Shown here: in pieces, positions 1-40,867 of the stretch
Layout of the letters: each line of letters starts with the position of its first letter
How positions within the stretch are numbered: position 1 is the stretch's first letter
IMG/VR virus record: IMGVR_UViG_3300030116_006156
Location: 1 to 40,867 of that record
Origin: a virus
DNA: 40,867 nucleotides
Direction: 5' to 3' (one strand)
Made by a program: the position numbers and the translations under genes
The notes under the pieces: model-generated
What the model saw: the letters and a program-made list of their open reading frames with translations, nothing else
Database searches by the model: none
Told to the model about the DNA's origin: nothing

Positions 1-11
1 GGCTTAACGCG

Positions 12-40
12 AGTTTAAAGTGTTTACGTATAAGAGTCAA
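12..40 (-). promoter_or_regulatory. sigma70-like promoter leaving the left edge
   Basis: On the minus strand TTGACT (40-35) is followed after exactly 17 bases by TAAACT (17-12), which matches the -35 and -10 consensus 4 of 6 in both boxes. It lies directly behind the hairpin that closes the capsid operon, so it would start a new leftward transcript that runs out of the window, perhaps for the tail genes. The same hexamer style and spacing occur at 9740-9768. The hexamers and spacing are seen; promoter function is inferred. Confidence 0.4.
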
Positions 41-57
41 GCCCCCCGAAGGGGGCT
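31..57 (-). terminator. hairpin terminator after the head operon
   Basis: Bases 40-46 and 51-57 form a seven-pair GC-rich stem (AGCCCCC with GGGGGCT). On the minus strand the loop is TTCG, a very stable tetraloop. The hairpin starts eight bases past the stop of the decoration-like gene. The tract that follows on the minus strand is only moderately T-rich, so termination may be partial. Confidence 0.65.
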
Positions 58-64
58 ATCATCA

Positions 65-532
65 TCAAGTTCCAGTAGATACCGTCGCTGATTCTACGGG
101 GTTAACAGAAACATCTGCTATGATTGCGTGTACACGGAAACGCAAAGCAGAAGTTCCTGAAGATCCAGAATCAAGAACGGTAACTTGGATTGCGTCAGCA
201 GAAGTAACCATGTTAACGCCAGCGGCTTTCAGATTAAACTGAATTATAGCGGCGGCGTTAGAGGCACCTCCATCAACAAGTGAATCTACATCCGTAGAGA
301 CACCTACATCCAAAGTAACGTTCGCGTTTCCAGACGCTTCCAAGACTTCCAGTGCACCACCGATAACGACGGTGTCAGCAGGTAAGTCGATTAGTTTTAC
401 CACATCGTCACCAGCTAGTGATGTGTTATCCACAGCATCATACACTGGTGAAGTGATAACGTAAGGGCGTTGTACAACACCGGGATGACCAACAGTGCCA
501 CCCCCGGTAACGGTACGATCATAAGTAGCCAT
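65..532 (-). CDS. probable capsid decoration or head-associated protein
   Basis: This 155-aa protein is the last gene of the head operon and directly follows the major capsid gene with a 13-base gap. The start is supported by AGGAGATGATT ending just before the ATG at 532. The protein is rich in Thr, Val, Ala and Gly, has no cysteine, and looks all-beta, with alternating hydrophobic and polar residues at about 60-150. No enzyme motif is visible. A small beta-rich protein right after the capsid gene is usually a decoration or head-stabilising protein. That role is inferred from position and composition; a head-tail joining role is possible. Confidence 0.6.
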   Translation of the reverse strand: MATYDRTVTGGGTVGHPGVVQRPYVITSPVYDAVDNTSLAGDDVVKLIDLPADTVVIGGALEVLEASGNANVTLDVGVSTDVDSLVDGGASNAAAIIQFNLKAAGVNMVTSADAIQVTVLDSGSSGTSALRFRVHAIIADVSVNPVESATVSTGT

Positions 533-545
533 TAATCATCTCCTA

Positions 546-1550
546 TTATGCAAAGTCGATAACGGCGCGAACAATAGCCTCTGGACGTAATACTTTACGA
601 CCAAACACATGAAGTCCACGAACAATATCGCTAAAGCTTTCAGTTGAACGAACTACCTCTGTCTTTGCAATGTGTGAAGCTGTAGAAGTTGAGGACATAT
701 GTCCAGCAAGAACGACGTTTTCACTACCATCTGTAGCCAGTGTAGCTGTGGCATCAGTCAATACAATTTGATCTGTGCCGCCTGTAGAGTTAAGTGCAGT
801 TGTCTTGTAACAAGCAAATCCAGCAATGTTACCCTGCATAACTAATCCATTACGCAGTGGTGATGTTGCGTCACCTGTTACCTGTACTTCTGCAAATTTA
901 GCTCCAGCACCAAACAGATTCTCGTAGAAAGCTGGGTTGGCTACAAACCAACGGTTTTCTTCTGGAATTGATTGATCATCTAACGCACGAGCCATAGCAA
1001 GCATCAGATTGATTGCATTGTCACCGTTGTTACCCGCAACGTTGATTGGAGCATTTGCTGTTCCAAGGTTGGTGGCATCTGTAGTGGTCAATGCAGATGG
1101 TGCTGTTGATCCTGTTGATAGTGAGCCAGCAATACCAGCCCCATCAGACATAGCTTGTAGAACATTGAAGTCATACTTACGCTTCAATGCAAACGCACCA
1201 GAAGATGTAGCAAGAGCTTCAAAGTTGATGTGGCTCTGACGCTCTTCAATGTCATCAATCTTAAATGCAAAAGCATTTGCCTGATCTACAACCATTGTAA
1301 TCTGATCATCAGCAAGGTCTTGTGGGTTTACCACAGCACCCCTAGTGTATGATGATACAGTGAGCACAGGCTCTTTGATAATACGAACTGTGTCTCCAAA
1401 GTTTTCAATTTCACCAGCGTAGTCAGTGTTGGTGATATCTTCCACGACAGAGGCACGACGGAAAAACTTCAGTACTTTCTGAGAATAAATTTCTGGTAGA
1501 AAGTTGCCTGAAGGTAAGTTGCCGTAACCGGCGGCTGTACCTATAGCCAT
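546..1550 (-). CDS. major capsid protein
   Basis: This 334-aa protein would form the icosahedral shell. It lies directly after the acidic coiled-coil scaffold gene and is led by a good ribosome site (GAGGAAG, 8 bases before ATG at 1550). The N-terminal part (about 15-75) reads as a flexible arm followed by strands with the text YSQKVLKFF and GDTVRI, which is typical of HK97-fold coat proteins of marine podoviruses. The length is ordinary for an uncleaved coat protein with a separate scaffold. It has a single cysteine (near residue 240). The assignment rests on gene order, length and overall sequence character. Confidence 0.85.
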   Translation of the reverse strand: MAIGTAAGYGNLPSGNFLPEIYSQKVLKFFRRASVVEDITNTDYAGEIENFGDTVRIIKEPVLTVSSYTRGAVVNPQDLADDQITMVVDQANAFAFKIDDIEERQSHINFEALATSSGAFALKRKYDFNVLQAMSDGAGIAGSLSTGSTAPSALTTTDATNLGTANAPINVAGNNGDNAINLMLAMARALDDQSIPEENRWFVANPAFYENLFGAGAKFAEVQVTGDATSPLRNGLVMQGNIAGFACYKTTALNSTGGTDQIVLTDATATLATDGSENVVLAGHMSSTSTASHIAKTEVVRSTESFSDIVRGLHVFGRKVLRPEAIVRAVIDFA

Positions 1551-1574
1551 TGTATACTTCCTCGTTTGAGATAG

Positions 1575-2468
1575 TTATGAATTTAGGTCTACACGACCCT
1601 CTGCACGGGCGGCATCAAGTTCAGCTTCTAGTTTGTCGAACTCCCACGGTTTTAATTTGCCAATTTCAGACGCTTTCCAAATACGCTTACTTGAGTCGTT
1701 ATCTGCAACAATGTTAGTAGAAACTTTTTTAGTTACTGCTGTTGCAGGGTCTTTGCTTTTATTTGAAGTTTTTGTCTTTTGTACACCAGTGTCAGCTTTG
1801 TAAAAATCAACAACTCTTGCCGCCCATTTAGCATCGGTATTATTTTTAAAAATACCATCTGAAATAGAGTCCGGCTGTTGGTCAAGCCACGCTAAAAACC
1901 TTTCGTCAGTGCGAAGAGTAATAAAGTCAGGATGATATGCTTGCAACTCTTTAAAAGCCGCTTGTATCTTAAGCTGTTCTTCCTTACCTTTTAGTTCTTC
2001 AACTTCCGATTTTAAAGCTGTAATTTTATTTTCAGCTTGTATAGATGAAACAGTTTCAACGATAGCATATACGTCAGGGTACTTGTTTTTAAACTCTTCC
2101 AACTCTTGTACGTTTTTTGGTAACTCTGTTGCAGAAACTCCGCTCTCAACGGCAATTTCTTGAGTTTTAGTAAGTTCTGACTCTTTTAACTTCCACTCTT
2201 CTAGTTTAGAATCGTAGTGTCTTTTTAAATCGTCGTAACGTTTTTTATAGTCTGTTTCAGGTTCTTGTTGTGGTTGTGCAAAACTAGAATCCTCTGCGGG
2301 AGTGGCCTCAGCTTTTTCTGTGGGGTCCTCAGCTAATTCAGTATGCTCCTTTTCATCTTCATCTTCATAAACTTCTTTACGATAGTCTCCACGATAAAGA
2401 TTTTCGTTGTTGACTGTGCCAAAGCTATCATTGGGCTTATTGGCACGATGCCCTTTTTGTTTTGCCAT
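1575..2468 (-). CDS. capsid scaffolding protein
   Basis: This 297-aa protein lies between the 230-aa gene and the major capsid gene, the usual scaffold place. It is highly charged and has no cysteine. Residues about 30-65 are very acidic (EDEDEKEHTELAED), about 70-165 are strongly predicted coiled coil with Lys/Glu heptads, and the C-terminus mixes basic and acidic helices, as in scaffolds that touch the coat protein with their C-terminal helix. ATG at 2468 is preceded by AGGAG. Role inferred from position and composition. Confidence 0.75.
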   Translation of the reverse strand: MAKQKGHRANKPNDSFGTVNNENLYRGDYRKEVYEDEDEKEHTELAEDPTEKAEATPAEDSSFAQPQQEPETDYKKRYDDLKRHYDSKLEEWKLKESELTKTQEIAVESGVSATELPKNVQELEEFKNKYPDVYAIVETVSSIQAENKITALKSEVEELKGKEEQLKIQAAFKELQAYHPDFITLRTDERFLAWLDQQPDSISDGIFKNNTDAKWAARVVDFYKADTGVQKTKTSNKSKDPATAVTKKVSTNIVADNDSSKRIWKASEIGKLKPWEFDKLEAELDAARAEGRVDLNS

Positions 2469-2550
2469 TGTATTCTCCTATCTCACGGGGCCTCATGGCG
2501 GAGGGTAGCCGTAGGTTATGGGGTCAGCGGGATTGCTGAGTAGCCATGAA

Positions 2551-3243
2551 TTAGGATTGCTTTGCTCGTTTTTGAACTTCTTTTTTACCGCGATTATTTA
2601 TTTTTTCAAGACGGTCATAGCCAATGATTTTGGCAAGTTCTGGGGGGATTAAAACCTCTCCTCTAGAAACGAGCAGAGCTACATAATCTTCTTTACTTAT
2701 TTTATCGTTACGTGCTGATATGTCAACACCTTGCTGTTCCGCTTCCTCTAGCGCATTTATAATCATTTCTTTAACGTCGGAGGAACCCATGAATTCTACA
2801 GCGGGAGCATTTAGTACAAATGTTCCTGAAGGAACATCCACCGGAACATCATCAGCTACAGTTGCTTCTTTAGAAACGTTTTCTGGTTCTGTTCCAATAA
2901 ACCCCGGCTGATTAATTCGTGGTGCTGTAGACTGGGGGCTTGCAAAACCTTCAGTGCCACCCATTTTCATCGGTTTTTTTACGGGTGATGCCAATTTTGT
3001 TATGCGTGAAAGTAAATCTATTGTCGCTTCACCTAACGGGGCTGATTGTTGTGGTTGCTGAGTCATGGTCTGCATTTGAGTAGCCACAGGGGTAGGAGCA
3101 GTGTCTTGCTGTTTTACAAACATAGCATCACTTTTAGCCTGTTGTATTTTTTTACGAGCCTTAGTAAATTCTGCCGCAAATCTGTAGTTACCCTCAGAAA
3201 GTAACGCTTTTTCTATAGATGTGATTACTTCAAGATTTTGCAT
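2551..3243 (-). CDS. conserved head-operon protein, function unknown
   Basis: This 230-aa protein follows the portal region and overlaps the end of the small overprinted gene by 14 bases. The N-terminal 45 residues form a charged helix, about 45-75 is Gln/Pro/Thr-rich linker, and about 130-215 is the compact part, with the texts VPSGTFVLNAPAVEF and SRGEVLIPPELAKIIGYD. The C-terminal tail is basic (KKEVQKRAKQS). I recognise the compact part as a type common in marine podovirus head operons, but I know no proven function. There is no cysteine. A head-assembly or minor virion role fits the place. Confidence 0.6.
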   Translation of the reverse strand: MQNLEVITSIEKALLSEGNYRFAAEFTKARKKIQQAKSDAMFVKQQDTAPTPVATQMQTMTQQPQQSAPLGEATIDLLSRITKLASPVKKPMKMGGTEGFASPQSTAPRINQPGFIGTEPENVSKEATVADDVPVDVPSGTFVLNAPAVEFMGSSDVKEMIINALEEAEQQGVDISARNDKISKEDYVALLVSRGEVLIPPELAKIIGYDRLEKINNRGKKEVQKRAKQS

Positions 3244-3463
3244 TTGTTTTTACCACTTTTTCAAAATCACTCTTGAGGTTCATTAACGTTTCCAGTAAAA
3301 CCATCTTCCCCTGCATTTGGAACATTTCCCGTTCCGATTGTGCCGTTACCAACCCCCGAAGCGTCAACTGGTGGAGGTCCGTCAGATAGTTCGTTAGGCC
3401 CTCCCATGCCTGTGGGTTGTTGACCAGCGGCCCCACTTTCTGGGCCAACTCCTTGTTGAGCAC
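3230..3463 (-). CDS. small protein overprinted on the portal gene tail
   Basis: A 77-aa reading frame begins at GTG (3463) with AGAGGA eight bases upstream. It runs in another frame through the last 197 bases of the portal gene and ends 14 bases inside the next gene. The product is not low-complexity junk. It has an amphipathic helical pattern (LTNYLTDLHQLTLRGLVTAQ, then SEREMFQMQGKMVLLETLMN), like the short helical proteins found next to portal genes in many podoviruses. The portal frame in the same bases is Gly/Pro/Asn-rich disordered tail, as expected if this frame carries the constraint. Function unknown. Confidence 0.7.
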   Translation of the reverse strand: MLNKELAQKVGPLVNNPQAWEGLTNYLTDLHQLTLRGLVTAQSEREMFQMQGKMVLLETLMNLKSDFEKVVKTNAKS

Positions 3464-5366
3464 TTTGAATTCCTCTTAAAATTTCTGCGTAAATCTGTGC
3501 CTCGTCAAGATCATTAACAAGCAAATCTGGATCAATATCCTGTGAGATAGCTATCTCTTTAACGAGGTTAGGTAGTTTAATAAATGGGGCTAGTAATGGA
3601 TTACCAACTGTTTGTAACAATGCTGTAAGTCGCTGTGAACGAACTTCCTTTTGCATTACGGCGGATGTGCCACGAGGTTTAATTTCCAAGTCTCCAACTA
3701 TTTCTGGAGAGTTTTCGTCGTATTGCATATTCCATTGGAAATACGCTTCCCCTAGAGGCTTAAGTAAATAATCATCAATGTTTTTAATTACGGTTTTTAA
3801 GGACAAAGAACCTGACCCTAAAAGCATAGATAGCCCTGAGGCTGTACGTCCGGTTCCTGTTACGCCTGTCTGTCCGTGAAGCACTGAGGGTATTCCGGTT
3901 TCTTCATCGGCTAACTGGCGGCTTATCTGGTACATTTGGATGTTTTCTGGTGCGGTGTTTGGAAACTTCAGTCCATTAATCGCTGTCCCAGTTACACCGG
4001 ATTGCCGTCTGAATATTTTACCCGGAAAGATATCAAAGTTTTGACCGGGAACAAGGCTAGCCTCGTCAACATCAAAAACAAGATTCCCTGCTAACGCTAA
4101 ATTGTCTATTGCCATACGCACATGCCCATTCATGAGCATCTGTGCGTCTTCCATGTTTTCTGCAACGCCAACACCCCATATTTGATAGGGATTGATTTCA
4201 TAAGGGAATGCTTGAAAAGGGATTCGCGCTGGAGTAAAAGGATTCAAAACGCATCGTAAAATAATACTACCACAAACCCACGCGTTAATTTGAACCTGAT
4301 CTAATTCATCAATATCATCAGAAATACTCATCCCGACTTCACGGGCAAATTTGGCGTCTAAAACACCCCAGTATTCTAAAACTTCAAAACGATTTTCTTG
4401 ATAGTAAGGTTCTGTCTCGTCCTCTCGGATAGTGTCTTCATAATACTTATCCTCGTAGTTAGGTCCTTTTGCTATACAAGTTTCAATTGCCTCCCTATCA
4501 AAAAACGGAAGTGACATTAAAGACCGTAGCTGTTGACGATTCATACGATGACGCTGTATAACGTATTCACAGTCGTTGATATTTACAGCAGAAGGATCAG
4601 GGTGAAAATCCCAAAGTGATACATGCTCAATTTTAGGAACCAATTTTTCCATAGGGTTGTAAGTTCGACCCTGATCACCGCTGTCCCAACGGTGAATTTG
4701 TTTGTAAAAATTGAATGGTCCTTTTATAACCCCTGTGCCTAGTAAAGCAGATTCAAATATCGCGTAACGTAGTACGTTAACAGCGTCAGTATCTAATAAC
4801 TGATCATGAATCTGTTTTTCTAGTAAACGTGCCGCTTCTTTAGCCGGTTCAACTTGAGGTTCTCCGACATTAGATGGTCCCTCTGTAAGATTAAGGCCGT
4901 CATACTTTGAACCTAAATTAGATAGCTGAGTGGCACCCGGTGGCAATTCCATGCCATCCCCGGGAAAACCAAAAGGGCTTTGCATTGGTAAAGCTTGATC
5001 AAGGGGCGTGGTAACGTGAGCAAATTCAGCAATACCTTCTGGAACAGGACTTGATTCAACAACAATTGGAAACTTTTTATTTGCAAAAAGTATATCAATT
5101 ATCTGTCCGTAGGCGGCTAGAACTTTAGTTTTTGTTATTTTAATAAATACTTTAGACCGCTCACTTTCACGATACTGTGTTGTTGAGTCGTAATAGCCTT
5201 TGTAGTTTTTGTACGCTTGTAGCCACCGCTCTTCATGACTGCGGCGACCATTTTCAGAATCTTCAAACTTATTCTGAATATACCCGGCTAAACCGGGCAT
5301 TTGCTGTTCAGCGTCAATAACTTCAACCTGACCATCGTCAGGCTGTTCCATAAACCCTTGGGCCAT
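3267..5366 (-). CDS. portal (head-tail connector) protein
   Basis: This 699-aa protein would form the dodecameric portal vertex through which DNA enters and leaves. Position between terminase and scaffold, size, and the long alpha/beta core support this. Residues about 470-560 hold the text GVTGTGRTASGLSMLLGSGS followed by a long helix (TVIKNIDDYLLKPLGEAYF), a pattern I associate with podovirus portals, where the long helix lines the channel. About 130-190 is an insertion rich in Pro/Gly. The last 55 residues are Gly/Pro/Asn-rich and share DNA with the small gene at 3230-3463. ATG at 5366 has a weak ribosome site; a second ATG five codons later follows AAGGG. Confidence 0.85.
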   Translation of the reverse strand: MAQGFMEQPDDGQVEVIDAEQQMPGLAGYIQNKFEDSENGRRSHEERWLQAYKNYKGYYDSTTQYRESERSKVFIKITKTKVLAAYGQIIDILFANKKFPIVVESSPVPEGIAEFAHVTTPLDQALPMQSPFGFPGDGMELPPGATQLSNLGSKYDGLNLTEGPSNVGEPQVEPAKEAARLLEKQIHDQLLDTDAVNVLRYAIFESALLGTGVIKGPFNFYKQIHRWDSGDQGRTYNPMEKLVPKIEHVSLWDFHPDPSAVNINDCEYVIQRHRMNRQQLRSLMSLPFFDREAIETCIAKGPNYEDKYYEDTIREDETEPYYQENRFEVLEYWGVLDAKFAREVGMSISDDIDELDQVQINAWVCGSIILRCVLNPFTPARIPFQAFPYEINPYQIWGVGVAENMEDAQMLMNGHVRMAIDNLALAGNLVFDVDEASLVPGQNFDIFPGKIFRRQSGVTGTAINGLKFPNTAPENIQMYQISRQLADEETGIPSVLHGQTGVTGTGRTASGLSMLLGSGSLSLKTVIKNIDDYLLKPLGEAYFQWNMQYDENSPEIVGDLEIKPRGTSAVMQKEVRSQRLTALLQTVGNPLLAPFIKLPNLVKEIAISQDIDPDLLVNDLDEAQIYAEILRGIQSAQQGVGPESGAAGQQPTGMGGPNELSDGPPPVDASGVGNGTIGTGNVPNAGEDGFTGNVNEPQE

Positions 5367-5368
5367 AG

Positions 5369-5590
5369 TTATTTACCAGATTCGTTATATAAAGAGGTAT
5401 CGTCTGCCATTGAAAACAGTGACGGATCAACAGTTGTTTTTGTTTGTACCTTTGGTGCATCTTCTGTTAAAACATCAGTTTTTGCTTGCGTATCAAACTC
5501 TAGTCCTTCACGGTAGAGATTTGATTCTCCCACATTAGCGTCAACTGTTTGCTTATCAGCATTCATGATTTGTGCTTCACTATAATTCAT
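5369..5590 (-). CDS. small acidic protein between recombinase-like gene and portal
   Basis: A 73-aa acidic protein starts at ATG 5590 after AGGAG and stops three bases before the portal start, so it is coupled to it. It has no cysteine, no membrane segment and no motif I recognise; the Asp, Thr and Ser content suggests a mostly disordered chain. Its place in the packaging operon suggests a minor structural or assembly role, but nothing in the sequence proves one. Confidence 0.6.
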   Translation of the reverse strand: MNYSEAQIMNADKQTVDANVGESNLYREGLEFDTQAKTDVLTEDAPKVQTKTTVDPSLFSMADDTSLYNESGK

Positions 5591-5607
5591 GGTATTCTCC
5601 TAAGTTA

Positions 5608-7515
5608 TTAATAGCCTCTTGTTCTGGCTCCAAATTCACCAAAACTCTGTAGTAGTTCATCTTGATCCATGTCGTAAGATCGTTCTAGTAGCTCTGTTCC
5701 TTCTTCTGCTGTTGCTTTAGCACCCATTTCTGCAAGCGGAATAACCGCGCCCGGAGGCGTTAATTCTGCCGCAAATTTTGCTGTGCGTAGTCCCGTTGAA
5801 ACTTCAGGAGATGTGCCTAAAATTCCCTCACCTTTTTTTATATCTGCTTGAATTTCTTCTGCGAGAAAAACAGCCCCAACTGTAGGTACTATTGGTCCTA
5901 AAGCTTTTGTTAAGTTTATGCCAAGTTTTTTTAAACCGTCTTTAAACTTAGCTTGATCCTCCTCAGAAAGGGGAGTAACAGAGGGAGTTTTTGATTTAGC
6001 TTCAGCACGGGTTTCAGCGAGTTTTTGACGCTCTGCTTGAAGTTGTTCTGCTTTTGCTATATTTTCTTCTTCTTGAGCTAAAGCTTTCTTTGTTATATCC
6101 TGTGCCGCTTTCTTATTTTCAGCAGTTACTAGTTCTCTTCTTGACTCTAATGACGCTAGCTCTTCCGTTGTCATTTGACGAGGTTCAACAACAGTTTTTT
6201 CAGATAATTGTTCGCCCCTACGAACAACCTTAATCGGACTAGCATCTTTATCTGTAAAGCCGGGGATATCAAGACCCATAGCGGTTGCTGTCTCATTTAG
6301 AGTGCTCGCGCCAATTGCCTCACCAATCATACTTTCAAAAGAAAGTTGAACAGCCGCCAACGGGTTATCTGTGCGTACAATAGTTGAAAGATAGTGTTTG
6401 TTACCTACTTTTCCAATTGCCGCGTTAAGTTGAGCATCTGTGTGACCGAGCATTTTTTCTGCTTCTTCAGGATACCCAAGCTCACTCACAATCATAGTAT
6501 AGATTATTTTACGGAAATCTTTAGCTTCGTCAAAAGGACGACCCAAGATTCCTTCAAACTGTTCCATTCGTGGAGTAATATTTTCCCGAATGGCGTTTGT
6601 CATTTTTTGTGTGGTTACGTCAGGAAATAGGTTGTCTGATCCTAATGACTGCGCTTCAACTGCTTGTAAAGCTAAAGTTTGATATAAAATACTGTTTTTA
6701 TCAAGAATTAAATCAGTAGCTGTTTTATTACCCGTTGTGCCCACAGGAAATATAATTGCTCCTTTTTCAATATCAAAGTACCCCGGGGGACGATCTACTT
6801 CAATCGTGCTTAAGTCGTAAGCACCTAAACGTAAATCTGCGACTTCTCCGGGACGATACGGGGCAAGAGAGCTTGCAATTAATGCATTTGCAGTGCTGGT
6901 ATCTTCAACGGTGCTTAAACCTGCTACAATTTCAGGAAAAGCCTGTTTTGCAGGAGGAATTCCCTCAAACGATTTACTTCCTCGTGATTGTTTTGCAGAA
7001 GCTAAACCAGCGGCCTTTTCTTTTGGATTTTGATACAAAAAAGCCGCGTCATCTGTTACGAGAGTATGTGTGCCTTTAAGGGAATTAAATACGCCCGACC
7101 AACCGGGATCAATTGACGCCGTATGTTTAGCAATTTTCTCCATTGCCTCACGGCTGTTAGAAATGTCTTTAAATGGTGTGTCAAGAGTAAACCCGGCTTT
7201 TTGAGTACTATTCAATACAACATTTGCACGGTTAGAGATTGTTCCGGGGGAAGGAGACTCCCCCGGCATTATTTTATTTTCTGGCGGAAACATTTCAGCA
7301 AACACTTTACCAATTGGTGTTGCTTGCGTAGCTGGTTGTAACTTAATACCCCGAGCATAAAAATCTAAAACAACAGACTCACGAACAGTTAACGTGCCAT
7401 TCAGTAGTTTATCTTCAAGAAAAGAACGCACTGGCAAATCATTGTAACTTGCGTAACCTAACTTCTTTACAAGCTCTGTTAGAACCTCTTGCTGTGTTTT
7501 TCTTTTTTGTGCCAT
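5608..7515 (-). CDS. tyrosine-recombinase-like protein with long C-terminal extension
   Basis: This 635-aa protein has a catalytic-domain pattern of a tyrosine recombinase at about 195-380: Arg I in APYRPGEVADLRL (R221), a beta-hairpin lysine in TTGNKTATD (K264), the box KDFR (R335, with Lys at the usual first His), LGH (H358) and a candidate nucleophile in KHYLST (Y375). About 100-180 resembles the helical core-binding domain. Residues 440-540 are charged coiled coil, and about 545-570 is hydrophobic (GPIVPTVGAVFLAEE). The gene lies inside the packaging operon, directly after TerL (stop and start adjoin). It could be a working integrase, a resolvase, or a virion protein derived from one. The pattern is seen; function is inferred. 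Confidence 0.7.
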   Translation of the reverse strand: MAQKRKTQQEVLTELVKKLGYASYNDLPVRSFLEDKLLNGTLTVRESVVLDFYARGIKLQPATQATPIGKVFAEMFPPENKIMPGESPSPGTISNRANVVLNSTQKAGFTLDTPFKDISNSREAMEKIAKHTASIDPGWSGVFNSLKGTHTLVTDDAAFLYQNPKEKAAGLASAKQSRGSKSFEGIPPAKQAFPEIVAGLSTVEDTSTANALIASSLAPYRPGEVADLRLGAYDLSTIEVDRPPGYFDIEKGAIIFPVGTTGNKTATDLILDKNSILYQTLALQAVEAQSLGSDNLFPDVTTQKMTNAIRENITPRMEQFEGILGRPFDEAKDFRKIIYTMIVSELGYPEEAEKMLGHTDAQLNAAIGKVGNKHYLSTIVRTDNPLAAVQLSFESMIGEAIGASTLNETATAMGLDIPGFTDKDASPIKVVRRGEQLSEKTVVEPRQMTTEELASLESRRELVTAENKKAAQDITKKALAQEEENIAKAEQLQAERQKLAETRAEAKSKTPSVTPLSEEDQAKFKDGLKKLGINLTKALGPIVPTVGAVFLAEEIQADIKKGEGILGTSPEVSTGLRTAKFAAELTPPGAVIPLAEMGAKATAEEGTELLERSYDMDQDELLQSFGEFGARTRGY

Positions 7516-9210
7516 TTAGTACCCAAAGGTTGCATCTTGTGGTTGAAAAGTGCTATTTTTTATGTCTTGGAGAGATTTATGAATACTGACATATCCGGTG
7601 GTTCTAGTCATAAGCATGTAACGCAACGCATCGTATGCATGGTCTTCAGCTTTTGTATCTACGTCTTCACTGTTTGTTTTAGAAAGAGGTATACCCGCAA
7701 GTTGTTTAATTATGTTTGTGCACGTATAAAAAAACTTTACTGTAGGTTCTCCCGTAAACTCATTGTCGCCAAGCCGACGATGTATTTCCATCTTGCCAGC
7801 AATACGACTTCTATCAGACGGAACCCACCGACATCCGCAACGAATCATCGTTTCAGCAATGGAAGGACCATATCCTGTTTTGTTCCAACATGAAGAATCT
7901 AAAACAGTGTAATGAGGTTTAGGATCATATTGTTCTAATTCTAGTATTTTAGCGGCTAGTTGCTCTGCTGTAAAGTGTTTTACATAAAGCTCTCTATATA
8001 TCCATATGTTGTTGTCCCAATCGATTGCACCCCAGAGTACGCACGAAGGGCTTGCGTAGCCGTAGTCTGCCGCTCTGATACGCGGCCAGTTGGCGGGCAA
8101 CTCAAATGGATCAACCACATGTTTGATTTTGCTAAATTCAGGAAAGGCACATCCTTCTGCCACATCCCAATCGCCATCAAGTAATCTTTTTCTTTCGACT
8201 TCTGGGAGAGAGAGGAGCATTGCCTCATACTGTCCATCCGCCATGAGATATGGGTTGTCGGTAAGTCGTGCGGGTACGAATTTTCTCCAGTATAGGGGTT
8301 GACCGTGCTTGCTGTGACCCTCTGGGTATATAAGTGGCTTTTCAGATTCAATATCGCTGGGGATGAAGCGAATGCCGGGTTCACCTTGGTCGATGTACAT
8401 TTTCTTGACCCACCAGCCGCCAACGCCTCCGGGGTTAGCTGTGCAACGCATGGAGAGATTTGCGGAGAGTTCAGGGTCCGTGCTCCGTAAACGTGACCGT
8501 AGATATTCCCATACGTAGGGGGTGGGATACTGTGTAATTTCATCGATGGCTATCCAATTGAAGGCTTGTCCCTGATATCGGGTAACGTCCTTGTCTTTGT
8601 CAAGATAACTAAACCAGATAGTGGCCCCCGACGGGAAATGCCATGTGGATTTAGACTCTCTAAAGGAGGCACCGGGAAACGCCTTGGGATAAAGTTGTTT
8701 AGATTTGGAGATGAGTTCAGTCAATTCATCCAGAGTGCGACGGAGTAATAAACCACGATGATTAGGATTATGGCAATAACGGAGAGGATCTGCCAAGAGA
8801 GCGAAACTCTTTCCTCCACCAGCCGCACCGCCGTATAGTACATCTTGTTCAGGTGCTGACAGAAAGTCCTCTTGTGGTCCATCATTCGGTTTGAATACAA
8901 CTTCAGATTCTCCCACAAGCTTTTTAACTGCGTCTGGTAAGGCATTTAAATCTCCTACATCAATTACTCGTGAATTTTTACCTTGTAGTGCTGTTTCTAC
9001 TTTTTTAGCGGCACTCTCTCTTTTTCTAGCTCTTTGTATTTGTTTATCAGCCGCCGCCCGCTTCTTTTCGGCTTCTTTCTTAGAACGGCGTATACTCGCC
9101 TGTGTGGCTCTCCGAGCTTTTTCGGCTGTGGAGAGGTTATAACGTGCTTTAGGCGCGTCAGGGTCCTTTCTAGGGCGTCCACGGGGGCGTTTTAAGGCTT
9201 CACTGCTCAT
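7516..9210 (-). CDS. terL: terminase large subunit with AT-hook-like N-terminus
   Basis: This 564-aa packaging motor combines an ATPase and a nuclease. Walker A is GGAAGGGKS (127-135), Walker B FNWIAIDE (217-224, D223 and catalytic E224), and a coupling text TANPGG lies at 258-262. The RNase H-like nuclease shows D382 (AADYGY), D438 (VLDSS) and D527 (DHAYDALRY; D523 also possible). Residues 8-15 read RPRGRPRK, an AT-hook core, followed by about 60 very basic helical residues; usual TerL proteins begin near the ATPase. It overlaps terS by 11 bases and adjoins the recombinase-like gene. Confidence 0.95.
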   Translation of the reverse strand: MSSEALKRPRGRPRKDPDAPKARYNLSTAEKARRATQASIRRSKKEAEKKRAAADKQIQRARKRESAAKKVETALQGKNSRVIDVGDLNALPDAVKKLVGESEVVFKPNDGPQEDFLSAPEQDVLYGGAAGGGKSFALLADPLRYCHNPNHRGLLLRRTLDELTELISKSKQLYPKAFPGASFRESKSTWHFPSGATIWFSYLDKDKDVTRYQGQAFNWIAIDEITQYPTPYVWEYLRSRLRSTDPELSANLSMRCTANPGGVGGWWVKKMYIDQGEPGIRFIPSDIESEKPLIYPEGHSKHGQPLYWRKFVPARLTDNPYLMADGQYEAMLLSLPEVERKRLLDGDWDVAEGCAFPEFSKIKHVVDPFELPANWPRIRAADYGYASPSCVLWGAIDWDNNIWIYRELYVKHFTAEQLAAKILELEQYDPKPHYTVLDSSCWNKTGYGPSIAETMIRCGCRWVPSDRSRIAGKMEIHRRLGDNEFTGEPTVKFFYTCTNIIKQLAGIPLSKTNSEDVDTKAEDHAYDALRYMLMTRTTGYVSIHKSLQDIKNSTFQPQDATFGY

Positions 9211-9604
9211 CTACAACGATTTCTTGTTTGGAGGGGAGTAGAACGACTCCGTGAACAGCTTGTATGTTTACATTATGAGTTTCTTGCTTACCTAAACCTA
9301 CACGATTTAACAAAGATTCGGCGGCTTGAAGGCGAATATTATCGCCACGTTCTATTTCTGGAGCATCTATAGTAGAAATTAGCTTATTTACTGCTTTTAC
9401 AGCACCTCCTGCAAGCACACTGCGGGATCTTTCTATGATTTCAGTAGCTAAACTCTCTTTTAAATGCCCTATGGAGCCTGAAGAGTACCCGGCTACCTCA
9501 CAAGCACGGCTAAAATTACCCCCATTGTCAAAAAGAGCATCTAAAAAAGTTTTTTGTTGTTCATTTAGCTCTCTTTTACGAGTTTGCTGGGGTAATAAAT
9601 TCAT
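9200..9604 (-). CDS. terS: terminase small subunit
   Basis: This 134-aa protein should recognise phage DNA and load it on TerL. The start is ATG 9604 with TTGGAG seven bases before it. The frame is open further up to a TTG at 9724, but that TTG is the -35 box of the promoter, so the longer form is not transcribed. The N-terminal region reads LNEQQKTFLDALFDNGGNFSRACEVAGYS (residues 15-43 in short pieces), the typical HTH of small terminases (FLDALFDNGG, then RACEVAGYS). The middle (NIRLQAAESLLNRVGL) fits the oligomerisation helices. First gene of the late operon. Confidence 0.85.
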   Translation of the reverse strand: MNLLPQQTRKRELNEQQKTFLDALFDNGGNFSRACEVAGYSSGSIGHLKESLATEIIERSRSVLAGGAVKAVNKLISTIDAPEIERGDNIRLQAAESLLNRVGLGKQETHNVNIQAVHGVVLLPSKQEIVVDEQ

Positions 9605-9694
9605 ATTTTCTCCAAAAAAATGTACAAAACGCAGTGGTGTAAAGACTTTATTACTGCAATGTCGATTCTCTTTACCGCTGGATTGCACAAATAC

Positions 9695-9724
9695 ATTATG
9701 GTATCTAACTTTTAAGTTTGTCAA
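9695..9724 (-). promoter_or_regulatory. sigma70-like promoter of the packaging and head operon
   Basis: On the minus strand TTGACA (9724-9719, perfect -35) is followed after 18 bases by CATAAT (9700-9695, 5 of 6). The start point would be near 9688, about 85 bases before the terS ATG. This is the best-matching promoter seen in the window and fits the start of the late leftward operon. No phage-type promoter or RNA polymerase gene is seen. Confidence 0.65.
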
Positions 9725-9739
9725 CTAAGATAAAAACAC

Positions 9740-9768
9740 TTGACGTAATTTAAATACGACAGTAAACT
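9740..9768 (+). promoter_or_regulatory. possible plus-strand promoter of a small RNA
   Basis: TTGACG (9740-9745), a 17-base spacer and TAAACT (9763-9768) form a sigma70-like promoter. It points away from terS, with no protein gene downstream on the plus strand, and an intrinsic terminator lies about 75 bases further on. The -10 and spacing equal those of the promoter at 12-40. Confidence 0.35.
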
Positions 9769-9784
9769 GGGTTTGTAAGCCCAC

Positions 9785-9798
9785 GGGGGTATACCCCC
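9785..9798. repeat. perfect 14-bp palindrome
   Basis: GGGGGTATACCCCC equals its own reverse complement. The part GTATACCCC recurs at about 9948-9956. Such a site could be bound by a dimeric protein or form a hairpin in RNA; it lies between two back-to-back promoters and the candidate small RNA. Confidence 0.5.
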
Positions 9799-9819
9799 AA
9801 GCTTATCCCGCCGCATACG

Positions 9820-9851
9820 CCCGCAGGTATCCCCTACTTGCGGGTTTTTTT
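9820..9851 (+). terminator. intrinsic terminator, plus strand
   Basis: CCCGCA (9820-9825) pairs with TGCGGG (9839-9844) and is followed at once by seven T (9845-9851), a canonical rho-independent terminator. No plus-strand protein gene precedes it, which is the main reason to suspect a small RNA here. Confidence 0.65.
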
Positions 9852-9863
9852 ATGCCCGCTGGC

Positions 9864-9939
9864 ACCGTTGGTACCTAACGGTAAGCCGGGAGTGTGCAAT
9901 ATTTGTACAACAACCTAAAAATAAAAAAAATACCGTTAG
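9864..9939. repeat. ACCGTTRG repeats, operator candidate
   Basis: ACCGTT (9864-9869) and AACGGT (9877-9882) form an inverted repeat around a GGTACC core. A third copy, ACCGTTAG, lies at 9932-9939. The spacing and symmetry suggest a binding site for a regulator, possibly the HTH protein encoded at 10537-11013. Pattern seen, function inferred. Confidence 0.35.
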
Positions 9940-10192
9940 TTTGCATACGTATACCCCTACACCCCGCGTGGCCCTAGCCGCCCGCACCCCAATAAATCTT
10001 TTAATTACCATCGGTGATGCCCGCGATATCAGCCATTGGGTAAAACCGCCAGTATTCATCGTGCGTTCTAAAAGGTAATTGGTCACGCGCCACCTGTGTG
10101 CCTGAACTCCAGTGACAAATCCAACCAAAAGAAGTTTCTAAAAGTTTCCCATCGGTCCCCTATTTGAATACCCCCACTGGACACCCAGAAAA

Positions 10193-10230
10193 ACCCGAAA
10201 GCTTTACTGGTCAACGCTTTGGGTATTTTT
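10193..10230 (+). terminator. possible plus-strand terminator
   Basis: ACCCGAAAGC (10193-10202) pairs, with one bulged base, with GCTTTGGGT (10216-10224), and the run ATTTTT follows. It faces the minus-strand terminator at 10238-10263, so rightward transcripts that leave the non-coding region would stop before the accessory operon. Confidence 0.4.
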
Positions 10231-10237
10231 CTAGGAC

Positions 10238-10263
10238 AAAAAAAGGCCCCCGTAGTGGAGGCC
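10238..10263 (-). terminator. intrinsic terminator of the leftward accessory operon
   Basis: On the minus strand GGCCTCC (10263-10257) pairs with GGGGGCC (10251-10245; one G-T pair) around the loop ACTAC, and seven T follow (10244-10238). It lies about 60 bases after the stop of the 69-aa gene. A second GC-rich inverted repeat (AAGCCGG with CCGGCTT, about 10266-10309) lies between stop and terminator. Confidence 0.7.
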
Positions 10264-10321
10264 AAAAAGCCGGCGGTGGAAATGAGATTGGAGGACTCAA
10301 CACCGGCTTGAGGGAACGCAG

Positions 10322-10531
10322 TTACCCTGTTCGGATGGACAGGTAAAGGTCGTTCGCGTCAGACAGCAAGTTGTCCAGTTCCTTCAAGAATGCTTGATCA
10401 GCATCTGTTAAGTAAACTTTCCGCTCTATGCCAGATCCCTCAACCTTAGCGGCATAAGCATTACTAGACACAATAGACCGTAGACGGTTGATCTGGTCAG
10501 GCGTGAAACTCAGTGATTTTTTCATACGCAT
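10322..10531 (-). CDS. small hypothetical protein, accessory operon
   Basis: A 69-aa protein starts at ATG 10531 after CGGGAG and has a second ATG two codons later. It is the last gene before the terminator and five bases behind the HTH gene, so it is probably co-transcribed. It is helical and charged, with FTPDQINRLRSIV and ADQAFLKELDNLLSDAND as the likely helices. No known family recognised. It could work with the HTH protein, which is inferred from pairing only. Confidence 0.6.
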   Translation of the reverse strand: MRMKKSLSFTPDQINRLRSIVSSNAYAAKVEGSGIERKVYLTDADQAFLKELDNLLSDANDLYLSIRTG

Positions 10532-10536
10532 TGGAT

Positions 10537-11013
10537 TTAGCTCCCGTTTACTATTTTCTTGAGTGCGTTATGCACATCTGGAGAATACACAAAGCTTTCC
10601 GAATGTACAACCTCTATCCCGCGGTAGTGCCGTTCCAACATACGACAGACTTTGTCGATGTTCTGGTGGTGGAGAGCAACCCGCTTAGGTTTGCCAGCCA
10701 AACGATACACCAGTGGGACATGGAAGCGACTCCGAAGGTGCAAGATATACTGGTAGGCAGTAGATCGGGTGACACCTAAGACCAGAGCAATGTGCTCTAC
10801 CGACAGAGGGACGTCCGACTTGTGCAAAAGATCCAAGATTTTAAAATGGGTTTTACCCCACTGATTAACCGCCTTAGGGGCAGAAAGCTCTAAGGCTTTG
10901 ACATCATCCGCTAGAGCCTCCAGTGTCGAAACGATGGAGACTCTGGCAACACCATGTAATTTGCCCGCTAAAGCTAACAACTCATCAGCGATACGCTTTT
11001 GTTCTGTGTTCAT
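10537..11013 (-). CDS. winged HTH transcription regulator
   Basis: This 158-aa protein has a clear helix-turn-helix at about 68-96: VPLSVEHIALVLGVTRSTA with YQYILHLR as recognition helix, then a wing-like hairpin (HVPLVYRLAGKPKRVALHH). Residues 1-45 are helical and may form a dimer or bind a partner. It resembles phage MarR- or Rrf2-size regulators, but I cannot name the family. The start is ATG 11013 with AGGA upstream and its own promoter candidate. It may control the divergent early promoters or its own operon. Confidence 0.7.
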   Translation of the reverse strand: MNTEQKRIADELLALAGKLHGVARVSIVSTLEALADDVKALELSAPKAVNQWGKTHFKILDLLHKSDVPLSVEHIALVLGVTRSTAYQYILHLRSRFHVPLVYRLAGKPKRVALHHQNIDKVCRMLERHYRGIEVVHSESFVYSPDVHNALKKIVNGS

Positions 11014-11046
11014 TGTAAATGTCCTATGATAATGATGATTAAAAGA

Positions 11047-11075
11047 ATTAAAACGAACTTGTATAACAGACTCAA
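11047..11075 (-). promoter_or_regulatory. promoter candidate ahead of the HTH regulator
   Basis: Minus strand TTGAGT (11075-11070), 17 bases, TTTAAT (11052-11047, 5 of 6). It lies in the 76-base gap between the DUF932 stop and the HTH start and would give the regulator its own transcript. Confidence 0.4.
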
Positions 11076-11089
11076 AAAGTCCCCGATCA

Positions 11090-12112
11090 TCAAGCCGCCT
11101 CCAATGCTAACCACTGGGGAGACTCCAACACAGCACGTACTTCAGCATTACGCTTAAACTGGACGCGATGTTGTTGAGCGTTACCCCGACTGGTTTGAAG
11201 CTCGGTGGTAGTGCCGTCATCGTTCTGACGCTCCCACGTTGCATCAGTGTGAGTCGCCCAGTGTGTTAAGGCGTTATAGCCCGCCCACAGAGTACGGCCA
11301 AGCTCAATTTGCTCTTCATTAAAACGATGCGTTAGGTAATCCAATAGTCGCCCATTGACTCGGGTAGTATTGTCACTGGATAACCTACGGCCTTCACCTG
11401 TCAGCCGGCAAACTGTGTTCTCTAGGATCTCAGTCCATTGGCTAGGATGCAGGTCGATGGTTCTCCATGCGTCCATCTTTTCCCGGTGGTTCATGAACAT
11501 ATCAAGCCCTAGGTTAGCTTTAGCGATCATCGCACTAGGGGACAAACTGGCGGTGTGCTTGCGTTTTTGGTGGTACGCCTTCTGCCCCCCGAACACCATC
11601 GTATTACGGCAATAGTCGCGGTAAGCACCGGAGAACACCTGAAACGCCCACGACATATCGACGCTGTTAACGATATCGGCTCTAGCCGTGATGCCATCGC
11701 CTTTGCCGTCGATATCAAACGTTAGGTCGTTAAAGTAAACAGCCCGGGAAGCTTTGCGGCCTCCCTCATACAACCGATCTACTACCGTCAGGTTTCCGGT
11801 GGGTAAGCTCGCATTATCCACGATGGTGTTACCTTGGTGACGAAACACCTCGCCGTGGTCGACTAGCTTGTACGTCTTAGCGACTGGCGGAGAGTCCAAC
11901 ACCTCGCCACTGACAGTATTGCGTAAAGCAAAAAACCCGTCGAACGGCTTATGACTAAAACCGCCAATAGTCGGCGTTTTTGTGTATAGGGGAATCTTGC
12001 TAATTTGCCCCCGCTCCGCAAACAAGTCGATACTGGTGACGTCATCGTGCACCATCTCAAGACCGTTGGGTATTTCACGGATCACCCCGTCCGGTATGAA
12101 TTGACTCGACAT
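11090..12112 (-). CDS. DUF932 family phage/plasmid protein
   Basis: This 340-aa protein resembles the DUF932 (phage/plasmid-like) family: an N-terminal part with PLYTKTPTIGGFSHKP, a middle with DGITARADIVNSVDMSWAF and the stretch CRNTMVFGG (about 180-190), and a C-terminal LWAGYNALTHWATH (about 288-301). The family is common on phages and plasmids and has no settled function; some members are expressed early. Start is ATG 12112 with a G-rich site before it, one base after the previous stop. GC is near 50% by hand count of a sample line, above the late genes near 40%, which suggests a different origin. Confidence 0.7.
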   Translation of the reverse strand: MSSQFIPDGVIREIPNGLEMVHDDVTSIDLFAERGQISKIPLYTKTPTIGGFSHKPFDGFFALRNTVSGEVLDSPPVAKTYKLVDHGEVFRHQGNTIVDNASLPTGNLTVVDRLYEGGRKASRAVYFNDLTFDIDGKGDGITARADIVNSVDMSWAFQVFSGAYRDYCRNTMVFGGQKAYHQKRKHTASLSPSAMIAKANLGLDMFMNHREKMDAWRTIDLHPSQWTEILENTVCRLTGEGRRLSSDNTTRVNGRLLDYLTHRFNEEQIELGRTLWAGYNALTHWATHTDATWERQNDDGTTTELQTSRGNAQQHRVQFKRNAEVRAVLESPQWLALEAA

Positions 12113-12113
12113 G

Positions 12114-12515
12114 TTAGTTACCCCCCTGCACAGATTTAGAAACCCCGTCACGCCAATCGATCACGGTCGTTTCAGTTTGTAGAAAATCGTCGGTAGTTTT
12201 GTCGTAACCCGTCTCTAGGTTTTCGATGTAAGTCCCATCAAAATACTTAATGGTAGGCTCTACGCCATAAGCGAGAATGGTCGCCCAAGCACTGGTGCAG
12301 TCAACGGCAACAGTCAATTCAGTACCGATATTCCATTCGACTGATCCGATACTCTGGCCCCCCAAGTGTCCAGACTTTCGGTCACTCATTCGCAACTTAA
12401 TGATCTGGACAGGTAAGCCGTAGGCATCCTTTTTCAGTAAGAGAAACGTACCGGCATCGCCAGCAGTCCAAGTAAACTCCGATATCAGAGTTCCTTCAAT
12501 CGTTTGCATATCCAT
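12114..12515 (-). CDS. hypothetical protein upstream of DUF932
   Basis: A 133-aa protein starts at ATG 12515 with CAGGAG upstream. It looks beta-rich (EFTWTAGDAGTFLLLKKD, VEWNIGTELTVAVDC) and may be a small beta-barrel. No catalytic motif or family is recognised. It ends one base before the DUF932 start, so the two are translated together and may act together. A leader of about 50 bases with a CCAAC/GTTGG inverted repeat and an extended -10 promoter candidate precede it. Confidence 0.6.
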   Translation of the reverse strand: MDMQTIEGTLISEFTWTAGDAGTFLLLKKDAYGLPVQIIKLRMSDRKSGHLGGQSIGSVEWNIGTELTVAVDCTSAWATILAYGVEPTIKYFDGTYIENLETGYDKTTDDFLQTETTVIDWRDGVSKSVQGGN

Positions 12516-12564
12516 TAGATAAGCTCCTGTTTAAATCCAACCACACCGTGCAGTTGGTCTCTTG

Positions 12565-12593
12565 ATCATAGCACAGAAAACAAAGGTACATAA
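12565..12593 (-). promoter_or_regulatory. extended -10 promoter candidate
   Basis: Minus strand TGCTATGAT (12573-12565) is an extended -10 (TGn plus TATGAT, 5 of 6) with no good -35. It precedes the 133-aa and DUF932 genes and follows the 55-aa membrane gene, where a gap of about 80 bases breaks the otherwise tight operon. Confidence 0.35.
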
Positions 12594-12594
12594 C

Positions 12595-12762
12595 CTAAAT
12601 AAGAGTAAATAAAGAAAAAAAGGCTAAATAAAACAAAACCAAGATCCAAAGGCCACGCAACAACTGTCGCCTACCGCCGGCCTCTATTAGTTTTTGGTTT
12701 TGTATTGCTCTCTCAACCATATCATCAAACCGCTCTCTGACAATTTTGATTTCCCGCATCAT
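12595..12762 (-). CDS. small membrane protein, helix plus C-terminal TM
   Basis: A 55-aa frame starts at a double ATG (12762/12759) 22 bases after the Cys-rich gene stop, with AGGAG and AAGG ahead of it. Residues 1-36 are charged helix (REIKIVRERFDDMVERAI), and 37-55 are one hydrophobic segment (RGLWILVLFYLAFFSLFTLI) that ends the protein. This is a tail-anchored layout. Role unknown; an early membrane-acting protein is possible. The frame is also open upstream into the previous gene, but that part lacks a ribosome site. Confidence 0.5.
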   Translation of the reverse strand: MMREIKIVRERFDDMVERAIQNQKLIEAGGRRQLLRGLWILVLFYLAFFSLFTLI

Positions 12763-12784
12763 CCTTAACCGGCTCCTGACAAAT

Positions 12785-13444
12785 TCAATGCGTCTTAAAA
12801 ATAATGTTCTTATCGGGCGCGTCCCAACAAAGAGCGCAAGTTGTACAAGCTTGTGTTTTTCCTTCCTGTTCTGGACACACAATACCGTCACTGGTTAGCT
12901 CCTCACTGTTGGCACTAAACGCCCCGCAAGTATCAGACCATCGTACGGCCCATCGTTCCGGGAAATGAAAACGTGTAAGCATTAGCTCGTTGTGTATCGG
13001 TCCTTCCTCTACATGCGTATATCCCCACACATAGAGATTCTGGTGTGATACCAAAAGTCTACGCCAAAGTCGCACATACTCTGCGCTATAGAAATCCCCT
13101 AAAACATGTAAGCGCACCAAGACTAAACGGCCTTTGTTTTTGGCCTTAGTACAAATTTCTTTTAACTCCTTAATCAATCGTGCCTCTAGTTTGTCGCCAT
13201 GCTCAATACGATGGGCGAACGGCATATTGTTACCGTAGCAATCATTCCAGTGATGGCAAGAGGTCGGGCATGTTTCCCGTTCAGTTAGCGTGAGGGTATA
13301 CACCTCCGCACCTTTCAACTTACCTTTTTTTACGTGCCTCCCTGCACCTCCTATTTTCGCGCTCGATGGCTTCTTTAAGACGGAGTGCAAGTATCCCGTC
13401 AAGCTTTTTTTGCTTTTTTGGTAACGTGTTGTTGTTAGGTACAT
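12785..13444 (-). CDS. gene product 88-type Cys-rich protein
   Basis: This 219-aa protein resembles the phage 'gene product 88' family. Key texts are ERETCPTSCHHWNDCYG (C59, C63, C69), then KGRLVLVRLHVLGDFYSAEYV (106-124 region), and a C-terminal cluster with C190 and ACTTCALCW (C200, C203, C206). Nine cysteines in total, clustered at both ends of the fold, suggest a metal or Fe-S centre. The family's biochemical role is unknown to me. Start: ATG 13444 with GTGGAG before it; an in-frame GTG lies five codons earlier. Its first 125 bases overlap the preceding gene. Confidence 0.7.
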   Translation of the reverse strand: MYLTTTRYQKSKKSLTGYLHSVLKKPSSAKIGGAGRHVKKGKLKGAEVYTLTLTERETCPTSCHHWNDCYGNNMPFAHRIEHGDKLEARLIKELKEICTKAKNKGRLVLVRLHVLGDFYSAEYVRLWRRLLVSHQNLYVWGYTHVEEGPIHNELMLTRFHFPERWAVRWSDTCGAFSANSEELTSDGIVCPEQEGKTQACTTCALCWDAPDKNIIFKTH

Positions 13445-13535
13445 TGTTTGGTTCTCCACTAAAAGTGATCGGTCTTTCGTCGTTTGCTCTCCAGTCTGCC
13501 AAGGCTTCTGGATGACATATTGTTTTCGGCTTCAT
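13320..13535 (-). CDS. small basic protein overlapping the gp88-type gene
   Basis: A 71-aa frame starts at ATG 13535 with GGGGGAG directly upstream and overlaps the previous stop as ATGA. It continues 125 bases into the gp88-type gene in another frame. Its C-terminus is a basic charged helix (ILALRLKEAIERENRRCREA). The strong ribosome site and ATGA coupling favour a real gene; the long overlap is a reason for caution. No family recognised. Confidence 0.5.
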   Translation of the reverse strand: MKPKTICHPEALADWRANDERPITFSGEPNNVPNNNTLPKKQKKLDGILALRLKEAIERENRRCREARKKR

Positions 13536-13735
13536 TTTCTCCCCCTGTATAGAGCTAGCATATCGTGAGCGCACCGTAAATGTGACATAGCGTTATCTAG
13601 GTCACTTGATTCGGTATCACTAGTGTCATGCAAGATGGTGATGGCTTCGGTTATTAAGTTAAAACATTGCGTCAATTGTTTATCAACTAGCGCATCGACT
13701 CGTAGTTTATTTTCGTTCCTACTTGTTACGATCAT
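13532..13735 (-). CDS. small helical hypothetical protein
   Basis: A 67-aa protein starts at ATG 13735 (AGGAAG nine bases before) inside the last 17 bases of the preceding gene, and its stop overlaps the next start. The sequence is all helical (ALVDKQLTQCFNLITEAITI, then LRCAHDMLALYRGRK). No motif recognised. Tight coupling on both sides supports it as a real member of the accessory operon. Confidence 0.6.
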   Translation of the reverse strand: MIVTSRNENKLRVDALVDKQLTQCFNLITEAITILHDTSDTESSDLDNAMSHLRCAHDMLALYRGRK

Positions 13736-13928
13736 TTCTAGTCTTCCTTAATGTGTACAATTTCTGTAGAGCTTCACGGGGACTACCCCCATATTCTGTA
13801 TCTAGCATTGCCTCTACCGCAAACACGGGTTTATACTGGTCAACAATTCGACACTCTACGCGAGCGTTTAACATAAAGTTAAGTAACGTTGTGTCGGATG
13901 GCTTTTTAACTTGTATACTGTTTTCCAT
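13719..13928 (-). CDS. possible separate product from an in-frame internal start
   Basis: ATG 13928 lies in frame inside the 174-aa gene and is preceded by AAGGAGG at ideal distance. It would give a 69-aa C-terminal protein in addition to, or instead of, the long form. The site is the strongest ribosome site in the operon, which is unlikely by chance, though the codons KEAP also explain the bases. Confidence 0.4.
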   Translation of the reverse strand: MENSIQVKKPSDTTLLNFMLNARVECRIVDQYKPVFAVEAMLDTEYGGSPREALQKLYTLRKTRNDRNK

Positions 13929-14243
13929 AGGTGCCTCCTTTAATGGTATGGTTTCGGTTGCGTCGTAATGCTCCAACCACGATTCTAGGTGAGCGTCGTC
14001 GGACATTCCTCCTCTTGCTTTATCAATGTGCATAATGTCGCACCACGGATACTCCTCGCCTAGACAATCCAATACCTGTTCTTTCGTTTCTGCAAAAACG
14101 TTAACTACAAAGTATCGGCAAGGCTCAAAAGGTGGATTCTCTGTGTCTTGATCCAACAAGATACAAGCCCAACGGCAAATCATCGGCATATGATCGGCGT
14201 GTACAAAGTGTGGTCGTATGTTTCGATATTGTTCTGCAATCAT
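13719..14243 (-). CDS. hypothetical protein with internal start
   Basis: This 174-aa protein starts at ATG 14243, just past the previous stop; an ATG four codons earlier overlaps that stop. The N-terminal two thirds have the texts RYFVVNVFAETKEQVLDCLG and EEYPWCDIMHIDKARGG, the pattern of a small alpha/beta domain often seen in phage early proteins. The last 69 residues seem a separate module (CRIVDQYKPVFAVEAMLD) that has its own perfect ribosome site. Function unknown. Confidence 0.6.
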   Translation of the reverse strand: MIAEQYRNIRPHFVHADHMPMICRWACILLDQDTENPPFEPCRYFVVNVFAETKEQVLDCLGEEYPWCDIMHIDKARGGMSDDAHLESWLEHYDATETIPLKEAPMENSIQVKKPSDTTLLNFMLNARVECRIVDQYKPVFAVEAMLDTEYGGSPREALQKLYTLRKTRNDRNK

Positions 14244-14244
14244 T

Positions 14245-14430
14245 TTAATAACCATCCTGCACTAATTCAGTTATGAGGTTATGACCTATGTGCTCTGCGG
14301 CAACATTAATTCTCTGTTGTAAATTTTCACGGGTATTCCTGTATTGTTTAAAACGCTCCCGAACTAGTTCGGTAACTTTCTTGCTCTCGATCATCTCAAG
14401 AATCTCATCATCAGTAAAATGTTGTTTCAT
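14245..14430 (-). CDS. small helical hypothetical protein
   Basis: A 61-aa protein starts at ATG 14430, overlapping the previous stop by four bases. It is fully helical and charged (FTDDEILEMIESKKVTELV, then coiled-coil-like residues). No family recognised. Second gene of the leftward accessory operon. Confidence 0.6.
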   Translation of the reverse strand: MKQHFTDDEILEMIESKKVTELVRERFKQYRNTRENLQQRINVAAEHIGHNLITELVQDGY

Positions 14431-14687
14431 TTAAATACCTCGCTTTGAGAATCCCAATTAAGATCATCTACAATAACTTGCTCCTGCGTCTCAATCCACA
14501 CTCTCGCGCCACAAGACAACGGCTTATCTGGCGAATACACAAGCTTGCTAGGCCCGTTAATTCTTACGCCAAAACCTTTCGTATTGCTCTGGCTTGTTTT
14601 TACAGTAACAACCGGCCTGAGATCGTCGGGATTCTTTGCGTTATGTCGGATATTGTGCTGATTAATGTGTATGCGTTTAATTGTCAC
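14427..14687 (-). CDS. first gene of leftward accessory operon, GTG start
   Basis: This 86-aa protein begins with GTG at 14687, seven bases after AGGAG; the neighbouring ATG is followed by a stop and is not usable. The product is basic in its N-terminal half (MTIKRIHINQHNIRHNAKN) and ends with an acidic part. It looks beta-rich (VVTVKTSQSNTKGFGVRI, ARVWIETQEQVIVDDL). No family recognised. Being the first product of the operon, it is probably made very early. Confidence 0.65.
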   Translation of the reverse strand: MTIKRIHINQHNIRHNAKNPDDLRPVVTVKTSQSNTKGFGVRINGPSKLVYSPDKPLSCGARVWIETQEQVIVDDLNWDSQSEVFK

Positions 14688-14783
14688 ATTAATTCTCCTG
14701 TTTTATGAATGAATCCCGACGGTACCGCACCTTTACTACGCCCGATAGTAGACTTTGGTAGTGCAAGAAAAACATCTTACCTA

Positions 14784-14816
14784 ATAATAGGGGGGGATGA
14801 CTGCGTACTAAGTACG
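14784..14816 (-). promoter_or_regulatory. palindrome and possible leftward early promoter
   Basis: CGTACT A AGTACG (14804-14816) is a perfect palindrome with six-base arms. On the minus strand TATTAT (14789-14784) is a good -10, and with a 17-base spacer its -35 position (14812-14807) falls inside the palindrome and is weak. A protein bound there could activate or block the leftward accessory operon. The arrangement is seen; regulation is inferred. Confidence 0.4.
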
Positions 14817-14890
14817 TTTAAGATTGAGGGGGGTTACCCCGGCGGGACTCGGGGCGAAGCATACATTGTTTGGTGTATCTAATCAAGCTC

Positions 14891-14950
14891 TGACATTTTC
14901 TGTTGACATTTTTAATAATTGTTCTGACAATCTTCTCTGACATTTTGTCA
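14891..14950. repeat. TGACATTTT direct repeats and TGACATTTTGTCA palindrome
   Basis: TGACATTTT occurs at 14891-14899, 14904-14912 and 14938-14946, with a related TGACAAT at 14925-14931. The last copy is part of the palindrome TGACATTTTGTCA (14938-14950). The repeats bracket the -35 and -10 of the rightward promoter, an arrangement typical of multiple operator sites for one regulator. Confidence 0.5.
14903..14931 (+). promoter_or_regulatory. sigma70-like promoter of the replication operon
   Basis: TTGACA (14903-14908, perfect), 17 bases, GACAAT (14926-14931, 4 of 6). Transcription would start near 14938, inside the last operator-like palindrome and about 27 bases before the primase start. This is the natural promoter for the whole plus-strand operon to 25.2 kb. 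Confidence 0.55.
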
Positions 14951-14964
14951 TGAGAGGGAAAACA

Positions 14965-15762
14965 ATGAAAATCGCAGACTACGTAAAGTCTTTACAGTTA
15001 CAGGCTAACGAATCACATCGCGGGCAATGCCCCGTTTGTAGTAGAACCAACACCTTCACAGCTTCTAATGTGAATGGAACTCTTCTCTGGAACTGCTACA
15101 GTGCGTCATGTGACTTAGGGGGAGGTGGCATACTACCCCAGTTTATTACCGACGTGGCTCAAAAACCCCGACCTGCACCGTTTGAAAAACCTCCATCATG
15201 GTCACGCCGTGATTTACCGGATGTTGCTAAACAGTATTTAACTAAGGTGCATAACAATGACAGATGGACTGACTTCTACTGGGACGTTCTCAAACGCCGT
15301 CTTGTATATCCTATCTACGATGCTGATCATAAGCTTGTAGACGGAGTAGGGAGAGCTATGGCACAACGACGTTCTATTTGTGACGATCTTTCAAAACCGG
15401 CAGGAAAGCACAGTTGGCGACAAGCAAAATGGTATAGATACGCTAACTACAAAGGTGGGTTTGTATGTGGCACAAATCCCATCCATGTTGTTGTTGAAGA
15501 TGCACCGTCGGCTATTGCCATTTCAGATTGGGTAACTGGCTATGCGCTGTTAGGGACTAATCTCACGGACGAGCACCTCGCCTATTTAAGTGGAGTATCT
15601 AAAGTTGTTGTTGCTTTAGATAAGGACGCTACCGATAAAGGCTTGCAAATGGTTCGTAAATTAAATACAGTCACGCAGACTGACTTACTGGTCTTAGACC
15701 ATGACTTAAAAGCTATGGGGGAAACAGAGCGTGAGCAACTTATCCGACAGCACACCTCTTGA
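14965..15762 (+). CDS. DNA primase, T7 type, stand-alone
   Basis: This 265-aa protein makes RNA primers for lagging-strand synthesis. It has an N-terminal zinc ribbon (C22, C25, C44, C49) that reads the template and a TOPRIM-like catalytic part with E178 in VVVEDAPSAI and D219/D221 in VVVALDKDA. T7 gp4 fuses this part to the helicase; here the helicase is a separate gene that overlaps it by 32 bases. Start chosen at ATG 14965 (AGAGGG upstream) rather than the in-frame ATG at 14950, which is part of the operator palindrome. Confidence 0.85.
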   Translation: MKIADYVKSLQLQANESHRGQCPVCSRTNTFTASNVNGTLLWNCYSASCDLGGGGILPQFITDVAQKPRPAPFEKPPSWSRRDLPDVAKQYLTKVHNNDRWTDFYWDVLKRRLVYPIYDADHKLVDGVGRAMAQRRSICDDLSKPAGKHSWRQAKWYRYANYKGGFVCGTNPIHVVVEDAPSAIAISDWVTGYALLGTNLTDEHLAYLSGVSKVVVALDKDATDKGLQMVRKLNTVTQTDLLVLDHDLKAMGETEREQLIRQHTS

Positions 15763-17026
15763 ATCTAAAATCGTTGCGTTCTGCTTACGTAAGCAATGCT
15801 ACGACAGAGTTAAAAACACTCTTGATTCTGATATGTTTGAAGGTGACTGGGCTTCAATATGGCACTCAGTCGTTGTCGCGCACTGTAATTACGAGGGTGA
15901 TGTAAGTAAAGACGAATTGCTTGGGCTATTTGATGTTGAGTACCCCGCCATAAACGACACTATACGAGAGCGGTGTTGGGAAAAGATTGATGATCTCAAG
16001 GACGTATCGGGTGACAACTACGAGTTGCAATTTGAAATTATCAAAAAGTTTTGGATGCGTCACCGTGCGCGTGTCATATCTGAAATGGCTGTCAAGATAT
16101 TTTTAGGTAAGGAAAATGAATTTGGAGAACTCAAACGTCTCATTGAATCAACGGCTGAAGACTCGATTGGTGAGAAGACATCCTACACAGAAGTTAAGAT
16201 GGGGTTACATGAGCTTTTGGACTCCCTTACGCTTGACCCCGACTTTCCTTTCACATGGAAGCCACTCGCCAACATCGTACCGGGGCTGGATCGCGGGCAT
16301 TTTGGAATCGTCTTTGCGCGTCCAGAAACGGGTAAGACTACATTCTGTTCTTTCCTCGCGCAGAGTTACCTCAAGCAAGGCTTCAAGGTTGCGGTATGGG
16401 GCAATGAGGAACCCGCTATACGAACTAAGTTACGTATCATCCAGAGCTATGTTAAAACTACGAGGGAAGACCTTGTTAGAGAACGTGATAAATACGCGGA
16501 GATTTACCGGAAACAGATTGCTGACAATCTACATGTTCTTGACTGTGTTGGAACAACCATTCAGGAAGTGGATGACTGGTGTAAAATCAACAAACCGGAT
16601 GTTGTATTTATAGATCAGTTAGATAAGGTGATTGTAACTGGCAAGTACAACCGCAGTGATGAAAAATTAAAAGAGATATACTTGCAAACCCGGGAGATTG
16701 CTAAACGAAATAAATGTTTGGTATGGGGCGTATCTCAAGCTTCTTATGAAGCAGAGGGTATGAGGGTTTTAAGTTATCACGTGCTTGATAATTCTAAGAC
16801 AGGCAAAGCCGGGGAAGCTGATCTCATTTTAGGCATAGGAAAAGTAGATGACGAGTGGGGTAACGACGGCATCCGCACCGTGCATATTTCTAAGAACAAG
16901 GTAAATGGGGAGCACGGAAGTGTCACTGTTCGCATGGATAAAGATCGTGCTTACTATAATCAAAGTAACATACCTGATGATTTAATGACGGAGGATTATT
17001 TTAATGCACAGCAGAGTCAAATGTGA
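15731..17026 (+). CDS. replicative DNA helicase, DnaB/gp4 RecA-fold
   Basis: This 431-aa protein starts at GTG 15731 inside the primase gene. The N-terminal 110 residues are a helical DnaB-like domain. The RecA-fold motor spans about 165-420: Walker A ARPETGKTT (196-204, first Gly replaced by Ala), WGNEEP (223-228, helicase motif 1a), Walker B DVVFIDQLD (290-298, D295), and GVSQAS (motif 3, Q sensor). It would unwind the fork as a hexamer with the primase. Confidence 0.9.
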   Translation: MSNLSDSTPLESKIVAFCLRKQCYDRVKNTLDSDMFEGDWASIWHSVVVAHCNYEGDVSKDELLGLFDVEYPAINDTIRERCWEKIDDLKDVSGDNYELQFEIIKKFWMRHRARVISEMAVKIFLGKENEFGELKRLIESTAEDSIGEKTSYTEVKMGLHELLDSLTLDPDFPFTWKPLANIVPGLDRGHFGIVFARPETGKTTFCSFLAQSYLKQGFKVAVWGNEEPAIRTKLRIIQSYVKTTREDLVRERDKYAEIYRKQIADNLHVLDCVGTTIQEVDDWCKINKPDVVFIDQLDKVIVTGKYNRSDEKLKEIYLQTREIAKRNKCLVWGVSQASYEAEGMRVLSYHVLDNSKTGKAGEADLILGIGKVDDEWGNDGIRTVHISKNKVNGEHGSVTVRMDKDRAYYNQSNIPDDLMTEDYFNAQQSQM

Positions 17027-17237
17027 AAACTGTGACGGCCCTGCGGATGTAATAGATAATGGCACACTGTGTGCTACGTGCTGGCTAAAAAGGAAATATA
17101 GGAATGGTAAGCCGAACAATGAGGTTGGGCACGATAAGCGAAATGACTTGCACAAGGCGGTTGCTCGCAGAGGGGTACGAGGTTTTTTGGCCTGTAGCCA
17201 ATCAAGGTCCGATAGACTTAATAGCCGTGCACGTTAG
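17004..17237 (+). CDS. small zinc-finger protein overlapping nuclease gene
   Basis: A 77-aa frame starts at ATG 17004 inside the helicase end, with GGAGG upstream. The first 30 residues carry two CxxC knuckles (C7-C10 and C23-C26), a four-Cys zinc ribbon, followed by a basic stretch (WLKRKYRNGKPNN). The last third shares DNA with the nuclease gene in another frame and looks less protein-like. The ribbon is convincing; where the true protein ends and whether a frameshift joins it to the nuclease is open. Confidence 0.5.
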   Translation: MHSRVKCENCDGPADVIDNGTLCATCWLKRKYRNGKPNNEVGHDKRNDLHKAVARRGVRGFLACSQSRSDRLNSRAR

Positions 17238-17403
17238 CACTGGAGAAATTAGACTAATAGATGTCAAAACGGTATCCCGGCGTAAAGACGGGACTAGGGT
17301 GGCAAGAGTGACTACCCCTCAACAAAAAGCCTTAGGCGTAGAGATTGTAGAGATTGAAATAGATGAACATTCTGACATTCGACGTAGAGACAACGCATAT
17401 TAG
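17104..17403 (+). CDS. PD-(D/E)XK nuclease, small
   Basis: This 99-aa protein has the Holliday-resolvase-like restriction fold pattern: E13 in GTISEM, the text LLAEGYEVFWPV, catalytic D38 in GPIDLIAV, and the D53-x-K55 pair in IRLIDVKT. Short single-domain proteins of this kind are common in phage replication operons; the substrate is not known from sequence. ATG 17104 has AAGGA upstream; a second ATG at 17119 would also keep all motifs. It overlaps the zinc-finger frame and the exonuclease gene. Confidence 0.7.
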   Translation: MVSRTMRLGTISEMTCTRRLLAEGYEVFWPVANQGPIDLIAVHVSTGEIRLIDVKTVSRRKDGTRVARVTTPQQKALGVEIVEIEIDEHSDIRRRDNAY

Positions 17404-17926
17404 TAGACCTAATGGTAAGTTTACACCGCTTCCTTACTACGACAATTACTTAGTAAGTATTGGGTATAAGGTCTACGAGGAGGGTCGTAAGGAGTTTGAT
17501 AACTATCTGTGCTTTACACATGATGAAGAACCCCCTACAAAACTTGGGCACACTAAATTTCAGTATGTCTTAGATCGTGCTGATGTCATTGTAGGTCATA
17601 ACATTAAGTTTGATCTCAACTGGATTAAGTCTTGTAATTTTAAATATGATGGACCTGTGTATGACACGATGGTAGCAGAGTATCTTCTTGCGCGGTCAAG
17701 ACGATGGCCTCTTTCATTGGAGGCAGTCGCTAAAAGGTATGAGGTCACTCAGAAAAAGAAAGACCTTACAGCGGAATACCTTAACTCAGGTAAAACGTTT
17801 GCACAGATACCTTGGGAAATAGTCGAAGAGTATGGGCGGGCTGACGTTGATGCTACATGGGAAGTTGCGTGTAAGCAGGTTCAAGAACGTTACAAAACAT
17901 CTTGGGAGGCGATCTATGGCTTCTAA
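17363..17926 (+). CDS. DNA polymerase 3'-5' exonuclease, separate gene
   Basis: This 187-aa protein carries the proofreading domain of a family A polymerase as its own gene: Exo I FDVET (D7, E9), Exo II HNIKFD (N80, D84), Exo III YGRAD (Y157, D161), all DEDDy residues present. It overlaps the start of the polymerase gene by 11 bases, so the two are surely translated together and probably bind each other. In T7 and HMO-2011-type enzymes these parts belong to one chain. Confidence 0.9.
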   Translation: MNILTFDVETTHISRPNGKFTPLPYYDNYLVSIGYKVYEEGRKEFDNYLCFTHDEEPPTKLGHTKFQYVLDRADVIVGHNIKFDLNWIKSCNFKYDGPVYDTMVAEYLLARSRRWPLSLEAVAKRYEVTQKKKDLTAEYLNSGKTFAQIPWEIVEEYGRADVDATWEVACKQVQERYKTSWEAIYGF

Positions 17927-19460
17927 GTTACTACCCACACTACGTCTCTCCTTTGAAATGACCAACGTCTTATCAAACATAGAACGTAATGGAATACATA
18001 TAGATTTAAATGCACTAGATAAAATTGAAGCTGAGTACAAGGATGAACTAAACAAACTAGAAAAGTTTTTGCAGGATGAAGCTCAAAAGGCAATGGGGGA
18101 TACCCCAATCAATTTGCAATCGCCTGATGATCGTTCCATGCTTTTTTACTCTAGGCGTGTCATAGATAAAAAGAGATGGTCTAGTATTTTTAATCTAGGC
18201 AGTGAGGTACGGGGGTCGACTCGTAAGCAAAAGTTACGCACAAGAATGTCACAGCGGGACTTTAATGCAAACGTGCGCGTTAACACCGAAATCTTGTACA
18301 AAACAAAAGCCTCTAAGTGTACAGCCTGTATGGGGACTGGTCGTAAGAGGGTGCTTAAAAAAGACGGCACTGTGGGTAAAGCAGTAAGGGTATGTCGTTC
18401 TTGTAACGGCACTGGATTACTCTACGAAAAAACCTCTGAGTACGCCGGTTTTAAGATTATTCCAAGAGACTCTTGGGACACTGCTTCAGCAGGATTTAAA
18501 ACAGACCACGAGACATTAGATCAACGATTGCCAGAGCTTAGTGGAGAAGCTAGGCGTTTTGCAGAGGCATACACGCGATTCAACGCTCTGCGAACGTATC
18601 TTTCAACATTTGTTGAAGGGCTTAAGAACAATTGTGATCGGAAGGGCTTGGTTCATCCCGACTTCATGCAGTGTATTACAGCAACTGGAAGGCTATCTTC
18701 ACGAAACCCAAACTTCCAAAACATGCCGCGAGGCTCAACTTTTGCAATTAGAAAAGCGGTGACCTCTAGGTTTGAGGGCGGCAGTATCATGGAGGCGGAT
18801 TACTCTCAGCTTGAGTTTAGGGTAGCGGGCTACCTAGCTAATGATCCACAGGCTTATCACGATGTTGAAAATCAGGTAGACGTGCATTCAGTTACAGCGG
18901 ATATTATTGGGTGTAGTAGACAAGAAGCAAAAGCGCACACCTTTAAACCTCTGTACGGCGGAACAACAGGCACTAGAGATCAACAGAGGTACTACCGTGC
19001 TTTCAAGGAAAAGTATGCGGCGGTGACTGCATGGCACAGAGATTTGCAGAAGGACGCTGTAGAAAAAGGGTACATAGAATTACCGTCAGGTAGACAGTAC
19101 GCTTTTCCCGGCACTACGTGGAATGAATGGGGGAGTGCCACTAATCGCACAGCTATATGTAATTATCCGGTGCAGGGCTTTGCTACAGCAGACTTACTAC
19201 CGATAGCTCTAGTTTATCTAACTAAATTAATTCAGGAGTCAAACTGTAAAAGTTTGATATGTAATACAGTACACGATAGTATCGTGCTTGACATTTTTCC
19301 CGGGGAGGAACAAACTGTTGCAGACATGGTAATGGAGGCTATGCTTTCAATACCAAGTGAGTGCCAACGCCGTTACGGCATAGTTTACGATATGCCTGTC
19401 GGGTTGGAAATTAAAGTAGGTCCCAATTGGGGTAACCAAAAAGAGATAAGGACGGCATGA
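17916..19460 (+). CDS. family A DNA polymerase with DnaJ-like zinc insert
   Basis: This 514-aa polymerase has TATGRLSSRNPNFQNMP (255-271), motif A EADYSQLEF (D295), motif B region RQEAKAHTFKPLYGG (335-349) and motif C VHDSIVLD (H453, D454). Between the N-terminal thumb part and the palm lies an insert with CTACMGTG (C135, C138) and CRSCNGTG (C160, C163), the CxxCxGxG zinc motif of DnaJ. A similar central DnaJ-like part is known from phage HMO-2011. Start ATG 17916 has GGGAGG six bases upstream. The exonuclease is in the gene before. Confidence 0.92.
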   Translation: MASKLLPTLRLSFEMTNVLSNIERNGIHIDLNALDKIEAEYKDELNKLEKFLQDEAQKAMGDTPINLQSPDDRSMLFYSRRVIDKKRWSSIFNLGSEVRGSTRKQKLRTRMSQRDFNANVRVNTEILYKTKASKCTACMGTGRKRVLKKDGTVGKAVRVCRSCNGTGLLYEKTSEYAGFKIIPRDSWDTASAGFKTDHETLDQRLPELSGEARRFAEAYTRFNALRTYLSTFVEGLKNNCDRKGLVHPDFMQCITATGRLSSRNPNFQNMPRGSTFAIRKAVTSRFEGGSIMEADYSQLEFRVAGYLANDPQAYHDVENQVDVHSVTADIIGCSRQEAKAHTFKPLYGGTTGTRDQQRYYRAFKEKYAAVTAWHRDLQKDAVEKGYIELPSGRQYAFPGTTWNEWGSATNRTAICNYPVQGFATADLLPIALVYLTKLIQESNCKSLICNTVHDSIVLDIFPGEEQTVADMVMEAMLSIPSECQRRYGIVYDMPVGLEIKVGPNWGNQKEIRTA

Positions 19461-20305
19461 ACGTTATGAACGAAATAGCAACCGTGGCTGAAAACCCATT
19501 TGATAACATGATACAGGCTGTCAAGGATGGCAACCGTGAGGACTTGATGCGTTTATCAGGTCAGTTAAGTGATGATGCACCAAAGCAAGGTTTGATGCGT
19601 CTGAGTATCAATTACGACACTGAGACTGATGATGGTCAAGTTCTTAAAAAAGGCACTTGGAAAGTTTACTATGATGGTGAATTTGTTTATACGGAGAAAG
19701 TAATGTTCAGACCTATGGTCAGAACTTACGAATGGTCTGTCTGGGATAATGATGAAGGTAAGTTTTCATCTAGGTCTGTTCAAGCTCCCTCCTTGGACTA
19801 CCGTTTTCCAGACACTACGGGCGGTGACAAATGTGGTCGTCTGACTAAATCAGAAGAGGCAGAGTTAGGTGAGGATCACCCAAAGACTTTAGCTTCTAGA
19901 TTAGCGACGTGTAATCAAGTGTTTTATGCTCTCATTAGCTTGGTAGGTAAAACCGCTGATGGACGCGAAGTTAAGATACAGGATTATCCCTGTGTTTCAT
20001 ACTTCAAGCGTTCTGGATTCAGACCTGCGCGTGAGGCGATTGAAAAGCTGGGCAAGAATGTTGCTATGTATGAGACTCAATTTGAGTTGACTACCAAGCG
20101 GCATAAGCAAGGCAGTGTGACGTATTTCACTCCTGTTTTTACGCCGACTGCCAAAAAGCTTCAGCTTAGTGATGCTATGGAGGTTTACCAGATGTTCCTA
20201 GAGACCATCAAAGCTTCCAACTCACAAATTCATGAGCAACATAAGGAAGCAGTGAAGGCGAAAACCACTGACGAAGAAACTGACCTTGCGGCAGATTTCA
20301 ACTGA
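19457..20305 (+). CDS. probable ssDNA-binding protein or replication accessory protein
   Basis: This 282-aa protein is coupled by ATGA to the polymerase and shares its last base with the nuclease start. The core is beta-rich (WKVYYDGEFVYTEKVMF, FELTTKRHKQGSVTYFTPVF), and the chain ends with an acidic tail and near-terminal Phe (TDEETDLAADFN). T7 gp2.5 and other phage SSBs end in an acidic tail with a final aromatic residue that contacts polymerase and helicase. The function is inferred from tail, fold character and place; no signature motif proves it. Confidence 0.5.
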   Translation: MNVMNEIATVAENPFDNMIQAVKDGNREDLMRLSGQLSDDAPKQGLMRLSINYDTETDDGQVLKKGTWKVYYDGEFVYTEKVMFRPMVRTYEWSVWDNDEGKFSSRSVQAPSLDYRFPDTTGGDKCGRLTKSEEAELGEDHPKTLASRLATCNQVFYALISLVGKTADGREVKIQDYPCVSYFKRSGFRPAREAIEKLGKNVAMYETQFELTTKRHKQGSVTYFTPVFTPTAKKLQLSDAMEVYQMFLETIKASNSQIHEQHKEAVKAKTTDEETDLAADFN

Positions 20306-21192
20306 TGCTGGCGGAAGTCAAGGTTAAAGACTTCCTTTTAAGGGCGGTGCGGGGAGAGACGGATCTCTCCCCCGCTGTTCTTGATGATTTTGCACAAACA
20401 TGTAAAGAGGCTTTAAAAAAGCAGTTTACGTCCCGGGATCAAGATTGGCGCGTTCGTATGAGCGGGCTTGGTCGTCCTCTCTGTCAACAAATACAGGGTA
20501 GAGACGGTAGCACCGAAGAGATGACGTATAATGCTATTTTAAGATTTCTTATAGGAGACTTGGTTGAGGCTGTCATGATGGTGGTCCTCAAAGAAGCAGG
20601 AGTCACTATTGTTGATTCTCAGAAAAGCTGTGAGCTAAAGCTTGGCAATGAAACTGTTGAGGGCACACTAGACGTTATTCTGGACGATCCAGTGAATGGC
20701 GAAAAAGTCTGGGATATTAAATCTGCAAGTCCTTTTTCTTACGCACAAAAATTTAGCCGGGGATACGATAACCTCAAAAGCGACGATCCTTTTGGTTACC
20801 TTATGCAAGGGTTTTTATATGCGACAGCCGTAGGTAAAGATTTTGGTGGCTGGCTTGTTGTTGATAAATCAAGCGGTGAAATACAGTTTGTACAAGCCCC
20901 AGATGATCAGGAAGAAGATCGGATGGCGTACATTGAAGAGGCAGTAAACCGGGTGGCTAAACTTAGTTCTGGGTTTACTTACTCTAAACCGCCCATGCAA
21001 CCTGAAGAAGAAACGTATAGTGTAAGCAAGGTAATACACAAGACGGGAAATAAATTACTTAACAAAACTTGCACGTTCTGTGGTTACAGGGAAGTGTGTT
21101 GGCCTAAGGCAGTGAAGCATGAAAAAGTCACGTCAAAAGCTCGTATTAAACCCCTAGTTTGGTACCACACGCTGAAGGTTAAAGAGTTATGA
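20305..21192 (+). CDS. RecB/Cas4-like nuclease with iron-staple cysteines
   Basis: This 295-aa protein has the PD-(D/E)XK exonuclease core: GTLDVIL (D123), WDIKS (D137, K139) and a Q168/Y172 helix (LMQGFLYA). One early cysteine (C60) and a C-terminal C256-x2-C259-x5-C265 match the four-Cys Fe-S 'staple' of AddB and Cas4 nucleases. In a phage it probably trims DNA ends for recombination or host DNA breakdown, in the place of T7 gp6. No cas genes or CRISPR array are near, so a CRISPR link is not supported. Confidence 0.8.
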   Translation: MLAEVKVKDFLLRAVRGETDLSPAVLDDFAQTCKEALKKQFTSRDQDWRVRMSGLGRPLCQQIQGRDGSTEEMTYNAILRFLIGDLVEAVMMVVLKEAGVTIVDSQKSCELKLGNETVEGTLDVILDDPVNGEKVWDIKSASPFSYAQKFSRGYDNLKSDDPFGYLMQGFLYATAVGKDFGGWLVVDKSSGEIQFVQAPDDQEEDRMAYIEEAVNRVAKLSSGFTYSKPPMQPEEETYSVSKVIHKTGNKLLNKTCTFCGYREVCWPKAVKHEKVTSKARIKPLVWYHTLKVKEL

Positions 21193-21422
21193 CTAAGCAC
21201 CCGCCGATAGTCTACGCGTATGACAACAACGGTTTAACAGGAGAGTCTGCTTACCTTTGGGTTTTGTTTTTAATGCGTGAAGCTCAACTGCAAGGTAATA
21301 CAGAGGATTTCAATAAGTGGAAAGACTTAGCTAAGTCGATGAGACCTAGCAAAAAATCTCCGCCTCCTTCAAGTGTTTTTAATTCTGATCTTATGGATGC
21401 AATAGATGAGTATCTGATATGA
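21189..21422 (+). CDS. small hypothetical protein
   Basis: A 77-aa protein is coupled by ATGA to the nuclease before it and to the membrane protein after it. The text LWVLFLMREAQLQGNTEDFN suggests helices; the C-terminal end is acidic. No family recognised. Confidence 0.6.
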   Translation: MTKHPPIVYAYDNNGLTGESAYLWVLFLMREAQLQGNTEDFNKWKDLAKSMRPSKKSPPPSSVFNSDLMDAIDEYLI

Positions 21423-21700
21423 TTAAAACAGCGTTACAAATTATTAATCCTGCTACAAACGCGCTACGTAATAGTCCTCCAGAATACAAGTTTTGGTTAT
21501 CTATTACGCTAGCATCTATGTGGTGCATTGCTTTCGGTATTTTTACCGCAGAGTTACTCACGATTGGGCACAATATAATCGGACATTACATTTTAATTTT
21601 TTGTGTGTTTATTACGTGGAGAATGTTTAAGTTCACAAAAAAGCACCAAAGTCCCGCCACAAAAAACAAAGTGGTGTGGGACTTAAATCGGGAAGGGTAA
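21419..21700 (+). CDS. small membrane protein, two TM segments
   Basis: A 93-aa protein has two hydrophobic segments, about 25-48 (FWLSITLASMWCIAFGIFTA) and 52-68 (IIGHYILIFCVFITW), followed by a basic tail, so the short loop would face outwards. It is coupled by ATGA to the gene before. The role is unknown; it lies in the replication operon rather than near the lysis genes. Confidence 0.6.
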   Translation: MIKTALQIINPATNALRNSPPEYKFWLSITLASMWCIAFGIFTAELLTIGHNIIGHYILIFCVFITWRMFKFTKKHQSPATKNKVVWDLNREG

Positions 21701-21783
21701 AACGTCACTGGACTGACCCATCTGCGGTAGAAGAGATTGACAGTGGGTATAATGCAAGAACAGATGAATGGGAAGAAAAGTAA
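21676..21783 (+). CDS. possible 35-aa protein, GTG start
   Basis: A short frame from GTG 21676 to TAA 21783 gives an acidic product ending HWTDPSAVEEIDSGYNARTD plus EWEEK. Its stop shares a base with the ATG of the next small gene (TAATG), as in the rest of this operon. No ribosome site precedes the GTG, which lies inside the end of the membrane gene in another frame; coupling or frameshifting from that gene would be needed. Uncertain. Confidence 0.35.
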   Translation: MGLKSGRVKRHWTDPSAVEEIDSGYNARTDEWEEK

Positions 21784-21920
21784 TGTTTAAGGTGTATATT
21801 TTTATTTTATTTTCATTTAGTTTAGTTATGTCTGTGTTTATGTACATAGCTACGCCTAACTTAAGCGTAGGTTTTACAAACATATGTGGTGAAGATAAGT
21901 TCTTTTGTGTGAGGGATTAG
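21783..21920 (+). CDS. 45-aa exported or membrane-anchored peptide
   Basis: ATG 21783 follows GGAAG and overlaps the previous stop. The product has a hydrophobic N-terminal segment (VYIFILFSFSLVMSVFMYIA) and a short outer part with two cysteines (ICGEDKFFCVRD). This fits a signal-anchored peptide. Function unknown. Confidence 0.5.
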   Translation: MFKVYIFILFSFSLVMSVFMYIATPNLSVGFTNICGEDKFFCVRD

Positions 21921-22304
21921 ATGAATTTACTTTTAACTAAGGATGCTGAAACTAGGGATTTAATCGCCTTAAATGAAAACACCCATGCCATATACATAGG
22001 GGATGCTAGTGATGGTCTAGCTTCGCCGTGGGTTAGGTGGGCTAGGCTTCATGAACGATGCCACTCTCTTACTCTTCTGGAAAAGTTTACTTCAAAGATG
22101 ACGCCTCTGTCGTACACAACATGGGAAAGAGATAAGCGTGTACTAGAAAAGGAACTGAACCACATTGATAATCTTCTCAGACAAAACGTGATAGTAATAC
22201 TTCCTATGGATAATTACCTTGAGGCTTTGGGGGCTGTTAGGTCAACCAGTCCTGAGGTTCATGCGCTGGTCACTAAACGTGTGGATAGTTGGAGAAAGTC
22301 TTGA
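21921..22304 (+). CDS. hypothetical protein before endonuclease I
   Basis: A 127-aa protein starts at ATG 21921 with GAGGG before it. It is largely helical (WVRWARLHERCHSLTLLEKF, DKRVLEKELNHIDNLLRQN). It overlaps the TTG start of the endonuclease gene (TTGA), so both are made together. No family recognised. Confidence 0.6.
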   Translation: MNLLLTKDAETRDLIALNENTHAIYIGDASDGLASPWVRWARLHERCHSLTLLEKFTSKMTPLSYTTWERDKRVLEKELNHIDNLLRQNVIVILPMDNYLEALGAVRSTSPEVHALVTKRVDSWRKS

Positions 22305-22672
22305 GACCCCGTCGTCATAGCTACAGATCAGACTACGAGTTACAAGTCGCTAAAAACTTAGCGGATAGAGGCGTGAAGTTTGAATACGAAAAACATAAAA
22401 TACTGTACATTCCCAAAACTAAAACGTACGTTCCTGATTTTTATTTACCTAATCAAAATATTTATGTTGAAGCTAAGGGGTTCTTTTCTCCCGCAGACAG
22501 GCAGAAAATGCTTTTGGTAATTCAGCAGAATAAAGAGCTAGACATACGTCTTCTTTTTTTGAGAGCATCTAACAAGTTGAACAGGTCTAGTAAAACAACT
22601 TATAGCCGTTGGTGTGATCGTCATGGTATATTGTGGGCTGATGGTCAAATCCCGGATGAGTGGGTGGCATGA
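22301..22672 (+). CDS. T7-type endonuclease I (Holliday junction resolvase)
   Basis: This 123-aa protein matches T7 gp3: E13 in RSDYELQ, D46 in YVPDFYL, and E57-x-K59 in IYVEAKG, the E-D-ExK active site. In T7 it cuts branched DNA before packaging and degrades host DNA. The start is an unusual TTG at 22301 that overlaps the previous stop; GGAG lies seven bases before it, and no ATG or GTG lies near. Length is slightly below the 149 aa of T7 gp3. Confidence 0.85.
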   Translation: MRPRRHSYRSDYELQVAKNLADRGVKFEYEKHKILYIPKTKTYVPDFYLPNQNIYVEAKGFFSPADRQKMLLVIQQNKELDIRLLFLRASNKLNRSSKTTYSRWCDRHGILWADGQIPDEWVA

Positions 22673-23028
22673 TGGATGATTTTGAAGAAAAACTAATGAT
22701 ACTAGAACAGGCTAGTCTTCTAAAAGGAAGATACTATCTCGTTCTTGAACCTGAGGAAGATGAAGAAAGTGGTTTCTCTATCCGTGCGTATGCAACTAGG
22801 GATATTAAAGTTGAGGATAATTATGATCCGACATATATTATTATGCAGGGTCTTATTGGCACGTTACAAGAAGAGTTTGATGAGGTATATGATAAGGGCA
22901 TTTCGCGGGTTAGTCTTGAGACGCTCGCAGAAGTGGTGGGAGAAGACAAGCTCAAACCAGAACACTTGGAAAAAGTTAAAGAAATAAAGGACAATGTAAT
23001 TCAAGTTGATTTCGGTCAGACGCAATGA
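22669..23028 (+). CDS. acidic hypothetical protein
   Basis: A 119-aa acidic protein starts at ATG 22669 (a second ATG follows directly), coupled by ATGA to the resolvase. It appears alpha/beta (YYLVLEPEEDEESGFSIRAY) with a final charged helix (PEHLEKVKEIKDNVIQVDF). Its stop overlaps the DUF3310 start. No family recognised. Confidence 0.6.
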   Translation: MMDDFEEKLMILEQASLLKGRYYLVLEPEEDEESGFSIRAYATRDIKVEDNYDPTYIIMQGLIGTLQEEFDEVYDKGISRVSLETLAEVVGEDKLKPEHLEKVKEIKDNVIQVDFGQTQ

Positions 23029-23252
23029 AAAACGATGATTGGAAAAATCCTGAACATTACAAGAAGAAAAAGTGGGAAGCTATTGATATTATTAAGGATG
23101 TGCTTACTCCTGAACAATTTAAAGGTTACTTAATTGGTAATTCATTGAAGTACTTACTACGTGTCAATGATAAAGACACTCCTTTGATGAATGTAGGAAA
23201 GACGGCATGGTATAGTGCGCGTGGAGAAAAGGAATTAGAACAGGATGATTGA
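23025..23252 (+). CDS. DUF3310 family protein
   Basis: This 75-aa protein shows the DUF3310 pattern: NPEHYKKKKWEAIDII, then LTPEQFKGYLIGNSLKYLLR. The family is widespread in phages, and T7 gp1.7, a nucleotide kinase, has been placed in it, which would fit the position right before ribonucleotide reductase. The present protein holds little more than the core, so kinase activity is not certain. Confidence 0.75.
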   Translation: MKNDDWKNPEHYKKKKWEAIDIIKDVLTPEQFKGYLIGNSLKYLLRVNDKDTPLMNVGKTAWYSARGEKELEQDD

Positions 23253-24990
23253 CGTCGACTATTCACGGGATAAGGACTTTACAGAACAGGCTCTCAAGTT
23301 ACTGAGGGATTATTACATGTTACCAGACGAGCAAAGCCCACAAGACTCTTTTGCTCGTGCCGCATTAGCTTACTGTGGGGGAGACTATGATTTTGCTCAA
23401 CGTATTTATGAATATGCTAGCAAGCGTTGGTTTATGTTTGCTAGCCCTGTGCTCAGTAACGCTCCTAAAACTGGACAAAGTGCAAAAGGTTTACCTATCA
23501 GTTGTTTTCTTACTTATATTGACGACAATTTGGATTCCCTTATATCTCACAATACTGAGGTTGCATGGCTATCTGTAAAGGGTGGTGGTGTAGGAGGTCA
23601 TTGGTCTGACGTGCGGGGCATATCAGATAAGGCTCCCGGACCCATCCCGTTTATGAAAGTGGTGGATTCAGGAATGCAAGCTTGGAAGCAAGGCCGTACA
23701 CGTAAAGGGTCGTATGCGGCGTACCTTGACGTTTCGCATCCTGATATTATAGAGTTCATAAACTTTAAAGTACCGACGGGGGGTGATACCAACCGTAAAT
23801 GTTTTAATTTATTTAATGCCGTTAACATTACAGATGAATTTATGGAGGCTGTAGAAAATGACAAACAATGGGAATTACGAGACCCTCATGCGGGGGATGT
23901 CAGAGATACAATCTCAGCTAGAGAATTGTGGCAAAGAATACTTGAAGCTCGTTTCAGAACTGGGTCGCCATACTTACACTTCATCGATACCTCAAACAGA
24001 GGGCTACCAGATTCTCAAAAACAACTTGGTCTCACAGTTAGAGGTTCTAATCTCTGCGCTGAAATCACTCTCCCTACATCTGGAGAACGCACGGCTGTCT
24101 GCTGTCTCTCCAGCGTCAACCTCGAAAAGTACGACGAATGGAGTGGAACAGGAATGGTTAAAGACTTGGTCCGATTCTTGGACAACGTCCTTGAATACTT
24201 TATTAGAAATGCACCAGAAGAACTTGGAAAAGCTGTCTACTCTGCAAAGCAAGAACGTTCAATAGGTTTAGGAGCTATGGGTTTTCACGGGTATTTGCAA
24301 GCTAATCAAATTCCTTGGGAAACAGATGAGGCTAAACTTGAAAATGCGCGTATGTTTCAAAAAATACATCTTGATGCGACGCAAGCAACAAAAGAACTTG
24401 CGGCGGAAAAGGGAGAGGCCCCCGATATGAAAGGCACAGGGCGGCGTAACGCTCATCTTATAGCTATCGCACCCAATGCTAACAGTTCCATAATATGTGG
24501 CTGTAGTGCTTCTATTGAGCCGTTGAAGGCTAACGCCTATACTCACCGCACTCGTGCGGGTGCTCACCTTATTAAAAACAAAGAATTAGCAAAGGTGCTT
24601 GCCGCTTATGATAAGAATGATGAAGAAACATGGAAAAACATTGTATCGCATCAAGGCTCTGTCCAGCACTTGGAGTTCTTATCGTCGGCGGAAAAGGAGG
24701 TTTTTAAGACGGCGTATGAAATTAATCAGTCGTGGGTAGTTGACCATGCGGCTGACAGACAACCTTATGTATGCCAATCCCAATCTGTTAACTTATTTTT
24801 CCCAGCAGGTTCTCCAAAAGCTGAGGTTAACGCTGTTCATCTACAGGCGTGGAGGCAAGGACTTAAGTCTTTGTACTACTTAAGAACTGATGCAGGTGCT
24901 GTGGCAGATCACGTAGGGTTTTTGGTAGACCGGGTAGCATTACAAGATGCAGAGCCTGAAGCAGAAGAGTGTGCAGTTTGTCAGGCATAG
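23245..24990 (+). CDS. nrdA: ribonucleotide reductase class I, large subunit
   Basis: This 581-aa alpha subunit reduces ribonucleoside diphosphates for DNA synthesis. Seen are C87 (PISCFLT), the N269-x-C271-x-E273 active site (SNLCAEITLP), the partner cysteines near 286 (CCLSSVNL), the double tyrosine YY in LKSLYYLRT that relays the radical, and a C-terminal CAVC redox pair. It starts directly with catalytic sequence and lacks the N-terminal ATP cone, so dATP feedback inhibition is probably absent. Common in marine phages. Confidence 0.93.
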   Translation: MIDVDYSRDKDFTEQALKLLRDYYMLPDEQSPQDSFARAALAYCGGDYDFAQRIYEYASKRWFMFASPVLSNAPKTGQSAKGLPISCFLTYIDDNLDSLISHNTEVAWLSVKGGGVGGHWSDVRGISDKAPGPIPFMKVVDSGMQAWKQGRTRKGSYAAYLDVSHPDIIEFINFKVPTGGDTNRKCFNLFNAVNITDEFMEAVENDKQWELRDPHAGDVRDTISARELWQRILEARFRTGSPYLHFIDTSNRGLPDSQKQLGLTVRGSNLCAEITLPTSGERTAVCCLSSVNLEKYDEWSGTGMVKDLVRFLDNVLEYFIRNAPEELGKAVYSAKQERSIGLGAMGFHGYLQANQIPWETDEAKLENARMFQKIHLDATQATKELAAEKGEAPDMKGTGRRNAHLIAIAPNANSSIICGCSASIEPLKANAYTHRTRAGAHLIKNKELAKVLAAYDKNDEETWKNIVSHQGSVQHLEFLSSAEKEVFKTAYEINQSWVVDHAADRQPYVCQSQSVNLFFPAGSPKAEVNAVHLQAWRQGLKSLYYLRTDAGAVADHVGFLVDRVALQDAEPEAEECAVCQA

Positions 24991-24995
24991 ACGGC

Positions 24996-25178
24996 ATGGA
25001 GGGTTTGGTTCCAGATGATATTTGCAATATCTGTTCTTGTGAATTCAAAATTGAAGAAGAAGGCGGTATGAAAGGTTACATCGGAATATTGCCTTTTTCT
25101 TTATGCCCAATGTGTTACAGCGGGATTGTAGACATGGTTGAAAAAACCACTCTTGACGACTCTGAGAATGATGATTAA
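24996..25178 (+). CDS. small zinc-ribbon protein between nrdA and nrdB
   Basis: A 60-aa acidic protein has CNIC and CPMC knuckles 25 residues apart, a zinc ribbon. Start taken at ATG 24996, five bases after the nrdA stop; an in-frame ATG at 24969 inside nrdA is less likely. Position between the two reductase genes suggests a link to that pathway, for example as a redox or binding partner, but no thioredoxin-like motif is seen. Confidence 0.6.
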   Translation: MEGLVPDDICNICSCEFKIEEEGGMKGYIGILPFSLCPMCYSGIVDMVEKTTLDDSENDD

Positions 25179-25203
25179 TATTTTATTTAAAGAGTATTCG
25201 TGG

Positions 25204-25227
25204 AGGTCTTTTGAAGACCTTTTTTTT
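25204..25227 (+). terminator. intrinsic terminator between nrdA block and nrdB
   Basis: AGGTCTT (25204-25210) pairs with AAGACCT (25214-25220) around a TTG loop, with eight T at 25220-25227. It lies inside an otherwise continuous plus-strand gene series, 25 bases after a stop and 24 bases before the nrdB ATG. Confidence 0.8.
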
Positions 25228-25230
25228 GTC

Positions 25231-25236
25231 TATAAT
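25231..25236 (+). promoter_or_regulatory. possible -10 box ahead of nrdB
   Basis: A perfect TATAAT lies directly behind the terminator and 15 bases before the nrdB ATG, with AGGAA as the ribosome site. No good -35 lies at 16-18 bases, and the leader would be very short, so this could be chance in AT-rich DNA. Confidence 0.25.
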
Positions 25237-25251
25237 AATTAGGAATAACAA

Positions 25252-26214
25252 ATGTCTTTATTAGAAGAATCAATAACTTACAAGCCGTTTAAGTATCCTT
25301 GGGCTGTGGAAGCCGCCACTTCCCACGAAAAAATTCACTGGGGTGAATGGGAGTGTAAACTACAGGAAGATGTTGCACAGTGGCAGTCTGGTAAGTTAAG
25401 CAGTCACGAAAAAAATCATATTACGCAAATACTAAAGTTGTTCACACAGTCTGACGTGATGGTTGGGAGAAACTATCTTGAATACTATATTCCAAAATTT
25501 AAAAACAATGAAATTCGTGCTATGCTTACATCTTTTGCTAATAGGGAGTTTGTTCATCAGCGGGCTTACGCACTCCTTAATGATACCTTAGGGTTACCAG
25601 AGGAGGAGTTTTCAGCGTTTTTGGAATACAAAGAAATGTCTGATAAGATTGAATTTATGAGCAACATCAATATTCACACAGTTTCTGGGACTGCCCAAGC
25701 TATTGCCCGTTCTGTTATGAACGAGGGCATGTCGCTGTTTTCTGCTTTTGTTATGCTACTTAATTACCAGCGGTTTGGTAAGATGCGGGGGATGTGTGAA
25801 ATTGTAGAGTGGAGCATCAGAGATGAGACGATGCACACCAACGGTATGGTCAAACTGTTTAGGGAGTTTTGTGACGAGCACCCTCGTATTGTTAATGATG
25901 AGTTTAAAAAAGATATATACGAAATGTTCCGTACTGGCATAAAGCTAGAAGACAAAGTCATAGACAATGCTTTTCAGATGGGTCCGGTAGAGGGTCTTAC
26001 TTCAGAAGAAGTGAAGAAGTACATTCGGTACATTGCAGACAGACGGTTGATTCAACTAGGTCTTAAAGGTAATTGGAAAGTTAAGAAGAATCCCGTCCCG
26101 TGGTTGGAGTGGGTGCTAAACGGTGCATCCCATAAAAATTTCTTTGAGGGCACTGTAACAGATTACAACGCTAACGGAATGGAAGGCGAATGGGGGTGGA
26201 AGGTAGCGTCATGA
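25252..26214 (+). CDS. nrdB: ribonucleotide reductase class I, small subunit
   Basis: This 320-aa beta subunit has the diiron ligands of class Ia: D68, E99, H102, E158, E192 and H195 (REFVHQRAY, MNEGM, RDETMHT). Y106 takes the place of the radical tyrosine (four residues after H102, as Y122 after H118 in E. coli). It provides the radical for NrdA. The C-terminal text WGWKVAS is short, and the last residues would bind NrdA. Confidence 0.93.
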   Translation: MSLLEESITYKPFKYPWAVEAATSHEKIHWGEWECKLQEDVAQWQSGKLSSHEKNHITQILKLFTQSDVMVGRNYLEYYIPKFKNNEIRAMLTSFANREFVHQRAYALLNDTLGLPEEEFSAFLEYKEMSDKIEFMSNINIHTVSGTAQAIARSVMNEGMSLFSAFVMLLNYQRFGKMRGMCEIVEWSIRDETMHTNGMVKLFREFCDEHPRIVNDEFKKDIYEMFRTGIKLEDKVIDNAFQMGPVEGLTSEEVKKYIRYIADRRLIQLGLKGNWKVKKNPVPWLEWVLNGASHKNFFEGTVTDYNANGMEGEWGWKVAS

Positions 26215-26699
26215 TTCGTATCACCCCGACTCCTAATCAGATTAAGGAAGCTGAACGTATTGCTAGTGGAGTGATGGTGTTGCAAGGAAGCATCACCCGG
26301 GGTAACGGAAATTCTGCTGGAGCTTTGGGGGAGGTCATAGTTCGTGATTATATGAAATACGAACATACACCCACACAGCATTATGATCTCTCAGATCCAC
26401 GCACGGGTCGCACAGTCGACGTTAAGACTAAGCGGTGTACCTCCGCTCCAAAAAACTATTATGAGTGCTCTGTAGCGGCTCACGGTTCGTCTCAGGAGTG
26501 TGATGACTACGTGTTCGTAAGAGTTTTAAATAACTTGCAACAAGCTTGGATATTAGGTACGATACCTAAAGATGAATACTACGCAAAAGCGGTAAGATAC
26601 AAGAAGGGCGACATGGACGAGAGTAATAACTTTATTTTTAAAGCCGATTGTTACAACTTACCGATAAGCGAATTATGGAAAATAGAGCAAGGTTGTTGA
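26211..26699 (+). CDS. PD-(D/E)XK endonuclease-like protein
   Basis: This 162-aa protein is coupled to nrdB by ATGA. It has GALGEVIVRDYM (E41), YDLSDPRTGRTVDVKTKR with D59 or D62, D70 and K72 (DVK), then NYYECSVAA, a pattern of restriction-enzyme-fold nucleases. The best-known relatives are small restriction or phage endonucleases, but the target cannot be told. It is the third or fourth nuclease of this operon. Confidence 0.6.
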   Translation: MIRITPTPNQIKEAERIASGVMVLQGSITRGNGNSAGALGEVIVRDYMKYEHTPTQHYDLSDPRTGRTVDVKTKRCTSAPKNYYECSVAAHGSSQECDDYVFVRVLNNLQQAWILGTIPKDEYYAKAVRYKKGDMDESNNFIFKADCYNLPISELWKIEQGC

Positions 26700-26881
26700 A
26701 TTTTACGATACATTTAAACCGTGATGGAAACTTAGAGTTTGATCTTAATTGTGTAGACACCCCTAGTATGGAATCTGTGCTTCGTAAGCTGGGCGACCCT
26801 GTTTACAGTCATAGAGTAGGAAAGGTAGTAAGAAAGTACTTTAGAGTTTTATCAGAAAAAATGAAGGATGAAAGAACCTAA
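26675..26881 (+). CDS. small hypothetical protein
   Basis: A 68-aa frame starts at ATG 26675 inside the end of the nuclease gene and ends as TAATG with the next start. It is basic in the C-terminal half (HRVGKVVRKYFRVLSEKMK). A weak ribosome site makes the start uncertain. No family recognised. Confidence 0.5.
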   Translation: MENRARLLNFTIHLNRDGNLEFDLNCVDTPSMESVLRKLGDPVYSHRVGKVVRKYFRVLSEKMKDERT

Positions 26882-27552
26882 TGTCCTACCTCATATCAAA
26901 CATACCGTACTTTAAATGTTGGGTACGAAAAGAATTCACAGCTAATCATCAGGATTACCACGGTGAATATCTTCATGCACTTGCAATCGCTGTAAATACT
27001 ATAACTGATAGGTCACTTACTTTTCAGGTTGTGTTCACGGGTTGTGAGATTGATCTTGAAGAGGGTCTTGAAAATATACACGGAGGTGCAATGTGGGCAA
27101 GGATGCCCATTCAAGCTCTGGTTTTTGATATGGAACTGGAGGAGTGGCCTGAAAGGATGGAGGATCACTTAGCACAGCCGTGGGACTGTGAGTCACGTAA
27201 TCATGAAGTTATCGTGATGGACCGGGTTAGCTCAAGTCCTTGGATAGCAAAAATAGATGGTGAGTTTTATGAAGCAAGATATTTGTTTACTGTAGATTAC
27301 ACAGAGAACGATATTGCAGATTCACCAGATCAACACAAACAGTCTCATGTCTTGTATCTTACAGATGGGCAGTGGGAAGGAAATGTAGTTGCCCTGCCAA
27401 ACAACCGGGTTAGGGCTACGAGTCCAGCCCTATGGAGAACAGGAGAAGGTGCTCCTGACTTTGCTCCCAGCCAGTACGTTCACTCTGCGGAAGGGCATAG
27501 TACGTACACTGATCCTAGCATCACGTTCAATAACCTGTACGCAGAGGAATAA
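26881..27552 (+). CDS. conserved marine phage protein, function unknown
   Basis: This 223-aa protein is the last gene of the plus-strand operon. Texts such as NIPYFKCWVRKEFT, LTFQVVFTGCEID and HGGAMWARMPIQALVF are of a kind I associate with conserved proteins of marine podoviruses, but I know no tested role. It appears to be alpha/beta without membrane segment or catalytic signature. The stop reads into the poly-A side of the shared terminator. Confidence 0.6.
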   Translation: MSYLISNIPYFKCWVRKEFTANHQDYHGEYLHALAIAVNTITDRSLTFQVVFTGCEIDLEEGLENIHGGAMWARMPIQALVFDMELEEWPERMEDHLAQPWDCESRNHEVIVMDRVSSSPWIAKIDGEFYEARYLFTVDYTENDIADSPDQHKQSHVLYLTDGQWEGNVVALPNNRVRATSPALWRTGEGAPDFAPSQYVHSAEGHSTYTDPSITFNNLYAEE

Positions 27553-27590
27553 AAAAAGGGGGACCTCAGCCCCCCAAATGTTTTCTTCTT
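27551..27590. terminator. bidirectional terminator between convergent operons
   Basis: Seven A (27551-27557), GGGGG (27558-27562), a seven-base loop, CCCCC (27570-27574) and a T-rich tract (27581-27590). On the minus strand this gives a GC stem followed by seven T, canonical for the late operon. On the plus strand the T tract is looser. It lies between the plus gene ending at 27552 and the minus gene ending at 27594. Confidence 0.75.
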
Positions 27591-27593
27591 ATT

Positions 27594-27812
27594 TTAAGTA
27601 CTCTGAAGTCCGTATCTATTGGATTTCGTATAATCCAACATTCTCATTCGTGATCGTCCCTTGGGTTTAGGACTTCTTGCTTGTCCTATGCGATATTTTT
27701 CACGAAATGAAGGGGCTACCTGCCCATCAACTTCAGCAGATCCTTGAGCACGGCGTGGCGTATTTTCGGTTTCATCAATGCGACGAAATACTCTTCCCTC
27801 CTGATTACTCAT
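27594..27812 (-). CDS. small basic hypothetical protein, last late gene
   Basis: A 72-aa Arg-rich protein (RVFRRIDETENTPRRAQ; GRSRMRMLDYTKSNRYGL) starts at ATG 27812, inside the last codons of the His/Cys-rich gene in another frame. It looks mostly disordered. It is the last gene of the late region, just ahead of the terminator. No family recognised. Confidence 0.5.
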   Translation of the reverse strand: MSNQEGRVFRRIDETENTPRRAQGSAEVDGQVAPSFREKYRIGQARSPKPKGRSRMRMLDYTKSNRYGLQST

Positions 27813-27927
27813 GTTGATCTTCTACTTTCTCTTCTTCTTCATGGTGCTCGTGACAGCACTCCCCCTCATGCTCGTGATGCTCACCGTCGTGCTCGTGGCA
27901 ACATGTTCCCTCGTGTTCTTTGTGCAT
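27805..27927 (-). CDS. 40-aa His/Cys/Glu-rich, metal-binding-like peptide
   Basis: ATG 27927 follows TAGGAG, and the frame ends at TAA 27807-27805. Of 40 residues, about nine are His, four Cys and fourteen Glu. The unit CCHEH occurs twice (residues 9-13 and 24-28), separated by DGEHHEHEGE. This is dense enough to bind zinc, nickel or copper ions. The upstream gene stop lies inside the same ribosome-site region, so it is part of the operon. Function unknown; metal storage or delivery into the virion or cell is a guess. Confidence 0.6.
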   Translation of the reverse strand: MHKEHEGTCCHEHDGEHHEHEGECCHEHHEEEEKVEDQHE

Positions 27928-27939
27928 GGTACTAATCTC

Positions 27940-28203
27940 CTACATGTTATCTGGCTTTTGTACTTTATTAAGTAGGCGGTCTCTTTTGCTTTTGTACTTA
28001 TCTCGTGCCAATAGCTTACGAGTCCCAGCAATAGCTCCTCCAACCCCTATGGCCGCAGTGGTAAGCATGGCTGGCACCAGTGCTTTTTCAATGCCCGCTC
28101 TTATTTTGTTTCCTAGAGCTATTTGTTTAGGAGTAAGCGGATTAAGTTCTGCGGATTTTTGCGCTTTACGAGGGGGCTGTGTATATTTAGCCGACTCAGC
28201 CAT
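27940..28203 (-). CDS. small protein with glycine-rich membrane-like segment
   Basis: An 87-aa protein starts at ATG 28203 with GGGGAAG upstream. Residues about 42-60 (LVPAMLTTAAIGVGGAIAG) form a hydrophobic glycine-zipper-like segment between basic ends (PPRKAQKSAELN; RKLLARDKYKSKRDRLLNKV). It could insert into a membrane or bind in a protein channel. No family recognised; its place among virion genes suggests a virion or ejection role. Confidence 0.55.
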   Translation of the reverse strand: MAESAKYTQPPRKAQKSAELNPLTPKQIALGNKIRAGIEKALVPAMLTTAAIGVGGAIAGTRKLLARDKYKSKRDRLLNKVQKPDNM

Positions 28204-28205
28204 CG

Positions 28206-28607
28206 CTATCTTCCCCGGCCCCCACGAGCCATACCCTTGGCTTTTTTACCACCCATCATGGCTTTGCCTTTGGTTTTCTTACCACCCATCATGGCTTTGC
28301 CCTTGGTTTTCTTACCACCCATCATGGCTTTGCCCTTGGTTTTTTTGCCGCCATACATAGATTTACCTTTACCATCAATTGCAAATGCAGGAACCATTTT
28401 ACCTGTTTTAGGGTCTTTAGCCATCGGCATACCGCCCTTCTTCATCATCATGGTTTTTTTAGGAGTCATGGAGGCACCGCCCCCGTACATCATAGCTTTA
28501 CCCTTGGTGGTCTTACCTTTGGTAGTCTTACCACCCATTGCCTTAGGCTTGTACTTTTTCAAAGGGCGTTTAGCTTTTTTCTTAGCTTCGGTTGTTTTGA
28601 GGGGCAT
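28206..28607 (-). CDS. Lys/Gly/Met-rich basic protein with tandem repeats
   Basis: This 133-aa protein has about thirty lysines and almost no acidic residues. The C-terminal third repeats the unit GGKKTKGKAMM about four times, encoded by 33-base DNA repeats. An N-terminal copy-like part (KTTKGKTTKGKAMMYGG) lies at about 26-42. The middle MAKDPKTGKMVPAF is a text often seen in marine phage structural regions. It has a strong ribosome site (AGGAG). It could bind DNA or polyanions in the virion; this is inferred from charge. Confidence 0.65.
   Translation of the reverse strand: MPLKTTEAKKKAKRPLKKYKPKAMGGKTTKGKTTKGKAMMYGGGASMTPKKTMMMKKGGMPMAKDPKTGKMVPAFAIDGKGKSMYGGKKTKGKAMMGGKKTKGKAMMGGKKTKGKAMMGGKKAKGMARGGRGR
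28235..28345. repeat. 33-bp tandem repeats in the basic protein gene
   Basis: ACCACCCATCATGGCTTTGC starts at 28248, 28281 and 28314, exactly 33 bases apart, with a degenerate copy on the right side of the array. The period keeps the reading frame (11 residues), so copy number can change without frameshift. Confidence 0.85.
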
Positions 28608-28632
28608 TTTAGTTCTCCTAATATTTTAAAAA

Positions 28633-28968
28633 TTATGGCGTTTCTTGGTCGCCGGGGGGAAGATCAACTTCTCCAGCGTTTATGAGGATGTTACGCATCA
28701 TCATACCGTCGGGAGTGTTTTTTTCGGCTCCCATTTTGTAACGTCGTAAGTCCTCAGGGTTATCCTTGGATCTTTCATACAAGCGTTCCAATTCTTCTCT
28801 TCTTTGCATCTGCATTTCTTCTGGAGTTGCACCTTGCATAGAGCCTACGGTTATTGGCCCTTTTGGTGGTGCCTTTTCACCTTTTTTAGGAGAACCAGAC
28901 ATGCGTTTTACTCGGGTAACACCCCCTAGCATCATGGGCTTACGGGATGGGTTTGTGTAGGGTTTCAT
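28633..28968 (-). CDS. small Met/Pro/Arg-rich virion-region protein
   Basis: A 111-aa protein starts at ATG 28968 (AGGAG upstream). The N-terminal half is basic and disordered (SRKPMMLGGVTRVKRMSGS), the middle a charged helix (EEMQMQRREELERLYERSKD), and the end acidic. No cysteine and no known domain. It follows the 1694-aa protein and may belong with it. Confidence 0.55.
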   Translation of the reverse strand: MKPYTNPSRKPMMLGGVTRVKRMSGSPKKGEKAPPKGPITVGSMQGATPEEMQMQRREELERLYERSKDNPEDLRRYKMGAEKNTPDGMMMRNILINAGEVDLPPGDQETP

Positions 28969-28985
28969 TTCAACTCCTGTAGGTA

Positions 28986-31900
28986 CTATACTCCGGGGGA
29001 TGGATTGTCTAATATATCACTCATTTGCGTTGCAAGAGCGTTGATTTTTTCTTCCCTTGCCTCGTCTGTAAACGCCCCTTGCTCTTCTAATTCTTGAATT
29101 TCTTCGGGACTTGCGGTATCTCGTATTCCTCTTAAGATAGCAGATACCATCGCTTCAGCAAATGCTCTCTGGTCAGCACCCTGTGGAACCTCTCCAGTTT
29201 TTATCATTCGTGCAATCTGATCTGCTAAAATGGGATCACGCATCGATTCAACAAATAGCTTTTGTCCTTTGACACGAGAGTGTTGAATTAAAAACTCGGA
29301 TAAGACATAGCGGGTTGAAACAACGCCACGAGATATGGAATAAATGCGACTTAGCCAAGACTCTATAGAAAGTGATCGTGCTTCCCCGACTAAGTTCACA
29401 GAATTAAAAGATGTGTTTTTACGTACGAGGTAATCGACGATTGCTTTCATACTAGTATAGTGAGAATCTTCACCTAAAGGCAAGTCCTTTTTGGTGGGGT
29501 CTCTCAATATTGTTTTTAAGTTTTCAGCAACTATTCTGTCTGTCTCAGTAGCACCCGGACTGTCATCACCAAGTAATTTTTGTAATTTATTTAAATCAAC
29601 CTCTCGTGCTGTTCTTTGACTTATTCCATCTGTTGTGCTTTCAAAAATTTGACCGGGTGCAAGAACAGTCGTCTCATCGTCGATGTATTTACCAAGAAGG
29701 TATCTAAGGTGATTGTCAAATATGTCTCCTACAAATTCTTCTGAAAGCTCCTTATTTTTTATTTTTGCACGAGTTTTTATAGTGTTGATGTAGGATTGCC
29801 TTAAACTGGCTATGGTTTCTAAAGCGTTTTCTTCCCGTATTAAGTTGTACAAGCTCTCAGGGTCGACGTCTTTATTAATATTTGCTCCTGCTTTTGCAAA
29901 ATCCCTTGCGGCTATGGCAGATAGGTTTTCAAAACTAAATTCTGTATTTACTTCTTGTTTAAGTTTTTCTGCACCTTCTTTTAAAACTTTTCTGACTTGA
30001 TCGCCAGCTTCACTAGCCTTTTTGTTTACATCACTTAGAGCATTAAAACTGTGCAGTAAGCCTATTTCATTTAAATTTATTAAAGACTCAACTTCTTTTA
30101 TAGCTGAAGTCTGGGGATCAACGTCGTATATCTTTATGTTACCTATTCTTTCAATAAACTCTACTAGGTCTTTTGTTTTTGCTTCTACTTCTTCTCCAAG
30201 AGCATCCATCTTTGTTTTTCCGGTATCGCCAACATCAATGCTTTCCAATCTTTGGTTTATGTAATCTCTAAGCTTCGGAGGAAAATCGGCTAAGTCAGCA
30301 CCCTCTAGAAAATCATCAAATCCTTTGAGCAAATCCACTTGTTCATTTAGGTATGAAATAAACAGATTTCTAACAGTATTTAAACTTTCAGTTTGCTCTT
30401 TTATTTCTTTAGCAGTACCAGAAGGAGCGGTGAATCTTGAAATATCTAATCTAGTAGAGCTATCTATAACTTCCTTATCGTCTAACGCACCCCTCGGTAT
30501 AATCCTTCTTCCTCCAAGAGCTAATGCAAGAGGAGCCTCTATTAGTTCGTAGAATTGCGTTGGGTCTACGTCCCCGTCTTTACGCAGGTTTATGAACGTT
30601 GCAAAAACCCTATCAAAAAGTTTTGAGGGGGTGTTTTCCGGGGTGTATTTTGCAGAGTCTAACGCTGAACCTACTTTTCGTCCTTGGCTGTCATATAGAA
30701 CTTTGCTAGCAATAGGACTGTGTAGTGGAGTTAACACTTCATCTATGTAAGCGTTGTTGATTCCAGTTAAAGCCTTATTAGCCTCTTTTCCTAAAGGTGT
30801 CCCCTGCCTAGTGCCATCTGCACCAATATTTCTATAGTCTGTTACAAACCCGTTTTCTCCCTGAGACTCCGAAATAAAGTTATCACGGACGTTCCTAGTG
30901 GATTGAGCACGCAAAAACCCGCGTGAACCCCTTGTTTTTGCGTAAGCTTGCTCTCCTAAATGCGATATTATTCTGCGATACTCTGCAAAGTTTATAGGAA
31001 GGGACATTCTGTCAGCAATTTGTTTTATAACTTCAGGAGTAACCTCACTAGCTGGGATTAATTCAGCTATCGCTTCCTGTCCTTCGGGTGTTCTTAAGTA
31101 TGATCTAACTTTAGACCACTGAACAAAGGATTTTTTATTTCTAGCTTTTGAAGCTTTTACAATAGCTGAGAAAGCTACTTCTCCTAGCACATCATTTAAA
31201 TACTCTAGCTCTCGGGTAGCCGCACCACCAAACACTGTCTGTAAAGTGTTAAGGCTTTTTGTAGGTATTGTTTTTCCCTCAGGATCAATGTCTATTTTTA
31301 CAGGTGAGTTAGTTTCGGGAATGTCACCAGCAAGAACTGAGTTTGATGTATTTTCGGGTACACCTTGGTCTATAAATTCATCTGCTAAGTTTGAAGCATC
31401 CATCATTGCCCCTGAATACATGGTATCCAATTCCTCATAGGATTCTTCAAACTTAGTCATTTTAAGTTGATGGAGAGTGATAATATGCTGACTAGCCAGT
31501 GTTTGGGAGCTTATTGTAGGGTCCCGATTTATCCTAGATTTCACTGCTAAAGCTTTAATAACATTTAGACGATCTTGCAATACTTTCTGTTGTGCATCTA
31601 AAATTTCGTCCTTATCAAGGCCCCTAGCTGTATTTATAAGTCGTCGTTGAGTATCTATCTGATCTGTAATTTGCCTAAAGTCTGGTACAACAAACTCACC
31701 GTTTTCAAGAATAACTCTACCCATTATGTCTTGAAATAAGTCTGCTTCCGCTGAGTCTATGCCCGCTTCAAGCTCATTTAATTTAAAGTTTAGTTCTGAA
31801 TCTAAAGCTTTGTAAATAGCGTTTAAGTCTACTCTAAACTGTTCGTCTGCACCACTTAAGTTTGCTCTATTTAACTTAGTTATAGCTAAAGATAAGTTAT

Positions 31901-34070
31901 CTAAACTCTGACGTTCGTTGATCAGGCTATTACCTAGTGCCATAGCTATATCATTAAATGAAGAAATATCACCAAGTGATATCTGCTCTCGTATAGTTTG
32001 TTGATGAATTCTTAAAAGAGGCTGGTTTATCAGTTCTGCTACAGTTAAAGTAACATCATCATCTGTAAGCAACCTTTCCCCGGTTGTCGGATCAATAATT
32101 TGGCGGAGCTTATCTTGGTTAGCAACAGCAGTGTCTATAGCATCAACCGCCTGATCATATTGTTCTGGTTCCAACGTTCTAAGAACAGATACCCAATCTT
32201 GAGCGGCTTTTGGAAGTACTTTTTCACTATCAACGAGGGCTGTTTTTCCCAACTTTAAAACTGCTACGGGCACGAGTAGAGGTGCTCCGATAATAGAGAG
32301 ACCACCTTTTTGCATCGTTGCGGGTGCTAACGCCGCCGCTACTGCACCTCCTGCTTCAGACAATTGAAGAGTAAGAGACGTAGCTGGGTCATTAGTTCCT
32401 ATGCCATCCTGAACTATTTGTGCAAACGTGCCAATACCTATTGCTTGCGCGGGAAATTCTCTAGCTAATGATTGCAAATATGGAGGCAAATTTATTTCTG
32501 CCCGTATACTGTCAAGCTCTTTTGTTGAACGCGCTATTTTTTGTTCTAGTGCAGTTCGCCGTGTTACGGTTTCTGCCGTGTCTTTTAACTTGTCTAATTC
32601 CTCTTGTGAATCCCTAATTATTTTATTTAGCTTTTTTTGCTTACTAGACAAGGCAACTTCTACAGCACTTTTTCCTTTTAACGCTCCTCTTCCCAATCGC
32701 CCGGTTTGCACTGAAACCTGTCCCATTATATCTATGTCTCTGGCACGACTGACTCGGGCAAATCGGTCTAAGGCTTTTCCTAGTTTGGAAGGTAAAAAAC
32801 TTAAATTTGCAAACCCTCCGACCTGTCCAAAGTATCGGTTCATGACGTCTTTAGCAGGGATTCCTAATTTAGCCGCTTCCTCTAATGTGTTGACCTTATA
32901 CGTCTTTTGTAAAAACTTTTTAAACTTTCGCATTCCATTGTAAGCTAAAGCAATACGTCCTCCTCCTACGAGTGCCAAGTCACTCACAACGGAGGGAGCT
33001 ACACCTGCTGTTCTATCAATTAATGTGGGACTTGTTGCTATTAGAGCAGTGGCTAATTCAAGAGGTATGTTTGCGCTTTGTGAGAGAGTCTCGGCGGCAG
33101 AATCAAATTTTAAATAATCTATTCTTGGATCACCGTTTTCATCATAAACTCTATAGTCTCCATTTGGACTTGTAAAAAAATCGTAGATACCAGCCGCTAA
33201 ACTAAAGCCGTTAGTAATTGCACCTTCCAAAAGCTCAGGGCCAAAAGTTATAGCTTCTTTTGTACGTAAAACCGCTTTTTGTGCATCTAAAACTCCGGTT
33301 TCTTCTGCGATTCCTATTTCTCTTAAAAGATACGGGTTAATTCCTACATCCTTAAACTCATTCTCCATTAACTCTATCATTTTACCTGCTTGTGCTTTTG
33401 GACCTAGAAACACATCAGGGAATCTTCTGTTTATAAAGTCTGCAACACCCTCCGCCTTAGGCCCAGCAACAAATTTAGTCATCGCCTCTGGAATAGCCGT
33501 TGGTCCAGCTTCACGAATATCCCCCCGTCGTTCAGCCTCTAGAGCTTGTTTTCTCGTTCTTAAGTACTCCAATACAGGTAGTGTAGTCTCTACACGATTA
33601 CGAAAGTCTTCAGGGCCAATAAAGTCGCCCCTAATTAGGCGGGTAGCACCCTTTGTGACAAGTTCTTTAGCAATATCCTCCACTGTATTAAATACAGGTT
33701 CGTTAGTCGTGGGATTAACTAAATACACAGCAGACCGATTACCAAAAAAGGCTCCAGTATCAGCCGGCTCTTCAGTCGTATACGCCGTTGCGTTTAATAA
33801 ACTGTCCTTAATTTTTTTCTCTCTTGCCGCGTAATCTTCAGGGCTTTCTCCTACTATAGGAAACGGTTTATAGTAGTTATTGTAATAATAATCCGGGCTT
33901 GCATCTTCGGTTAAAGGGCTTTTAAAACTTTTAGGACGAGAAAAATCCATTTCCCCACGGTCTAAGGATTCTGGTTGTTTAAGAACACCTACAGAAGCGG
34001 GTTGGTCGGGGGATAAACGACTTAAGTCTAAACTTAGGATTTTTTCAATTTCACTTTGGGATATAGACAT
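28986..34070 (-). CDS. giant internal virion (ejection) protein candidate
   Basis: This 1694-aa protein is the largest in the window and contains no cysteine. It is mostly alpha-helical and charged, with coiled-coil stretches (about 490-540 and 1380-1400) and a hydrophobic part near 575-625 (GGAVAAALAPATM; IIGAPLLVPVAVLKLG). No lysozyme or protease motif was found. Size, helical content and place next to other internal proteins fit the T7 gp16 type of ejected channel or motor protein. Start ATG 34070 with AAAGGAAAG upstream. Identity is inferred from context, not from a recognised domain. Confidence 0.6.
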   Translation of the reverse strand: MSISQSEIEKILSLDLSRLSPDQPASVGVLKQPESLDRGEMDFSRPKSFKSPLTEDASPDYYYNNYYKPFPIVGESPEDYAAREKKIKDSLLNATAYTTEEPADTGAFFGNRSAVYLVNPTTNEPVFNTVEDIAKELVTKGATRLIRGDFIGPEDFRNRVETTLPVLEYLRTRKQALEAERRGDIREAGPTAIPEAMTKFVAGPKAEGVADFINRRFPDVFLGPKAQAGKMIELMENEFKDVGINPYLLREIGIAEETGVLDAQKAVLRTKEAITFGPELLEGAITNGFSLAAGIYDFFTSPNGDYRVYDENGDPRIDYLKFDSAAETLSQSANIPLELATALIATSPTLIDRTAGVAPSVVSDLALVGGGRIALAYNGMRKFKKFLQKTYKVNTLEEAAKLGIPAKDVMNRYFGQVGGFANLSFLPSKLGKALDRFARVSRARDIDIMGQVSVQTGRLGRGALKGKSAVEVALSSKQKKLNKIIRDSQEELDKLKDTAETVTRRTALEQKIARSTKELDSIRAEINLPPYLQSLAREFPAQAIGIGTFAQIVQDGIGTNDPATSLTLQLSEAGGAVAAALAPATMQKGGLSIIGAPLLVPVAVLKLGKTALVDSEKVLPKAAQDWVSVLRTLEPEQYDQAVDAIDTAVANQDKLRQIIDPTTGERLLTDDDVTLTVAELINQPLLRIHQQTIREQISLGDISSFNDIAMALGNSLINERQSLDNLSLAITKLNRANLSGADEQFRVDLNAIYKALDSELNFKLNELEAGIDSAEADLFQDIMGRVILENGEFVVPDFRQITDQIDTQRRLINTARGLDKDEILDAQQKVLQDRLNVIKALAVKSRINRDPTISSQTLASQHIITLHQLKMTKFEESYEELDTMYSGAMMDASNLADEFIDQGVPENTSNSVLAGDIPETNSPVKIDIDPEGKTIPTKSLNTLQTVFGGAATRELEYLNDVLGEVAFSAIVKASKARNKKSFVQWSKVRSYLRTPEGQEAIAELIPASEVTPEVIKQIADRMSLPINFAEYRRIISHLGEQAYAKTRGSRGFLRAQSTRNVRDNFISESQGENGFVTDYRNIGADGTRQGTPLGKEANKALTGINNAYIDEVLTPLHSPIASKVLYDSQGRKVGSALDSAKYTPENTPSKLFDRVFATFINLRKDGDVDPTQFYELIEAPLALALGGRRIIPRGALDDKEVIDSSTRLDISRFTAPSGTAKEIKEQTESLNTVRNLFISYLNEQVDLLKGFDDFLEGADLADFPPKLRDYINQRLESIDVGDTGKTKMDALGEEVEAKTKDLVEFIERIGNIKIYDVDPQTSAIKEVESLINLNEIGLLHSFNALSDVNKKASEAGDQVRKVLKEGAEKLKQEVNTEFSFENLSAIAARDFAKAGANINKDVDPESLYNLIREENALETIASLRQSYINTIKTRAKIKNKELSEEFVGDIFDNHLRYLLGKYIDDETTVLAPGQIFESTTDGISQRTAREVDLNKLQKLLGDDSPGATETDRIVAENLKTILRDPTKKDLPLGEDSHYTSMKAIVDYLVRKNTSFNSVNLVGEARSLSIESWLSRIYSISRGVVSTRYVLSEFLIQHSRVKGQKLFVESMRDPILADQIARMIKTGEVPQGADQRAFAEAMVSAILRGIRDTASPEEIQELEEQGAFTDEAREEKINALATQMSDILDNPSPGV

Positions 34071-34087
34071 GGCTATTTATCTTTCCT

Positions 34088-36568
34088 TTAAAAAGGTGAC
34101 CGTTTTTCTGTTTGAAGCGCATTCACGATATCACTAAAACGCACAAGACCTTGTTGTAAATTTACAAAAGCTTCTCCGTTCCTTATTACCAACCGTTCTT
34201 GGGCTAGCATCGCTTGTTTAGCTTTGTCATTTCCCTCTTCTTCACTGTCTTTTATACTTTGTACGACTTGTGAAATGGTCATGTTATCCTCGTCTGTAAG
34301 AGACTTTATGCCACCAAATTCAACCACGGGTAGTTGGTCAGATGAGCTTATTTGTTGGAGAGCTTCCTCAGCCTTTTTTATAGCCTCTTCCTCAGCCTTT
34401 TTTCTAGCCTCTTCCTCAGCCTTTTTAAGAATTTGCGCGTCACTTACAGCTAAAGGAACTGGAACCTTTGAATCCTTACTTGAAATCTGCTGTTGAATCG
34501 CCCGTTCTTGTTCCGTTGTAAGAGTTCCAATATTCTCTTTTCCTTCAATACTACCGACAAATGCATCAACGTTTGAAATTGGAGCAAATATTTGATTAAC
34601 AAGCATAGCCGCCGCAGTCTTTTCGTAGTTATTTCCACGATAAGTTTCATTTATTGTTTTTCTAAATTCAGCTTCAGCTTTAAGCTGTCTTAACACAGCT
34701 AATGAAGACTCAGGATCATTAAACATATTTGTTAAACTACCTATACGCCCCTGCGCTAACCTAACGTCGTAGTCGGAAATATTACGGAAATCCCCGCCCT
34801 GTAGCATTGAAGCAACATTGTATAGTAGGCTGGTTTGAAGTGCTTGTACCAGTTTCTCAACGTTAACTTCGTCATTTGCAAGTTCTGCTTTAGTGCTTTC
34901 AATCAATTCTATGTTTGCTCTAAGATTGTCATTCATCTCCCTACCAGAAAAGGTACTCGTAAAGCTATTTAAAATTTCAAGTGATTGAGCCTTAAAGCCC
35001 TCAAATGTTGTTTTGAGTTGACCAGAAAGTCCACCCTTTGCATCGTATTCTTCAACCAATGTTATAAGACTATCAGCATCTTTAATTATCGCGTCAGTAG
35101 CCGTAATCATTTGACCTATACTTCCCGGCTTTACATTTAAAGCTTTGGTGATAAGTCCAGATGGATCTTGTCCAGCGGTTCGGCCCGCAAACCCTTCAAC
35201 TGCATCCTCTCCAAAAAATGCTTGTGTCATACTTATCAAAAGTTTTGGGTTAGTTTTAAATGGAGATAGAGCCTTTCTAATATCATCTCCTAGTTGAGTA
35301 CCCAGTAACGCGTTGGGATTAAAAGTAGGCATGCCCTGCATATCATAAGAAACAGGTGCATTTCCCTCTGTTTTTATGAAAGCTTGGGTTTGTTTCATTG
35401 TATTAAAGAATTTTCTGGCTTGGTTTTCGCTTAAGCCGTTTAGTATTTTATACAACCTTTCTTGAGAAAGATCAGAGTTAGCCGCTCCTTCACTCATAAC
35501 TTTTACAAAGTCTGCGTTAAAATCCCCTTCGTCATTTTTCGCCCAACTTAACCCATTAAACGGATCGGTACTTATCGTAACACCGCCTTCAGCATCTACT
35601 TCAACAGGATTATTGGTGGGTATATTTAATTCTCTCATTAGTTCAGACTGTCCCGCAGTGCTTAAACTTGGAAGAACAATTTCTTTAAGAAACTTTTGGT
35701 TTTTGTATAGGTTGGGAAACAAGTCTATGGATAAGAAAGATGTTACAGGTCTAAAATACGTACCTTTTAAATCCCCTTTTCCTTCCTTCTTTGTTTTTTC
35801 TATTTCAGCTAGTAGGTTAGTACCTAAAAAGTCGATGACTTTATCTAAATCTGTAGAATTCAAATTCTCCGCTTTTAAACCGTCTTCTATATACCTTGAC
35901 GCTAGACCAATATTTTCTAGTTCAGTACTATTCTTAGGAATATAGAGTACATTGCGGGAGTTAAAATCATAGTTGCCCAAGTTATCACGAGGAATTTCTG
36001 TTCCCTTATTAGCAACTAAAAAACCTGTGCCTCCTTTTTCCACCGCTTGCCCCGTGGTTTTTTCTACCACATCTAGTGCGGTAATTACTTTCGGGGGCTT
36101 ACCCAAGAGTTCTACTTTTTTATACGTTGCTGGAGTAAAAGCATTTGTTGCAGGATCAATTTGCGACGGTTGTAATGTGTAAATAACTCCTAGGGGGTTC
36201 ATATCTTTATTCATAGTATACCCCGGACGAGGAAGTCCTGTAACAGGATCTACATCTCTATCCCCAATACCTAACTGTCGGTTTAAGCCTCTTACTGTTG
36301 CATTAGCCCGAGCATCGCTGTCTATTTTTGCAAAATTAAGTCTTTTCAGCAAAGCCTCTTTTTCTTGGTTTTTACGCTCTAGTTCATCCGCCGCCACACC
36401 TGCCTGATACAGTCTTTCTTCTTTTAGTTTATCTCTTTCAGCTACTAAATTTCTGTAGTATATGGCATCCTCACGAGCTATACGCCGATCTTCAGCGGCT
36501 AAAGCTTGACCCTGACGTAAACCGCCAGTTAACGCGCTAAGTAAACCCATTAATAATGGTGCCGCCAT
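34088..36568 (-). CDS. large internal virion protein candidate
   Basis: This 826-aa protein has no cysteine. It opens with a hydrophobic Ala/Leu/Gly stretch (AAPLLMGLLSALTGGLRQG), then a charged helical part (RRIAREDAIYYRNLVAERDK). A KAEEEARK-type repeat with 8-residue period lies near 725-750. The middle is alpha/beta without recognisable domain. It is placed between the 177-aa and 1694-aa genes and starts on the base where the former gene ends. Likely virion component; function unknown. Confidence 0.6.
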   Translation of the reverse strand: MAAPLLMGLLSALTGGLRQGQALAAEDRRIAREDAIYYRNLVAERDKLKEERLYQAGVAADELERKNQEKEALLKRLNFAKIDSDARANATVRGLNRQLGIGDRDVDPVTGLPRPGYTMNKDMNPLGVIYTLQPSQIDPATNAFTPATYKKVELLGKPPKVITALDVVEKTTGQAVEKGGTGFLVANKGTEIPRDNLGNYDFNSRNVLYIPKNSTELENIGLASRYIEDGLKAENLNSTDLDKVIDFLGTNLLAEIEKTKKEGKGDLKGTYFRPVTSFLSIDLFPNLYKNQKFLKEIVLPSLSTAGQSELMRELNIPTNNPVEVDAEGGVTISTDPFNGLSWAKNDEGDFNADFVKVMSEGAANSDLSQERLYKILNGLSENQARKFFNTMKQTQAFIKTEGNAPVSYDMQGMPTFNPNALLGTQLGDDIRKALSPFKTNPKLLISMTQAFFGEDAVEGFAGRTAGQDPSGLITKALNVKPGSIGQMITATDAIIKDADSLITLVEEYDAKGGLSGQLKTTFEGFKAQSLEILNSFTSTFSGREMNDNLRANIELIESTKAELANDEVNVEKLVQALQTSLLYNVASMLQGGDFRNISDYDVRLAQGRIGSLTNMFNDPESSLAVLRQLKAEAEFRKTINETYRGNNYEKTAAAMLVNQIFAPISNVDAFVGSIEGKENIGTLTTEQERAIQQQISSKDSKVPVPLAVSDAQILKKAEEEARKKAEEEAIKKAEEALQQISSSDQLPVVEFGGIKSLTDEDNMTISQVVQSIKDSEEEGNDKAKQAMLAQERLVIRNGEAFVNLQQGLVRFSDIVNALQTEKRSPF
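34366..34429. repeat. 24-bp tandem repeat, KKAEEEA(I/R) units
   Basis: Two full 24-base units (34366-34389 and 34390-34413) and a partial third (to 34429) begin CCTCAGCCTTTTT and encode an eight-residue charged helical unit in the 826-aa protein. The period is in frame and would extend a single rigid helix. Confidence 0.75.
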
Positions 36569-37101
36569 TACTGCTCTTCCTCTTCTATCATAGTTTCTGG
36601 CTCAACCGCTAACATGCCCTGATTTTCTTGTCGGTTAGCCATGTACTGTTGGTATTCTTGTTCTTTATACTGGGCGTATATTTGAGGATTACGTTTTTCC
36701 ATGAGTTGCAACAGTGTCTCATCGCTCATACCAGCAGGTTGAGGCGGGCCACCGTCCACAGTTCCTTTGAATATACGCACTGGAATATTAAAAGTATCCG
36801 CTACGCCAATAAAATAAAAAACTAAGGAGGGACGAATTAACTCTGCTACATCAGGATTAAAGTACCCCTGAGAAAACCCAGTAATAGCTAGAGAGTTAAC
36901 GATTTCCTCAATGGAAATACCTGCGATCATCATCTTTATGTAACGATCTTTGGTAGTTGGCACCTCCACTCTATCTAAAATAAACTCCGTAGCTTCTAAC
37001 GGAGTGTTAAACATCGGTGGTCTATCCCAGTCCCACTTTCCGGGTTCTTGAGTTAAAGACCACCCCGGAGGTGCGGCTCTAAAGTTATCAAAGTACTGCA
37101 T
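36568..37101 (-). CDS. conserved virion-region protein
   Basis: This 177-aa protein begins with a text of the type PPGWSLTQEPGKWDWDRPP, which I associate with a structural protein found in many marine phages. A helical middle follows (DRYIKMMIAGISIEEIVNSL), and the end is acidic and Gln/Glu-rich. It has no cysteine. It shares one base with both neighbouring genes. Function not known; structural role likely from place. Confidence 0.55.
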   Translation of the reverse strand: MQYFDNFRAAPPGWSLTQEPGKWDWDRPPMFNTPLEATEFILDRVEVPTTKDRYIKMMIAGISIEEIVNSLAITGFSQGYFNPDVAELIRPSLVFYFIGVADTFNIPVRIFKGTVDGGPPQPAGMSDETLLQLMEKRNPQIYAQYKEQEYQQYMANRQENQGMLAVEPETMIEEEEQ

Positions 37102-37805
37102 TAGCTCACCGCCGTTGTTCCTGATAGGGCTTTAGTTGTGCTTCTTACCGTTGGCACTGTTCTACCTAATTGTAAGTTGGGGCCACCCATGCTAACCCTG
37201 TTTAAAGCATTTCTTGTTGCCTGTATCGTTTCTACATTAGAGTTGGCAAAAGCCTGAAGCCCTTCTATAACACGAGGGTCCATAGCTAAGTTTTGTCTTC
37301 CAGCCTCAAAACGAGGATCTAAAGTAGAAGGTCTACCCCGACTACTTACAGACTTAGAAGGCGCGGCAAATCCTCCGCCGCCACCCCCCATCAAGGCTCC
37401 TCCGACTGCCGCACCTGCACTCTGGGCAAGTAAGCTAGTTCCAACTCCACTTCCAAAGCTACTAACTGCACTTCCAATGCTACCAAGTGTAGCGGCTGTG
37501 CTAGCATAAGCAGTAGGAAATGCGCTAGCGGTGGCTCCTAAAATGCCTGAACCTCCTACGTAACCCCCGCCGCCCATCGCAGTAGAACCGTAGTATGTTC
37601 CCGGGCTTCCTAGTAGATAGCTACCCCCATAGTACGCCGCCGCAACCATAGCCGCCGTTTGAACAGCCTCGTTGTCCCAAGTTTCTTCAAAAATGTTAGA
37701 AACGTTTTCAATAACGTTACTTCCAGTAACTCCTTCCACGACATCGTTTGCCGCACCTACAACATTGCTAACTGCTTTTCCTACTGAGTCTACAATTCCA
37801 CCCAT
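37101..37805 (-). CDS. Gly/Ala-rich internal virion protein candidate
   Basis: This 234-aa protein has no cysteine. Residues 45-150 are almost only Gly, Ala, Ser, Tyr and Val with small hydrophobic stretches (VAAAYYGGSYLLGS, GAAVGGALMGGGGGG), and the C-terminus is a polar helix (LQAFANSNVETIQATRNALN). Short Gly/Ala-rich membrane-active proteins are found among podovirus ejection proteins (T7 gp14 type). This is inference from composition and place. Confidence 0.55.
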   Translation of the reverse strand: MGGIVDSVGKAVSNVVGAANDVVEGVTGSNVIENVSNIFEETWDNEAVQTAAMVAAAYYGGSYLLGSPGTYYGSTAMGGGGYVGGSGILGATASAFPTAYASTAATLGSIGSAVSSFGSGVGTSLLAQSAGAAVGGALMGGGGGGFAAPSKSVSSRGRPSTLDPRFEAGRQNLAMDPRVIEGLQAFANSNVETIQATRNALNRVSMGGPNLQLGRTVPTVRSTTKALSGTTAVS

Positions 37806-38074
37806 CAGTTAAACCTCATAAAGTAACAGTTCTTTTTAAAAACTCCAGCCATCTCTGCATCGATGTATCCAATGTGCTTTCCGCCCATGAGTTTATTAAA
37901 TTTTAAAGCCTCATCGTCAACAATAGAATAACAAGTCCCTAGCGTTTTTAATAAATTAAGTAACCTTTTTTTAAGACCCCGATTCCACTGCATCACGTTA
38001 CAGTGTAGAAGTTTATATCCGTCGCTAGTAATAGTGATGCTTACAGTGTGATTTTGTGATTCGTCAATAATCAT
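37805..38074 (-). CDS. small GNAT-tail-like protein
   Basis: An 89-aa protein with three cysteines, unlike its cysteine-free neighbours. The stretch SIVDDEALKFNKLMGGKHIG resembles the last helix and strand of GNAT acetyltransferases (residues then LGF), but the acetyl-CoA loop is not present, so it would be a reduced form. T7 gp13-type proteins show related remnants. It is coupled on both sides (ATGA and a shared base). It may be an assembly factor rather than a virion part. Confidence 0.45.
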   Translation of the reverse strand: MIIDESQNHTVSITITSDGYKLLHCNVMQWNRGLKKRLLNLLKTLGTCYSIVDDEALKFNKLMGGKHIGYIDAEMAGVFKKNCYFMRFN

Positions 38075-39504
38075 GACCCACCAAAAAGTCCCTTAAAGAC
38101 ATTTCCTAGAGCCGCGCCTCCAAGCTCTAAAGCAAAGTTGTTCATCGTTTGCTTATCGTACAAAGCCGCATTAGTGTCTTCTTCCATAGCCATAAGACCA
38201 AACTGATGCACTCGCTGTGCTTCGTTTTCAGCCATCTGAAATACCCACGCGGCTTCATCTCTGTACTTTTGCCAAAGTGCATTTTGTGCGCTGGTGGTAA
38301 GGCCGAGTAAGTTAGCCATGTTTACCCTGTTTACTTCATTTTGGAGAGCAGTGTTCTGAGTGTTTATTGTTCTTCTCCAAACGGCATTTGCCTGATCAAT
38401 CTGTAATTTAAGATTTGTATTAAACGTTTCACGCTGATTGTTGGAAGTTTCAATGAACTGTCTCATAGCGTTTTCTTGATCAACATTAAATTGATCCATA
38501 GCGGCTACGCGGTTACGATTTGAGGCATCAACACTATTACCTAACTCTGCAAAAAATTGATCTACCTGTGCTTGATTTTTAGCGTTGAATTGTTGTGTTG
38601 CATTTTCTTGTGCGGCATCTGTAAAAAGCCCTTGCAACTTGGCGTTATAGCGTAGAACGTTAGACGCTTGTTGATTATTTAGGTTTGCAGTGTCTATTGA
38701 TAAAAAGCTCTTTGCATTATTAACAGCCGCTGTAAGCCGTGAATTTAAGTTTGCTGTGTCCATTCCTGCAAACATAGCGGCATTTTGTAGTGCCGTCTTT
38801 TGTTCATTGTCCAAATTTTGAAGCTGTATTCTTGCGTATTGTTGAGCATCCGCCGCCGCTATTGGAAGTGCAGACTCCCCTAGTGCTTGCACCACAGCCG
38901 CCGCCGCCATTGAACTTTGCCCTAATCCACGCTTTTGCATAAGGGCATTCGCCGTTCTAGCCGCAGGTGCCGCCCAAGCTGGAAGAGAATCCCCAGCCTC
39001 TAGAGTTCTGTACAGTTGTCCTAGCTGATACTGTACCGTCGCTTTTTCGTCAAGCTCTTGAGTAGCAGAACGGGCAATGGCATTTTCAGAAATTTGCCCT
39101 TCAATGCGTCCTATTACAGCATCCGCAGAAACTGTACCTACAGCTACATCTGGTGCTCCTAATTGCTGAACTCCCGGTGAAACTGTAGCCGCTGTTGTTG
39201 AAATCTGGCTAGGTTGAGCGGGCAAAGCAGTTGTTAAATCTGCTGTAGAAGCTGTACGTATAACATCAGAAGATATCGGTTTTAAACCGGGAGTCTGCTG
39301 TAGAAGTTCGTCCTGTTGAACTGTTTGAAAGGTAGGATCAAGTCGCACACCTACCGGAATAGTAGGAGGACCCGTTGTACCAGCCTGTCGCACAAGTGTG
39401 TCAATAATAGGCCGATTTGCCTGTTGAGTTTCTGTGTAATCTTCTTCAGGTGTAGCAATAGGACTTTCTTCAGGAATTTGTCTAGGAGAGTTCTGTTCTG
39501 CCAT
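38071..39504 (-). CDS. 477-aa internal virion protein candidate
   Basis: No cysteine. Residues 1-150 are disordered and Pro/Thr/Gln-rich (PRQIPEESPIATPEEDYTET). The rest is almost pure helix, with Asn/Gln/Ala-rich repeats of the pattern TANLN-AA-NA and long heptads (about 200-430). A glycine/hydrophobic end follows (LELGGAALGNVFKGLFGGS). Long Gln/Asn-rich helices of this kind are found in internal head or ejection proteins of marine podoviruses. First gene of the internal protein block after the holin. Confidence 0.6.
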   Translation of the reverse strand: MAEQNSPRQIPEESPIATPEEDYTETQQANRPIIDTLVRQAGTTGPPTIPVGVRLDPTFQTVQQDELLQQTPGLKPISSDVIRTASTADLTTALPAQPSQISTTAATVSPGVQQLGAPDVAVGTVSADAVIGRIEGQISENAIARSATQELDEKATVQYQLGQLYRTLEAGDSLPAWAAPAARTANALMQKRGLGQSSMAAAAVVQALGESALPIAAADAQQYARIQLQNLDNEQKTALQNAAMFAGMDTANLNSRLTAAVNNAKSFLSIDTANLNNQQASNVLRYNAKLQGLFTDAAQENATQQFNAKNQAQVDQFFAELGNSVDASNRNRVAAMDQFNVDQENAMRQFIETSNNQRETFNTNLKLQIDQANAVWRRTINTQNTALQNEVNRVNMANLLGLTTSAQNALWQKYRDEAAWVFQMAENEAQRVHQFGLMAMEEDTNAALYDKQTMNNFALELGGAALGNVFKGLFGGS

Positions 39505-39507
39505 ATC

Positions 39508-39879
39508 TTACTTCTTTATCTTATTTAATATCGCATCGCCCACTTTATACCCAAATGCACTAAGTACACTTACATAAAGAAGACCCTGATAAAATTCTGG
39601 TAAAGCTTTGAGAGCGGCAAAGCCCTCATGGAGTCGGGTAATAACGGTAAGATCGTCAAAAGTTACAGCGTATGCTATAGCTAGTATAGGGAATGTTAAG
39701 ACAATTGTAAAGAAATCGTCCCTCCATCCTGAGTTATTTAAAGCAATTTTTTCCCACTCTGACTTGTCCGCTAATTTTTCTAGCTTTACATCTCTTTTAA
39801 TTTTGTGTTCTTTAACCTTGCCATCCATCCAATCTTTAGCAAGACTAACTACGCCTGATAATACGGTTCCCCATATCAT
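39508..39879 (-). CDS. holin candidate
   Basis: This 123-aa protein has an amphipathic N-terminal helix, a charged middle (KVKEHKIKRDVKLEKLADKS), and two hydrophobic segments, about 56-73 (FFTIVLTFPILAIAYAV) and 98-115 (GLLYVSVLSAFGYKVGDA), with a short basic end (ILNKIKK). The layout resembles the 3-TM holin family of marine phages and gene transfer agents. It lies in a row of small membrane proteins. It would make the inner-membrane hole at lysis. Confidence 0.65.
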   Translation of the reverse strand: MIWGTVLSGVVSLAKDWMDGKVKEHKIKRDVKLEKLADKSEWEKIALNNSGWRDDFFTIVLTFPILAIAYAVTFDDLTVITRLHEGFAALKALPEFYQGLLYVSVLSAFGYKVGDAILNKIKK

Positions 39880-40091
39880 GTTGAAATACCCCGTAGTTTT
39901 GTAACTTCTTCACCTTCTTGTATAGGTTTAAACTGAGGTATACATGCCATATGGTCAGGGCTAATTGAGTCGCCCATAATTGCTTTTGCCTCTATCCAAC
40001 ATTGCTGGGGAGTTTCATACTCTTTTACTACATGTAACTGCATAACTCCCGGTTGGATAAACGTATACAGCATTCCGACTACAATCCACAT
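39876..40091 (-). CDS. small exported two-Cys protein, copy 2
   Basis: A 71-aa protein opens with a hydrophobic segment (WIVVGMLYTFIQPGVM) and carries two cysteines (QQCWIEAKAI, MACIPQF) in its outer part. The same plan is found in the gene just upstream (40091-40273), so the two look like distant tandem copies. It is coupled by ATGA to the holin. A periplasmic role in lysis is possible; no lipobox is seen. Confidence 0.55.
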   Translation of the reverse strand: MWIVVGMLYTFIQPGVMQLHVVKEYETPQQCWIEAKAIMGDSISPDHMACIPQFKPIQEGEEVTKLRGIST

Positions 40092-40273
40092 TATATTTTC
40101 AGCTTATCCGTTTGGATACATACTGCCTCATAGTTAATTTTAGGTTGAGGTGCAGTTTTCATAAACACCTCTCTGGCTTCAAAACATTTAGCCATTGTTG
40201 TGTACACTCCGTTTGGAAAGTACTTAACTCCTGTGTCCATCGCAATAATCACGACCATAAACCACGTAATCAC
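40091..40273 (-). CDS. small exported two-Cys protein, copy 1
   Basis: A 60-aa protein has an N-terminal hydrophobic part (ITWFMVVIIAMDTGVKYF) and two cysteines (MAKCFEAREV, EAVCIQT). It shares its last base with the next gene start and overlaps the previous stop by four bases. The pattern Y-T-x-x-x-C then C-I in the last ten residues matches its neighbour. Function unknown; likely periplasmic. Confidence 0.55.
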   Translation of the reverse strand: MITWFMVVIIAMDTGVKYFPNGVYTTMAKCFEAREVFMKTAPQPKINYEAVCIQTDKLKI

Positions 40274-40722
40274 AATTTACCTTTGAAGTTCATGAACCAC
40301 ACTAGTGCGTAAATAAATATCCCAACGGCACAAAGAGTGCCGAGTATAATGCCAGCACTAATAATGATTTCTTTAATTTGTCGTTTTTTACGGGCTTTCG
40401 CTTGTGCAATTCTCTTACGCTCATTTTCTTTCAATTGTTTCCGAGTGGCGATAAATTTTTGATAGTCATTCCAGAGACCGGCACGACCACTGTAAATAAA
40501 TAATTGTTTGATCTCAGCTTCACGTTGATTAATTTTTTCAAGCTCAAAGAAGGCTTCCATGTCACCGCCTTTTGCCTTTCTTTCAATTTGTTCTTTTGCA
40601 TCAGCGAGTTTGGTTAATTGTGGGCCTAGTTCACCAACAGAGGTAATATGACCTGCAAATTCTTTAATAGCACCGATAGCATCGTTGGCTATCTTGACTG
40701 CGGCTATCGCTTCAAAAATCAT
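40270..40722 (-). CDS. coiled-coil protein with C-terminal TM, lysis cluster
   Basis: This 150-aa protein starts at ATG 40722, which shares a base with the stop of the gene before it (TAATG); a longer frame upstream is the wrong frame of that gene. Residues 1-30 are a mild amphipathic helix (MIFEAIAAVKIANDAIGAI), about 40-120 charged coiled coil, and about 121-143 one membrane segment (IIISAGIILGTLCAVGIFIY), with a basic cytoplasm-side border. It may be a spanin-like or holin-partner protein; this is inferred from neighbours. Confidence 0.6.
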   Translation of the reverse strand: MIFEAIAAVKIANDAIGAIKEFAGHITSVGELGPQLTKLADAKEQIERKAKGGDMEAFFELEKINQREAEIKQLFIYSGRAGLWNDYQKFIATRKQLKENERKRIAQAKARKKRQIKEIIISAGIILGTLCAVGIFIYALVWFMNFKGKL

Positions 40723-40867
40723 TACACCACCTGCGTAATGAGTGCGACCACAGCAGAAATGACCGCAACAGTAGACATCATCACCATTGCCTCCAATCGC
40801 CACAGTCTTTTGTCAAGACCCTCCAGTTTGTCCTGCACGTAACTATAACGAATGGCACACTCAGCTT
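40722..40867 (-). CDS. XhlA-like membrane protein, cut by the window edge
   Basis: The open frame enters from the right edge and ends at TAA 40724-40722. The visible 47 residues hold a charged helix (QDKLEGLDKRLWRLEA) and a C-terminal membrane segment (MVMMSTVAVISAVVALITQV). This is the plan of XhlA-type haemolysin/holin partner proteins. The 5' end is missing. It opens the visible part of the lysis-like cluster. Confidence 0.6.
   Translation of the reverse strand, partial: AECAIRYSYVQDKLEGLDKRLWRLEAMVMMSTVAVISAVVALITQVV

Follow-up and report, generated by a model that had tools for sequence, protein, structure and literature searches.

The locus analyzed here raises the question of why uncultured marine phages carry a gene for a tyrosine-recombinase-like protein between terL and the portal gene, and what this protein does there. 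We refer to the P0001-type genes in the terL-portal interval of these phages as slot genes. P0001 itself is encoded in the window, i.e., the entire stretch of 40,867 nucleotides analyzed (IMG/VR record IMGVR_UViG_3300030116_006156), which is a partial genome ~10.5 kb short of its circular relative G001 (53 kb). An earlier note on this DNA had described a 635-aa ORF between terL and portal; this ORF exists and lies on the minus strand (Table 1), and its start codon (ATG) directly abuts the terL stop codon. The same note had placed the gene next to portal. The two genes are in the same block; however, a 76-aa ORF intervenes and they are, therefore, not immediate neighbors.

Table 1. Positions in the window of the slot gene, its parts, and the surrounding genes
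Feature	Coordinates	Strand	Remark
Terminase small subunit-like	9200..9724	minus	phrog_51, 1e-4
terL, terminase large subunit; upstream edge of exchanged cassette	7516..9210	minus	
Slot gene P0001, predicted tyrosine recombinase with C-terminal tail, 635 aa	5608..7515	minus	
Catalytic domain, ~residues 185-401 (R221, K264, K332, R335, H358, Y375)	6313..6963	minus	
Codon of predicted nucleophile Y375	6391..6393	minus	Tyr in 101/101 relatives with a residue at this position
Predicted long helix, coiled-coil-like, residues 450-507	5995..6168	minus	low-confidence model and composition
C-terminal tail module, ~residues 560-635	5611..5838	minus	65-70% identical to L018/L022/L024
Conserved 76-aa ORF between slot gene and portal	5369..5599	minus	Pfam match: none
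Portal protein, SU10-type	3267..5366	minus	
g4, protein after portal, 230 aa, two GF[IVLAM] motifs	2551..3243	minus	

Elsewhere in the window, a tail/ejection-like module at 28400-39500 encodes proteins of 1694, 826, and 477 aa without family matches; at the DNA level, this region cannot be aligned with G001, while the early genes are ~97% identical. Within the gene for the 826-aa protein, three tandem 24-bp repeats (34363-34434) encode a repeated KKAEEEA. A 133-aa ORF on the minus strand (28206-28607) contains 33-bp tandem repeats encoding the Lys/Met/Gly-rich GKAMMGGKKTK, and a ferredoxin-like auxiliary gene (26881-27552) adjoins genes for ribonucleotide reductase.

By itself, P0001 has no recombinase-family match in Pfam, PHROGs, NCBIfam, or phage records, and a profile built from four slot sequences gave no informative match in the PDB. 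The earlier reader's call of a tyrosine-recombinase-like protein, made from the sequence only, was thus a good one, and the test of homology had to go through relatives. Among 67 slot proteins, 22 match PF00589 (best E value 2.8e-9), up to 16 match PHROG families annotated as integrase (best 2.1e-17), and one weakly matches the archaeal phage integrase family PF16795 (0.011). A profile of 76 slot proteins matches XerA (5hxy; 1.5e-7) and an archaeal XerC-like protein (4a8e; 3.5e-7) in the PDB, followed by XerH, lambda Int, XerD, and IntI4. Only these deeper alignment-based searches reveal the homology. Consistently, the AlphaFold2 model of residues 1-432 (pLDDT 90.7, pTM 0.87) has a predicted helical core-binding domain and a catalytic domain, and its informative PDB matches are recombinases. 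These matches have probabilities of 0.9-1.0, yet TM scores of 0.3-0.4 and E values of ~0.01, arguing that the relation is remote; the viral structures matched are integrases, with E values from 2e-4.

The catalytic residues listed by the earlier note (R221, K264, R335, H358, and Y375) are present in P0001 exactly as described, with K332 at the position of the first His. In 102 non-redundant slot proteins, R335 is kept in 102/102, Y375 in 101/101, R221 in 101/102 (the single exception may be a misalignment), and K264 in 94/101. Position 358 is occupied by His in 72, Arg in 28, and Lys in 2 of the proteins, while position 332 is never His. Besides Met1, the two catalytic Arg residues and the Tyr are the only essentially invariant residues, and in a second alignment of 76 slot proteins, R221, R335, and Y375 are the sole invariant positions. 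This conservation stands out against a mean column identity of 12-13%. By homology, predicted fold, and conservation of the catalytic residues, P0001 is a tyrosine recombinase. The earlier call also withstood both checks that the note had named as able to refute it, namely, those of the predicted structure and of the R/H/Y residues in homologs.

What the earlier reader missed was the main point, namely, that the slot gene is fixed in one phage clade and hypervariable within it. Close slot homologs were collected from IMG/VR, and a terL-based search gave 160 loci. All of the 100 complete terL-to-portal intervals contain exactly one large ORF, the slot gene, and at every locus without this ORF, the contig ends within the interval. 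The slot-bearing phages group as a single clade in the terL tree (support 99/96), corresponding to one change, although some long branches meet and the exact root is unsure. The nearest sisters in our sample are the pelagiphages HTVC103P and HTVC115P, which grow on the SAR11 strain HTCC7211 and whose interval holds three small ORFs, while in the HMO-2011-type sister group the slot gene is present in 0/77 complete loci and the terL-portal gap never exceeds 248 bp. None of the interval genes of phiM6, RHph_N3_19, Manatee Spring, and HTVC103P/HTVC115P is recombinase-like. In more distant relatives, the interval holds genes for an HNH-type endonuclease-like protein (L219:4403-5062), an SGNH hydrolase (L090:5222-6829), and an 849-aa oxidoreductase-like protein (L220:3935-6484); in the wider relatives, the interval is apparently a general cargo site.

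Within the clade, 41% of the pairs with 98-100% identical terL have slot proteins without detectable similarity, and in these pairs the median identity is 95% for portal and 94% for the 76-aa protein. In the pair L074/L076, for instance, terL is 100% and portal 98.3% identical, and slot similarity is absent. Conversely, no pair with <80% terL identity has slot proteins that are at least 45% identical. Similarly, most early genes and the terminase block are 93-97% identical between G001 and the window, and the slot genes of the two have no nucleotide similarity; because the tail module and g4 have likewise diverged in G001, the slot is not the sole variable region. In most pairs examined, identity ends ~10-30 bases past the start codon of the slot gene and returns within the gene or at its end.

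Exchange also occurs inside the gene, and head and tail are shuffled independently and in both directions. L168 and L180 have a common head (84%) and different tails, while L170 and L178 have a common tail (92%) and different heads. The idea that the tail alone is common to chimeras was rejected, as a wider test found exchange both ways. P0001 is itself a chimera: residues 1 to ~500 are ~70% identical to L002, and the proteins with tails similar to its own have heads unrelated to that of P0001. Tails are common to close backbones only, and heads can be similar at any backbone distance; this sharing of tails could partly be a by-product of the positions of homologous crossovers. Purifying selection prevails in the heads of close pairs, with dN/dS of ~0.04-0.4, two pairs of nearly identical genes being uninformative.

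Slot proteins extend ~220-580 aa beyond the catalytic Tyr, in the order of a charged E/K/A-rich part, an Ala/Gly-rich and moderately hydrophobic stretch, and a charged end. The coiled and hydrophobic extension proposed for P0001 in the earlier note is, accordingly, real in that it comprises a predicted helix and an Ala/Gly-rich stretch; the helix derives from an AlphaFold2 model built on four sequences, with a pLDDT of 54.6. A GF[IVLAM] motif is present in 43/79 slot tails compared with 6.9 expected by shuffling, a descriptive figure because the motif was spotted by inspecting the tails. P0001 lacks an exact GF[IVLAM] in its tail and ends in FGEFGARTRGY. The motif is also enriched in g4, at 0.40 versus 0.086 per 110 aa in a handful of related genomes. 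Longer g4 proteins are found in relatives, with lengths of 811 aa in the closely related G001 and 640-1040 aa in others. In 4/7 relatives examined, the g4 ortholog carries a cell wall hydrolase domain (PF07486) at its C terminus, a type of domain typical of virion-associated lysins. A g4-type protein is, therefore, a probable virion lysin, and the features that the slot tails have in common with it would favor packaging of the slot protein.

Based on these observations, we suggest that the slot protein is an active recombinase, made late and associated with the virion, the DNA specificity of which is exchangeable, a reading to which we assign a probability of roughly 0.4. According to this model, the enzyme would be catalytically competent and expressed late together with packaging and head proteins. 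The head (~residues 1-435) would be the DNA-binding and DNA-cutting part, the specificity of which has diversified and is swapped among phages, while the tail, with its coil, Ala/Gly-rich stretch, and disordered end with the GF motif, would fit the protein to the particle of its own phage. The tail would load the enzyme into the virion next to the portal and the lysin adjoining it, and the enzyme would then enter the cell with the phage DNA and perform site-specific recombination without early expression. Catalytic activity, late expression (from the operon position), virion loading, injection, and target are all steps that we infer; virion loading is suggested by the position in the operon, the architecture of the tail, and a short motif. 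Late expression, as implied by the operon position, together with a backbone-matched tail suggests action during packaging or after carriage in the virion.

The borders of the exchanged block bear on where the target may lie. As the block runs from the start codon to a point inside the gene, its borders place the target most likely either in the slot gene itself or outside the phage, in host or competitor DNA. A target elsewhere in the phage genome that changes with the head is unlikely, unless the site is common to all. Searches for candidate sites gave the following results. Neither the window nor the complete G001 has a telomere-like palindrome with arms of at least 12 bp, and the window has no tRNA or Rfam feature. 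A tRNA 3'-end-like core is absent from the window, G001, and most relatives, the exceptions being a chance match in a coding ORF of G012, weak matches in G004 and G007, and a whole tRNA-Arg in G016. Nothing convincing came from a search for Xer/loxP-like inverted sites, and no region linked to head type was seen in the pairs L128/L131 and L168/L180. Genome scans that reach close relatives found no integrated relatives in SAR116 or SAR11, where the earlier note had proposed to look. At 14866-14945, the ~95 bp upstream of the primase gene are replaced in G001 by unrelated sequence, with a sharp junction and ~95% identical surroundings, and each version has its own direct-repeat pair (spacing 47 in the window and 36 in G001). 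We considered this site as a head-covarying DNA site and rejected it, as it resembles promoter/operator repeats more and we could not link it to slot type.

Alternatively, the slot protein could be the lysogeny integrase of the clade, placed in the late block, with its diversity reflecting changing host attachment sites. Its catalytic residues are intact, and it is the sole recombinase detected in the slot-bearing genomes tested, i.e., these genomes have no second PF00589 match, in a search of limited sensitivity as many slot genes escape that model. Moreover, the HMO-2011-type sisters encode a conventional tyrosine integrase, and tRNA-Met is the integration site of CRP-3 (PMC6918029; PMC9038755). 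An oddly placed ordinary integrase would give much of the same residue conservation. However, the operon position implies late expression, an exchanged block that begins at the start codon leaves no room for a co-travelling intergenic attP, and the tail found throughout the clade does not resemble ordinary integrases. The window, G001, and the other genomes gave no convincing tRNA 3'-end-like core, and scans of limited reach gave no integrated relatives. We rank the integrase second in probability. We consider it somewhat less probable that the protein acts like baculovirus VLF-1 at the portal, where it would process concatemers or genome ends and perhaps stay as a minor virion component. The gene sits between terL and portal, the tail tracks the backbone, and VLF-1 is a precedent for a tyrosine recombinase in genome packaging (PMC11654684); nevertheless, free swaps of the head among near-identical genomes would be hard to reconcile with an essential resolvase that acts on its own genome at a fixed site outside the gene, and the palindrome search in the window and G001 was negative.

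It is also conceivable, although we regard it as improbable, that the slot protein is a weapon or shield against other DNA, such as host defense loci, satellites, or competing phages, with an arms race diversifying the heads. Hypervariability, a fixed active site, and free exchange fit such a role, the cassette borders make it unlikely that a phage site beyond the gene travels with it, and other relatives hold the unrelated cargo described above in the interval; however, we found neither a target nor a covarying immunity partner gene. This explanation overlaps with that of a virion-carried recombinase, which leaves the target open. By far the least probable is that the slot protein is an inert structural protein that has retained the fold alone. 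In favor of this idea, the gene has head genes around it, no member retains the first catalytic His, and 28/102 carry Arg in place of the second, but the nucleophilic Tyr and both Arg residues are the sole strictly kept residues at ~13% family identity. The suggestion in the earlier note of a virion protein that reused the fold is thus disfavored in this inert sense. Returning to a virion-associated recombinase, its fuller version is a polymorphic, virion-delivered system with interchangeable heads and backbone-specific docking tails that is injected and has its target in the slot gene or in host or competitor DNA; we regard this version as almost as probable. The fixed active site amid swapped sequence suggests an unrecognized and possibly virus-carried recombination weapon or integrase.

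In comparison with known systems, the slot proteins have the core-binding and catalytic fold in common with Xer/lambda-Int proteins (PF00589; 5hxy, 4a8e, XerH 5jjv, lambda Int 1z19, and Tn1549 Int 6emy) and have R, K, R, H/R, and Y in the same order; they differ in never having the first His, in their long tail, and in being encoded by a hypervariable cassette in a late packaging operon. The first His of the HxxR box is often conserved in tyrosine recombinases and is not strictly defining; some telomere resolvases, type IB topoisomerases, and SSV-type integrases have Lys at this position. Telomere resolvases need a palindromic telomere site, of which, as described, neither the window nor G001 has one with arms of at least 12 bp. 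The conventional integrase of HMO-2011 and CRP-3, which belong to a related podovirus group, is also a tyrosine recombinase; however, in HMO-2011-type phages, the gene (~300 aa in HMO-2011) lies upstream of replication genes, and these phages lack the slot gene. Baculovirus VLF-1, another member of the superfamily, is linked to the packaging of the genome and the assembly of nucleocapsids (PMC11654684); unlike the slot protein, it belongs to insect viruses and is not a swapped cassette, and the likeness is at the superfamily level. Injected phage proteins such as the N4 virion RNA polymerase, T4 Alt, and the polyvalent proteins combine an enzyme part with regions thought to serve packaging, and their genes, like the slot gene, are placed among virion genes (PMC5512222).

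The main text of the survey of polyvalent proteins mentions neither integrase nor recombinase (PMC5512222), a 2024 structural survey states that, apart from baculo-like viruses, no role in packaging or virion formation has been attributed to tyrosine recombinases (PMC11654684), and a 2021 paper comparing phages with this packaging module reports no integrase gene outside one group (PMC8528129). In the literature searched, we found no recombinase fixed between terL and portal with an exchangeable head and a backbone-matched tail. While the catalytic fold is known, fixation in the terL-portal interval with a head/tail split is, therefore, new in this literature; such genes probably went unseen because they are too divergent for family searches. 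A phage clade with a terL-portal recombinase would challenge the statement of the 2024 survey, if the enzyme acts there. Moreover, the head/tail modularity gives a concrete prediction on where the target can lie and, with the fixed active site, makes the slot proteins a natural library of about a hundred recombinases with possibly differing DNA specificities.
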